Positions 1-40,780 of a stretch of 40,780 bases of DNA are shown one piece after another. Under the pieces are notes generated by a model. It searched no databases. It saw only the letters and a list, made by a program, of their open reading frames with translations, and was not told where the DNA came from. Both the position numbers and the translations under genes were made by a program. Location of the stretch: positions 1 through 40,780 of the IMG/VR virus record IMGVR_UViG_3300035180_000364. One strand, written 5' to 3'. Every line of letters begins with the position of its first letter. Position 1 is the stretch's first letter. The DNA comes from a virus.

Positions 1-355
1 CAAAGTTGTTTTGGTCGCATACTTGCAGTAGAACTTTATTGAGCACATCTGCGATCTGGTCGTCGCCGTCTGAGCGTGGTTTGATGTTAAACGATGCACG
101 TTTGTTGATATACTGGCCGAGAATTGCGGAAACCGTAGGGCGAATTAGATTCAATGTCAGTGCTGGACGTTTCGTTTCAGCCAACTCTTTTAGGTCGGCC
201 TCATCCCACTGTTCCCCCGCGAAAAACGACTCGCAACGATCCGCGTCTGTCATCCATTTCTGATGCTTTGCATCGTATGCGCGGCGAAAACTCGCCATCT
301 GGTTAGCGGCTACTTCGTCTAGGTTCGTGGGAAAGTCGTTCTGATTTACGTCCAT
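1..355 (-). CDS. Phage portal protein, P22-like (partial, N-terminal part only)
   Basis: The reading frame opens at an ATG at 355 and runs off the left edge, so about 118 N-terminal residues are visible. Portal proteins form the dodecameric ring at one capsid vertex through which DNA is packaged and ejected. The visible part has a signature typical of P22-type podovirus portals: FFAGEQW near residue 45, then a KRPALTLNLIRP stretch near residue 65, then ILGQYINKR and IKPRSDGDD. It lies directly downstream of the large terminase, the normal place for portal. A strong sigma70-like promoter overlaps the end of terL just upstream. The ribosome site is weak. The family call is from remembered motif pattern; the missing C-terminal part cannot be judged. 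Confidence 0.85.
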   Translation of the reverse strand, partial: MDVNQNDFPTNLDEVAANQMASFRRAYDAKHQKWMTDADRCESFFAGEQWDEADLKELAETKRPALTLNLIRPTVSAILGQYINKRASFNIKPRSDGDDQIADVLNKVLLQVCDQNNF

Positions 356-382
356 TTCTAGGCTCTAGGGTTGATTATGTTC

Positions 383-412
383 TTTATAACACGCGGTCCC
401 CTAATATGTCAA
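383..412 (-). promoter_or_regulatory. Sigma70-like promoter in front of portal
   Basis: Read on the minus strand, TTGACA (412-407) is followed after 18 bases by TATAAA (388-383). This is a near-consensus host promoter. The -35 box overlaps the terL stop codon region and the portal start follows about 28 bases after the -10 box. It would give portal and the following morphogenesis genes their own transcription start. Confidence 0.65.
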
Positions 413-1932
413 GCACTCATGTGGGTTGTACCACCACGCACACCAAGCTTCTTCAATCTATCCTTCCAAGACGGTTTTGGCTTCTCCTTTGTCTCTTGCG
501 GTGGGGATACATCGTTAATCATCCAACCGATATACGCCAAGGCGTCCACCTGGTCATCGTTACGGCCGTTTGGGAATTTCAAAAGCTCCGCCTCGAAATC
601 AGATAGCCACCCAGCCTGCTTGGGAAACAGTACTTTACCCTGCTCCATACGGGCGATGATGTTCATAGCACGCGCCGCTTTGTTAGATCGGCCAGGTGAT
701 AGCTTACTAATCGTAATATAGTGCTTCTGCTCATACATGAGCTTTTCCAGGATAGGCTCGATAGTCGCCTTGAGTTGGCCCACCTCCATACCGTTCTGCT
801 GTGTTTTCCACTGTTTCGCCGTATCTAATATGGTCTGCGCCGTGTCTAGTGAGGTAGATCGCTTACGCACCACATCTAGGATGTACAAGTTCTGTAGCCT
901 GTCCACCCCGGCCACCACGCCGACCGTGTAGTCGGTGCCAACCCCAGTAGATAAGTCCCACGCCACGAATGTCGTCATGTCCAACGCGTCTGGTGCCTCG
1001 TCGTAGTATTTGAAGTTAGCAGCCTTGAACAGATCGCCCTCAGTCGGTACGGGGTTCTGCTGGTACAGCGCGTTCCAGTCGCGGGTACCTACCGTGTTTT
1101 TGATACGTAGCAGCGCCGTCTCGTCATAACGGGCCGGGTGAAGGGCCTCCCCAGCTCGGCGGTTCGGCTCGTCCACCTCTGCAATAGCTGGGTAGCGAAT
1201 GATCTTGAACGGATCAGCAGTGTTCTCCTCGATGCGCCCACCGAGGTCGTCCTCGTGCCAACGTGTTTGGATTAGAAGGATACCGGACTGCGGAGCAAGA
1301 CGGGTGTAGGCTGTTGAGGTGTACCAGTCCCAGTTATTACGGCGCGCTGCCTCGGACTCGGCCTCCTGTCTATTGGAAATCGGGTCATCGATAATCAGAA
1401 TGTTCGCGCCCTTGCCCGTCAAACCACCGTCGGTACCTACAGCCGTGTAGCCACCAAGACGTGTTGTCTTCCATGCGTCCACACTCGCCATGTCTTTGTG
1501 TAGCTTGGTATCTGGGAACACGTTTGCATAATCAGGGTCACGCAGCAACTCACGAGCTTTCTTCGACATCTCAACCGACAAGTTGGCCGCATATGAAGCC
1601 ATGACGATCTCGAGTGTTGGGGTACGGCCTAACGCCCAGGCCGGAAACATGATGGAAGCTAACTGGCTCTTACCATGACGCGGTGGCATAAAGATGGCCA
1701 GACGTGGTGACTTGCCAGCCAACACATCGTCGTAGAACTGCATCAACGCGTCTGCGATCTCTTTGTGCACCCATCCTGCTTGATAAGTTGGCATCATGCG
1801 TTTAACAAACTGTAGTAGATCGCGTCGGGCTAACTCACGGCTTGCGATCTCGCGCTTGGCACTGATGGCCAACTGTGCCATTTTATCCTCATTGGCGAAG
1901 GGTTTCGGCGGCTCTTTGTATTCGTCAGTCAT
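409..1932 (-). CDS. terL: Terminase large subunit (ATPase and nuclease)
   Basis: This is the packaging motor: it pumps DNA into the prohead through the portal and cuts the concatemer. The 507-residue length is normal for TerL. Visible motifs are a Walker A PPRHGKS at residues 83-89, a Walker B ILIIDDP at 178-184, a coupling-type IQTRWHEDD at 221-229, and the RNase H-like nuclease with VAWDLS near residue 326 and GRNDDQVDALAY at 456-467. These fit the Terminase_6 / Terminase_6C pattern. The start overlaps the end of the small subunit gene by 8 bases, so translation is probably coupled. The C-terminus is basic and probably contacts portal (inference). Confidence 0.95.
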   Translation of the reverse strand: MTDEYKEPPKPFANEDKMAQLAISAKREIASRELARRDLLQFVKRMMPTYQAGWVHKEIADALMQFYDDVLAGKSPRLAIFMPPRHGKSQLASIMFPAWALGRTPTLEIVMASYAANLSVEMSKKARELLRDPDYANVFPDTKLHKDMASVDAWKTTRLGGYTAVGTDGGLTGKGANILIIDDPISNRQEAESEAARRNNWDWYTSTAYTRLAPQSGILLIQTRWHEDDLGGRIEENTADPFKIIRYPAIAEVDEPNRRAGEALHPARYDETALLRIKNTVGTRDWNALYQQNPVPTEGDLFKAANFKYYDEAPDALDMTTFVAWDLSTGVGTDYTVGVVAGVDRLQNLYILDVVRKRSTSLDTAQTILDTAKQWKTQQNGMEVGQLKATIEPILEKLMYEQKHYITISKLSPGRSNKAARAMNIIARMEQGKVLFPKQAGWLSDFEAELLKFPNGRNDDQVDALAYIGWMINDVSPPQETKEKPKPSWKDRLKKLGVRGGTTHMSA

Positions 1933-2311
1933 CGATCAGCTCCCCCTCAATCACATCACTGGTATCATTAATGAGGCGTAGTAGATCGTCGTTGGACATA
2001 GAGGTGATCTGCTTCTGTGCTTCCTCGAACGTGCCTTGGATCGTCACTGTCTGTTCTGGGGCATACAGGCCGTGCAGTTTACCCAGCTCTTTAGCCGCGT
2101 TTACCATCTCTGATGAGGTGTCTGCGTTCTCGTATGCCTCAAGTAACATGTTAGTGACAAGACCACGGTTGATCTGGCGTCGTGCGCGGGATGAGATTCG
2201 GTCTAAGCGTGACATGCCTACCCTCGTTATTTCTTTAATATGGTTCGGAGAGTAGCCGTCCTGCTGCATTATAAAAGCGACTTTCTCTGCCGTAGACAGA
2301 TGTACTTTCAT
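1925..2311 (-). CDS. terS: Terminase small subunit
   Basis: A 128-residue protein directly upstream of terL and overlapping it by 8 bases. TerS recognises the phage DNA and hands it to TerL. Residues 1-45 look like a helix-turn-helix region (STAEKVAFIMQQ, then HIKEITRVGMSRLDRIS), the middle is helical, and the C-terminus is acidic (DVIEGELIDD), as expected for a TerL-binding tail. The ATG at 2311 has a clear AGGAGA ribosome site. The identification rests mainly on position and the HTH-plus-acidic-tail layout, because small subunits diverge quickly. Confidence 0.82.
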   Translation of the reverse strand: MKVHLSTAEKVAFIMQQDGYSPNHIKEITRVGMSRLDRISSRARRQINRGLVTNMLLEAYENADTSSEMVNAAKELGKLHGLYAPEQTVTIQGTFEEAQKQITSMSNDDLLRLINDTSDVIEGELIDD

Positions 2312-2335
2312 TATGTCTCCTAATAGTGCTTTGGT

Positions 2336-2364
2336 AGTTTACGGGGTAGGGGGCGGCATGTCAA
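2336..2364 (-). promoter_or_regulatory. Sigma70-like promoter for terS and the late module
   Basis: On the minus strand a perfect TTGACA (2364-2359) is followed after exactly 17 bases by TAAACT (2341-2336), 4 of 6 matches to TATAAT. The terS start is 25 bases further on. The spacer is unusually rich in C on the coding strand. This is the most likely start point for terS-terL transcription by host RNA polymerase. Confidence 0.65.
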
Positions 2365-2480
2365 GTGGGGGGATTTTGTGGGAAATTTGCGCGTAGATTG
2401 TCTCCCCCTGTCCCAGCGACGCGGGGGCATCAACCCGATTCGCCTTTTTTGCGCGTCACTTTTCCGATTTTCAAATTCAA

Positions 2481-2503
2481 AAAATCAGTAAGTCGTTGAT
2501 TTT
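2481..2503. terminator. AT-rich stem-loop between the RHH gene and terS
   Basis: AAAATCA (2481-2487) pairs with TGATTTT (2497-2503) around a 9-base loop. On the minus strand the stem ends in a run of T, so it could end transcription of the RHH gene. The stem is weak. The rest of 2312-2526 holds the terS promoter, a C-rich and a G-rich tract near 2400-2425, and no gene that I can support. Confidence 0.35.
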
Positions 2504-2526
2504 ATTAGCCTTTATGTATGCACATC

Positions 2527-2754
2527 CTAGCGTGACACATTACTAACCCGTTGATTATTAAGGCGTTCATATTCTCGCTCGATTGCGCCTATAATAAGCG
2601 TAGACAATACAAAGGACGGGTTTATCCGCCTTATATCATCGAGTTTATTAATAACATCGGGTGACATCTTAAAAGACACTTGTTTATAGCCTTTGTCTTT
2701 GAGTCGTTTGTTATATGCCTTATCTGCCTTTAGTTGTGATTCATACTTTGCCAT
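2527..2754 (-). CDS. Small ribbon-helix-helix (Arc/MetJ-type) DNA-binding protein
   Basis: A 75-residue basic protein. Residues 24-60 have the RHH layout: a beta strand KQVSFKMS that would enter the major groove, then helix one (PDVINKLDDIRRI), a turn around NPSF, and helix two (VLSTLIIGAIEREYERL). The N-terminal 23 residues are charged and probably extended or helical. RHH proteins act as dimers on short operators and are usually repressors. The gene is divergent from the unknown gene at 3005, with the two near-identical promoter-leaders between them, so it may regulate itself and that gene (inference). The ribosome site is poor. It could instead be the antitoxin-like half of a pair, but no toxin is adjacent. 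Confidence 0.7.
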   Translation of the reverse strand: MAKYESQLKADKAYNKRLKDKGYKQVSFKMSPDVINKLDDIRRINPSFVLSTLIIGAIEREYERLNNQRVSNVSR

Positions 2755-2798
2755 GATGTTGTTTTATATACCTTTATTGGGTTTTTAGTGGAAAATGC

Positions 2799-2827
2799 TT
2801 GACTTCATGCCGTACATTCGATAATAA
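2799..2827 (+). promoter_or_regulatory. Promoter, copy A, for the gene at 3005
   Basis: TTGACT at 2799-2804. The -10 box is GATAAT (2820-2825, spacing 15) or the overlapping TAATAA (2822-2827, spacing 17). The AT-rich stretch makes the exact -10 uncertain. It faces the gene at 3005, away from the RHH gene. Confidence 0.55.
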
Positions 2828-2879
2828 TAAAAGCGTCGAAAGGCAAACGCCCGCCGACAAAACGAAAGACGAATAGCCC

Positions 2880-2908
2880 TTGACTTTTTACCGTGTATTC
2901 GATAACAT
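2880..2908 (+). promoter_or_regulatory. Promoter, copy B, for the gene at 3005
   Basis: TTGACT at 2880-2885, with GATAAC (2901-2906, spacing 15) or TAACAT (2903-2908, spacing 17) as -10 box. It is the second copy of the duplicated promoter-leader and the one nearest to the gene. Confidence 0.5.
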
Positions 2909-2941
2909 AGAAAGCGTCAAAGGCAATCGCCTCGATAAAAA

Positions 2942-2991
2942 GATACGCATAACAAAGCGTATCACGTAACCAAACAAACGCCATAAGGCGT
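2942..2991 (+). promoter_or_regulatory. 5' leader stem-loops before the gene at 3005
   Basis: Two stems lie between promoter B and the start codon. GATACGC (2942-2948) pairs with GCGTATC (2957-2963) around 8 bases, and ACGCC (2978-2982) pairs with GGCGT (2987-2991) around ATAA. The second stem sits three bases before the AAGGA ribosome site, so it could limit or help ribosome access. A small AGGC/GCCT stem is also present at 2921-2932. Confidence 0.45.
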
Positions 2992-3004
2992 AAAGGAATT
3001 ATAA

Positions 3005-3634
3005 ATGAACACTTCTTCATTGACCACTGCTATCCGCTCTTTAATCGCTAGTCATGGCGATAATAAACAACAATTACATGACCTTGCCGCGCAAGGTATT
3101 AAACATGCTTTAGAGCATGGGGATAGCAATGCTCTTGCTGTTACCAAAGAGCTGATTAGTATCGACCACACGGGCTTTCTATCCAAAGTGATTAGAATGG
3201 TTGACTTCGACCTACCAACCAAATTAGGGCGGCGTTTTGCGCTTAACAAAGCGCGTGGGAATGAGAGCGACGCTCTCAAGTTATGGGATTCAGCGTTTGA
3301 AGAGGCAGAAGCCAAAACGTTTGACGTTGAAAGCGCAACGGCATACGCTAATGATGCAAATGCTAAAATAGCAGTAAATACCGCTAAAATATTCCAATTA
3401 TCGGATTGGCTCGCCAATGCAACCGATGCCCCTAGCGTAGCACTAGAGGCAGTAGGGGCGGCTATCGACACTGCACACAAGCAAGTAACGGGATGGCAAT
3501 CAGATGTACGCGCCATTGCGTTCCTTTCTAGCGGCTCGGCAGACTATCCGCGCCTATCAGAACGCGATTTCGCCGCGTTTGAACGCGCCCTTTCTCGCAT
3601 GGTCAAACGTTTTGGCGGTAAATTGCCAGAATAA
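3005..3634 (+). CDS. Unknown protein, single-gene transcription unit (moron-like)
   Basis: A 209-residue protein that I do not recognise. The start is ATG at 3005 with ribosome site AAGGA. The sequence looks mostly alpha-helical and Ala-rich, with no signal peptide or membrane segment. Residues 1-90 are mixed polar helices. Residues 95-160 are Ala/Asn-rich (AYANDANAKIAVNTAKI). The C-terminus is basic (FERALSRMVKRFGGKLPE). It has two promoters, a structured leader and a private hairpin terminator, and lies between minus-strand late genes and the early operon. That is the usual layout of a moron, an added gene expressed on its own. Its role could be host takeover, defence or regulation; the sequence does not say which. 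Confidence 0.75.
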   Translation: MNTSSLTTAIRSLIASHGDNKQQLHDLAAQGIKHALEHGDSNALAVTKELISIDHTGFLSKVIRMVDFDLPTKLGRRFALNKARGNESDALKLWDSAFEEAEAKTFDVESATAYANDANAKIAVNTAKIFQLSDWLANATDAPSVALEAVGAAIDTAHKQVTGWQSDVRAIAFLSSGSADYPRLSERDFAAFERALSRMVKRFGGKLPE

Positions 3635-3643
3635 TAACCATCA

Positions 3644-3671
3644 TAGGTATCACCCGCAAAGGTGATACCTA
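3644..3671 (+). terminator. Strong stem-loop terminator after the gene at 3005
   Basis: TAGGTATCACC (3644-3654) pairs perfectly with GGTGATACCTA (3661-3671) around the loop CGCAAA. The 11-base-pair stem starts nine bases after the stop codon. There is only a weak T/A-rich tail after it, so it could be a terminator or a protective 3' stem. Confidence 0.65.
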
Positions 3672-4137
3672 CTTAATATAGTGTGCAAATATAAACCAAC
3701 GTTTTATATTTGTTCATTAAAAACCTACGCGAAAAGTAAGCGGTATCTGGCTTATAACAAGGCATTGGATACGCGCGAAAACCTTTGCTTCAATAATTGA
3801 CGGCTTTAGTAGTCTGTTAATTTAGGGGTAAAGACAAAGCCGCCGTTGAATCTTAGGATAATGGCGCGCTGGCAATCGACCAGCGATATAGTGTAGGGAC
3901 TGGAAAAACTAGCAATCGCCCGTTTTGCGGCATTGTACAGGCTATAATTGTGCCTTGTGTGTTGGTAGGTAAACAATCCGCCGAACATAAAAGGAACAGT
4001 TGAATAGTCTGGACGATGTGGACAAAAAGCGTCCAACGCAAAACGGATTGGTTGCTAGTCAAATAGTAGAATGCTTCAGGTTTGCTGAGGCTTTTGCACA
4101 TCTGCCATTTGACTAGCGACCATTGCAAGATTGGGGG
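3672..4137. other. Gene-poor stretch between the moron-like gene and the repeat region
   Basis: No convincing gene was found. Minus-strand frames at 3806-4036 and 3853-4158 exist but start only at TTG and lack ribosome sites. One structured element stands out: CGGCTTT (3801-3807) pairs with AAAGCCG (3836-3842), and inside it GTCT (3812-3815) pairs with AGAC (3832-3835), giving a bulged stem with a 16-base loop. The stretch may be decayed coding DNA or a small RNA. Confidence 0.4.
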
Positions 4138-4186
4138 AACAACCGAACGGCTAAACAACCGAAACGGCTAAACAACCGAACAAACG
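4138..4186 (+). repeat. Three tandem 16-17 base direct repeats
   Basis: The unit AACAACCGAACGGCTA occurs at 4138-4153, again with one added A at 4154-4170, and a third partial copy begins at 4171. The repeats are head to tail without spacers. They lie just upstream of the iteron-like block and probably belong to the same control or replication region. Confidence 0.7.
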
Positions 4187-4213
4187 TTCTGCCAATCCAC
4201 CAACCAAACGTAA

Positions 4214-4317
4214 GTTTGTTAGACTTTGGGGGTCAAAGTTAGACTTTGAAGGGGGGGAGAAACTCCTATATTTCAGACTCTTTTTTTATACTTTTGACGT
4301 TATAAAGTCTAACAAAC
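4214..4317. repeat. Perfect 14-base inverted repeat plus extra half sites
   Basis: GTTTGTTAGACTTT (4214-4227) is the exact reverse complement of AAAGTCTAACAAAC (4304-4317), with 76 bases between the arms. The core GTTAGACTTTG is also present at 4238-4248, exactly 20 bases after the copy at 4218-4228, and a variant GTTGGACTTTG is at 4361-4371. The 20-base step is two helical turns, so proteins would bind on the same DNA face. Confidence 0.7.
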
Positions 4318-4412
4318 CCTAACAAACTCTTTAACGCTATGTTCTTGCAAGCTTTTTTCTGTTGGACTTTGCTTTTTAGAAATCTAACAACTCCTAACAA
4401 ATCCTAACAACT
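4308..4412 (+). repeat. Iteron-like 10-base repeats YCTAACAANH (five copies)
   Basis: Copies are at 4308-4317, 4318-4327, 4383-4392, 4393-4402 and 4403-4412. Each reads TCTAACAA or CCTAACAA plus two variable bases. They occur as a pair and a triplet, always with an exact 10-base step. The gap between them contains T-rich tracts. The arrangement resembles initiator iterons or a cooperative regulator array. It sits directly upstream of the main early promoter, so it may be a replication origin, a control site for early genes, or both (inference). Confidence 0.65.
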
Positions 4413-4420
4413 TTTTTGTC

Positions 4421-4453
4421 TTGCCGAGTTGTTCCGACAATGGGTATTATACC
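4421..4453 (+). promoter_or_regulatory. Probable main early promoter with a palindrome over the -10 box
   Basis: TTGCCG (4421-4426), 18-base spacer, TATTAT (4445-4450). The -10 box lies inside the palindrome GGTATTATACC (4443-4453), which could be an operator. The first early gene starts at 4484 after a GGAGG ribosome site. No other good promoter is seen before the one at 14268, so this one may drive about ten kilobases of early genes apart from the leaky terminator at 4740. Confidence 0.5.
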
Positions 4454-4483
4454 ACAACTTATTAACCAACTGGAGGATAAATT

Positions 4484-4723
4484 ATGCCAGAAGAGGTATG
4501 GCGACCACTGGACTTGCTAGTACCGCCGCACGACAATCCAAAGGTAAACCTACGTGACCTTGGTTATGAGATTTCTAGTAAAAAGGCTGTCTCATTATTC
4601 CATAAGGACGGCCGTGTACAGGTATGGCGTGACACAAAGAGTGTGCGTGTGCCGCTGGGGTGGATGACCGCCTCCGTCAACGTAGACAAAGCGCACCGCA
4701 AATTGTTTCCCGAGCTATACTAA
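4484..4723 (+). CDS. Unknown small protein, first gene of the early region
   Basis: 79 residues, not recognised. The ATG has a strong GGAGG site. The sequence starts with a proline-rich part (WRPLDLLVPPHDNP), then a mixed alpha/beta part with many charged residues (SKKAVSLFHKDGRVQVWRD) and a conserved-looking VPLGWMTASVN. No membrane segment. It is the first gene after the main early promoter and is followed by its own terminator, so it is probably made early and in excess. Such first-position proteins often act on the host, but nothing in the sequence proves this. Confidence 0.7.
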   Translation: MPEEVWRPLDLLVPPHDNPKVNLRDLGYEISSKKAVSLFHKDGRVQVWRDTKSVRVPLGWMTASVNVDKAHRKLFPELY

Positions 4724-4739
4724 AAACGCTCACCCAAAC

Positions 4740-4765
4740 ACCTCCAGTTATCTGGGGGTTTTCTT
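4740..4765 (+). terminator. Rho-independent terminator after the first early gene
   Basis: ACCTCCAG (4740-4747) pairs with CTGGGGGT (4752-4759) around TTAT, with one G-T pair, and is followed by TTTTCTTT. This is a standard terminator shape. Since genes in the same direction start 25 bases later, it is probably partial and sets the ratio between the first gene and the rest. Confidence 0.65.
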
Positions 4766-4789
4766 TGTCCAAAAAGAGGTAATCGAAAA

Positions 4790-4936
4790 ATGAAATACTC
4801 ATTATTCTTCAACGCGGCTCGCCGTGAACAAACGCACAACAACGTCACCCCCGTCAGTCAACTGGGGACGGACGTAATTACCATCGCAGTGTACGGAACG
4901 GTGTTCGCCGTTGCATTACTAGCCTATCTTTCATAA
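4790..4936 (+). CDS. Small single-pass membrane protein
   Basis: 48 residues from the ATG at 4790, with the ribosome site AGAGGTAA. Residues 1-28 are polar with several Asn, Gln and Arg. Residues 29-48 form one membrane segment ending at the C-terminus (VITIAVYGTVFAVALLAYLS). This is a tail-anchored layout with the N-terminus probably in the cytoplasm. It overlaps nothing but is spaced tightly with its neighbours. Function unknown; small early membrane proteins in phages often block superinfection or change host membrane enzymes. Confidence 0.6.
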   Translation: MKYSLFFNAARREQTHNNVTPVSQLGTDVITIAVYGTVFAVALLAYLS

Positions 4937-4946
4937 GGAGATCGTC

Positions 4947-5126
4947 ATGCCAAACGCCTCATGGCTGTTAACTCAGCCTGTAATGACTAGCGCATCATTC
5001 GTGCGCCCTACTGAACGCCGTAACACTGGCAGACGTACAAGCAACGGGGCGCACTTGCGCCCAAGAACCCTACAAGAATTAGGGTCGGGCTGTTACAGAA
5101 CAGTAGCACGCCCGCAGTCAGTATGA
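4947..5126 (+). CDS. Small basic unknown protein
   Basis: 59 residues from the ATG at 4947, with an AAGGAG ribosome site. Strongly basic, with a cluster RPTERRNTGRRTSNG in the middle and a single Cys near the end. No membrane segment. The stop codon overlaps the start of the next gene as ATGA, so the two are translationally coupled. The overlap and the ribosome site support it as a real gene. No function can be assigned; the charge suggests nucleic acid binding. Confidence 0.55.
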   Translation: MPNASWLLTQPVMTSASFVRPTERRNTGRRTSNGAHLRPRTLQELGSGCYRTVARPQSV

Positions 5127-5929
5127 ACATTGACGAGGCTATACGCCTCGTTTCCGAATTACCATCAAACCCGCGGGGCGACGACGTATATTCTAAACGT
5201 CAAGCCGAGGCTGCCGCTATATTCAAGCGGGTTGCCGCACTACCACGCTTTGTGGTGAGTAGCTATGACAACACGACAAAGCCACCAGCTCTGTATAGAT
5301 GGACTGGGGAGCCGATGCCCTATCCTGCATTGACCGTAGTTCGTTCGGCGCCTGAGTGGAAGATGGTACTGGTTATGGCGCTAGGGTACAAGGACGATGC
5401 GGTGTACGTGGCACTTTCTTCCGTACAAGGCGGCACGGCGGTACCTGTCTTGACGGTTATCTACGAGTTCGACACTGCCGCGAACGAATGGACAGCGCGC
5501 TATCTCCCATTATGGGAGAAGCTCGATCCTAGGTCGGCTGACCATGAGCCACATTTCCTGGGTTTCGCCAGGGTAGTGGTTGGCGACGCGGTAGAGGTAC
5601 TGGCGGGCATTAAGACTGCCCAATACCTGACCACACAATCGATAATAAAACCTAGGGGCAAGAAGAAGAGCGGGCGCACATTGCCCCTTGTCACGCTACA
5701 CACGGTCACGATCAATCCTAACCCGCCACCCGTCGTTACAAATACCAGTGGTCAACGTACTGGCGTTCGTCAACGTGAGCACTGGAGGCGTGGTACGTGG
5801 TGCACAATCAAGAGAACAGGCACACGCTACTGGCGCAGTGCCTGTAAAGCAGGTGACGCCTCGCTAGGTGTCATCATAAAAGACTATGTAATCGAAGGAA
5901 ACAAAGATGAACCATCAACAAATCGCTAA
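5123..5929 (+). CDS. Unknown protein with a C-terminal HWRRG phage motif
   Basis: 268 residues. The N-terminal 200 residues are mixed alpha/beta and not recognised. Residues 220-260 carry HWRRGTW, then TGTRYWRSACKAGD, then GVIIKDYVI. This matches in outline a short C-terminal motif (H-x-RRG-H-W, a glycine, a Trp, then GD and DY) often seen in phage proteins of unknown function. A basic linker (IIKPRGKKKSGR) precedes it. The start overlaps the previous stop and its end overlaps the AAA ATPase gene by 23 bases, so it belongs to the same operon. It may be a partner of that ATPase (inference from position only). Confidence 0.75.
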   Translation: MNIDEAIRLVSELPSNPRGDDVYSKRQAEAAAIFKRVAALPRFVVSSYDNTTKPPALYRWTGEPMPYPALTVVRSAPEWKMVLVMALGYKDDAVYVALSSVQGGTAVPVLTVIYEFDTAANEWTARYLPLWEKLDPRSADHEPHFLGFARVVVGDAVEVLAGIKTAQYLTTQSIIKPRGKKKSGRTLPLVTLHTVTINPNPPPVVTNTSGQRTGVRQREHWRRGTWCTIKRTGTRYWRSACKAGDASLGVIIKDYVIEGNKDEPSTNR

Positions 5930-6944
5930 TCTAATCGCGTCTACTGGCGCAGATGTAACGTATCTTGTTACTGGAGAACCAGGAATTGGAAAGAGCGACC
6001 TGCTCAAACGACTATCAACAGCGCTCCCTAAGCACGAACCCATTTACGTCGACTGCCCAACGCTCGATCTGCCAGACGTGCAGCTACCTTATGTTGAAGC
6101 AGGCACGGCACGTTTTGCAACCAACGCCATGTGGGGCGTTGATAACCCCAAACCTAAGCTCATCATGCTCGATGAGCTGCCAAAAAGTTCTAACGTAACG
6201 CGCCTGCTGTTTACACGACTGCTGTTAGACCACGTGATTGGGGCGTACGCCCTGCCCGCTGGCTCAATCGTCTTCGCTACTGGCAATCGCACCGTTGACG
6301 GCGTTGGGGATTCATTCCCAGCCCACATGAACAATAGGGTAACGTCTATCCAACTGGACAAGCCAACAGCCGAGAGTTGGTTGGAGTGGGCAGACACAGC
6401 AGGAATTGACCCAGTATTAAAGGCGTGGGTCAACCAGTTCCCACATTGTATGGCGGAGGCGAACTCGCCTCAAAACCCATACGTGTTTGACACGAAGCAC
6501 CGAACAACGTCTTTCGTATCGCCTCGTTCTTTAGCTAAGGCGTCTCACATCATTGCGGCGCGTAGTCAACTGGGGAAAGAAACCACATACGCCGCGCTTG
6601 CTGGCACATTAGGTGACTCTGCGGCTGCGGACATCTCTACCTATATCGACTTAGCTAACCAGCTACCGAGCTGGGACATGATCATGCGTGACCCACAAGG
6701 CGCGCCTATCCCAAGCGCGGTACCTGCACAATTGATTATCGCCTATGGCATGGCTGACCGTGTTAAAGCGGTGTCCAAGAAAGACTTTAAGGATACCGTG
6801 CAGGCATTGGTTGAATATGGGCAACGCCTACATTTGGAAGTGGCAGCCGTAGCCTTTAGCGGGCTTGTTAAAGCCTCGGTCATGAGTGTAACCGTCCCTG
6901 CTTTACAGTCTTGGGCGAAGGAGAATAGCTGGAGTTTGAAATGA
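5907..6944 (+). CDS. MoxR-type AAA+ ATPase
   Basis: 345 residues. The motifs are clear: Walker A GEPGIGKS at 23-30, Walker B KLIMLDE at 84-90, sensor 1 ATGNR at 124-128 and an arginine-finger candidate in MNNRV near 144. The C-terminal half is helical. MoxR-type ATPases form rings and work as chaperones with VWA-domain partners, inserting metals or remodelling complexes. The matching VWA/metallopeptidase protein is encoded 1.3 kb downstream in the same operon. Phage N4 carries a comparable ATPase and VWA pair (gp25 and gp24, from memory). The gene overlaps the previous one by 23 bases and the next by 4 (ATGA). The target in the infected cell is unknown. Confidence 0.88.
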   Translation: MNHQQIANLIASTGADVTYLVTGEPGIGKSDLLKRLSTALPKHEPIYVDCPTLDLPDVQLPYVEAGTARFATNAMWGVDNPKPKLIMLDELPKSSNVTRLLFTRLLLDHVIGAYALPAGSIVFATGNRTVDGVGDSFPAHMNNRVTSIQLDKPTAESWLEWADTAGIDPVLKAWVNQFPHCMAEANSPQNPYVFDTKHRTTSFVSPRSLAKASHIIAARSQLGKETTYAALAGTLGDSAAADISTYIDLANQLPSWDMIMRDPQGAPIPSAVPAQLIIAYGMADRVKAVSKKDFKDTVQALVEYGQRLHLEVAAVAFSGLVKASVMSVTVPALQSWAKENSWSLK

Positions 6945-7213
6945 CAACTGACGTGGATAAGGACATACAGCACATAGTCCGTTGTTATACAGATGGGTAT
7001 CGCACCATCAGTAAGATCAACGGACGCCCCGTTGCGCTAGTCGGCCGTGCATCGAAGATGGGCATGGTTAGGCGTTTATTTACTGTGTATGGACTGACTG
7101 ATGGTCTTGTTGAGCACCTGCTGCGGGACGTGCAGAATACAAACGAGGCTATGCCACCTGGTGAGCTTACCCCGCTCTTGCATTACTACGTGCGGACTAA
7201 CCCGCCCGCATAA
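6941..7213 (+). CDS. Unknown small protein in the MoxR-VWA cassette
   Basis: 90 residues, starting at an ATGA overlap with the ATPase stop, so translation is coupled. The sequence is mixed alpha/beta (VRCYTDGYRTISKINGRPVALVGRASKMGMVRRLF), then a helical acidic part and a Pro-rich end (MPPGELTPLLHYYV). No membrane segment or metal site seen. The tight link suggests it works with the ATPase, possibly as an adaptor (inference). Confidence 0.7.
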   Translation: MTTDVDKDIQHIVRCYTDGYRTISKINGRPVALVGRASKMGMVRRLFTVYGLTDGLVEHLLRDVQNTNEAMPPGELTPLLHYYVRTNPPA

Positions 7214-7239
7214 CCAAAAGTAACAGAAGGAACCGAATA

Positions 7240-8223
7240 ATGTCTTACACACCGCCTGCGTTTGACGCGAAACTCAATATGCACAACCGCTATAAAAAAT
7301 TGGGTGAGACACTGGCAACACAACTCGACCCATACTTTGAGGCAACGGCGTTTGCCGCGAACTCTACATCGGGGTGGGACACGCGACACCACGGGTTCTT
7401 ACTCGCCAATCCAGACAAGTTGGCTGATGCCCTATTCTACCGCGCCATGATCGGTCTTAATAAAGAACCGGCCACGGTCAGGAATTATGATGCGATGTGC
7501 AGCGGTAAGGTAGCAGTGAGTGGCCGCGTCATGGGCTACGCCGTTGACGTTAAGATGACAACACTGTCTTCCTATGAAATAGTGCTATACGTACACCCAC
7601 AGACAACGATCATCCTGCGCCGTCGTCCAGACACAGCGACAGGCGGGCGGTACTCTCTATTGTTTGTAACAGGATCACCGCAAGTCGTGACTAGTTCTAT
7701 GGCCAGGTTTTTATGGAAGGTTGCTGGCATAGAGTTCAGTGATAACAAATACTGGTTCGACCGTCTCGTGCGGACACGTACGTTTACGTTCCACCACGAC
7801 ACAGAGAGAAAGACGTTACATAAGCGCGGCTCGATGTACTATGACATAGTTGAGCAGCCTAACGGTGTACCGCAGGTGGAGGTGGTGTCAGTCAACGGAA
7901 TACCAGCGCCAACATTCACACCCAACAGGCGTAAGAACAAGCAACTAAAGGAGTACCTACAGGCGGCGACGTCTATCCTAGATACATTCGCGGCACTTAC
8001 TGACCTAAAGGTGGTGCGCCCTAGCGAAATGGGGTGGGGGGTTGTGGACATACCGTCCAAGCTCATGGACATGTCGCTTAAAGGCGTGTCCCTTGAGGAC
8101 TTCTGCCAAGCCCTATCTGCTGCGTTGGTGATCACCAAGTCTTTTGGCGTGATCTGTCTACCAACCAGAGTACAGCTTAAGCACATCATACGTATCGCTA
8201 TTGATGGATACGAGGAGGACTAA
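7240..8223 (+). CDS. Unknown protein in the MoxR-VWA cassette
   Basis: 327 residues, ribosome site AGAAGGAA, ATG at 7240. The protein looks like mixed alpha/beta with a beta-rich middle (residues 85-150: VAVSGRVMGYAVDVKMTTLSSYEIVLYVHPQTTIILRRR in two pieces), a basic region KTLHKRG and NRRKNKQLKEYL, and a helical end. I do not recognise it. Its stop overlaps the start of the metallopeptidase/VWA gene as TAATG, so the two are coupled. It may be a specificity or substrate protein of the ATPase-VWA machine. Confidence 0.72.
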   Translation: MSYTPPAFDAKLNMHNRYKKLGETLATQLDPYFEATAFAANSTSGWDTRHHGFLLANPDKLADALFYRAMIGLNKEPATVRNYDAMCSGKVAVSGRVMGYAVDVKMTTLSSYEIVLYVHPQTTIILRRRPDTATGGRYSLLFVTGSPQVVTSSMARFLWKVAGIEFSDNKYWFDRLVRTRTFTFHHDTERKTLHKRGSMYYDIVEQPNGVPQVEVVSVNGIPAPTFTPNRRKNKQLKEYLQAATSILDTFAALTDLKVVRPSEMGWGVVDIPSKLMDMSLKGVSLEDFCQALSAALVITKSFGVICLPTRVQLKHIIRIAIDGYEED

Positions 8224-9356
8224 TGACGACCATATCAACCGAACAGCGCATCACACGCGCTAACATTGCCATCATGCGCTCAAGTGCATGGGGCTTCTTA
8301 GGTGGCATCATCAAAACCGGTGCCGTCTCTTTGTCTAACGACGTACAAACAGCCGCCACTGACGGCTACAACGTGATGTACAACCCACGATTCATCGAGT
8401 CACTGACCGACCAAGAGATTCGATTCCTCGTGCTGCACGAGAATATGCACAAGGCGTACAAGCACATGTCCCTGTGGCAGGGCTTGCATCGTCGCAACCC
8501 TCAGTTGGCTAATGCAGCAATGGACTATGTTATCAACATAGAAATCCTCGACAACAAAGGCGACCTCGACGTTAGTATGCCAGCCGGTGGCCTGTACGAC
8601 ACAGCCTTCCGTGGTATGGACACACCAACCGTCTTCAGACTACTGGAGCAGGACGGAGAGGGCGGCGGTGGCAGCGATCCGAAGTATGGTAAAGGCTCGC
8701 CACTAGATGAGCACGAAATGGGTGATGCCGACATTACAGACGCACAAGCGGCCGAATTAGAGGTAGCTATTCGACAAGCAGCCGGGTCAGCACCGGGTAA
8801 CAAAGCACGGGAACTGCAAAACGCAGTGGCTCGTAAACGGAATTGGCGCGAGGCGCTTATGGACGATTGGGCTACCGTTGTGCCAGGCCGTGACGACCAG
8901 TCATGGGCACGGGTCAACCCCGTCTACTTGTCTATGGGCATCTACCTACCAGGCTCGGTAACACAAGCAGCCAAGCACGTCAACTTCTGCATTGACACCT
9001 CCGGTTCTATCACGCAGGAGACGCTCAGTATGGCGGCCGCTACCGTAGCCGACCTGTGTCAGACCTACCCTCCTGAAAGCCTAAACGTGGTCTGGTGGGA
9101 CACAGAGGCCTATGTGCAGTCTGTGCCAGACACTGAGTATGCGAATGTAGCGACACTATTGAAACCACAAGGCGGCGGTGGGACTGACCCACGCTGCTTA
9201 TTAGAACACTTAACGCCGGACTCATACACCGTCATCTTGACTGACGGGTGGTTCGGCACAACCAAACCAGAAGAATGGCCAGATAAACTCGTGTGGCTGT
9301 TAACCAACGACGGAACGGACAAGTACATCGGTTCCGGCAAAGTAATGGAGATGTAA
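8223..9356 (+). CDS. DUF2201-type protein: metallopeptidase-like domain plus VWA domain
   Basis: 377 residues with two domains. Residues 1-130 hold a zincin-like HExxH motif, HENMH at 72-76, followed by a helix with NAAMDYVINIEI. A Gly/Asp-rich linker (145-175) follows. Residues 250-375 form a VWA domain with MIDAS motifs DTSGS at 258-262, GGGGTD at 317-322 and LTDG at 339-342. This is the DUF2201 layout. Such proteins are the usual partners of MoxR ATPases, and phage N4 has a related protein. The HExxH suggests possible zinc hydrolase activity, but many members may be only structural. It starts inside the stop of the previous gene. Confidence 0.87.
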   Translation: MTTISTEQRITRANIAIMRSSAWGFLGGIIKTGAVSLSNDVQTAATDGYNVMYNPRFIESLTDQEIRFLVLHENMHKAYKHMSLWQGLHRRNPQLANAAMDYVINIEILDNKGDLDVSMPAGGLYDTAFRGMDTPTVFRLLEQDGEGGGGSDPKYGKGSPLDEHEMGDADITDAQAAELEVAIRQAAGSAPGNKARELQNAVARKRNWREALMDDWATVVPGRDDQSWARVNPVYLSMGIYLPGSVTQAAKHVNFCIDTSGSITQETLSMAAATVADLCQTYPPESLNVVWWDTEAYVQSVPDTEYANVATLLKPQGGGGTDPRCLLEHLTPDSYTVILTDGWFGTTKPEEWPDKLVWLLTNDGTDKYIGSGKVMEM

Positions 9357-9357
9357 G

Positions 9358-9741
9358 ATGGGAACATATAGCGATGTGGCGCTGTACATATACCCGGCGC
9401 AAAATGAGGAAGGATACGATGAAGCGGCAGAAGCTGCGTATAAAACGTGGATGGTATTAAACAAACAGCGGATAGTAGACCTAATCACCGCTACAGGGCT
9501 AGAGATTAGTCCTAAATTTAAGGTAGATATATTTGCTACAGGTAACTTGAAGTGGTACGGGGAGAGCGTATCGGCACTTAGAGAGGTGCTATGTGATGAA
9601 CTAGTAGACCTACCATTCTTATCATGGGAGATACTCTCGGTAGATGATGGTGAGTACGTAGAACACAGATACTCAAACCAAGTGTCATACCTACTAGGGA
9701 CACGCATGACATTCACGATCGCAGGGGAGGATATAGAATGA
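9358..9741 (+). CDS. Unknown small acidic protein
   Basis: 127 residues, starting one base after the VWA stop codon. Mixed alpha/beta: strand SDVALYIYP, helix DEAAEAAYKTWMVLNKQRIVD, strands FKVDIFATGNLKWYG, helix SALREVLCDEL, and further strands. It looks like a small ferredoxin-type alpha/beta fold, seen only by eye. Acidic. It may belong to the ATPase-VWA cassette because of the spacing. The end overlaps the next gene by 4 bases. Confidence 0.7.
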   Translation: MGTYSDVALYIYPAQNEEGYDEAAEAAYKTWMVLNKQRIVDLITATGLEISPKFKVDIFATGNLKWYGESVSALREVLCDELVDLPFLSWEILSVDDGEYVEHRYSNQVSYLLGTRMTFTIAGEDIE

Positions 9742-10427
9742 GTCTAAGAGGATACAACGACGTTGTCCGTTGGGTAGAGCAGGGTCGATACAAGACCTAC
9801 CGCAACTTCAAAGGATCACGTTCGTGGCGGTTAATAAGCGACGACTATGTACAACTAGAGCTGCATGGTAACGCCATCGGTAGGTATTACGCGAACGGTA
9901 CAATAGAGATCAGCCTTGCTGGGTGGAATACCAAGACTACACGAAAGGCATTGAGTGATGAGATGGGTATATACGTGTATAACCTGGATGGGGACCCATA
10001 CCTACATCGCTGGCGCATCCCGACATCGAAGTGGGTGCCAGTCCACTATAACGGATCGCCTGTGCTGACACCCGAAGGTAAGCCGGTCCATTTTATACCC
10101 ATCATTAAGCAGAAGAAACGCATGGATGAGGTACGACGTATCATTAAAGAGCGACTTCCTGCTGTGGTAGAGGCACGCAAGGCCGCTCGTCTATTGGGGC
10201 GCGGCGAGGGGCGCAACCAGATAGCCTCCTATGCAGTCGATAAGCTGCTGGCTGGTACGCCTATGGACGAGGTACCGCAGCGGAATATGGAGGCGCTACT
10301 GGAGCTACCGCAGGCATGGTTTAACACCTACGTGGCAATGAACGCCGACGCATACACGTCTTACTACTATGAGAGAGACGGCGATAAAGAACCGTATAAA
10401 GTGGAACATGATCCTTTAAGATATTAG
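9738..10427 (+). CDS. Unknown phage protein with a GW-T-TTRKAL motif
   Basis: 229 residues, ATGA overlap with the gene before. Residues 40-75 read HGNAIGRYY, then GTIEISLAGWNTKTTRKALS. This resembles a recurring motif in many phage proteins of unknown function (short beta hairpins ending in GW-x-T-x-TT-x-x-RL). The second half is basic and helical (KQKKRMDEVRRIIKERL). No enzyme motif seen. A nucleic-acid role is possible but unproven. Confidence 0.72.
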   Translation: MSLRGYNDVVRWVEQGRYKTYRNFKGSRSWRLISDDYVQLELHGNAIGRYYANGTIEISLAGWNTKTTRKALSDEMGIYVYNLDGDPYLHRWRIPTSKWVPVHYNGSPVLTPEGKPVHFIPIIKQKKRMDEVRRIIKERLPAVVEARKAARLLGRGEGRNQIASYAVDKLLAGTPMDEVPQRNMEALLELPQAWFNTYVAMNADAYTSYYYERDGDKEPYKVEHDPLRY

Positions 10428-10438
10428 GAGAGTTAATC

Positions 10439-11434
10439 ATGGCAGCAACCAAACAATTCACCGCTTTCATAGCGGTGAGAACATTATATGAAGACGCTAA
10501 GAACCCGGCAAAGGTTTACGACTACCACCGCGAAGGCTACACATCCCGCAAGGACAAGAAGCCTACCAACTTCTACCTCGGCCGCATGTCAAAGAAGACG
10601 CCTTTCGAGGTGCCAACACTGGCCGGATGGCTGGTAGAGAAGTGGCCGGCTATCGACGATACTGGTGACCGTTATACGTTGAGACACAAAAGCGGTTTCG
10701 GTATTACAGTGACACGTTATACAGTTACGATCCAGTCTTACTCGGCCATTCAGAAGACAAGCGGCAAGCGCACCATAGCTGACATGCTTAGTAAGCTAGG
10801 ACTTGGGCACCTTTATTTCAATACCGAATGTCCGGTGCACTTTACGGACATGTCTAACAGCCAACGTCACCGGCCCCCCAAACCCTGCGTGCGGATGTCA
10901 TTAGGTGGCATTAAGACGTATAGCCAGTTTGATGCCCTCGTGTATGACTATCGCACAGGTGAAGTGCGTCGCGCACCGGACCCTGTTCGTACGGGTAATG
11001 GAGACCAGTTCGTCATCAGAGTTATTAACCGCGAGGACATCCGTATATATGACACAGACACTGAAGCGTTCATGTCATTGCGAGAGTTCAAGGAGCAGAT
11101 ACGTGTAGCAGCTACCGCTTTGGTAGATATGGGCCCACCAATTGATCCAACACGGACAGACATCCCATACGCACGTAAGAAGTATGAAGCCGGGGGAGAC
11201 GCTGGTATACCATTTTCTATGGGGGCGTTCATCGAGAAGGCTGCTTACCGCGTCCTGGCTGGCCGCAGTAAATACGTCGTACATGCGATTGAGCACCTAC
11301 TAGAGAGCACGGACATTTATCACAACCGAGCCGTGTTTTACACACCAATCAATACAGACAGCCGAACAGTGTGGTCGCATAGCCCCACGTATGGATCGGG
11401 AACCGATCCAGAACTTCACTGCAACAGATACTAA
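10439..11434 (+). CDS. Unknown protein
   Basis: 331 residues, ATG at 10439 with a GGAGAG ribosome site. Strand-rich, basic N-terminal half and a mixed C-terminal half. Recognisable pieces are DYHREGYTSRKDKKPTNFY near residue 30, a possible beta region DRYTLRHKSGFGITVTRY near 75, and a His-containing end. No known motif. It closes the run of unknown genes that starts at 5123. Confidence 0.72.
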   Translation: MAATKQFTAFIAVRTLYEDAKNPAKVYDYHREGYTSRKDKKPTNFYLGRMSKKTPFEVPTLAGWLVEKWPAIDDTGDRYTLRHKSGFGITVTRYTVTIQSYSAIQKTSGKRTIADMLSKLGLGHLYFNTECPVHFTDMSNSQRHRPPKPCVRMSLGGIKTYSQFDALVYDYRTGEVRRAPDPVRTGNGDQFVIRVINREDIRIYDTDTEAFMSLREFKEQIRVAATALVDMGPPIDPTRTDIPYARKKYEAGGDAGIPFSMGAFIEKAAYRVLAGRSKYVVHAIEHLLESTDIYHNRAVFYTPINTDSRTVWSHSPTYGSGTDPELHCNRY

Positions 11435-11445
11435 GGAATACAGAC

Positions 11446-11709
11446 ATGATAGCAAACAACCGATTTAACAACCGCCAGCTACTCAAACTTGAACAACTAC
11501 TGGAACAAGAACTAGCGGAGATGCGTACATTTATGCCGCGTCGATTCAAGCAGCTCAATGAGCTTGTAAACAGCGTGACTAAGATTGAACGCCCAAATGA
11601 TTTAGAGGAGGACGACTATGAAGTATATATGTTCGCAATGACGGTATCGCGGTTGTTGCCGCAGGTACCGGACGTAATCGTTAAACCGAAGGGGAAGAAA
11701 GATGTCTGA
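11446..11709 (+). CDS. Small helical unknown protein
   Basis: 87 residues. Nearly all helical and charged, with a likely coiled coil in residues 5-45 (LKLEQLLEQELAEM and FKQLNELVNSV). The tail VIVKPKGKKDV is basic. The last bases overlap the next small gene by 8. Function unknown; it could bind a neighbour through the coiled coil. Confidence 0.65.
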   Translation: MIANNRFNNRQLLKLEQLLEQELAEMRTFMPRRFKQLNELVNSVTKIERPNDLEEDDYEVYMFAMTVSRLLPQVPDVIVKPKGKKDV

Positions 11710-11857
11710 AAAAACATATCATGCGCTAGAATGGGCACAGGCCCTCTATGCTGAGGGCTATATAGGCCAAGCGTACACAATCATTAACACAGCGATAGCC
11801 ACCACCACCGACAATGAGCTATGGGAGGCGTGGCTATCGTTTCTACAAACGGTATAG
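11702..11857 (+). CDS. Very small unknown protein
   Basis: 51 residues from the ATG at 11702. Two amphipathic helices: YHALEWAQALYAEG and AYTIINTAIATTTDNELWEAWLSFLQ. This resembles one and a half TPR-like hairpins. It begins inside the previous gene (8-base overlap) and ends three bases before the next ATG. Upstream sequence AGGGGAAGAA supplies a ribosome site. Real by context; function unknown. Confidence 0.55.
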   Translation: MSEKTYHALEWAQALYAEGYIGQAYTIINTAIATTTDNELWEAWLSFLQTV

Positions 11858-11860
11858 CTA

Positions 11861-12223
11861 ATGGACGAGATATATAGAGAACTGAAAGCCGAGTATGGGT
11901 CACTAGTAGATACTGCCGCCGCTATGTTTGAGAGCGTCTTCGCTGACCTTATCAAGGAAGTAGAGACGGCCAAACTACTAGGGGCACATGAGTCCGGCCG
12001 CAATCTACAGTTTTGTGTCGAACTAAGGCTGCCGACCGAACGTAACGAGTCAGCTATGGCAAGATATGTAGAGGCGATCCGTAAAGAGGCGATATACAAA
12101 GTATCGAACGACGATACGCTGTATGTCATTACACCAAAACTATTCTTCGTCGATTTCATGCGGGGGAACGCAGATGAGATACAAGCATCAACAAAGAACT
12201 ATCGACTTCATACACGACCATAA
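11861..12223 (+). CDS. Unknown helical acidic protein
   Basis: 120 residues, start at ATG 11861. Helical N-terminal half (IYRELKAEYGSLVDTAAAMF, then FADLIKEVETAKLLG), then a beta-containing part (LQFCVELRLPTERNESAM). Its last 50 bases overlap the helicase gene, an unusually long overlap for this genome. Not recognised. Confidence 0.65.
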   Translation: MDEIYRELKAEYGSLVDTAAAMFESVFADLIKEVETAKLLGAHESGRNLQFCVELRLPTERNESAMARYVEAIRKEAIYKVSNDDTLYVITPKLFFVDFMRGNADEIQASTKNYRLHTRP

Positions 12224-13535
12224 TGGACGGGCGTTCATCGCCTCCGATGCTGGTACGGGTAAAACTCCGACGGTTCTTTGGTGGTTTTCTGAGGCCAAGG
12301 TTAAAGGCACGGCCAAGCGTATGCTTGTGCTGTGTCCTAAGTCTATCGTCGAGCCGGCATGGTTAGCGGACGCACGTAAGTTCGTCCCCCACCTGCGGGC
12401 AGTGGCGGGCACAGGGCCATCAAAAAAGAAAGACGAGCAGGCATTGCAGCCGTGGGTAGACATCTTTATCACCAATCACGACAGCATCAGCCACATGTCA
12501 GCGAAGGCCTTACTATCTTTTGATACGATCTGTATTGATGAGAGCACGGCGTTCAAGGGTAATACATCAGCCCGCACTAAGCAGCTACATAACTACGTCA
12601 AGACAGGCAAGTGGCGCAATCGTATCGGCATGTCCGGTACGCCTATGCCACAATCTATCTTAGACCTCTGGGGGCAGTTATACTTTGTTAATCCGGACGA
12701 CACACCGATCTTTACCACATGGCGACATGAGACCACGGTGCCGCGACTTATCCGTGTAGGTAAGCAAACAATCACTACTTACGATGAGAAGCCGCGTATC
12801 AGGGACGCGATCACGGCTATGTACAGCTCGACGATCATCCGCTATGCCAAAGAGGACTGCCTCGATTTACCGCCACAGACCATGCGCACGATGACGATCC
12901 AGTTATCGCCAGCATTGCGCAAACTGTACGACCAGATCGAGAAGGAAGCGGTGCTTGAGTTAGAGACCGGCGACGTGACCGCTGTACATGCAGGGGCATT
13001 GGCGCAGAAGTTGTTACAGGTGGCCAGCGGGTTCGCCTATGGTACCGATACAGACGGCAAGGGACACTTAGCTCATAAGTTTTCTGAGGAACGGTATGAG
13101 TTAATAGGAGAGCTTGTATCAGAACGGCAACACTCCCTCGTCGCCTTCACGTTTAAGGCGCAGCGAGACTTCCTCATTAAAGAGATGGACGCACGCAAGA
13201 TCAAGTACGCTGTGTTGGACGGCGACACGAAGGACAAGACGCCCATCGTCGAAGCCTACCAACGCGGCGAACACCAGACATTGCTATGTAACCCACAGTC
13301 GGTAGCCCACGGGCTTACGTTGACCAGGGGAGACACTATCATCTGGGCAGGGGCCACATCCAACCTCGAACACTTCGCCCAGTTCAACGCGCGTATCGAC
13401 CGTGTAGGACAGACGAAGCACAATGAGGTTATCCTGATCGAGGCCGACAAGACATACGAGCAGAGCTTATACAAGAAGTTGTTAGGCAAGCACGTAAGTC
13501 AGTTGGACTTATTAGACATGTTGAAGGAGAAGTAA
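12174..13535 (+). CDS. SNF2-type superfamily 2 DNA helicase/translocase
   Basis: 453 residues from the ATG at 12174, chosen because of the GGGGGAA ribosome site; an upstream in-frame start would add 17 poorly conserved residues. Motifs in order: Walker A DAGTGKT 25-31, motif Ia LVLCPKS near 51-57, motif II DEST 122-125, motif III SGTP 154-157. The C-terminal RecA domain has VAFTFKAQ, then NPQSVAHGLTL, then QFNARIDRVGQTK as motif VI. The RxDRxGQ ending is typical of SNF2 proteins. These move along DNA and remodel bound proteins or forks. In phages this helicase recurs with a RecB-like nuclease, VRR-NUC, PolA and a primase-helicase, and all are present here. Confidence 0.9.
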   Translation: MRYKHQQRTIDFIHDHNGRAFIASDAGTGKTPTVLWWFSEAKVKGTAKRMLVLCPKSIVEPAWLADARKFVPHLRAVAGTGPSKKKDEQALQPWVDIFITNHDSISHMSAKALLSFDTICIDESTAFKGNTSARTKQLHNYVKTGKWRNRIGMSGTPMPQSILDLWGQLYFVNPDDTPIFTTWRHETTVPRLIRVGKQTITTYDEKPRIRDAITAMYSSTIIRYAKEDCLDLPPQTMRTMTIQLSPALRKLYDQIEKEAVLELETGDVTAVHAGALAQKLLQVASGFAYGTDTDGKGHLAHKFSEERYELIGELVSERQHSLVAFTFKAQRDFLIKEMDARKIKYAVLDGDTKDKTPIVEAYQRGEHQTLLCNPQSVAHGLTLTRGDTIIWAGATSNLEHFAQFNARIDRVGQTKHNEVILIEADKTYEQSLYKKLLGKHVSQLDLLDMLKEK

Positions 13536-14266
13536 TGGGAGCACCAGATTTTCTAGCGGCCTACGCCCCGCCGCCTAGCATACCGGTACTGAAGAAGTGG
13601 TCATACAGCGCATGGTCATTATACAAGGACGTGCCTTATATGCTCTACGCCCAAGAAGTGTTAGGTATTAAGCGAGAGGCAGGCACCGCAGCAGATAGAG
13701 GCACGCAGTTGCACGCCACACTGGAGCAATATCTACTGGACGGCACGGGCGATCCGCACCCAGTAGGCAAAGAGGTCATCGACACGATGCGCGACGAGGG
13801 TTACGTACTACTACCAGAACGTAAGTTCATGCTCGATGCTGACTGGAAGGAGACCGAGAAGGACAGCCGCAAGCTGACCGCTATCATGGACGTGTGGGGC
13901 CAGACACCAGACGGACGTGCGAAGATCGTTGACTGGAAAACCGGCAAGAAGTATTCACTCAAGCATACACAGCAAGGCCGACTATACGCTGCCGTAGCAG
14001 CACAGGTATGTGGCATAGAGGAGTGTGTTGTAGAGTTCGTTTACTTAGATGGCGGTAAGCCATTGGTGTTAGACCTAGACAAGCATCATGTGGATGCAGC
14101 AGTACGCTACTGGCGCGAGGAGGGTGATAACCTTCTGTCACTTGGTATGGACGCTTTCGCACCGCCTGAAGACCTGCAAGGCCTAGCGCCTTGGTATAAG
14201 GAGTTCTTATCTAATAAGAACAACTATGACCCGGATCATTTTTCTGCACCTTGGTACGCAAAATAG
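13535..14266 (+). CDS. PD-(D/E)XK nuclease, RecB/Cas4-like
   Basis: 243 residues, start overlapping the helicase stop by one base (TAATG). Motifs: WSLYKDVPYMLYA near 26-38, RGTQLHATLEQYL near 52-64 with the motif I His, IMDVWG near 114-119 with the metal-binding Asp, KIVDWKTGK near 129-137 with D-x-K, and QGRLYAA near 146-152. This is the PDDEXK_1 / RecB nuclease-domain pattern. The four cysteines of an iron-sulphur cluster, as in Cas4 or AddB, are not seen. Likely a DNA end-processing nuclease acting with the SNF2 helicase. Confidence 0.88.
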   Translation: MGAPDFLAAYAPPPSIPVLKKWSYSAWSLYKDVPYMLYAQEVLGIKREAGTAADRGTQLHATLEQYLLDGTGDPHPVGKEVIDTMRDEGYVLLPERKFMLDADWKETEKDSRKLTAIMDVWGQTPDGRAKIVDWKTGKKYSLKHTQQGRLYAAVAAQVCGIEECVVEFVYLDGGKPLVLDLDKHHVDAAVRYWREEGDNLLSLGMDAFAPPEDLQGLAPWYKEFLSNKNNYDPDHFSAPWYAK

Positions 14267-14267
14267 A

Positions 14268-14296
14268 TTGACTCCGATAAGGGGACACTATATTAT
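14268..14296 (+). promoter_or_regulatory. Sigma70-like promoter for the gene at 14352
   Basis: TTGACT (14268-14273), spacer of exactly 17 bases, TATTAT (14291-14296). It begins two bases after the nuclease stop codon. The start point of transcription should fall near 14303, exactly where the next stem-loop begins. Confidence 0.7.
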
Positions 14297-14303
14297 TGCT
14301 ACC

Positions 14304-14334
14304 GCCACGGAGACGTGGCCTATTTATTTTTTTA
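14304..14334 (+). terminator. Stem-loop with T run at the predicted transcript 5' end
   Basis: GCCACG (14304-14309) pairs with CGTGGC (14314-14319) around GAGA, followed by CTATTTATTTTTTTAT. For read-through RNA from upstream it is a rho-independent terminator. For RNA started at the promoter at 14268 it would be a 5'-terminal stem-loop followed by a U-rich linker and the GGAG ribosome site, a layout known to stabilise mRNAs. Confidence 0.65.
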
Positions 14335-14351
14335 TACTTGGAGAATTAATC

Positions 14352-15044
14352 ATGAGCAAAGCATTATCTACACAATCAGCAGCTTTACCAGTAGTACCAG
14401 ATTTCTTAAACACAGGCGACTATGTTCTAGCAGCAGATGCTGGCATGACCGCCGAAGATACCCTTACCCCTCGACTCAAACTCGTACAAGCCATGTCTGC
14501 CCAAGCTAAAGGCAACAAGATGGCTATTGGCACATACGTCAATACATTGACAGGTGAGAGCGAAGGCGAGGCATTGAAAGTCTTTAACCTTGGTTTTGTT
14601 CGCACATGGTTAGTATCAGATCGCGTTGAAGGTAACTCAGGCAGTGTGTTCAAGGTGTACAGCGACGACCAACGCGCAGAAGCAGAACAGTTCGCTGCCG
14701 ATAACGGCCTCAAGTGCGCACTATCTCACCGTCATTTCGTGATGCGTGCTGACCGTGACGACCTGGCAGTATATGCAGTAGATATGTCTGGCTCGGCTGT
14801 GTCAGCATCTAAGGCATGGAACTCACTAATCATCTCTAAGTTCGGCAACATGCCGCGCCAAGCACCTATCTATGTGTTAGGCGTTAAGGAAGTAGAGAAC
14901 GATAAGGGTTCTTGGTATATCCCTGATGTCTCTTTCTCTGGTGAGTATGTCAGTAGCAAGCAGCAGCTCGACGGGTTGATCGCTACGGCAGCGGGACTAG
15001 ATGAGCTTAAAGACCAGGTAAAGGCGCCAGCACTACTCGGCTAA
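14352..15044 (+). CDS. Phage protein, possible single-stranded DNA-binding protein
   Basis: 230 residues. The ATG at 14352 has a GGAG site; the longer frame from 14226 is ruled out because it crosses the promoter and hairpin. Residues 35-55 read TAEDTLTPRLKLVQAMS, followed by strand-rich sequence (NKMAIGTYVNTLTGE, then VFNLGFVRTWLV). No enzyme motif. It has its own promoter, a protected 5' end and a private terminator, which suggests high expression, as for an SSB. It sits in the slot where DUF2815-type ssDNA-binding proteins lie in this replication module. Sequence evidence for the SSB fold itself is weak, so this is a proposal. Confidence 0.65.
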   Translation: MSKALSTQSAALPVVPDFLNTGDYVLAADAGMTAEDTLTPRLKLVQAMSAQAKGNKMAIGTYVNTLTGESEGEALKVFNLGFVRTWLVSDRVEGNSGSVFKVYSDDQRAEAEQFAADNGLKCALSHRHFVMRADRDDLAVYAVDMSGSAVSASKAWNSLIISKFGNMPRQAPIYVLGVKEVENDKGSWYIPDVSFSGEYVSSKQQLDGLIATAAGLDELKDQVKAPALLG

Positions 15045-15087
15045 TACAATAAGAAAATACCACACTAAAAATAAAAACGTCACATTA

Positions 15088-15113
15088 AGCCCGGCATCCG
15101 CTGGGCTCTTTTT
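15088..15113 (+). terminator. Rho-independent terminator
   Basis: AGCCCGGC (15088-15095) pairs with GCTGGGCT (15100-15107) around ATCC, with one G-T pair, followed by CTTTTT. Good stem and T run. It closes the transcription unit of the gene at 14352 and comes just before the ribosome site of the next gene, so downstream expression needs read-through. Confidence 0.75.
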
Positions 15114-15128
15114 ATCAGGAGAATTAAT

Positions 15129-15485
15129 ATGAGCATCACAACTATCACAGCAAAGTTGTTAGACCTTAAAGAAAAACGTGCCGCACTGTCAGCAGAAGAC
15201 AGAGAGCTGGCGAAGCAAGAGGAGGCACTAAAGAGCGAACTCGTTGACCTAATGGCGCAACTAGGGGTCAGTGAGATGACGATTCACGACAAGAAATTCC
15301 GCACGAAGACAGAGCACTTACCAGTGGCAGAAGACTGGGAAGCGCTGTACAAGTATATCGAAGATAACCAAGCGTTCCATCTGCTGCACCGTAGATTGTC
15401 GGCTCGAGTACTGGCCGACATGCACGAAAATGGTATAGAAGTCCCTGGCATCGCGTGGAACGATAGATACACGGTCGCATATTAG
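15129..15485 (+). CDS. Conserved-type phage protein with N-terminal coiled coil
   Basis: 118 residues, AGGAG site, ATG at 15129. Residues 5-45 form a charged coiled coil (LLDLKEKRAALSAED and KQEEALKSELVDLM). The rest contains DWEALYKYIEDN, then AFHLLHRRLSARVL and VPGIAWN. The pattern of DW-x-ALY-x-YI, LL-x-RRL and VPG recurs in phage proteins near recombination genes, from memory. Function unknown. It is followed one base later by the nuclease gene and probably works with it. Confidence 0.7.
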   Translation: MSITTITAKLLDLKEKRAALSAEDRELAKQEEALKSELVDLMAQLGVSEMTIHDKKFRTKTEHLPVAEDWEALYKYIEDNQAFHLLHRRLSARVLADMHENGIEVPGIAWNDRYTVAY

Positions 15486-15486
15486 A

Positions 15487-15831
15487 ATGACCGAACACAG
15501 TTTTATTAAAAGTATTAACGACAAACTCAGACACCTGATGTTTGTGTGGAAAATCGATGCTGCTTCCGCAAACGGTACACCTGACTGCTGGTATTCCGGC
15601 GACAAGGCCGACCTTTGGATAGAGTATAAGTACGGACTATCTCACCCTCTGTCAGCATTACAAAGAATATGGTTAACAAGGAGACACGGCGAGGGCCGAC
15701 ATTGCTGGGTTGTAACGGGCGTGGATGACAAAGTTAGTGTAGTTACCTCCCCGCCGTATGACCAGTTGGCAGAGTTTATAGACAAGAAGCAGTTAATCGA
15801 TCTGATACGCAGACATTGTTTGACCGAATAA
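15487..15831 (+). CDS. VRR-NUC / PD-(D/E)XK endonuclease
   Basis: 114 residues, ATG one base after the previous stop. Motifs: NGTPDCWYSG (residues 29-38) with the metal-binding Asp, LWIEYKYG (about 43-50) with E-x-K, and SALQRIWLTRRHGEGRHCWVV with the typical Gln. This is the minimal VRR-NUC fold. Relatives cut branched or flapped DNA (Holliday junctions, 5' flaps). A role in phage recombination or in clearing intermediates before packaging is likely. The small size is normal for phage members. Confidence 0.85.
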   Translation: MTEHSFIKSINDKLRHLMFVWKIDAASANGTPDCWYSGDKADLWIEYKYGLSHPLSALQRIWLTRRHGEGRHCWVVTGVDDKVSVVTSPPYDQLAEFIDKKQLIDLIRRHCLTE

Positions 15832-15843
15832 GGAGAGCCTAGT

Positions 15844-16059
15844 ATGACGACACTGTACCTACTATATGCAATCTATCTAAACCGCCCGCAAGACAACGTC
15901 GTGCTAGGTACAGCACCTAAGCACGCACAATGCGTGGCGATGAAACGCAATGTAAACCTAGAGGCAAGGCCTGACGCACTCGAGTGCTTAGAGGTGACGC
16001 AGAATACATATAACATGTACCTAGACGACGAACGATTTTGGAAGAGGACGCGACAATGA
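15844..16059 (+). CDS. Unknown small protein
   Basis: 71 residues with ribosome site AGGAGAG and ATG at 15844. Starts with a short hydrophobic strand (LYLLYAIYL), then a charged part with two Cys. Ends in RFWKRTRQ. The stop overlaps the next start (ATGA). Not recognised. Confidence 0.62.
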   Translation: MTTLYLLYAIYLNRPQDNVVLGTAPKHAQCVAMKRNVNLEARPDALECLEVTQNTYNMYLDDERFWKRTRQ

Positions 16060-16406
16060 GTCTAGCAATACCAGAGCTGCGAAAGCAGAACGAAAAGTTG
16101 GTGCGCCAGTTGCGTACCGCAAATGAGCGTATCACGTTGGCGGCGCTTCAGCTACATGAGCTTGAAGCAAAATTGGAGAGTTGCGAACTGGCTAAAGACG
16201 TTACAAGCCGTATATTCATGGGCTTCATGATGGAAGCAAGAACGATAAGCGAGTTACGAAAATGGTTTGCCGAGTTTGTGAATGATATACAGGGTTTCGA
16301 TGACGGCAAGCAATCAGCAATAACCTTACTTGAGAAACATGGTGTGTCGCTTCGAGTACCAACGATTAAGGAGATAGAGAATGGCAAGTGGGATAACAAC
16401 AACTGA
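16056..16406 (+). CDS. Small coiled-coil protein
   Basis: 116 residues from ATG at 16056, chosen over an in-frame TTG at 16038 because of the GAGGA site and the ATGA overlap. Residues 5-55 are a long coiled coil (LRKQNEKLVRQLRTAN and ALQLHELEAKLESCEL). The rest is helical. Such proteins occur in many phage accessory regions without a known role. Its end overlaps the next gene by 26 bases. Confidence 0.65.
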   Translation: MSLAIPELRKQNEKLVRQLRTANERITLAALQLHELEAKLESCELAKDVTSRIFMGFMMEARTISELRKWFAEFVNDIQGFDDGKQSAITLLEKHGVSLRVPTIKEIENGKWDNNN

Positions 16407-16644
16407 ACTGCGGCACAGCCCAGCGAGTCTGCTCTTGTCTGACTGCGCTGCCGGGCCAGTGCCTATAAGGCAGTACAAGAAACAGATAGCGACGCTGTCG
16501 TTATATGACCAGAGCAAGAAGCACACATGTATAGTACCACTAACCCAATTACGCGACCTCGATGTATTTGCCTACCGAGGGGACACGGCATGTATAACAC
16601 GTAATGGTAAGCCCCTATTAACGCTGGAGTTTATCTCCTCCTAA
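16381..16644 (+). CDS. Unknown small protein
   Basis: 87 residues, AAGGAG site nine bases before ATG 16381. Strand-rich second half (KQIATLSLYDQSKKHTCIV, then VFAYRGDTACITRNGKPLL) that looks like a small beta barrel. The final GKPLLTLEF resembles the end of SH3-like barrels. No assignment possible. Confidence 0.62.
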   Translation: MASGITTTELRHSPASLLLSDCAAGPVPIRQYKKQIATLSLYDQSKKHTCIVPLTQLRDLDVFAYRGDTACITRNGKPLLTLEFISS

Positions 16645-16686
16645 ATCTGAACATAACCGAAAGTACCTACCAAGAAGGAAAAAGAC

Positions 16687-16968
16687 ATGACACTACTAGA
16701 AATGTCACGAGAGAAGGCGCTCGACATTGTATTCGACGCGCGACCATACCTGCCCACTGACTGGGCAGCAGTCATGGTGGATAAGGACAATGAAGATTTC
16801 CCCGAAGCTTTTGCTGTAGGCGAGCCCTACTGCGGACGCAGTAACGACTATGTCCGTGCGGCATTGCTGTCCTTACAAGGGCACCTATACAGCATGGCGC
16901 AATGCACCATAGCTAAAGCGTATGAGCTGGCTAGTAGCGATTTATCACACAGCAAACGTAATGTATAA
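16687..16968 (+). CDS. Unknown small acidic protein
   Basis: 93 residues, AAGGAAAAAG site. Mixed alpha/beta with a Trp/Asp-rich middle (PTDWAAVMVDKDNEDFPEAF) and a helical C-terminus. Acidic first half. It opens the accessory stretch that ends with the signal-sponge genes. No known motif. Confidence 0.62.
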   Translation: MTLLEMSREKALDIVFDARPYLPTDWAAVMVDKDNEDFPEAFAVGEPYCGRSNDYVRAALLSLQGHLYSMAQCTIAKAYELASSDLSHSKRNV

Positions 16969-16985
16969 CTGATCAGGAGACGATC

Positions 16986-17663
16986 ATGAGATTTAACAGT
17001 AAAGCACACATGACACGAGAGCTACTCTCCGGTAAACGATTCAAAAACGCTAAAGGGGTAGTAATTTACTACGACGCGAACTTACAAAACCCGTTCAGGT
17101 GCGGCCTGAACAGTATGGATAGAGTGTGGGAGCAGTACAACGAAGACATCTGGGAGGAAATCAAACCACAACAGCCCCCTATCATTGGCGGCGCGTGGGA
17201 TTTGTGCCAACGCAGCGTAGCGGAGGAAGCCAAACCGCGCCACGTACATCAGGACCTGATCGATAGTTATCAGGACGGACAAGTGTGGCAGTATAGGCAC
17301 AATATTAATGCTAAGTGGTTAAATCTTTCAAACCATTCAACATCTTGGCAACCTGACTGGGAGGAGGACACACAATATCGCCTCCACCCACACAATGATT
17401 TGATCCAAGCGCACCGTAATGGCGCTAAGATTCAAGCTTACATCTGTGGCGATTGGATAGAAGAACCCAACCCCGACTGGTACGAAGATACTAAGTATCG
17501 CATCGCACCTACTAAGGAGTTTGTGCTTATATATGAGTGGAAGTTTAAGACACCAAGTAGTTGGATGATCGAAGTCTTACTTATGAGCGAAAAGGACGCC
17601 AAAGTTTACTTTGAAGGCCGTGAATACAAGAAAACAGGTCGTTATTGGGAGGTAGAGGTATGA
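16986..17663 (+). CDS. Repeat protein with W-x-P-DW-E-DT-x-YR units
   Basis: 225 residues, AGGAGA site. Three similar units can be seen: residues 38-60 (VWEQYNEDIWEEIKP), about 90-136 (LIDSYQDGQVWQYRH, then PDWEEDTQYRLHP) and about 138-180 (LIQAHRNGAKIQAYI, then NPDWYEDTKYRIAP). Each is a short beta unit ending in a Trp-Asp, E-DT and YRI/YRL motif. Such units recur in many phage hypothetical proteins. The C-terminal 45 residues form another small alpha/beta domain. Binding to a ligand or nucleic acid through the repeats is possible. The stop overlaps the next start. Confidence 0.7.
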   Translation: MRFNSKAHMTRELLSGKRFKNAKGVVIYYDANLQNPFRCGLNSMDRVWEQYNEDIWEEIKPQQPPIIGGAWDLCQRSVAEEAKPRHVHQDLIDSYQDGQVWQYRHNINAKWLNLSNHSTSWQPDWEEDTQYRLHPHNDLIQAHRNGAKIQAYICGDWIEEPNPDWYEDTKYRIAPTKEFVLIYEWKFKTPSSWMIEVLLMSEKDAKVYFEGREYKKTGRYWEVEV

Positions 17664-17821
17664 AAGATTATTTGATGGCTTCAATCGTTGGGGTAGCAGC
17701 GGTTTTACTATTGCTGTTAAGTGTATGGAACTTATCCGCGTATAACTTGGCTTCAAGTTGTGAAAAGCTAGGCGGCTTTTATATAGATAGCAAGGTATAT
17801 AAGTGTGAGGTAGCGAAATGA
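17660..17821 (+). CDS. Small inner-membrane protein with periplasmic Cys pair
   Basis: 53 residues, starting in an ATGA overlap with the repeat protein and ending in an ATGA overlap with the lipoprotein gene. Residues 6-25 form a membrane segment (ASIVGVAAVLLLLLSVW). The short outside part has two Cys (SSCEKLGGFY and YKCEV) about 15 residues apart, suited to a disulphide in the periplasm. The coupling to the lipoprotein and shared Cys spacing suggest that the two act together at the envelope. Superinfection exclusion is the obvious candidate role, without direct proof. Confidence 0.62.
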   Translation: MKDYLMASIVGVAAVLLLLLSVWNLSAYNLASSCEKLGGFYIDSKVYKCEVAK

Positions 17822-18042
17822 AACTAATCACCATTATGCTGGCATTACTGAGCATGGTTGCTTGTAACCGTGCGTATAACACTGTTGCTACTTGCGATAA
17901 TGGATTTACCAAGGAAGCAGAAAGTCTGTATATAGATAAGGGCACTCTTGTATGGGGGTACCCAACCGCTGTGTATAAGATACCAGAGGGTGTCACGTGT
18001 GTACTTACGCATAGGAAATTGGATAGTGAAAGTAACTATTGA
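17818..18042 (+). CDS. Small lipoprotein
   Basis: 74 residues. Signal peptide KLITIMLALLSMVAC with lipobox SMVAC; the lipidated Cys is residue 16, so the mature protein has about 59 residues. Residue 17 is Asn rather than Asp, so outer-membrane sorting is expected. The mature part has two more Cys (VATCDNGFTKE and GVTCVLTHR), likely a disulphide. The gene overlaps the preceding membrane protein gene by ATGA. Phage lipoproteins expressed early commonly block receptors or DNA injection by other phages (Cor- and Llp-type). That role is inferred from location signal only. Confidence 0.7.
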   Translation: MKLITIMLALLSMVACNRAYNTVATCDNGFTKEAESLYIDKGTLVWGYPTAVYKIPEGVTCVLTHRKLDSESNY

Positions 18043-18060
18043 ATTTACGGAGTTAGCAAA

Positions 18061-18312
18061 ATGAACAACTTATCAGAACTGTTTAGAGAAGCGAGGCAAT
18101 ACGGATTGGTGCGCGTGGTGACGGCGGACGACGGTCTATACTACTGCACAATCGAGTTCTCGACAATCAAACACACTAGGCTACAAGCGGAATCTGGGTG
18201 GAAGCACCAAACCCCAGAAGATGCTGTGGCGAAAGCAATATCCGTAGCCAAGGAGATTGTTAATTCGATAACGGCCTCTATTGAACCCATGAAAGAGTTA
18301 GCAAAGCTGTGA
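18061..18312 (+). CDS. Unknown small protein
   Basis: 83 residues, ATG 18061 with a GGAG site. N-terminal alpha/beta part (LSELFREARQYGLVRVV, then DGLYYCTIEFST), C-terminal helices (EDAVAKAISVAKEIVNSI). The layout resembles a small dsRBD-like or alpha-beta two-layer fold by eye. No known motif. Confidence 0.62.
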   Translation: MNNLSELFREARQYGLVRVVTADDGLYYCTIEFSTIKHTRLQAESGWKHQTPEDAVAKAISVAKEIVNSITASIEPMKELAKL

Positions 18313-18416
18313 TAACATAGGCGGTACACTCGGCGTACGCTGAATGGATGGCATGGCATTGGCCAAAGACCAACCAGTCATATCATATAGACAATATCTT
18401 ACAAAGGAAATTCATA

Positions 18417-18926
18417 ATGTACAAGACAACACATATTGGTCATAAAAATATTATGGCTACACCTATGTCCCGTGGAGACTATAACAAGTATCGCGGGTGG
18501 GAACTGCCTTCAAACGAGCGATACGACGATGATGGATACTTAGTCGAGTACGAACCTCGTGTAGGTGAAACGTCTAACGTTCAAGGGCACGACGGCTATG
18601 TTTCATGGTCGCCGAAACAGGTGTTCGACGGCGCATACCATGATGTAAACAATGCGTTACCTTTTGGACTAGCACTAGAACTAGCGAAGCAAGGCTGCGC
18701 CATCGCACGGAAAGGGTGGAATGGTAAGGGCTTAAAAGTATCTGTGCAACAACCGACCGAAGGCTCAGACATGGGTCTGCCATACCTATACATGCAGTAT
18801 CCGGCTACTCCTGCAAGTGATAATGCCCCAAGCTCTCATATTAATGCACGAGTACCTTGGTTAGCATCACAAACGGATATTTTAAGTTCTGATTGGTTTA
18901 TCGTAAAAGAAGATAAGGAAAGTTAA
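18417..18926 (+). CDS. tad2: Tad2-like anti-Thoeris sponge (DUF2829) with N-terminal phage domain
   Basis: 169 residues from the ATG at 18417, chosen for its AAAGGAA site; an in-frame start 69 bases earlier lacks one. Residues 82-165 are a DUF2829/Tad2 domain: PFGLALELAKQG, then ARKGWNGKG, then LPYLYMQ, then ARVPWLASQTDILSSDW. Known Tad2 proteins sequester the Thoeris signal gcADPR, and some also bind cyclic dinucleotides. Residues 15-74 are a separate phage domain (MSRGDYNKYRGWELP, then GYLVEY, then GYVSWSPKQVF) often found in small phage proteins. The fusion is longer than the roughly 85-residue stand-alone Tad2. The Acb2-like gene follows with no gap. Confidence 0.85.
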   Translation: MYKTTHIGHKNIMATPMSRGDYNKYRGWELPSNERYDDDGYLVEYEPRVGETSNVQGHDGYVSWSPKQVFDGAYHDVNNALPFGLALELAKQGCAIARKGWNGKGLKVSVQQPTEGSDMGLPYLYMQYPATPASDNAPSSHINARVPWLASQTDILSSDWFIVKEDKES

Positions 18927-19151
18927 ATGGAAAATCAACATCGTTTAATAACTGGCTATCGTGAACTAAGCCAGGAAGAGATAGACTTAATGAATGACAT
19001 CAAACAAGTTGGGCAAACACTTGGGGCACTAACCCAGCGTCTGTTAGATACGGACTCGACAGACAAGCGTTGGGTAAGTATCGGGCGAACAGATTGTCAA
19101 ACCGGGGTCATGGCGTTGGTTCGTAGTGTAGCTAAACCAACTTCTTTCTAA
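18927..19151 (+). CDS. acb2: Acb2-like anti-CBASS cyclic nucleotide sponge
   Basis: 74 residues, ATG immediately after the Tad2-like stop codon. The pattern is that of Acb2/Tad1 hairpin-domain proteins: MENQHRLITGYRELSQEEID, then LMNDIKQVGQ, a helix ALTQRLL, then RWVSIGRTDCQTG, then VMALVRSVAKPTSF at the C-terminus. Acb2 forms hexamers that bind the cyclic di- and trinucleotides made by CBASS cyclases so that the effector is not switched on. The length and the C-terminal A-x-P-x-x-F match the family. Being fused in one operon with a Tad2-like gene gives the phage cover against two signal types. The AAGGAAAG site lies within the previous gene. Confidence 0.85.
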   Translation: MENQHRLITGYRELSQEEIDLMNDIKQVGQTLGALTQRLLDTDSTDKRWVSIGRTDCQTGVMALVRSVAKPTSF

Positions 19152-19164
19152 TTAGTAAAACGTT

Positions 19165-19196
19165 CTGGCCGGGCGTACAAACAAGCGCCCGGCCAG
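19165..19196 (+). terminator. Strong GC-rich stem-loop after the Acb2-like gene
   Basis: CTGGCCGGGCG (19165-19175) pairs perfectly with CGCCCGGCCAG (19186-19196) around a 10-base loop. The 11-base-pair stem has no T run behind it, so it may be a 3' protective stem or a rho-linked stop rather than a classical terminator. A T run (TTTTTTT) follows near 19236 after a very short CCG/CGG stem. Confidence 0.55.
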
Positions 19197-19297
19197 TACC
19201 ACCAAAGCGTGTATCACTCATAAGAATACCGTGCGGTTTTTTTGGGCAACACCTATATGTTTAATCATTTGTAACATTAGCGTAAGGAATATTAATC

Positions 19298-19555
19298 ATG
19301 ACAACCACAACATTTGAAACTGCAAAAGTTGGCGACAAAGTTTATTCACCCACCTTCGGCTGGGGTAAGGTTGAACATACAAATAGGAATACTCGTCACC
19401 CTATCCAAGTACGTTTTTTTCATGATAACTACTTCAGTGGTTATACACTTGAAGGGTACTATTATATTGATGTACCTGTTCAATCGCTATTCTGGGATGA
19501 AGTTGCTATCGAAGCTCCGGTAAAACCAGTAAACACCAGGATAGGCGTAGAGTAA
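19298..19555 (+). CDS. Small SH3-like phage protein
   Basis: 85 residues, AAGGAA site. Residues 7-35 read TAKVGDKVYSPTFGWGKVEH, then residues 36-70 are strands (HPIQVRFFHDN, then YYYIDVPVQSLFWDEV). The GD-x-V-YSP-x-FGWG-x-V pattern is recurrent in phage proteins of unknown function and suggests a small SH3-like barrel, as in CarD/KOW/Tudor-like proteins. Several overlapping frames exist here but only this one has a ribosome site. Confidence 0.68.
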   Translation: MTTTTFETAKVGDKVYSPTFGWGKVEHTNRNTRHPIQVRFFHDNYFSGYTLEGYYYIDVPVQSLFWDEVAIEAPVKPVNTRIGVE

Positions 19556-19570
19556 TGGCAGGGTTGCGGG

Positions 19571-19608
19571 TATAATAAGCAGAACTTATACCGCTCACCG
19601 AGCGGTAT
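19571..19608 (+). promoter_or_regulatory. Perfect -10 box followed by a 9-base-pair stem-loop before a TTG-start gene
   Basis: TATAAT at 19571-19576 is a perfect -10 box but no -35 is seen. ATACCGCTC (19588-19596) pairs perfectly with GAGCGGTAT (19600-19608) around ACC. The stem lies about 6 bases before the TAGGAGA ribosome site of the next gene. If transcription starts near 19583, the stem would be at the very 5' end of the RNA. Confidence 0.5.
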
Positions 19609-19626
19609 CACTGTAGGAGATAATAA

Positions 19627-19872
19627 TTGGCAGATGAAGTAGACATTGCTAACGAACGGATCGAGCTTGAGATGGCAAACATCTTAGCCCAACGCGCAAA
19701 CACATTGAAGGTAGAATCCTTGGCACCGAAAGGATCATGCCACTACTGCGACGCAGACGTTGGCCGCGAGGAGTTGTACTGCGACGAGGAGTGCCACGCG
19801 GCACATACATACGAACGCGAGCGACGTGCACACCACATGGCTGTTAACGGAAGAACCCGCCCCTCTCGTTAG
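19627..19872 (+). CDS. Treble-clef zinc finger protein (TTG start)
   Basis: 81 residues. The start is TTG at 19627 with a good TAGGAGA site; no in-frame ATG fits. Residues 37-55 contain the zinc site CHYCDAD, then YCDEECHAAH: two Cys pairs (CxxC and CxxxC spacing) as in small treble-clef or DUF2116-like fingers. The N-terminal 35 residues are helical and acidic (DEVDIANERIELEMANIL). Similar ADE-x-DIAN-x-x-IE proteins are found in many phages. Probably DNA or protein binding. Confidence 0.72.
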   Translation: MADEVDIANERIELEMANILAQRANTLKVESLAPKGSCHYCDADVGREELYCDEECHAAHTYERERRAHHMAVNGRTRPSR

Positions 19873-19892
19873 GGTAATAATTAGGAGAACTT

Positions 19893-20096
19893 ATGATTGT
19901 ACACACCGCCCCTTGGTCAAAGGGGCTTATTGCATTGAGCAAACAACTGAGCGAGGCGGGGCCACCTGCCGCTAAAGACGCAATCCGCGAGCGTATTGCT
20001 GAGTACATGGCGATCGCCAAAGCCACCTACCCAGAACATTTCATGCCGGAGCGCAAAACTAATCTTACAACGATGGAGAGTCAAAATGACAGATGA
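19893..20096 (+). CDS. Unknown small helical protein
   Basis: 67 residues with a TAGGAG site. Helical: KGLIALSKQLSEAG, then AAKDAIRERIAEYMAI. The end overlaps the next gene by 11 bases. Not recognised. Confidence 0.6.
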   Translation: MIVHTAPWSKGLIALSKQLSEAGPPAAKDAIRERIAEYMAIAKATYPEHFMPERKTNLTTMESQNDR

Positions 20097-20577
20097 AAAA
20101 GCGGCGGGGTTAAAGGCCCGTTTATTATCGATACTAGTCGACAACAAACGTATGCAGGACGAGCTTCTATATGGTAGCGACTGCATAAACATGAAGTCAT
20201 TGCGACAGTTCATGGACGCGGCAAACCAACGCCCCGGAGACTGGCAGACAGCGCTACTCTATCGTGAGCTTATAGAAGAAGAGGTGGTCACTGAGTTGTT
20301 CGCTGCCTTTGATGAACTGAAAGCCATTGCACATACTAACGACGTCGAGGCGAAGACAGCGCTGCGCGTGCGAATCTTAGACGGCATCGCCGACAGTATC
20401 GTTACGCTTAATGCGTTCGGTGAGGCATTAAACATGGATGTGGTAGGTGGGTACAACGAGGTAATGCGCAGTAATCTTACCAAGATTGGTCCAGATGGAA
20501 CCGTGCAGAAAAACCAGTATGGTAAGGTAATTAAACCAGACACCTATCACCCACCGCGATTGGAGCATTTAGTATGA
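20086..20577 (+). CDS. Unknown helical protein
   Basis: 163 residues from the ATG at 20086 (ATGGAGAG site); an earlier frame start 90 bases upstream is not supported. Mostly helical with alternating hydrophobic residues (GLKARLLSILVDNKRMQD, TELFAAFDELKAIA, IADSIVTLNAFGEAL). The C-terminus is basic with DPQNQ-like residues absent and ends in TYHPPRLEHLV. This resembles the phosphoribosyl-ATP pyrophosphohydrolase-like or MazG-like all-alpha fold loosely, but the E-x-x-x-D metal residues cannot be matched with confidence. Its stop overlaps the next start. Confidence 0.6.
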   Translation: MTDEKAAGLKARLLSILVDNKRMQDELLYGSDCINMKSLRQFMDAANQRPGDWQTALLYRELIEEEVVTELFAAFDELKAIAHTNDVEAKTALRVRILDGIADSIVTLNAFGEALNMDVVGGYNEVMRSNLTKIGPDGTVQKNQYGKVIKPDTYHPPRLEHLV

Positions 20578-20699
20578 GCGATTTTATGATAAATATTTTA
20601 TCAGCTATAGTGGCGGCAGCAGTGTCCGCTGCCGTATTCGTGTGGATTGGGTACTGGGTAGCACAAGGTGTTCGACTGGCGGGAGGGTTAGGGGTATGA
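20574..20699 (+). CDS. Small membrane protein upstream of thyX
   Basis: 41 residues, ATG 20574 overlapping the previous stop as ATGA. One membrane segment (ILSAIVAAAVSAAVFVWIGY). The stop overlaps the thyX start (ATGA), so three genes are coupled in a row. Ribosome site is in the previous gene (GGAGCATTTAGT). Function unknown. Confidence 0.55.
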   Translation: MSDFMINILSAIVAAAVSAAVFVWIGYWVAQGVRLAGGLGV

Positions 20700-21379
20700 G
20701 CCTAGCACAAATCAAAGCAGAATTGATAGACCACATGGGAAGCGACACGCGGGTAGTCGATGCCGCTCGTGTTAGTTTCAACAAACAAAGCGATGGCAGC
20801 GACCCAGATGGAGACGCAAAGCTAATCAAGTACCTAGCAAAGCATGACCACTTCACACCGTTTACGCATTGCGTTATCACGCTACGAGAAACAGTGCCTA
20901 TCTTTGTGGCACGGCAGCGATTCAAGCACACGGTAGGCTTTACCTATAATGAAATTAGCAGACGTTATGTAGACGACTCGCCCGAGTTCTTCTCCCCTAC
21001 TTTCTGGCGCGAGCGCCCGGACGGTAGTGTTAAACAGGGTAGTGGGCGGGGTTACGTTACTACTGTAACAGAGCCTTCGTGGGTACCACGTGATATAGAG
21101 TCAGCAGTTGATGATCTGTATGCACACGCAGAAGAACTGTACCGCGCTATGTTGGATGCCAAGGTAGCTCCAGAGATGGCGCGCATGGTTCTGCCACAAT
21201 CAATGATGACTAGCTACTACGTTACTGGGTCTCTCATGGCATTCGCGCGCGCGTATAAACTACGAAGCGACACACACAGCCAGCTAGAGATTCAACACCT
21301 AGCAAAGCGCTGGGATGAAATTATCCGCCCGCTATTCCCAGTGTCGTGGGCGGCTTTAGTAGACACAGAGGAGGTGTAG
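20696..21379 (+). CDS. thyX: FAD-dependent thymidylate synthase
   Basis: 227 residues from the ATG at 20696, which has GGAGGG upstream and an ATGA overlap with the small membrane protein. ThyX makes dTMP from dUMP with methylene-tetrahydrofolate and FAD. The signature region reads ARQRFKHTVGFTYNEISRRY, a phage-type variant of the RHRx7S motif in which His is Gln and the terminal Ser is Thr; N-E-x-S-x-RY is intact. Further conserved: VVDAARVSF near the N-terminus, TPFTH, MARMVLPQSMMTSYYVTGS and HSQLEIQHLA near the end. It raises the dTMP supply for replication. Confidence 0.93.
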   Translation: MSLAQIKAELIDHMGSDTRVVDAARVSFNKQSDGSDPDGDAKLIKYLAKHDHFTPFTHCVITLRETVPIFVARQRFKHTVGFTYNEISRRYVDDSPEFFSPTFWRERPDGSVKQGSGRGYVTTVTEPSWVPRDIESAVDDLYAHAEELYRAMLDAKVAPEMARMVLPQSMMTSYYVTGSLMAFARAYKLRSDTHSQLEIQHLAKRWDEIIRPLFPVSWAALVDTEEV

Positions 21380-21381
21380 AC

Positions 21382-21534
21382 ATGGACATGTTAGATGTTT
21401 ATAGAAAATCGTGTGAGGCGCTGAGAGAGGAGAACAAGAGGTTACGCCGTGTCACCAGAAGAAAAGATACTGCGATGTTCCTGATGATGATGGCGGCGAT
21501 TATAGCTATACCACTAGTGGAGTTATTGAAATGA
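21382..21534 (+). CDS. Small coiled-coil membrane protein
   Basis: 50 residues from ATG at 21382 with GAGGAGG. Residues 1-28 are a basic coiled coil (YRKSCEALREENKRLRR) and 30-49 a membrane segment (TAMFLMMMAAIIAIPLVELL). An ATG three bases... two codons later is an alternative start. The stop overlaps the next gene. Function unknown. Confidence 0.58.
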   Translation: MDMLDVYRKSCEALREENKRLRRVTRRKDTAMFLMMMAAIIAIPLVELLK

Positions 21535-21779
21535 ATGAAGAATATGATGCAAATGTGTCTGCGATTGCGGACGAAATATTAACGATCTTGTCTAGCCACC
21601 CAGTGATGGAAGATATACCAGCCTTGGCGCTGGTAATTGTGAGTATGTTTGAGCAGTTGGCGGGGGATAGCGACGCTGGCTTTAGCTTGGCTACAGACTC
21701 CATCCAGTTTTTCAAACAAACGCTAAACGTTTTAGAGGAAAGTCTAGCCAAAGCACCTGAAGGGACGATTATTCAATGA
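21531..21779 (+). CDS. Unknown small acidic helical protein
   Basis: 82 residues, ATGA overlap at both ends. Helical and acidic (NVSAIADEILTILSS, then ALALVIVSMFEQLAG, then SIQFFKQTLNVLEE). Not recognised. The tight coupling between thyX and the diphosphohydrolase puts it in the nucleotide set. Confidence 0.62.
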   Translation: MNEEYDANVSAIADEILTILSSHPVMEDIPALALVIVSMFEQLAGDSDAGFSLATDSIQFFKQTLNVLEESLAKAPEGTIIQ

Positions 21780-22378
21780 CAGAGATTCCACTAGCGGTAC
21801 AAGAGGTACCAGAGCGCCACCGCTTTGACGAAAGCAAACCGTTCATTACGTGGGACGGCTTTACCGACGGCCCGCCTGTACCACCATTCGATATGGTACA
21901 GGTTAAGTTTGAAGACAATCAAGTAGCAAGCGGGGCCGCGAGAAACTTTAGATGGAAACACCGCTTCGATGACGACAGCACACGACGCATCGTAGGTTTC
22001 CGTACCAACGGTAAGAAGGAGTCTGAACTAGTGTTCCAGTCAGTGGCCAACGAAGTACCGCGCCAGCAGCACAGTCCACAAGATGTCGTAGGGCGCAAGG
22101 ATGACACTGGAAAACCACGTTTCGACTTAATGCCGGCCGCAGCGGAACTAAAGATCGCTGAGGTTCTCGAGTACGGGGCACGTAAGTATGCACCAGATAA
22201 TTGGCGTAAGGTTGATAACCCAGAAGCCCGTTATCTGGCAGCAGCACTACGTCACATAAACGCATGGCGGAGAGGCGAGAGTCGTGATCCAGAGTCCGGG
22301 CTATCGCATCTAGCACACGCAGCGACAAGTTTAATGTTTGTAATGGAGTTAGTATCAGATGAATACGACGACGTCTAG
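21776..22378 (+). CDS. dATP/dGTP diphosphohydrolase-like protein (MazZ-type) with extra N-terminal domain
   Basis: 200 residues. Residues 108-195 match the dATP/dGTP diphosphohydrolase N-terminal (PF18909-like) pattern: RKDDTGKPRFDLMPAAAELK, EVLEYGARKYAPDNWRK, then AALRHINAWRRGE, then SGLSHLAHAATSLMFVMEL. MazZ-type enzymes split dGTP or dATP to the monophosphate. Residues 30-105 are a separate domain (PFDMVQVKFEDN, then RNFRWKHRFD, then IVGFRTNG), common in phages. The other 2-aminoadenine genes, PurZ and DatZ, are not in the window, so base substitution is not implied. Likely role: controlling dNTP pools. Confidence 0.8.
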   Translation: MTEIPLAVQEVPERHRFDESKPFITWDGFTDGPPVPPFDMVQVKFEDNQVASGAARNFRWKHRFDDDSTRRIVGFRTNGKKESELVFQSVANEVPRQQHSPQDVVGRKDDTGKPRFDLMPAAAELKIAEVLEYGARKYAPDNWRKVDNPEARYLAAALRHINAWRRGESRDPESGLSHLAHAATSLMFVMELVSDEYDDV

Positions 22379-22688
22379 CACCCATACGGACCTGACATAT
22401 GCGCAGGTAGAAGACATGTGGAGACATCCGCATGAACTTACAGCAGTAGAATATGAGCTGGTTAAATATATTTTGAATAACGAGTTATATGACGATGACG
22501 GAAACTCAGTAGAGGACTTAGAACAGCGAATAGCCGCTTACGAGAGTGACACACAGAGCCAAGAAAATGTGATAGCGCACCTGTCGGAGGTGATGAGGGT
22601 ACAAGGCTATAAACTAGACCAGCTCAATCAGGAACTGCTCTGTGTCGAGAAAGAATTAGCTACATATAAGGAGACAAATAGTGATTAA
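22359..22688 (+). CDS. Coiled-coil protein
   Basis: 109 residues. ATG at 22359, ribosome site GGAG in the previous gene (20-base overlap). Residues 60-105 are a coiled coil (LEQRIAAYESDTQSQENVI and LDQLNQELLCVEKELATY). N-terminal part is polar (LTYAQVEDMWRHPHELT). Function unknown. Confidence 0.62.
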   Translation: MNTTTSSTHTDLTYAQVEDMWRHPHELTAVEYELVKYILNNELYDDDGNSVEDLEQRIAAYESDTQSQENVIAHLSEVMRVQGYKLDQLNQELLCVEKELATYKETNSD

Positions 22689-23202
22689 CATTATGATCGA
22701 TTTAGAAACACTAGATACAACACCGGATGCAACAATCCTTAGCATTGCGGCCGTAGCGTTCGATAGGTATGGGAACATAGCCGGGAAGTTACACGGATAT
22801 ACGAAAGACTGTCCGTCCGGCAGTACTACAAAGTCCATGGATACGGTGCTGTGGTGGATGGTGCAGGACGATGAAGCACGGAAGCTACAGGCAGGCGCAG
22901 AGCGCGATCCACTCACCCACGTCCTCAAGGAATTATCCGGCTTTTTCAGGAGCTTCGAGGGGCAGGAAATAGCTGTGTGGGGCAACGGAGCGGCGTTCGA
23001 TAATGTAATCCTTCGCCGAGCATACGAGCGCAATGGGCTAGAAGCACCGTGGTTGTACCGACAAGACCGATGCTACCGAACACTGGCCAAGTTATTTCCA
23101 TGCGTTAAGGCGCAGGAGTTTGCAGGTACCAAGCACGACGCACTATCTGATGCAATGAACCAGGCGAGGCATCTGTGGGAAATCCTGAAGAAGATAAAAT
23201 AA
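22681..23202 (+). CDS. 3'-5' exonuclease, DEDDh type
   Basis: 173 residues with a GTG start at 22681 and a strong AAGGAG site. Motif Exo I INIMIDLETLD at the N-terminus (D and E), Exo II WGNGAAFDNVIL near residue 100 (D), and Exo III HDALSDAMNQARHL near 145 (H and D). Resembles the exonuclease VIII/Rv2179c-like group. Likely a DNA or RNA 3' trimming enzyme in the replication module. The preceding gene overlaps its start by 8 bases. Confidence 0.88.
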   Translation: MINIMIDLETLDTTPDATILSIAAVAFDRYGNIAGKLHGYTKDCPSGSTTKSMDTVLWWMVQDDEARKLQAGAERDPLTHVLKELSGFFRSFEGQEIAVWGNGAAFDNVILRRAYERNGLEAPWLYRQDRCYRTLAKLFPCVKAQEFAGTKHDALSDAMNQARHLWEILKKIK

Positions 23203-23471
23203 GGCGCAGACGCGCCCAACTCATGGTTCATTCCTACCTGTATTACGAGCTGGATACCCCGATGATTACGGACGACAAATGGCAGGAGTGGGCTAATGAG
23301 TTGGTCGGATTACAGCGAGAACACACAGACCCTATCGGATTCTTCGACGACCTGTTCAAAGATTTCGACGGGTCTACTGGGTATCATCTAACAAAGAACG
23401 AGTGGGCACGTAATGTAGCAACTCGTTTACTAATGTACAATCCGCACACAAGAGACGGCTTAAACCTTTAG
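23175..23471 (+). CDS. LigA-related protein (resembles the N-terminal end of NAD-dependent DNA ligase)
   Basis: 98 residues, GTG start at 23175 overlapping the exonuclease by 28 bases; an ATG at 23223 is an alternative start that would cut the conserved helix. IRRRRAQLMVHSYLYYELD, then PMITDDKWQEWANELVGLQ resembles domain Ia of LigA (the NMN-binding YYxLD-x-P-x-I-x-D stretch). No catalytic K-x-D-G motif or any later ligase domain. Such stand-alone proteins are known in phages as DNA ligase LigA-related proteins. It may bind NAD or NMN; its role is not known. Confidence 0.7.
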   Translation: MGNPEEDKIRRRRAQLMVHSYLYYELDTPMITDDKWQEWANELVGLQREHTDPIGFFDDLFKDFDGSTGYHLTKNEWARNVATRLLMYNPHTRDGLNL

Positions 23472-23479
23472 GAGGACGT

Positions 23480-25678
23480 ATGGACGTTCTGTTTTTAGAC
23501 TTCGAGACATACTACGACGACCAATACTCGCTCACCAAGATGACTACCGCAGAGTACATCAAGGACGAGCGCTTCAAGGTTATCGGTGCGTCTTATGCAC
23601 ACGGGGAAGGCCCTACGCGCTGGGCCGATCCTATGCAACTGTTTGCCCTAATCTCGGAGACGGATTGGGCTAACACCAAACTGGTGGCACACAACACCAC
23701 GTTCGATGGGGCGATCCTATCGTTTGTATATGGCGTACAGCCTGCTATGCTAGGTGACACGCTCAGTATGGCCCGGTACGTGTTCGACATGAGTAGATAC
23801 AATCTAGCGAGCGTGGCTAAGTTGTTGGGTTTGCCGGACAAAGGCAACGCGCTAGTCGACACAAAAGGCAAGACAGAGTTAACCAAAGAGGAATATGATG
23901 CGTTAGTAGATTACGCAATTCGTGATACAGAAATTTGCCAGGCCGCATATTACAAGATGCTGCCATCATTGCCGAAAAACGAGCACGCGCTTATTGACAT
24001 TACCCTGCGTATGTATACCAACCCGCGCCTCAAGTGCCTGTCACCTAAGTTGCGTGAGTACGAGGAACGCCTACGGGGCGAGTTGGCCAACAAGCAGGAC
24101 GATGTGTTAGGAAAGCTGCGCGAAGTTCTAGGCGATACCCCACTTACCGAGGACGCGCAAGTGTTCACATCAAACAAGAAGTTCGAGAGCCTACTTATCG
24201 ACTTGGGTGTGGATATTCCAAAGAAATTAAAACGAGCCACGCCTCACCAAGCGGCGCGATCTATGGCCAGACGCGACAAAATGCTGGAACAGGTCGGCAT
24301 AAACACGGCGAAGATAGAATGGTACACGACAGACATTTCGACGATTAGCGATGCGTTGGCTGCCCGCGAAGCGTCCGGCAAGAACATGAGCACGAAAAAG
24401 GTAGCAGCAGCGCGCGAGCAACTCGAGCGCAGGCACGGACAAATCGCCGACTTAAAAAGAGCCAACGAGAGTTTGGAAGCTGACATCAAGAATGCGCTTA
24501 TTGTCAAGAAGGGCCAACTACTAGAGGTCCCTGCACTAGCCAAGAACGACCAAGGATTGCTCGATCTGCTGGAGCACGACGACGATCTAGTAGTGGATGT
24601 GGTAGACGCTCGTATCGGCTCGATGTCGACGATCAATATGACGCGCGCCGTCAAGTTAGCAAACGTAGCGGACGCTATGGACGGCTATCTCCCAGTACCT
24701 TTAGCTTACTGTGCTGCGGGTACAAACCGTTGGGGCGGTCGTGAGTACAATATGCAGAACCTACCAGCACGTGGACGCGACAAGACATTGCGCGAATCTC
24801 TAGTAGCACCGGAGGGTTACAAGATTATCGCGGCCGACTTAGCACAGATCGAACCGCGAGTCCTGGCGTGGCTTGCGGGTGAGGAGGCGTTGCTGGAATC
24901 GTTTAGGTCTGGCCGAGATTTCTACACGGCGCTGCATGGAAAGATTTTCGGCAGCGACTATGACACCATGTACGCGGGTTACAAGAACGACGAGTACGAA
25001 TGGGTGTATGCACGAAACGTAGCGAAAGCCGTTGGCTTGGGGCTTGGTTTCGGGCAAGGCCACAAGAACTTCGTAAACTTCGCTAAGGTAGCTGCCAAGG
25101 TTACATTGTCAGAGGAAGAATCGAAGGACATCGTGAACGCTTACCGTGACGGGGTGCCCGGTATTTCACAGTTCTGGCAGACCTGTAACGACCTGTTACC
25201 GGCCATGTCTACGAACGCGGCGCTTAATGTGGTTCGCAATAAGTGCCTATTCCGTAGGGGGTTTATCTACCTACCGTCAGGGCGCATGTTACGTTATGAC
25301 AACCTGCGGTCTGAGGAGATTGCCGAGTTGGACGAGAACGGCGATGTGAGCGGCAAGCGGCGCGCATGGGTCTATGGACCGCACGGCGTTGTGCGGTTCA
25401 TCTACGGCTCGAAGGTAGTGGAGAATCTGGTACAAGCGCTGGCCCGAGACATCGTAGCAGACATGGCTATTCAGGTAGATGGCCTGTTAGATCGCACGTC
25501 AGGAGAGTCGATCGTTATGTTGGTACACGATGAAATCGTTGCGGTGGTACAAGAAGGTCGTGTAGACTATCTATCAGAAGAAATAAAGCGCATCATGCAC
25601 ACCACGCCAAGCTATACACCGGGGCTACCGGTGGCTTGTTCGTTGCATGTTGCTAACAATTATGCGGAGGCAAAATAA
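23480..25678 (+). CDS. DNA polymerase, family A, with 3'-5' exonuclease domain
   Basis: 732 residues, GGAGG site. Exonuclease domain: DFET at 7-10, HNTTFDG at 71-77 and YAIRDTE at 145-151. Polymerase motifs: A AADLAQIEPR at 451-460 (Asp 453), B-like RNVAKAVGLGLGFGQG at 512-527, C LVHDE at 681-685. There is NRWGG and MQNLPARG near 416-431. In place of the usual short linker before motif A, residues about 250-345 form a long charged insertion with a coiled coil (AREQLERRHGQIADLKRAN). Phe 524 occupies the position that sets discrimination against dideoxynucleotides in related polymerases (inference). This is the replicative polymerase. Confidence 0.93.
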   Translation: MDVLFLDFETYYDDQYSLTKMTTAEYIKDERFKVIGASYAHGEGPTRWADPMQLFALISETDWANTKLVAHNTTFDGAILSFVYGVQPAMLGDTLSMARYVFDMSRYNLASVAKLLGLPDKGNALVDTKGKTELTKEEYDALVDYAIRDTEICQAAYYKMLPSLPKNEHALIDITLRMYTNPRLKCLSPKLREYEERLRGELANKQDDVLGKLREVLGDTPLTEDAQVFTSNKKFESLLIDLGVDIPKKLKRATPHQAARSMARRDKMLEQVGINTAKIEWYTTDISTISDALAAREASGKNMSTKKVAAAREQLERRHGQIADLKRANESLEADIKNALIVKKGQLLEVPALAKNDQGLLDLLEHDDDLVVDVVDARIGSMSTINMTRAVKLANVADAMDGYLPVPLAYCAAGTNRWGGREYNMQNLPARGRDKTLRESLVAPEGYKIIAADLAQIEPRVLAWLAGEEALLESFRSGRDFYTALHGKIFGSDYDTMYAGYKNDEYEWVYARNVAKAVGLGLGFGQGHKNFVNFAKVAAKVTLSEEESKDIVNAYRDGVPGISQFWQTCNDLLPAMSTNAALNVVRNKCLFRRGFIYLPSGRMLRYDNLRSEEIAELDENGDVSGKRRAWVYGPHGVVRFIYGSKVVENLVQALARDIVADMAIQVDGLLDRTSGESIVMLVHDEIVAVVQEGRVDYLSEEIKRIMHTTPSYTPGLPVACSLHVANNYAEAK

Positions 25679-28378
25679 ATGGAAGTGGTATTCTTAGAAG
25701 GCGTTGGCCAGTTGCGTAAACTGGCCAAAACATTTATTAGGAGAGATGATGGCTCTATCGAGAAACATGCTTACCCTAACGCAGCACGTATGACTTCATA
25801 CTCAGAAGAAGTCAACACAGTAGATGAGTTCGCAACAGTATTAAAGAGCCATGCAAAGGAGTATCGTGCGCTCTTCACCGGCCACCTAACTAAGCCGTTA
25901 AAAGGCGAGCCACGTAAGGGCATGGCGACGAAGAACAACAAAATGGACTGGGTGTGCCTTGATCTTGACGGAGTAGACGCCGACAGCGTAGAGCAGGTGG
26001 TCAGCGAGATACCACAACTAGAGAACACATCTTATGTTGTAGCCTACTCAGCGTCTCACGGTTTCAAAGATGGTGTTAACGCCCACGTCTTTTTCCTACT
26101 AGACACCCCTGCTCGCCACGACAAACTAGTCACGTTGGTAACGGCAATGAACTGGTACACGCCTAGACTGCGTGAGCAGCTACGTTTGAGCGAGAGTAAG
26201 ATGTCGCTAACCAAGAAGCTGGATACAGCCGGGGTTCGTGCAGCAGGGCTTATCTACATCGCTCCACCGATGCTAAAAGGTCTTGACGACCCTTGTACCG
26301 ACATCGACGGGCGTATCTTTGTTGTGCATAAGGACAAAGATACATTGAGCCTAAACACTTTCCCGTCGACGTGGCTGGACGACACTATCTTTAAGATACA
26401 GATGCGTGAGCGACTAAATGAGCTGCGAAAAATGGAAGGATTGCCGCCAGTTGCTAATAGCAAGATTACGGTAGATGTTGATGGCATGTCTGTAGAGTAT
26501 AACGCAGAGCCGGACCCGATGACCATCCAGCTCATCCCAGGACCGGTCAACATCAATGGCATGGTTCGTTGTAACGTTAACGGCGGTGACAGCGGTGCTT
26601 ACTATTTCAACTATGGGTATATCTCGGACGGTGCCTACGGTTCAGAGATTACCTTGATGCAGAACTTCAAAGGCGACGCACCTTTTGCGTTGATGAAGGC
26701 TGCTCCAGCATTTGCTCAGAAATGGAACGATTGGGTTCGTCAGGAGGAGGCTGTACGCAATGGCGAGATGGCAGTACCAGAATGGCTAAAGCAATGTCCC
26801 ACCACTGAGTACGTAACGGAAGCGGTCAAAGATATAGAGGACACGGAAGTGGTGGGAGAAAAGAAAGAGTTAAGTACGGAAGAAACGGCAACGGCGAGGA
26901 CGATCATTTTCCGTGACGGCAACTCAGACACACACTATGAACTCAGCATCTTGGTTACAGGAACGCCGGTGTTCAAGAAACTGAGTCCCGCGTCGGCTAA
27001 GACACGCGCCAATGCACTCGGCATCCGCTACTCAAAAGAGGACGGCTTCCCTACCCTGCACATGGTATTCGACCCGCGCCGTTCTGAGATGTTCTTCGAG
27101 CTAGACGGAGAAGCGATGGTAAACACGTTCGCCGCGCCTAAGCTGATAGACTTCTCGGCGGCCAAGACGATACCGTTGGAAGATGTTATGGGGCTTATCA
27201 AAGAGAAGTGCCCAGTGTATTACACATCGATCATGCACCCATTGTCTTACGACCTAGAGGCCGCAAAGCGTTTTGTGAACTGGGCTACGATCCACGTGCT
27301 GTACCCTAACACACGTGTTAACACCGCATGGCTACTGCGCGGCATCCCTGGGTCAGGTAAGTCAACGTTAGTATCGGATCTCCTATCCAGACTACTGGGC
27401 TATGGACACAGCGAGCATAACGCCGGCGCCTACAACGGCTACTGTTCGACAGTTAAGACATCAACAGTCGCCAGTGACTTCTCTGGCTGGCAGTTGAACT
27501 CTCGATTCATCGAAGTATCTGAGGCTGAGACGGACGGCAATAAGCACCGAAACAACGACGCCATGAAGCAAGAGTTTAAGCGCCTAGTAACGCAGGAACA
27601 GTCGGACATCAACGAGAAGTATGGGGCACAACGCAAAAACGTGAATGTGTTCAACGCTTATGTGTTCACCTCCAACTATCACGACACCTTCCCTATTGAT
27701 CTTGGCGACCGTCGTTACCACGTACCTAAGTACCAAAGCATACCGATCAAAGATGTACTGCCAGTGATCGCTGACGACCATAACACGTACCGCCGTATGT
27801 TAGACTCGGAAGCAAAGACATTAGGAGACATCATGTCTAAGCTGATCGTAGACCAAGGTCTAGCGCAGCAACCGTACGACTGTGGCGACAAGGCAGAGAT
27901 CATCGAGGCCAGTCAGTCTGTCGGTGATCTGTTCATAGGTTGGATTAAGACGGGGGACTTCGATCGTATAGCGGACGCAGTAGTGTCTAGCGTAGAGATG
28001 CGTAGTCGCAACAAGGGCATCGACTCAGTAGACCAAGCGTCTATCAGCTACGTGGCCTATGTATGCTCTACCGGTGAGACAGTACACAGCATACCAAGGG
28101 GTGTGTTGCAGCAAATCTATACGACAGCCTTCCCGACAGCCTCGAACATGTCATCTACGGCGTTCAGTCGCAAGTTAGGTGCGGCCGGCGTTACACCAAA
28201 GCCAGGACGACCTACTGCGGGTATGCGCGACCTGCTAGGCCTTAGCAACACAGTAACGCCGTTGATAGAGGTTAGTTGGACGATGGGCGCGGTTAACGAC
28301 TGGATGGCGCACCCGCTGATTGCCGCAGAAGTCGACGGTATGCGTAAGAAACAGGAAGTCTTGCGGATGGTATCATGA
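25679..28378 (+). CDS. Primase-helicase (AEP-like N-terminus, SF3-like C-terminus)
   Basis: 899 residues, ATG right after the polymerase stop. The N-terminal part has WVCLDLDGVD (residues 91-100), then VAYSASHGFKDGVNAHVFFL (121-140), the D-x-D and S-x-S-H-G pattern of archaeo-eukaryotic primase-type domains. The C-terminal part has Walker A LLRGIPGSGKST (552-563), Walker B-like RFIEVSEAE (609-617) and a sensor YVFTSNYHD followed by DLGDRRYHV with an arginine. This resembles DUF5906/VapE-type helicases found beside PolA in phages. It supplies priming and unwinding, so no DnaB or separate primase is needed. Confidence 0.85.
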   Translation: MEVVFLEGVGQLRKLAKTFIRRDDGSIEKHAYPNAARMTSYSEEVNTVDEFATVLKSHAKEYRALFTGHLTKPLKGEPRKGMATKNNKMDWVCLDLDGVDADSVEQVVSEIPQLENTSYVVAYSASHGFKDGVNAHVFFLLDTPARHDKLVTLVTAMNWYTPRLREQLRLSESKMSLTKKLDTAGVRAAGLIYIAPPMLKGLDDPCTDIDGRIFVVHKDKDTLSLNTFPSTWLDDTIFKIQMRERLNELRKMEGLPPVANSKITVDVDGMSVEYNAEPDPMTIQLIPGPVNINGMVRCNVNGGDSGAYYFNYGYISDGAYGSEITLMQNFKGDAPFALMKAAPAFAQKWNDWVRQEEAVRNGEMAVPEWLKQCPTTEYVTEAVKDIEDTEVVGEKKELSTEETATARTIIFRDGNSDTHYELSILVTGTPVFKKLSPASAKTRANALGIRYSKEDGFPTLHMVFDPRRSEMFFELDGEAMVNTFAAPKLIDFSAAKTIPLEDVMGLIKEKCPVYYTSIMHPLSYDLEAAKRFVNWATIHVLYPNTRVNTAWLLRGIPGSGKSTLVSDLLSRLLGYGHSEHNAGAYNGYCSTVKTSTVASDFSGWQLNSRFIEVSEAETDGNKHRNNDAMKQEFKRLVTQEQSDINEKYGAQRKNVNVFNAYVFTSNYHDTFPIDLGDRRYHVPKYQSIPIKDVLPVIADDHNTYRRMLDSEAKTLGDIMSKLIVDQGLAQQPYDCGDKAEIIEASQSVGDLFIGWIKTGDFDRIADAVVSSVEMRSRNKGIDSVDQASISYVAYVCSTGETVHSIPRGVLQQIYTTAFPTASNMSSTAFSRKLGAAGVTPKPGRPTAGMRDLLGLSNTVTPLIEVSWTMGAVNDWMAHPLIAAEVDGMRKKQEVLRMVS

Positions 28379-28998
28379 CGCAGGTGTACTTACCGCCGCC
28401 CCTTGCTTTAAAAGGCAGGGGCAGTCCGGCGCTAGCGCGTAACGTGCGCGAAGTGGCGGAGGCATACACATGGATACGACGAGGGGGGATATTACCAAAA
28501 GCCGCCGACGACAGGTGTTTTGATTTAGATGCGATACAATATTACATCGACTTTATAAAACTCGCCTTAGACATAGTTCCGGGGACTGAACACTCAGACG
28601 CGAAGCTGCCTTACTGGAGATACGTGGCCAATGAGTACCAACGCAAGTCACGATCTTTATGGAACGGACACGGTGTACGTGGGCATGACGGAGAGTTCTT
28701 AATGGCGTCCGTGTTATGCGGCGTGGACATGGGGATGATCGGTAAGCGGTACTTACTCACCGGTGAACGTGTCGTATTAGGCCTTCGGAAAAAGAAGGAT
28801 TTTTTATACGAACCGCCAGCCAATAAGTCTAGGTGGTGGTCAGTGGTGAACAAGCACGGCGTTAGGGTGGCGTGCGTTGTTCACGACGAGTGGTTGACTA
28901 AGGGGCAAGCGTTGACGTACGCCAGAGAGGTGTTACCGAAAAACGCTTGGGGGTTGAAGGAAGTACGCAAGGAACTACCTGAGCAGTGTTTAGTTTAA
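28375..28998 (+). CDS. Unknown protein, last gene of the plus-strand operon
   Basis: 207 residues, ATGA overlap with the primase-helicase. A helical first half with DRCFDLDAIQYYIDFIKLAL, a middle with YWRYVANEYQRKS and a strand-rich end (RWWSVVNKHGVRVACVVHDEW). A helix-turn-helix cannot be excluded in residues 25-60. Position at the end of the early operon would suit a late-gene regulator, but no motif supports it. Confidence 0.65.
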   Translation: MTQVYLPPPLALKGRGSPALARNVREVAEAYTWIRRGGILPKAADDRCFDLDAIQYYIDFIKLALDIVPGTEHSDAKLPYWRYVANEYQRKSRSLWNGHGVRGHDGEFLMASVLCGVDMGMIGKRYLLTGERVVLGLRKKKDFLYEPPANKSRWWSVVNKHGVRVACVVHDEWLTKGQALTYAREVLPKNAWGLKEVRKELPEQCLV

Positions 28999-29013
28999 GT
29001 GGTACGCACTTAA
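28995..29013. terminator. Convergent stem-loop sharing both stop codons
   Basis: TTAAGTG (28995-29001) pairs perfectly with CACTTAA (29007-29013) around GTACG. The plus-strand stop codon (28996-28998) and the minus-strand stop (29012-29010) both sit inside the arms. It lies exactly between the convergent early and late operons, so it may act in both directions. There is no strong T run. Confidence 0.5.
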
Positions 29014-29408
29014 CTGCCCTGCATACTGGATTTCAGTTGTTCCGCGGCCAGCGTCGACGCCTCGGCTCTTGCCCGCGCCTCTGCCTCGGCCGCCGCCCTA
29101 TCTGCATCCCGGGTATTAGCCGCTGAGAAGTATAGGCTAAAAACCATATTGTACACATCTGCATGTGTAAACGTAACGCCGGTGGGGAGCAGAGTGTCTG
29201 GAGACACCATGTTTACAACGGCTTCCGACGAGAACCGCACCGAACAGGTATCACTGATAGAAGTCGCAACGCCACCGCTCTCAGATTTCACAGCATCTTC
29301 TTCGGAGAAAGCCACGTAAGGCACGCCGCCTAAATCGTTGCTGATTGTGACAGTGCGGCAACGACGGTATATTGTGCCGACAGGTACATTACTAGAATAA
29401 TTAGGCAT
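29010..29408 (-). CDS. Small virion-associated or fibre-linked protein
   Basis: 132 residues, the last gene of the late operon. The N-terminal part is beta-rich (VPVGTIYRRCRTVTISND, then VPYVAFSEED), the C-terminal 35 residues are an Ala/Glu-rich helix (ADRAAAEAEARARAEAST). Its start overlaps the end of the tail-fibre gene by 8 bases, so it is coupled to it and may be a fibre chaperone or a small tail part (inference). Confidence 0.65.
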   Translation of the reverse strand: MPNYSSNVPVGTIYRRCRTVTISNDLGGVPYVAFSEEDAVKSESGGVATSISDTCSVRFSSEAVVNMVSPDTLLPTGVTFTHADVYNMVFSLYFSAANTRDADRAAAEAEARARAEASTLAAEQLKSSMQGS

Positions 29409-31428
29409 TGGCGGCCTCCTCTAAAGTTTTAATTCGCACTTTCATCGCCGCTACTTCCTTTGTTAGGCTTTGAATCGCTCCTGTTAGTAGAGGAATGAAT
29501 TGGTTATAGTTAAGCATCATTGTCCCCGACACGTCGCCGGCGAGTGTCCCGTGAACAGCGCTGACTTCTTGTGATATAAACCCCGTATGCACAGCGTTAT
29601 CTCCGTACAGTGGGCTATTTTCAGCCCACTCATAGTCAACCACACGCAGGGAGTTTACCTTCGTTAAACAGTCTACCGTAGAATCCTTTATGTTCTTCTT
29701 GAAACGGGCGTCCGACACGTTTCCGTTTGAGGCAAACGTGGCTACACCGTTCTTATAGACTACGAAGTTACCGTCGCTCTGCATGATCGCACTATTTGAG
29801 CCGGCAACTAGTGCGGCGCCGCTAGAATTTGTTATAGATCCGCTGTATAATGTTCCGCCTACGGTAAGATTCCTGTTGACGGTAAGGTCTGTTGTAAGGT
29901 ACCCGCCAGTCCCATAGAGCCATGCGTTGAAGTATGCGTTGCTATAAAACCCGCATGAACCGTGTATTGACAGTGCTGATTTCGAGGAATCGGCGACGTC
30001 TATCAACAGCACTGTGGTAGCCCCGTCGCCGCCTGTCTGCCCAAACCTAACTGTTCCCGCTGAAGACGAGAATGTTACAGAGTTTGCTGTAAGCGTGCCA
30101 GCGCCGATTCTGTCTGCGGATATGCTCCCAGACGTTATCTTTGAAGCGTCTAGGCTCTCAATCTGCGCTGATGTTACATACAAATCCCTAGCATATACCC
30201 TGCCGCCACTGATAGAGAAGGGGGTTAGCTTAGTGCCATTTACCGTACTCGTGACGTAGAAGTTATCCGCCAGAAAAGACATCCCGGAGGTGGCTGCTGT
30301 ACCCGTATTCAGTAGCCCATACCCTTGCACGTACCCATTGACGTCTGTTCTTATTACATACTTGGCGCTAATAGTGTCAACTTCTGACCTGACATCGGTA
30401 GCCGAATACCCGGCTGAAGTTTCCACGGCAGTAGAGATCTGGTGCATAGCATATGCACTATCGTCGTCAGCCCTAGTAGTGGTTGTTGTGGTAACTGATG
30501 CAATATTATCATTTAACTCCGCCAATATACCAGACGAATAATCAACTTCCGCTTTTGTCTCGGCTGCTGTAGCCTCTATTTCAGTGCTAACGCCGGCGAT
30601 GCTATCGCCTAATTCAGCAATATAAGCATCCATGTGGGTGGTAGAGGCGTGAATGTTGTCTTGCACCACGGAGTTTGATGTGTGTACACCGGAACCTAGA
30701 GTGTCTAAATCATCTGCAAGCTGTCTAGCTTCACCTATCTGTGCCCTAGCGCCCGCCATGACTTCGTTCAACTCCTCTCCGAGTCCCAAGGCATTTAGCA
30801 TAGCGTTGGCATGAGTAGCGAAAATCTCTCCGAGAACGGTGGGCGACGGTAGCGCAGTCGCTGTCACCATATCACTATACATGCCGACAGTATTAGCGCA
30901 CACGGATACATGGCGCAGCCATACGTATCTAATAACCTCGTAGTTATTCTCCTCGACGAACTCAACCGCAGGGACGGGGAAACTATATATCGTCCCAGAC
31001 TTAGTCCCCTCTAGCTGTGCTGCACTGCGATCAGGTGTAGTAGACACCCATATCTCTGTTTCTTTATATCCAATGAACGTAGGGTAATCCCAAGTCAACC
31101 TGATAGCACCGAAAGCACCGCTAGCTTCTATACCAGTTACAGGCCCGGGGGTAACAGGTTTAGCACAGTCGAGTAGGTTGCCAGGCCCAGCGGTAAAGTA
31201 CCCAGTCTGCCCAGATGCCGCAGATGACGAAGCCGAAGACGTCCTCCCCGGCGCACTATACCCAGAAGGAGCTGAATAGGATGCCGCACTGGGGTCAGAC
31301 TGTTTCCTGGCCGCTAAAACGCTGTTATTGAGTAACTTAAAACTCTCCCTAACGCTGTCGTAAAAACGCTGTGTTTCCGGGTCGGCACTAATCGGCCTAG
31401 GGATGTCTGGTACACCTTTAACCGCCAT
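29401..31428 (-). CDS. Tail fibre / tip protein with S74 intramolecular chaperone
   Basis: 675 residues, AGGAG site. Residues 90-200 contain a fibronectin-type or tail-attachment beta domain (IEASGAFGAIRLTWDYPT). Residues 210-340 are coiled coil and DUF1983-like. Residues 400-560 are beta repeats of a fibre shaft (RFGQTGGDGATTVLL and similar). The C-terminus, from residue 572, is a Peptidase_S74 chaperone: SDARFKKNI with the Ser-Asp-x-Arg pattern, GFISQEV, NYNQFIPLLTGAIQSL and a final helix. Relatives cut themselves just before this Ser after trimer folding. Recognises the host surface. Confidence 0.87.
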   Translation of the reverse strand: MAVKGVPDIPRPISADPETQRFYDSVRESFKLLNNSVLAARKQSDPSAASYSAPSGYSAPGRTSSASSSAASGQTGYFTAGPGNLLDCAKPVTPGPVTGIEASGAFGAIRLTWDYPTFIGYKETEIWVSTTPDRSAAQLEGTKSGTIYSFPVPAVEFVEENNYEVIRYVWLRHVSVCANTVGMYSDMVTATALPSPTVLGEIFATHANAMLNALGLGEELNEVMAGARAQIGEARQLADDLDTLGSGVHTSNSVVQDNIHASTTHMDAYIAELGDSIAGVSTEIEATAAETKAEVDYSSGILAELNDNIASVTTTTTTRADDDSAYAMHQISTAVETSAGYSATDVRSEVDTISAKYVIRTDVNGYVQGYGLLNTGTAATSGMSFLADNFYVTSTVNGTKLTPFSISGGRVYARDLYVTSAQIESLDASKITSGSISADRIGAGTLTANSVTFSSSAGTVRFGQTGGDGATTVLLIDVADSSKSALSIHGSCGFYSNAYFNAWLYGTGGYLTTDLTVNRNLTVGGTLYSGSITNSSGAALVAGSNSAIMQSDGNFVVYKNGVATFASNGNVSDARFKKNIKDSTVDCLTKVNSLRVVDYEWAENSPLYGDNAVHTGFISQEVSAVHGTLAGDVSGTMMLNYNQFIPLLTGAIQSLTKEVAAMKVRIKTLEEAANA

Positions 31429-31440
31429 ACAAAGCTCCTG

Positions 31441-31695
31441 TTAACTGCGATAAAACTGTAGAACGATAGGTAAACAGTCCGGTTCCTTAAAAGTCAACGT
31501 GTTAAGACCTATCTCTAGCCCTACAGTAACGGACTCGTTCGCCGCTACCGTCTTGTAGTAGCCTGTCTTTCGGTTATTGGTGATAACCGTTCCGATAGTT
31601 GCGACAACGATGGTAGGTGTTGTAGTGGTGGTTACTGTAGAATCATAAGATGCGACAGTGATGTTAGTTGCGCCAATAGCGCCGCCGATAGCCAT
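31441..31695 (-). CDS. Small beta-rich virion protein
   Basis: 84 residues, GGGGA site. Strands rich in Thr and Val (TNITVASYDSTVTTTTTPT and TIVVATIGTVITNNRK), then VTVGLEIGLNTLTF. Looks like a small beta sandwich of the head-decoration or tail-fibre-joining type. Lies between two tail proteins. No family recognised. Confidence 0.65.
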   Translation of the reverse strand: MAIGGAIGATNITVASYDSTVTTTTTPTIVVATIGTVITNNRKTGYYKTVAANESVTVGLEIGLNTLTFKEPDCLPIVLQFYRS

Positions 31696-31706
31696 AAAGT
31701 ATCCCC

Positions 31707-33887
31707 TTATCCTAGATATTCAAGTTCTTTTCTGTCACTGGTTAATACGAGTTTTGATACAGGGCTAGCAGTGACGATCTCAGCCTGTACCCTGTGCCAA
31801 CGGTTTGACGGAAAACGAACGGGGTGGTGGTTTGCGTAGGCAACAACCCGTGTAGTTTTAGCTCCGTCGCTCTGCCATAAGTGCCACGTAACTGACACCG
31901 GATAAGATGCCGCGATACATTGCGTCCACCCAAAAGTCTGTCCGTTATTGAACTCGAACACTTTAGATGTCCATGTGTATGATGGCGCGAAACTGTTAGC
32001 TAAAAGTTCTCCGACGGTAGTACGCAAACCACCGTTTGCTTGGTCAAACGTACCAGAGGTCGGGAGTCGCGTAGACTCTGATATTGTCTTATTCCGCATA
32101 TCAAACACGTAAGTCCCTGCCGAGAATGACAGTACGTACCAGTCCATTAGGCGGTATGCTCTTGCCCCCACGAACGATTGGGAACTCCACCATGAAGGGT
32201 CAACAGCCCCGTCTGTCAGAAGCTCGCTGCCCGCTGTTGAGATTAACGCAAGACCGGTAGGTGATACGTAAACAATGCCGTTACCCATATTAACCGCTGT
32301 GTCATCTGCGATACATGGATATAGCGTTGGGACTTCTGTAATTCCTAACCCTGTCGGGGTCTGGCCGCTAATGAAGTAGTTGCCGTTGTCTGTGATGGCG
32401 AGTATCCCGTTATAGGTCGATATGCACCTACGGATGTTGTATTTCAGCGTGTATGTGGTTCCAGCAGGCCAAGCATGGGGCAGATAAAGTTCTGAACAGT
32501 ACAGGCTTGTGTCTTTCCAGCCTATAAAAAACCCCTGACCAGTTGGCAGAATCCCAGCGAGAGGCGGCGGGGGTAGCCAATCTGTAGACGGACAAGCCTC
32601 GCCAAGCGCGTCGTCTGGAGTGTCGTCTGTGAAATTATTTGGCGTGTCTACCGTTCCGACATACAAATACGAACCATAACTCGCTCTGTATAAAGTTATC
32701 ACTGATCCGCTGGCAGCCATCTCTCCTTCTATCTTTAGTTTCGCAGGATAGCCGTGGTAGAAAGGCCCAATTATGCTAGGAGCTGATGGAGGACCCTCTT
32801 CTAATATAGGGCTACCATCCGCCATCGTTCCAACGACTTTAGATATGGTGTAGACGTATGCACGGTATGTGCCTATTTGGTTGGCTATGTCGGAGTGTGT
32901 AAGCCCCGATACGGCGTCAGGGTTTACTGTGTCGTATGCCGCGCTTTTTGCGTCGGTTAAATCGCTGCTGTTAAACGTTTCCTTATTAACACTTGCTCCT
33001 GAGAGGAACTCTGCGAGAAAGTTCTGCATCTTTGTAGAGCCAGTAGTCAGTCTTGCGATCCAGTACGCCCTACCGTCCGCATCTGGCGCTCTACCAAGTA
33101 GGGAATAAGCGTAGTCAACGACGTAGGAGAAGTTCGCCGCAGCATAAAAGGTTGGTAGGAAGTTATAATAAGTAAGCTCGCCAGTACGCAGTTGGTTCTC
33201 CCAGTACGCCGCTCCGTCAGGATCGGTAAACCGTAATGAGGAATAAGCCTGTGATACCAACTGCGGGATGCTTATCGCGGCATAGAACGCCGGCAGGAAC
33301 GTAGACAGTGTTAGCTGTCCTGTATTCAGTAGCCCAACCCAGTAATCATACCCGGCCTGGTCTATCTGGTTCGGGCCATCGCCAAACCCCCATCTTGCTA
33401 CGCTAGAATACGCGGACAGCACAGCGACTGATACCGCGTTTCCGTTAGCTGTTGGCGTCGGTACAGTAACCACATTACTCGGCGACACAATCCCTGACGA
33501 GGCAGATGGCGCCGTTGTGGTCGTTACCGTCCCACCGTTAGACGACACATAACCAGTTGGTATCGCTGTTTCCACAGGGCTACCGTTCGTAGAGCCATTA
33601 GACCCGCGATATAGGACTCCGCCTTCCACCCAGTAAACTCTCTTTGCAGCATCGTTAGCTAGAGGCGACTGGATATACTTGTTAGGCGTATCCCCTGTAA
33701 ACCACTGGCCATAGACTTTAACCGGCCAACCGACAGCGGCACTTCCAGCAGATGCAGAATAAAAACGCGCCGGTTTTAGCGTACCACCGAACTCACAATC
33801 CCTAGCGAATGACGCAGCCGTGGTCGGCAGATCGTAGTTGTTTGTCCCCGGCAGTTCACCCAGGAAGTTTGATAATACGATACCCAT
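31707..33887 (-). CDS. Tail protein with DUF4214 repeats
   Basis: 726 residues from the ATG at 33887 (the frame also has a TTG 15 bases earlier). The N-terminus LSNFLGELPGTN, then TAASFARDCEFGG, then LKPAR resembles a recurrent podovirus tail protein family. Residues about 160-300 hold three DUF4214-like helical units: AGYDYWVGLLNTG, AAYWENQLRTGEL and GRAYWIARLTTGS, each followed by FLPxFYAA or FLAEFLSG. Beta-rich sequence follows to the end (WTQCIAASYPVSVTWHLW). DUF4214 domains are usually in bacterial surface proteins, so here they may bind the cell surface or were picked up from the host. A 20-codon open frame overlaps the start. Confidence 0.8.
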   Translation of the reverse strand: MGIVLSNFLGELPGTNNYDLPTTAASFARDCEFGGTLKPARFYSASAGSAAVGWPVKVYGQWFTGDTPNKYIQSPLANDAAKRVYWVEGGVLYRGSNGSTNGSPVETAIPTGYVSSNGGTVTTTTAPSASSGIVSPSNVVTVPTPTANGNAVSVAVLSAYSSVARWGFGDGPNQIDQAGYDYWVGLLNTGQLTLSTFLPAFYAAISIPQLVSQAYSSLRFTDPDGAAYWENQLRTGELTYYNFLPTFYAAANFSYVVDYAYSLLGRAPDADGRAYWIARLTTGSTKMQNFLAEFLSGASVNKETFNSSDLTDAKSAAYDTVNPDAVSGLTHSDIANQIGTYRAYVYTISKVVGTMADGSPILEEGPPSAPSIIGPFYHGYPAKLKIEGEMAASGSVITLYRASYGSYLYVGTVDTPNNFTDDTPDDALGEACPSTDWLPPPPLAGILPTGQGFFIGWKDTSLYCSELYLPHAWPAGTTYTLKYNIRRCISTYNGILAITDNGNYFISGQTPTGLGITEVPTLYPCIADDTAVNMGNGIVYVSPTGLALISTAGSELLTDGAVDPSWWSSQSFVGARAYRLMDWYVLSFSAGTYVFDMRNKTISESTRLPTSGTFDQANGGLRTTVGELLANSFAPSYTWTSKVFEFNNGQTFGWTQCIAASYPVSVTWHLWQSDGAKTTRVVAYANHHPVRFPSNRWHRVQAEIVTASPVSKLVLTSDRKELEYLG

Positions 33888-33949
33888 TAGTTTTTGCCCC
33901 AAGCTGCTGCAATTTTATCCGCCAGTGTGAAATGTTCTGATAGCTGCAT
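33887..33949 (-). CDS. Possible 20-codon mini gene upstream of the DUF4214 tail protein
   Basis: A frame from ATG 33949 to the TAA that overlaps the downstream ATG (TAATG), with GGACGG eight bases upstream. The first residues MQLSEHFTLA look like the very start of M15-type peptidoglycan peptidases. It may be a coupling peptide for the tail gene or a remnant of an old endolysin. Position in a 130-base gap and coupling support it; length makes it uncertain. Confidence 0.3.
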   Translation of the reverse strand: MQLSEHFTLADKIAAAWGKN

Positions 33950-34013
33950 GATTACCGTCCATAAGTTGATTCAATCTACGGTACTGACTCGTCTAGCCTT
34001 ATTACCGCCCATT

Positions 34014-34490
34014 TTAATGGGGTTTATCTAGTTCTTGCGTAACACCTACCGCCCACCGGTGACAGGTGTTTGCGTATCTTGCTGCGTCGTCAGCTTCTTT
34101 TGCCAGTTCGACAAGAAGTCCGATACTCTCGTCTGAAAGTCCGCTTTGGGTGGCTGCGCCTGCACACTGGCGGGCAGTACTGGCTGCGGGCATGGCGCTA
34201 CTACCGCTACTGGCGGAGCGCTGCAACCGCTTAATATCAGCAGCAAGCTTGATATTTTCAGCATGTGCATCACTGATTGCTTTTGCTTGCTGCTCATTAT
34301 TCACCTCTATCTGTGTATTTAATTGGTTAAGATCATGTTCTTTATCCATAGTAATCTTAACTTGGTTGGCATAAGCCTCATTCCAAGCCGCGTGAAGCTG
34401 GGCAATCTCAGCGTTAAGCCGTAGCCCGTTTATATACCAGCCGCTAAAGAAACTGATGGCTATTGCCGCAACCATTGAATAAAGCCACAT
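34014..34490 (-). CDS. Rz: Inner membrane spanin (Rz-like)
   Basis: 158 residues from the ATG at 34490, which overlaps the endolysin stop as TGATG and has a GAGGGG site. Residues 3-20 are an N-terminal membrane anchor (LYSMVAAIAISFFSGWY), followed by a periplasmic coiled coil (about 25-100: LNAEIAQLHAAWNEAYA, DLNQLNTQIEVNNEQQAKA). This is the i-spanin topology. It bridges to the outer-membrane Rz1, which is encoded inside it, and fuses the two membranes at lysis. Last step after holin and endolysin. Confidence 0.85.
   Translation of the reverse strand: MWLYSMVAAIAISFFSGWYINGLRLNAEIAQLHAAWNEAYANQVKITMDKEHDLNQLNTQIEVNNEQQAKAISDAHAENIKLAADIKRLQRSASSGSSAMPAASTARQCAGAATQSGLSDESIGLLVELAKEADDAARYANTCHRWAVGVTQELDKPH
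34046..34297 (-). CDS. Rz1: Outer membrane spanin lipoprotein (Rz1-like), nested in Rz
   Basis: 83 residues entirely inside the Rz gene in another frame. Start at ATG 34297 with AGAGGTG. Signal peptide and lipobox LLLILSGCSAPP (lipid Cys 25), then a Pro-rich mature part (VVAPCPQPVLPASVQAQPP) and a short basic end. This nested, proline-rich lipoprotein layout is diagnostic for Rz1. It pairs with the Rz coiled coil through its C-terminus. Confidence 0.85.
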   Translation of the reverse strand: MSSKQKQSVMHMLKISSLLLILSGCSAPPVAVVAPCPQPVLPASVQAQPPKADFQTRVSDFLSNWQKKLTTQQDTQTPVTGGR

Positions 34491-35107
34491 CAATATAGCC
34501 CCTCATATTTCTTAGCACGTTCGTATACTAATTTAACATATCCGCGATTAATATCATAAGGACTCTGGCCGTAACCCTTAAATGGTTTATGACTTTTTAC
34601 ACTACTTAACTCGACGTTATCATACCATATATTGGGATTACATTTAGGCGTAATGCTACACTTTAGGCGTTCTTTACGTAATCCACCAATACCGCCGTTA
34701 TAAGATGATAACGCCATTTGGTAATTATCCGCTGGGGTTGCCGCGCCCTTAATCTCGCTGCTTAAATCACGCATGTATACAACTAATCCACGTAGTTGAT
34801 AATTAGCTTGATACGGGCGCTCAAACGACCAGTTGCCCCAGTTAATCTCTGGATGTTTGGCTTTGATTTCCTCAATAGCATCGAAGGTTTGTGTCTTTGT
34901 GAATTGACTCAAACCTACACCCCATTCCCTATCAGTTTTAAGTTCTGCGTTTGGCGACCAGCATTTAGGTGATTTAAGCGATGTACAGCTTTCTTGTTCT
35001 ACCTGTCCTGCTAATAGTACCGGTTTATAATGATCTTTCCAATACGATACCTGTTCTTGTTTAAGAACAGGTAAGTATGTATGAGCATTAACCGGTATGG
35101 CGTCCAC
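34490..35107 (-). CDS. Endolysin, lytic transglycosylase (SLT-like)
   Basis: 205 residues, GTG start at 35107. Residues 28-60 have LLAGQVEQESC with the catalytic Glu in the SLT VEQES context, then REWGVGLSQFT near 65, then ALSSYNGGIGGL near 132, matching the G-x-GLxQ and YN-GG motifs of transglycosylases. It cuts glycan strands of the peptidoglycan. It has no signal peptide or anchor, so it needs the holin. Its stop overlaps Rz, fitting a holin-endolysin-spanin order. Confidence 0.85.
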   Translation of the reverse strand: MDAIPVNAHTYLPVLKQEQVSYWKDHYKPVLLAGQVEQESCTSLKSPKCWSPNAELKTDREWGVGLSQFTKTQTFDAIEEIKAKHPEINWGNWSFERPYQANYQLRGLVVYMRDLSSEIKGAATPADNYQMALSSYNGGIGGLRKERLKCSITPKCNPNIWYDNVELSSVKSHKPFKGYGQSPYDINRGYVKLVYERAKKYEGLY

Positions 35108-35108
35108 A

Positions 35109-35399
35109 TCAGTGCCCTGCTGTCATCAGCATACTAATCATTAACGCAAAAGCGGCGACCATCAGCGACGCGCCTAAAAAGACCAAACCACTGCCCAGTG
35201 ATGTGATACGGGCCTGTTCTGCCATATCCCCCATATCGACATAAGGCAATAAAATCTTACGGATAATATGGGTTAATCCGGCGACCAACATACCCAGCGA
35301 AAGGACGCTAACAAATTCCAATAACAAACTGGCATTAATAATATAAAGAAAGATAATGGCCGGAACAAACAACCAAAATAAGCGTTTATCAAACTTCAT
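35109..35399 (-). CDS. Putative holin, three membrane segments
   Basis: 96 residues, GGAGGG site. Three hydrophobic segments: 7-33 (FWLFVPAIIFLYIIN), 35-50 (VLSLGMLVAGLTHI) and 68-92 (GLVFLGASLMVAAFALMI). Between them RKILLPYVDMGDMAEQAR is short and polar. The RK-x-L-PY-x-D pattern resembles a family of putative phage holins. It sits directly upstream of the endolysin gene, which starts one base after this stop. Makes the hole or depolarisation that releases the endolysin. Confidence 0.72.
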   Translation of the reverse strand: MKFDKRLFWLFVPAIIFLYIINASLLLEFVSVLSLGMLVAGLTHIIRKILLPYVDMGDMAEQARITSLGSGLVFLGASLMVAAFALMISMLMTAGH

Positions 35400-35446
35400 G
35401 ATTACCCTCCGTAATCTATTTTAACCTGTGTACTCGGTTGCCGCAT

Positions 35447-35731
35447 TTAAGCGCTGCCCGAGAGGATGGTTAGTATTTTAATTCCGTATCCGGTCATCAA
35501 GAAACTGATAACAGCAACACCACCTAGGATGTATTTAACAGCACTACTAACCGTATTGGTTAGCTCTTGTACCGCCCTAGTTAAAGCATCGACATCACCA
35601 CGCAAGTCGCCATGCTTTTCAGAAAGCCCATTAATGCGGCTATCTATGCTTTGACTTAATAGGTCAAGCTCGCCTTTGAGCTGTATATAGTTCACATCTG
35701 TGATGCGCCTGTTTAAAGATTCTTCTGCCAC
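35447..35731 (-). CDS. XhlA-like membrane protein, second holin or antiholin
   Basis: 94 residues, GTG start at 35731 with AGAGG. Residues 10-65 form a coiled coil (YIQLKGELDLLSQSIDSRI, then GDVDALTRAVQELTNTV), and 67-90 a C-terminal membrane segment (YILGGVAVISFLMTGYGI). This is the hemolysin XhlA-type layout. Together with the three-segment protein it makes a two-component lysis control. Could instead be a plain antiholin. Confidence 0.68.
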   Translation of the reverse strand: MAEESLNRRITDVNYIQLKGELDLLSQSIDSRINGLSEKHGDLRGDVDALTRAVQELTNTVSSAVKYILGGVAVISFLMTGYGIKILTILSGSA

Positions 35732-35798
35732 TATGCGCCCTCTGCACCTAAAATAATTCCATTTGCATATTTTAACATCTTAGCATTAATTGTTAAAA

Positions 35799-36290
35799 CT
35801 ATTTAGCAAATACAGCAGCAATAACATCACCGGGGCTTGCTACTTGCTGTGTTAGCGTCCTGTTAGTACTAGACCAAACAGCATCGGCGATCTGTTCTAG
35901 CGTATAACTGTTACCACCACCGCCCGCGGTAATCGCTTGTACTGGTTGTTGATAGTTAACCCTCACAACATGACTTCCTAATGTATTAAGAAAGGGATCA
36001 CCACCGCCAGAGACTAACAAAATACCGTCGGTTACTGTTAATGTGTGATCCGCCTCTTGCGGCCTAATTCGCCAACCGTTAACTAAAAACCCATAGATAG
36101 GGATACTAGTTCCAGCAGCAGCATCAATCACATCACCGCCTACTGTTAAGAAAGCGGGTAAATATTTTTGATTACCACTGGCGCTAATAAACCAATCTAT
36201 CCATCTGCTATATACATCCCTAACAGACATAGTAATTACTCCCGTACCGAGAGTAATTACCTTATTAACACCATCAAACGTATATGACAT
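35799..36290 (-). CDS. Virion protein, beta-rich
   Basis: 163 residues. MSYTFDGVNKVITL, then VRDVYSRWIDWF, then KYLPAFLTVGGDVIDAAAG, then NGWRIRPQEADHTLTVTDG, then LLVSGGGDPF and VRVNYQQPVQAI. The DVYSRW, GGDxID and WRIRPQEA pattern is a widespread phage structural protein from memory, linked to the tail or baseplate. The C-terminal LEQIADAVWSS is a short helical extension. Function in the particle not known. Confidence 0.75.
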   Translation of the reverse strand: MSYTFDGVNKVITLGTGVITMSVRDVYSRWIDWFISASGNQKYLPAFLTVGGDVIDAAAGTSIPIYGFLVNGWRIRPQEADHTLTVTDGILLVSGGGDPFLNTLGSHVVRVNYQQPVQAITAGGGGNSYTLEQIADAVWSSTNRTLTQQVASPGDVIAAVFAK

Positions 36291-36299
36291 ATTGTTTAA

Positions 36300-37646
36300 T
36301 TACCCAATATACGCGCGGTCTGCTTCTGCTACTGCACCGAAACTAATGCCTTTAGCACGAGTAATAGTTCCCTGGACAACTACAGGTTTAGCATGGCCTT
36401 TGTTACCGGCTACGATTACAATTTGAGCATCAGTACCGGCAGTACGACCGCCTTGTGTATTACCATCATAGTCGAATGTAAATGATAGTGAACTGCCCGT
36501 GATTGTGCCCTTGATAGGATTGCCATCTTTATCATTAACAGTGATAGCAGTAGAAGTACCGTAGTCACCGGTTACAGTGTCTAAGAAGTACATAATATAG
36601 TAACCAGCACCGCCGGTAGTTAGCGGCGTATTGAAAGTAATTGTACCGGCAGAACTATATGGATATGTACGAATTACACCGTTATAATCTGTAAATTGAA
36701 TACGGTTAATATCATTTGCTTGGATATTAGTAATGAATACGCCGGTAGTAGTAACTAATGTGTCACCTACAAAGTAACACAATTCATTAGCAGTTTTACC
36801 AATCACCGTGCCAGTGCCAGAGTCAATATCTGTAGTTTGCCGTAATAGATACTGTGCTTTGGTGTAGATCTGTTCTAGTGTTGCGCCATTACCGTCAATA
36901 ATAACTCTAAATGGGTATGAACCTGAGCCGATTGCCTCATTCTGGTCTGCATTATAATAAGTAACAGTAACCTTATCGTATGGCGCCGCTGTCATTGAAG
37001 AATCGGGTGCTTGGATTTTTAGATCGTCTTCATTTGATAATAGGACGTTTACAGTATAAGCACCGGTACCTGATTGACCTGTATCAGCAAGTGTGGATGA
37101 TTTATACTTCTTAGCATATTCACGGGCGAATGCTTTGAAATATACACGACTATCAAAGTTACCGTTATTGGTATCCCCGAATACTTGAATACCTTCGTTT
37201 ACTTCATCCGTAAATGTAAAGTTAGTAGGCGCACCACCGGATACTTTTTGGTAATACAGTTGAGCACCGGTATTTACATCACCTAGTGATACGATACCCA
37301 CGTGTTGGCGATTTAAGTTACCAGAACTGTCATACTCAGACCAACCGCCGTCACGTAACGCTTGACGTGTTGTATCATTAGCAGGTTTCCATCCATTATA
37401 ACTACCACCATCTGTACCGAATTGGAATTGACCTGACTTCGCGTCAATTACATACATTGGAAATGGATATTTGTTGTAAGCACTTGTTTCCCAAAGTTTA
37501 ATGAACTTTGAGTAAACTGCCTGCAATGTTACGCCGTCCTTATAAACCAGATTCCCCGCTTGATTTAGTGTGAACGTCTTTGCAGTAGTATCAATGGTAA
37601 TCTCCGTACCTACTACTAACAGATCACAATCTGTAATTTTTGCCAT
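36300..37646 (-). CDS. Large beta-rich virion protein
   Basis: 448 residues, GGGAGA site. Beta-rich throughout (ITIDTTAKTFTLNQAGNLV, then VYSKFIKLWETSAYNKYPF). The KLWETSAYNKYPFPMYVID stretch is like the preceding protein's RWIDWF region and hints at a shared ancestry or partner role. C-terminal SFTFDYDGNTQGG is a jelly-roll type. Probably a head or tail structural protein. Confidence 0.72.
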   Translation of the reverse strand: MAKITDCDLLVVGTEITIDTTAKTFTLNQAGNLVYKDGVTLQAVYSKFIKLWETSAYNKYPFPMYVIDAKSGQFQFGTDGGSYNGWKPANDTTRQALRDGGWSEYDSSGNLNRQHVGIVSLGDVNTGAQLYYQKVSGGAPTNFTFTDEVNEGIQVFGDTNNGNFDSRVYFKAFAREYAKKYKSSTLADTGQSGTGAYTVNVLLSNEDDLKIQAPDSSMTAAPYDKVTVTYYNADQNEAIGSGSYPFRVIIDGNGATLEQIYTKAQYLLRQTTDIDSGTGTVIGKTANELCYFVGDTLVTTTGVFITNIQANDINRIQFTDYNGVIRTYPYSSAGTITFNTPLTTGGAGYYIMYFLDTVTGDYGTSTAITVNDKDGNPIKGTITGSSLSFTFDYDGNTQGGRTAGTDAQIVIVAGNKGHAKPVVVQGTITRAKGISFGAVAEADRAYIG

Positions 37647-37661
37647 TTAAGTATATCTCCC

Positions 37662-40247
37662 TTACGTTAAAAAGTTTCTATCAATAATCTGCTGAATAGG
37701 TAAACTTGCGTCCGTTGTGCCTAAATTATAATTTAGGATACTAAACGGAACATACCCCTGTTTGTATACTTTAATATCCACCAATCCCGTATTAGAATAA
37801 ACATAACTATAGGTGCTGGTTGGATTACTATCTACATTAACGCGCTCATTTATTGTTCCCGCATCCAGAATAACAATATCACTATTAGGAACTAAACCAG
37901 TTAGGGTTAGAGTAATAACATCTAATGGGTATTGATAATCTTGTGCAGATGCCGTACTTACTGTTGTTAAATACACAGAAGTGATTGCTGTTGTATTTGC
38001 AGTAGTAGTTGTAATTTGTAACTTTAGTTTATGGCCTTTACTAGGATCAAGTGTGTAAGCGTTTAAGGCAGTGGCTAAAGTTGTAGCAGTATAATTTGCA
38101 GTAGTCATTGTAGACCAACCAGCACCATTGTTTAGGTCAATAGCATAGTTATAGTTATAGTTAGTTGCAGTACCTCCTGCCATTACTAAAGCAGTATTGG
38201 CGTATTGAGTATGGCCTAACAAATAATTGGGCATTGTAAATGTAACACTCTGTCCAACGTTAGGCATATATAAACTACCGGCAGATGTAAATGCAGCTCC
38301 GTTGGTTAGGGATACCTGACTTACCGTGCTTGTTGTTGGCTCGTTCATCATCACTACTATACGACCGGCAGTAGTAGACGTAAAACAATCAAACCAATGT
38401 GTACCATAAACCGATACCTGGGCGGCTAATGAACCAATACCACCCATACCTTTTCTTGTTTGGTTAAGTATCACCATTATGTCTGTATTATCTGCATAGT
38501 CACCAAAGACATTTTCTTCTGTAAAATTAATACATGAGTTATCACTTGTGTAAATGCCTATTCGGGTATTACTTACATAAACTCTTTGTATTTTAAAATT
38601 TGAACAGTTAGTGAATGCAGAGTAAATATAGCCACACGCATTTGTTGAGCCTAGGGATAATGGTGATGTTCTAGTTCCTATGTTTCTTAATTTTACATTA
38701 GAGCACCCAGCATTTGCATTGAGTAATGCAGTATATGGTTGGTTATTTGTAACAGGTAAAGATAGTCCACTAAATAAACAGTTTTTAGTAGACGAGCCTA
38801 GATACCATACATACACCGCATAAGTAGTTACTGTCGTGCCCGATACCGCACCAATAAATATAGTATTATTAAATGTTACGGTGTCACACGCATTTAAGCT
38901 GGCGGCGGCTTCTATAATAACTGGATTATTGAATATACAGTTAGTCATACGAGTTCCGTAGATTGAGTACACTGTAACGTTTGCCTGGATAGTATTCGCC
39001 CTAAACGTACAGTTGTTAAATGTAAACCCAGTAATATCTTGGAGTACTGAAGTGTACGCACCAGAAGCAGCAAGAGACACCCTGCCAAATACGCAGTCGG
39101 ACATAGTACCGCCGGCGTAACAATACGTCATTGTTATACCAGGAGTAAGCAATGCTGTAGTGGGTTTATTACCTACACCAACTTTTGACCATGATATTGG
39201 TGTAGCTATCTCATCAAGATAGATAGCATCTACAAATCCGCTATTTGATAACGCTACTGAGTATGGTTGTGTAAGCGCTAAGTACCATTCCATATTACAC
39301 TTGTCTATGTTTATAACGCCGCCGCCCGTAGATGTGAAGGTATGTCGTGTTCCTATTGTAGCATTTGGAATTACTACTGCGTTTCTTGCTGAAGTTGTAC
39401 AGTTACAGAAAAACACATTACCCACAACAACTGCAAGACCAGAAGGTGGTACATACCCATTGGCAGCAGAACCAGAGTTGCCAATACGTACTAGTCCAGT
39501 ATTGTCAATCCAAACTACTTTACCCCTAGCTGCTTCCGTTCCAGTTGTAGTAGTTGTTCCGGCGTTCGCATAAAACTCATAATCCCCAGCACCGGCAGTC
39601 TTCTCAATGAAGACTCCAGCAACGTGTCTTAGTGTACCGTTATTTGGTATTTGTAGAGTTTGGTTAGCTGTACCGTTAGTAGTGCCTACAGGATACCAAG
39701 CACCATATACATTAAATGACCCTAGTCTATTGGCATTAACAGTTGATGATTCATCCCCTAGAATCTCTAAGAACCCGACGGTACTTGGGCCTGTAGCACT
39801 TGCTGTAACGCCTGATAATGTTAACGCTCCTGATGCAAACTCTACACCATTCCATTGTTTAATCATTATCCAGCCTGTAGCAGGCATAGTACCGCTATCT
39901 ACGAGTGGTGCGGCAGTTAAGGAACTATATACACACATTAATAGTCCACTAGCACTTCCTTGAGTAACTGTAGAGTTTAATGTTGGTATAGTGCCAGAAC
40001 CATTGTTGAATGGAATCAGTCTTACATTTCTACCATCAATATTACATATACCTCCTAATGTAGCAGAGATAGTGATAGTACCCATTGAAGTAGCAGCGGT
40101 AGTACTTGAGTTATTATTGTTTAACCCAAATCTACTGTGCTGGTCGATGATGAGAGTACCACCATTAATATTGTATATATCACCACCGGCTTTACCAGTA
40201 AGTGCATCAATATTCTGAGTAGTTGTGATGGTAAAGGTTGTTGCCAT
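37662..40247 (-). CDS. Large right-handed beta-helix-like virion protein
   Basis: 861 residues, Thr, Asn, Ser and Gly rich. Residues 300-560 have irregular repeats such as DITGFTFNNCTFRAN, MTNCIFNNPVIIE and CDTVTFNNTIFIG, the NN-C-x-F ladder pattern of parallel beta helices (pectate-lyase or tailspike fold). The C-terminal part (DVITLTLTGLVPNSDIVIL) is a beta-sandwich. It may be a surface-binding spike or a decoration. No enzyme motif seen. AT-richer and codon use unlike the early genes. Confidence 0.72.
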   Translation of the reverse strand: MATTFTITTTQNIDALTGKAGGDIYNINGGTLIIDQHSRFGLNNNNSSTTAATSMGTITISATLGGICNIDGRNVRLIPFNNGSGTIPTLNSTVTQGSASGLLMCVYSSLTAAPLVDSGTMPATGWIMIKQWNGVEFASGALTLSGVTASATGPSTVGFLEILGDESSTVNANRLGSFNVYGAWYPVGTTNGTANQTLQIPNNGTLRHVAGVFIEKTAGAGDYEFYANAGTTTTTGTEAARGKVVWIDNTGLVRIGNSGSAANGYVPPSGLAVVVGNVFFCNCTTSARNAVVIPNATIGTRHTFTSTGGGVINIDKCNMEWYLALTQPYSVALSNSGFVDAIYLDEIATPISWSKVGVGNKPTTALLTPGITMTYCYAGGTMSDCVFGRVSLAASGAYTSVLQDITGFTFNNCTFRANTIQANVTVYSIYGTRMTNCIFNNPVIIEAAASLNACDTVTFNNTIFIGAVSGTTVTTYAVYVWYLGSSTKNCLFSGLSLPVTNNQPYTALLNANAGCSNVKLRNIGTRTSPLSLGSTNACGYIYSAFTNCSNFKIQRVYVSNTRIGIYTSDNSCINFTEENVFGDYADNTDIMVILNQTRKGMGGIGSLAAQVSVYGTHWFDCFTSTTAGRIVVMMNEPTTSTVSQVSLTNGAAFTSAGSLYMPNVGQSVTFTMPNYLLGHTQYANTALVMAGGTATNYNYNYAIDLNNGAGWSTMTTANYTATTLATALNAYTLDPSKGHKLKLQITTTTANTTAITSVYLTTVSTASAQDYQYPLDVITLTLTGLVPNSDIVILDAGTINERVNVDSNPTSTYSYVYSNTGLVDIKVYKQGYVPFSILNYNLGTTDASLPIQQIIDRNFLT

Positions 40248-40252
40248 TTATA

Positions 40253-40480
40253 TTAGCCTAATGTTACCCATAATTGAGAATCATCAATCACTTTCATTGC
40301 TGTGATGAATTTATCGACAGGAATTAGTCCATTATCCTTAAGCAGTTGTTCAAAATCGTTATAAACGCCAACAGTAGCATAATTTTTTACTTCATCAAGA
40401 CCAATATTTAATGTATTAATAACATAGTCAAGATCAATAGCAGTCCAACCAGTAGGTGCAATAATTACAAAATCAGCCAT
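40253..40480 (-). CDS. Unknown small late protein
   Basis: 75 residues, GGGAG site. Starts with VIIAPTGWTAIDLDYVINTLN. Mixed alpha/beta and acidic. Precedes the beta-helix gene and overlaps the previous late gene by 8 bases. Small head-completion or chaperone role possible. Confidence 0.62.
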   Translation of the reverse strand: MADFVIIAPTGWTAIDLDYVINTLNIGLDEVKNYATVGVYNDFEQLLKDNGLIPVDKFITAMKVIDDSQLWVTLG

Positions 40481-40676
40481 TTACCTTTACTCCCTTAACT
40501 TTAATACCAGCTTGTCTGATTTCATCAAACACCTTATCTGTTGGTGTTGGTGTAGTAATAGTTACATATTTCCTACACTTACTAATCGAAGCACCAGTAA
40601 GTAAAACACCATTCCACATAACTTTTTCATCTATATGCATATCTAGTACAACTAAACTTCCAACTGCAGCATTCAT
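40473..40676 (-). CDS. Unknown small late protein
   Basis: 67 residues, GGAG site. Beta-rich: AVGSLVVLDMHIDEKVMW, then KYVTITTPTPTD, then AGIKVKGVKVNG. A small beta-barrel or head-tail connector-like protein. Starts four bases after the upstream partial gene. Confidence 0.6.
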   Translation of the reverse strand: MNAAVGSLVVLDMHIDEKVMWNGVLLTGASISKCRKYVTITTPTPTDKVFDEIRQAGIKVKGVKVNG

Positions 40677-40680
40677 ACTG

Positions 40681-40780
40681 TTACTCCGTTGTTTCTATTA
40701 CTTCAATCAAGGTATCGCCTGTATACACAAGTGTCTTTACCTCAGTTACAATTCCTGTATTATACCTTACTTGCGTTAAC
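40681..40780 (-). CDS. C-terminal end of an unknown late protein (partial)
   Basis: The frame enters from the right edge and stops at TAA 40683-40681. Visible are 32 residues ending in TLIEVIETTE, preceded by beta-like RYNTGIVTEVKTLVYTGD. It carries the ribosome site of the next gene. Too short to name. Confidence 0.55.
   Translation of the reverse strand, partial: LTQVRYNTGIVTEVKTLVYTGDTLIEVIETTE

Follow-up and report, generated by a model that had tools for sequence, protein, structure and literature searches.

What is the role of the dense cluster of repeats that stands between the late and the early genes of this viral genome? The DNA analyzed here (the window) is the 40,780-nucleotide IMG/VR record IMGVR_UViG_3300035180_000364, a fragment of an incomplete genome. 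In the related contig G024, TerS, TerL and homologues of the genes at the right end of the window are all encoded on a single late strand. This gene order indicates that the missing part, inferred to be roughly 16 kb, connects the two ends of the window, and that positions 2312-4484 are a control region separating the late (minus-strand) block from the early (plus-strand) block. The repeats occupy about 300 bases of noncoding DNA, referred to below as the array, with late genes on one side and early genes on the other. The features that are relevant to the analysis are the following.

2527-2754: gene for an RHH-like protein (predicted strand-helix-helix model, moderate confidence)
3005-3634, plus strand: early gene 5′ of the folded stretch, encoding a 209-amino-acid protein of no known family
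3634-4137, plus strand: strongly folded noncoding stretch of about 500 nt, candidate structured RNA
4138-4187, plus strand: three tandem 16-17-bp units, with AACAACCGAAM at 4138, 4154 and 4171 (steps of 16 and 17 bp)
4214-4248, minus strand: left opposed motif set, TTGTTAGACTTT and, at 4238, GTTAGACTTTG, 20 bp apart
4251-4257, plus strand: seven consecutive G; the record has no other run of this length or longer, of G or of C
4262-4303: AT-rich stretch (74% AT), candidate unwinding element
4304-4325, plus strand: right opposed motif set, TCTAACAA at 4308 and CCTAACAA at 4318, 10 bp apart
4361-4371, minus strand: third motif in reverse orientation, GTTGGACTTTG
4383-4410, plus strand: three copies of YCTAACAA in exact 10-bp steps (4383, 4393, 4403), followed by T6
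4421-4450, plus strand: predicted early promoter, weak, sigma-70-type, TTGCCG-18-TATTAT
4484-4723, plus strand: first early gene past the array, encoding a 79-amino-acid protein of no known family
23480-25678, plus strand: family A DNA polymerase (PolA), presumed replicase
25679-28378, plus strand: helicase-primase (DUF5906; NrS-1 polymerase helicase domain), candidate initiator

A first-pass annotation of the sequence had described most of these repeats. Its three tandem units were found as stated; they include CTAAACAAC, and a longer form of the unit, AACGGCTAAACAACCGA, is present twice. The T-runs between motifs were confirmed, as was the perfect 14-bp inverted repeat, whose arms (4214-4227 and 4304-4317) are separated by 76 bp. 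The sequence GTTRGACTTTG was indeed located at 4218, at 4238 (20 bp away) and at 4361, with no other site in the record, but it does not hold as an element of its own. TTGTTAGACTTT, which covers the arm at 4214-4227, is the reverse complement of AAAGTCTAACAA, and therefore GTTRGACTTTG and CTAACAA are not independent but largely one motif. The copy GTTAGACTTTG at 4238 sits within a short palindrome, TCAAAGT-TAG-ACTTTGA (4233-4249). There are also five copies of YCTAACAA, as annotated, but they do not form a single series of 10-base steps: one cluster is at 4308 and 4318, the other at 4383, 4393 and 4403, and 65 bp lie between the clusters. Most elements of the array are thus a single TAACAA-type motif present on both strands. 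Their order is two minus-strand copies, the seven-G run, the AT-rich stretch and two plus-strand copies, then one minus-strand copy, three plus-strand copies and the promoter. The second, smaller opposed set (minus at 4361; plus at 4383, 4393 and 4403) adjoins the predicted promoter. The 150 bp that start at 4267 have the lowest stability in the first 30 kb and rank fourth across the whole record.

The repeats of the array are real, far beyond chance, and their density is unique in the record. As a control, 1000 dinucleotide-preserving shuffles of the array region were compared with the natural sequence. CTAACAA was observed five times (shuffle mean 0.10, maximum 2) and exact 7-mer matches phased at 10 bp seven times (mean 0.07, maximum 4), while the longest direct repeat was 18 bp (mean 8.7, maximum 13) and the inverted repeat 14 bp (mean 8.0, maximum 13), with P ~0.001 in all four cases. 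Phased 7-mer matches at periods of 8, 9, 11 or 12 were absent from the array. Words of the TAACAA or AACAAC type reach 9 per 300 bp in the array, compared with a record mean of 0.47 and a maximum of 3 elsewhere. Searches of phage and plasmid collections with the control-region DNA detected no similarity. The triple CTAACAA pattern gave, among all viral contigs and beyond the identical contig, seven matches in unrelated contexts or in simple A/C-rich repeats, and the double pattern was absent from the records of the PolA relatives.

Among the close relatives, contig L014 is 100% identical across window positions 1-9320 and does not constitute independent evidence. Contigs L019 and L055 end at window coordinates 2272 and 3827, respectively, both short of the array. 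A block of 1,083 bp of coding and noncoding DNA is 74.6% identical between the window and L055. The TerS proteins of the two are 100% identical (window 1925-2526; L055 3008-3610), and TerL is 65% identical. L019 carries, at about 604-1620, an intein-like insert of approximately 1 kb in the terminase large subunit gene, while the terL of the window has no insert.

More distant relatives with the same late and early layout were found through TerL, PolA and the helicase-primase (phages KPP25 and phiA008) or by PolA (RHph_TM3_14A). In each of the three, the opening few early genes are followed by a noncoding gap of 400-770 bp, and it is in this early gap that the genome has its 100 bp of lowest stability. 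KPP25 (NC_024123, Kochitakasuvirus) has two repeat regions, 26,219-26,895 and 58,070-58,634, about half a genome apart (31.8 of 64.1 kb), and 21 of its 22 TCGTRACA sites fall within these two gaps. The early gap contains two copies of TGTTACGA on the minus strand, AT-rich DNA, two copies of TCGTRACA on the plus strand and then further copies. The second gap, at 58.1-58.6 kb, has the same kind of layout (two to three plus-strand copies over the two gaps); it is flanked by late-strand genes and is not ahead of an early gene. KPP25 resembles the window in its related TerL, PolA and helicase-primase and in having AT-rich DNA flanked by opposed TAACA-type pairs about one helical turn apart, an arrangement of which one example is in the early gap. 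It differs in that TCGTRACA recurs in 8-9-bp steps in two regions, whereas CTAACAA recurs in 10-bp steps in the window, and the origin role of the KPP25 regions is also putative.

The uncultured contig G002 (IMG/VR 3300032242_001167), which encodes the MoxR-type ATPase closest to that of the window (39%) when the identical contig is set aside, has its early gap at 29,319-29,900. Within this gap, a perfect 19-bp inverted repeat (106 bp apart) has TTGTTATAA at its core, and TAACAA words number eight over the two strands (0.8 in shuffles). The two segments of lowest stability in G002 are also located there. As in the window, AT-rich DNA and a perfect inverted repeat with a TTGTTA core follow an early gene of comparable length; unlike the window, the motif is TTATAACAATA and both the 10-bp series and a homologue of the window RNA described below are missing. 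Comparison with related phages, which the first-pass annotation had recommended, gave a divided answer: the opposed motif layout is shared by KPP25 and G002, but the AT-rich gaps of phiA008 and RHph_TM3_14A have no significant repeats. In contig G009, the noncoding DNA 5′ of the early genes is AT-rich and contains repeats of the word CTTGACA, which could be promoter boxes. The early noncoding DNA of G023, G021 and G007 presented a mixed picture.

Taken from sequence comparison, these observations make it somewhat probable that 4138-4440 acts in cis as the replication origin of the phage and overlaps with the region that controls the first early promoter, and we favour an origin module over a pure regulator array. 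As in iteron origins, several short direct copies of a motif are clustered in noncoding DNA and adjoin AT-rich, easily melted DNA. The origin reading is based on repeats that exceed chance and are unique in the record; on KPP25, where map position and motif layout are the same and the element order matches the first part of the order in the window; on the inverted repeat and TAACAA words in the early gap of G002; on the early gap as the place of lowest stability over 100 bp in KPP25, phiA008, RHph_TM3_14A and G002; on the early gap also being where TAACA-type motifs are densest in the window, G002 and KPP25; and on the replication genes common to these phages. In such a module, a phage initiator would occupy adjacent tandem TAACAA-type copies at a spacing of one helical turn. 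The simplest candidate would be the helicase-primase (25679-28378), whose helicase domain matches the structure of the NrS-1 polymerase helicase, or else an early DNA-binding protein. The bound initiator may help melt the AT-rich DNA at 4262-4303 between the opposed sets (minus at 4216 and 4238; plus at 4308 and 4318) and would load both the helicase-primase and the family A polymerase of the phage. Binding to the same motifs would also modulate the early promoter. We found no described origin for KPP25-like phages, phiA008 and their uncultured relatives, a group whose members encode both a polymerase of family A and a helicase-primase. That such phages have AT-rich DNA flanked by opposed TAACA-type sets in the early gap is a prediction testable in the cultured phage KPP25.

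Immediately upstream of the array, from 3634 to about 4140, is the most strongly folded segment of the record (folding z = -11.6 on the plus strand and -5.1 on the minus strand), a feature that the first-pass annotation had missed. Two 200-nt windows within this segment exceed all others of the record in over-stability. L055 shares 197 nt of this stretch with 90.4% identity. Only 3 of the 19 differing positions hit the 108 paired positions of the structure predicted from the window alone (P ~2e-4), and 53 of 54 base pairs are kept in L055. The comparison of these two sequences contained no double compensatory changes, so covariation is unsupported. Possible minus-strand open reading frames in 3806-4158 have poor codon scores and look noncoding. 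No Rfam family matched 3634-4137 at gathering or relaxed thresholds. A covariance model of the 5′ part of the RNA recovered the window itself and had no match in 20 related records, and therefore the RNA looks lineage-specific. The RNA pattern had no match in genome-collection scans, its relatives being found only among the contigs of this sample; two additional matches, within coding sequence, appear to be due to chance. The neighboring 209-amino-acid protein likewise gave no match in genome-collection scans and no convincing similarity among the early genes of isolate phages. The stretch 3634-4137 is, as judged from predicted folding, a candidate large noncoding RNA, and it is a separate lead towards an undescribed phage RNA. 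GOLLD and ROOL are large, highly structured, phage-encoded noncoding RNAs (PMC12286853). The folded stretch is predicted to resemble them in being large, highly structured, noncoding and located in a phage; it differs in that it has no Rfam match, the window has no tRNAs and it adjoins an origin-like region. The loop of one of its hairpins (window 3685-3712; L055 4682-4708) is exactly reverse-complemented in L055, with the stem unchanged.

The first-pass annotation had left the choice between an iteron origin and a cooperative regulator array. The layout of the distant relatives KPP25 and G002 favours the origin half of that proposal, and the regulator half stays in play because the array abuts the predicted promoter. 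It is possible, with a distinctly lower probability, that the array is a transcription control site only, where a phage or host regulator would bind the phased CTAACAA copies cooperatively and activate or repress the promoter at 4421-4450, the distal inverted copies permitting looping. The last three YCTAACAA copies end 10 bp ahead of the predicted -35 box, and the 10-bp phasing places the sites on the same face of the helix. The promoter match, however, is weak (score 9/12, with about five equal matches expected by chance in the stretch), and in KPP25 the opposed sets around AT-rich DNA recur at 58.1-58.6 kb, between late-strand genes. The RHH-like protein gene is close by, and this protein had been suggested as the ligand, but the link is not supported: the gene is absent from L055, which retains its surroundings and whose contig ends ahead of the array. 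Other observations go against the origin reading. The compared regions are themselves candidate origins, and the phiA008 and RHph_TM3_14A gaps are without significant repeats. The AT-rich part ranks only fourth in the record, AT-richness is common in intergenic DNA anyway, the shared TAACA core is short, and the candidate initiator gene is about 21 kb from the array. GC skew, proposed earlier as a check, gave no consistent support, with a broad minimum in the window, the opposite in KPP25 and an unclear result in phiA008.

A transcript-primed origin, for which RNA II of ColE1 is the model, seems improbable. The structured RNA of about 500 nt (3634-4137, plus strand), or an extension of it, would form an R-loop at the seven-G and AT-rich sequences and prime the family A polymerase, with the opposed TAACAA sets controlling opening. 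The strongest fold of the record is just upstream and on the correct strand, substitutions respect its structure, the only seven-G run is directly ahead of the AT-rich stretch, PolA is phage-encoded, and no intrinsic terminators were predicted on the plus strand between fold and array. Against these stand the lack of a predicted promoter immediately 5′ of 3634, the candidate status of the RNA and its absence from the distant relatives searched. If true, this reading would give the ColE1 RNA II origin a counterpart among phages, together with a previously undescribed RNA. The tandem 16-17-bp units resemble in size those of lambda cosB, and the array is about 2 kb upstream of terS; a packaging site (cos or pac) where the terminase small subunit binds these units is nonetheless very unlikely, since two genes intervene between the array and terS and a more natural candidate is the G-rich noncoding stretch at 2312-2526, right 5′ of terS, which shows good conservation in L055. 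Least credible is a phage attachment site: its tandem arms, spaced by 10 bp in both orientations, would resemble the lambda P′ arm sites, which are arm-type integrase sites, but no integrase or recombinase families were detected among the Pfam-scanned proteins of the window, which lacks about 16 kb of the genome.

The favoured origin module can be compared with known systems. The ori and crr of satellite phage P4 consist of short iterons in two groups, and its alpha protein, a helicase-primase, is a primase-helicase fusion. By analogy, the window may combine two groups of short iterons with primase-helicase replication, although the iteron sequence differs. NrS-1 polymerase initiates at TTTGGTTA (PMC8718748), and the NrS-1 phage has one such site per strand, the proposed origin (PMC7102993). 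The TTTGTTAG of the window is similar to, but not the same octamer as, TTTGGTTA and constitutes a lead; exact copies of the latter occur five times in the window and never in the array. In the PLE satellite of V. cholerae, a noncoding repeat region is needed for replication in the phage context (PMC7145576). Unlike the window, that origin has a RepA_N initiator and iterons that converge on poly-A tracts (PMC7145576).

Other features were observed in the window. An imperfect tandem repeat, with a TTGACT-containing promoter-like site in each copy, occupies 2799-2910 in the space that separates the RHH gene from the first early gene, and a matching tandem pair occurs in L055. Immediately 5′ of the polymerase gene, 23175-23471 encodes a stand-alone 98-amino-acid Nlig-Ia domain (the N-terminal NAD+-binding domain of DNA ligase), the rest of the ligase being missing beside it. 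Two neighboring genes, 18348-18926 and 18927-19151, code for Tad2-like and Acb2/Tad1-hairpin proteins and form a small anti-Thoeris/anti-CBASS island.
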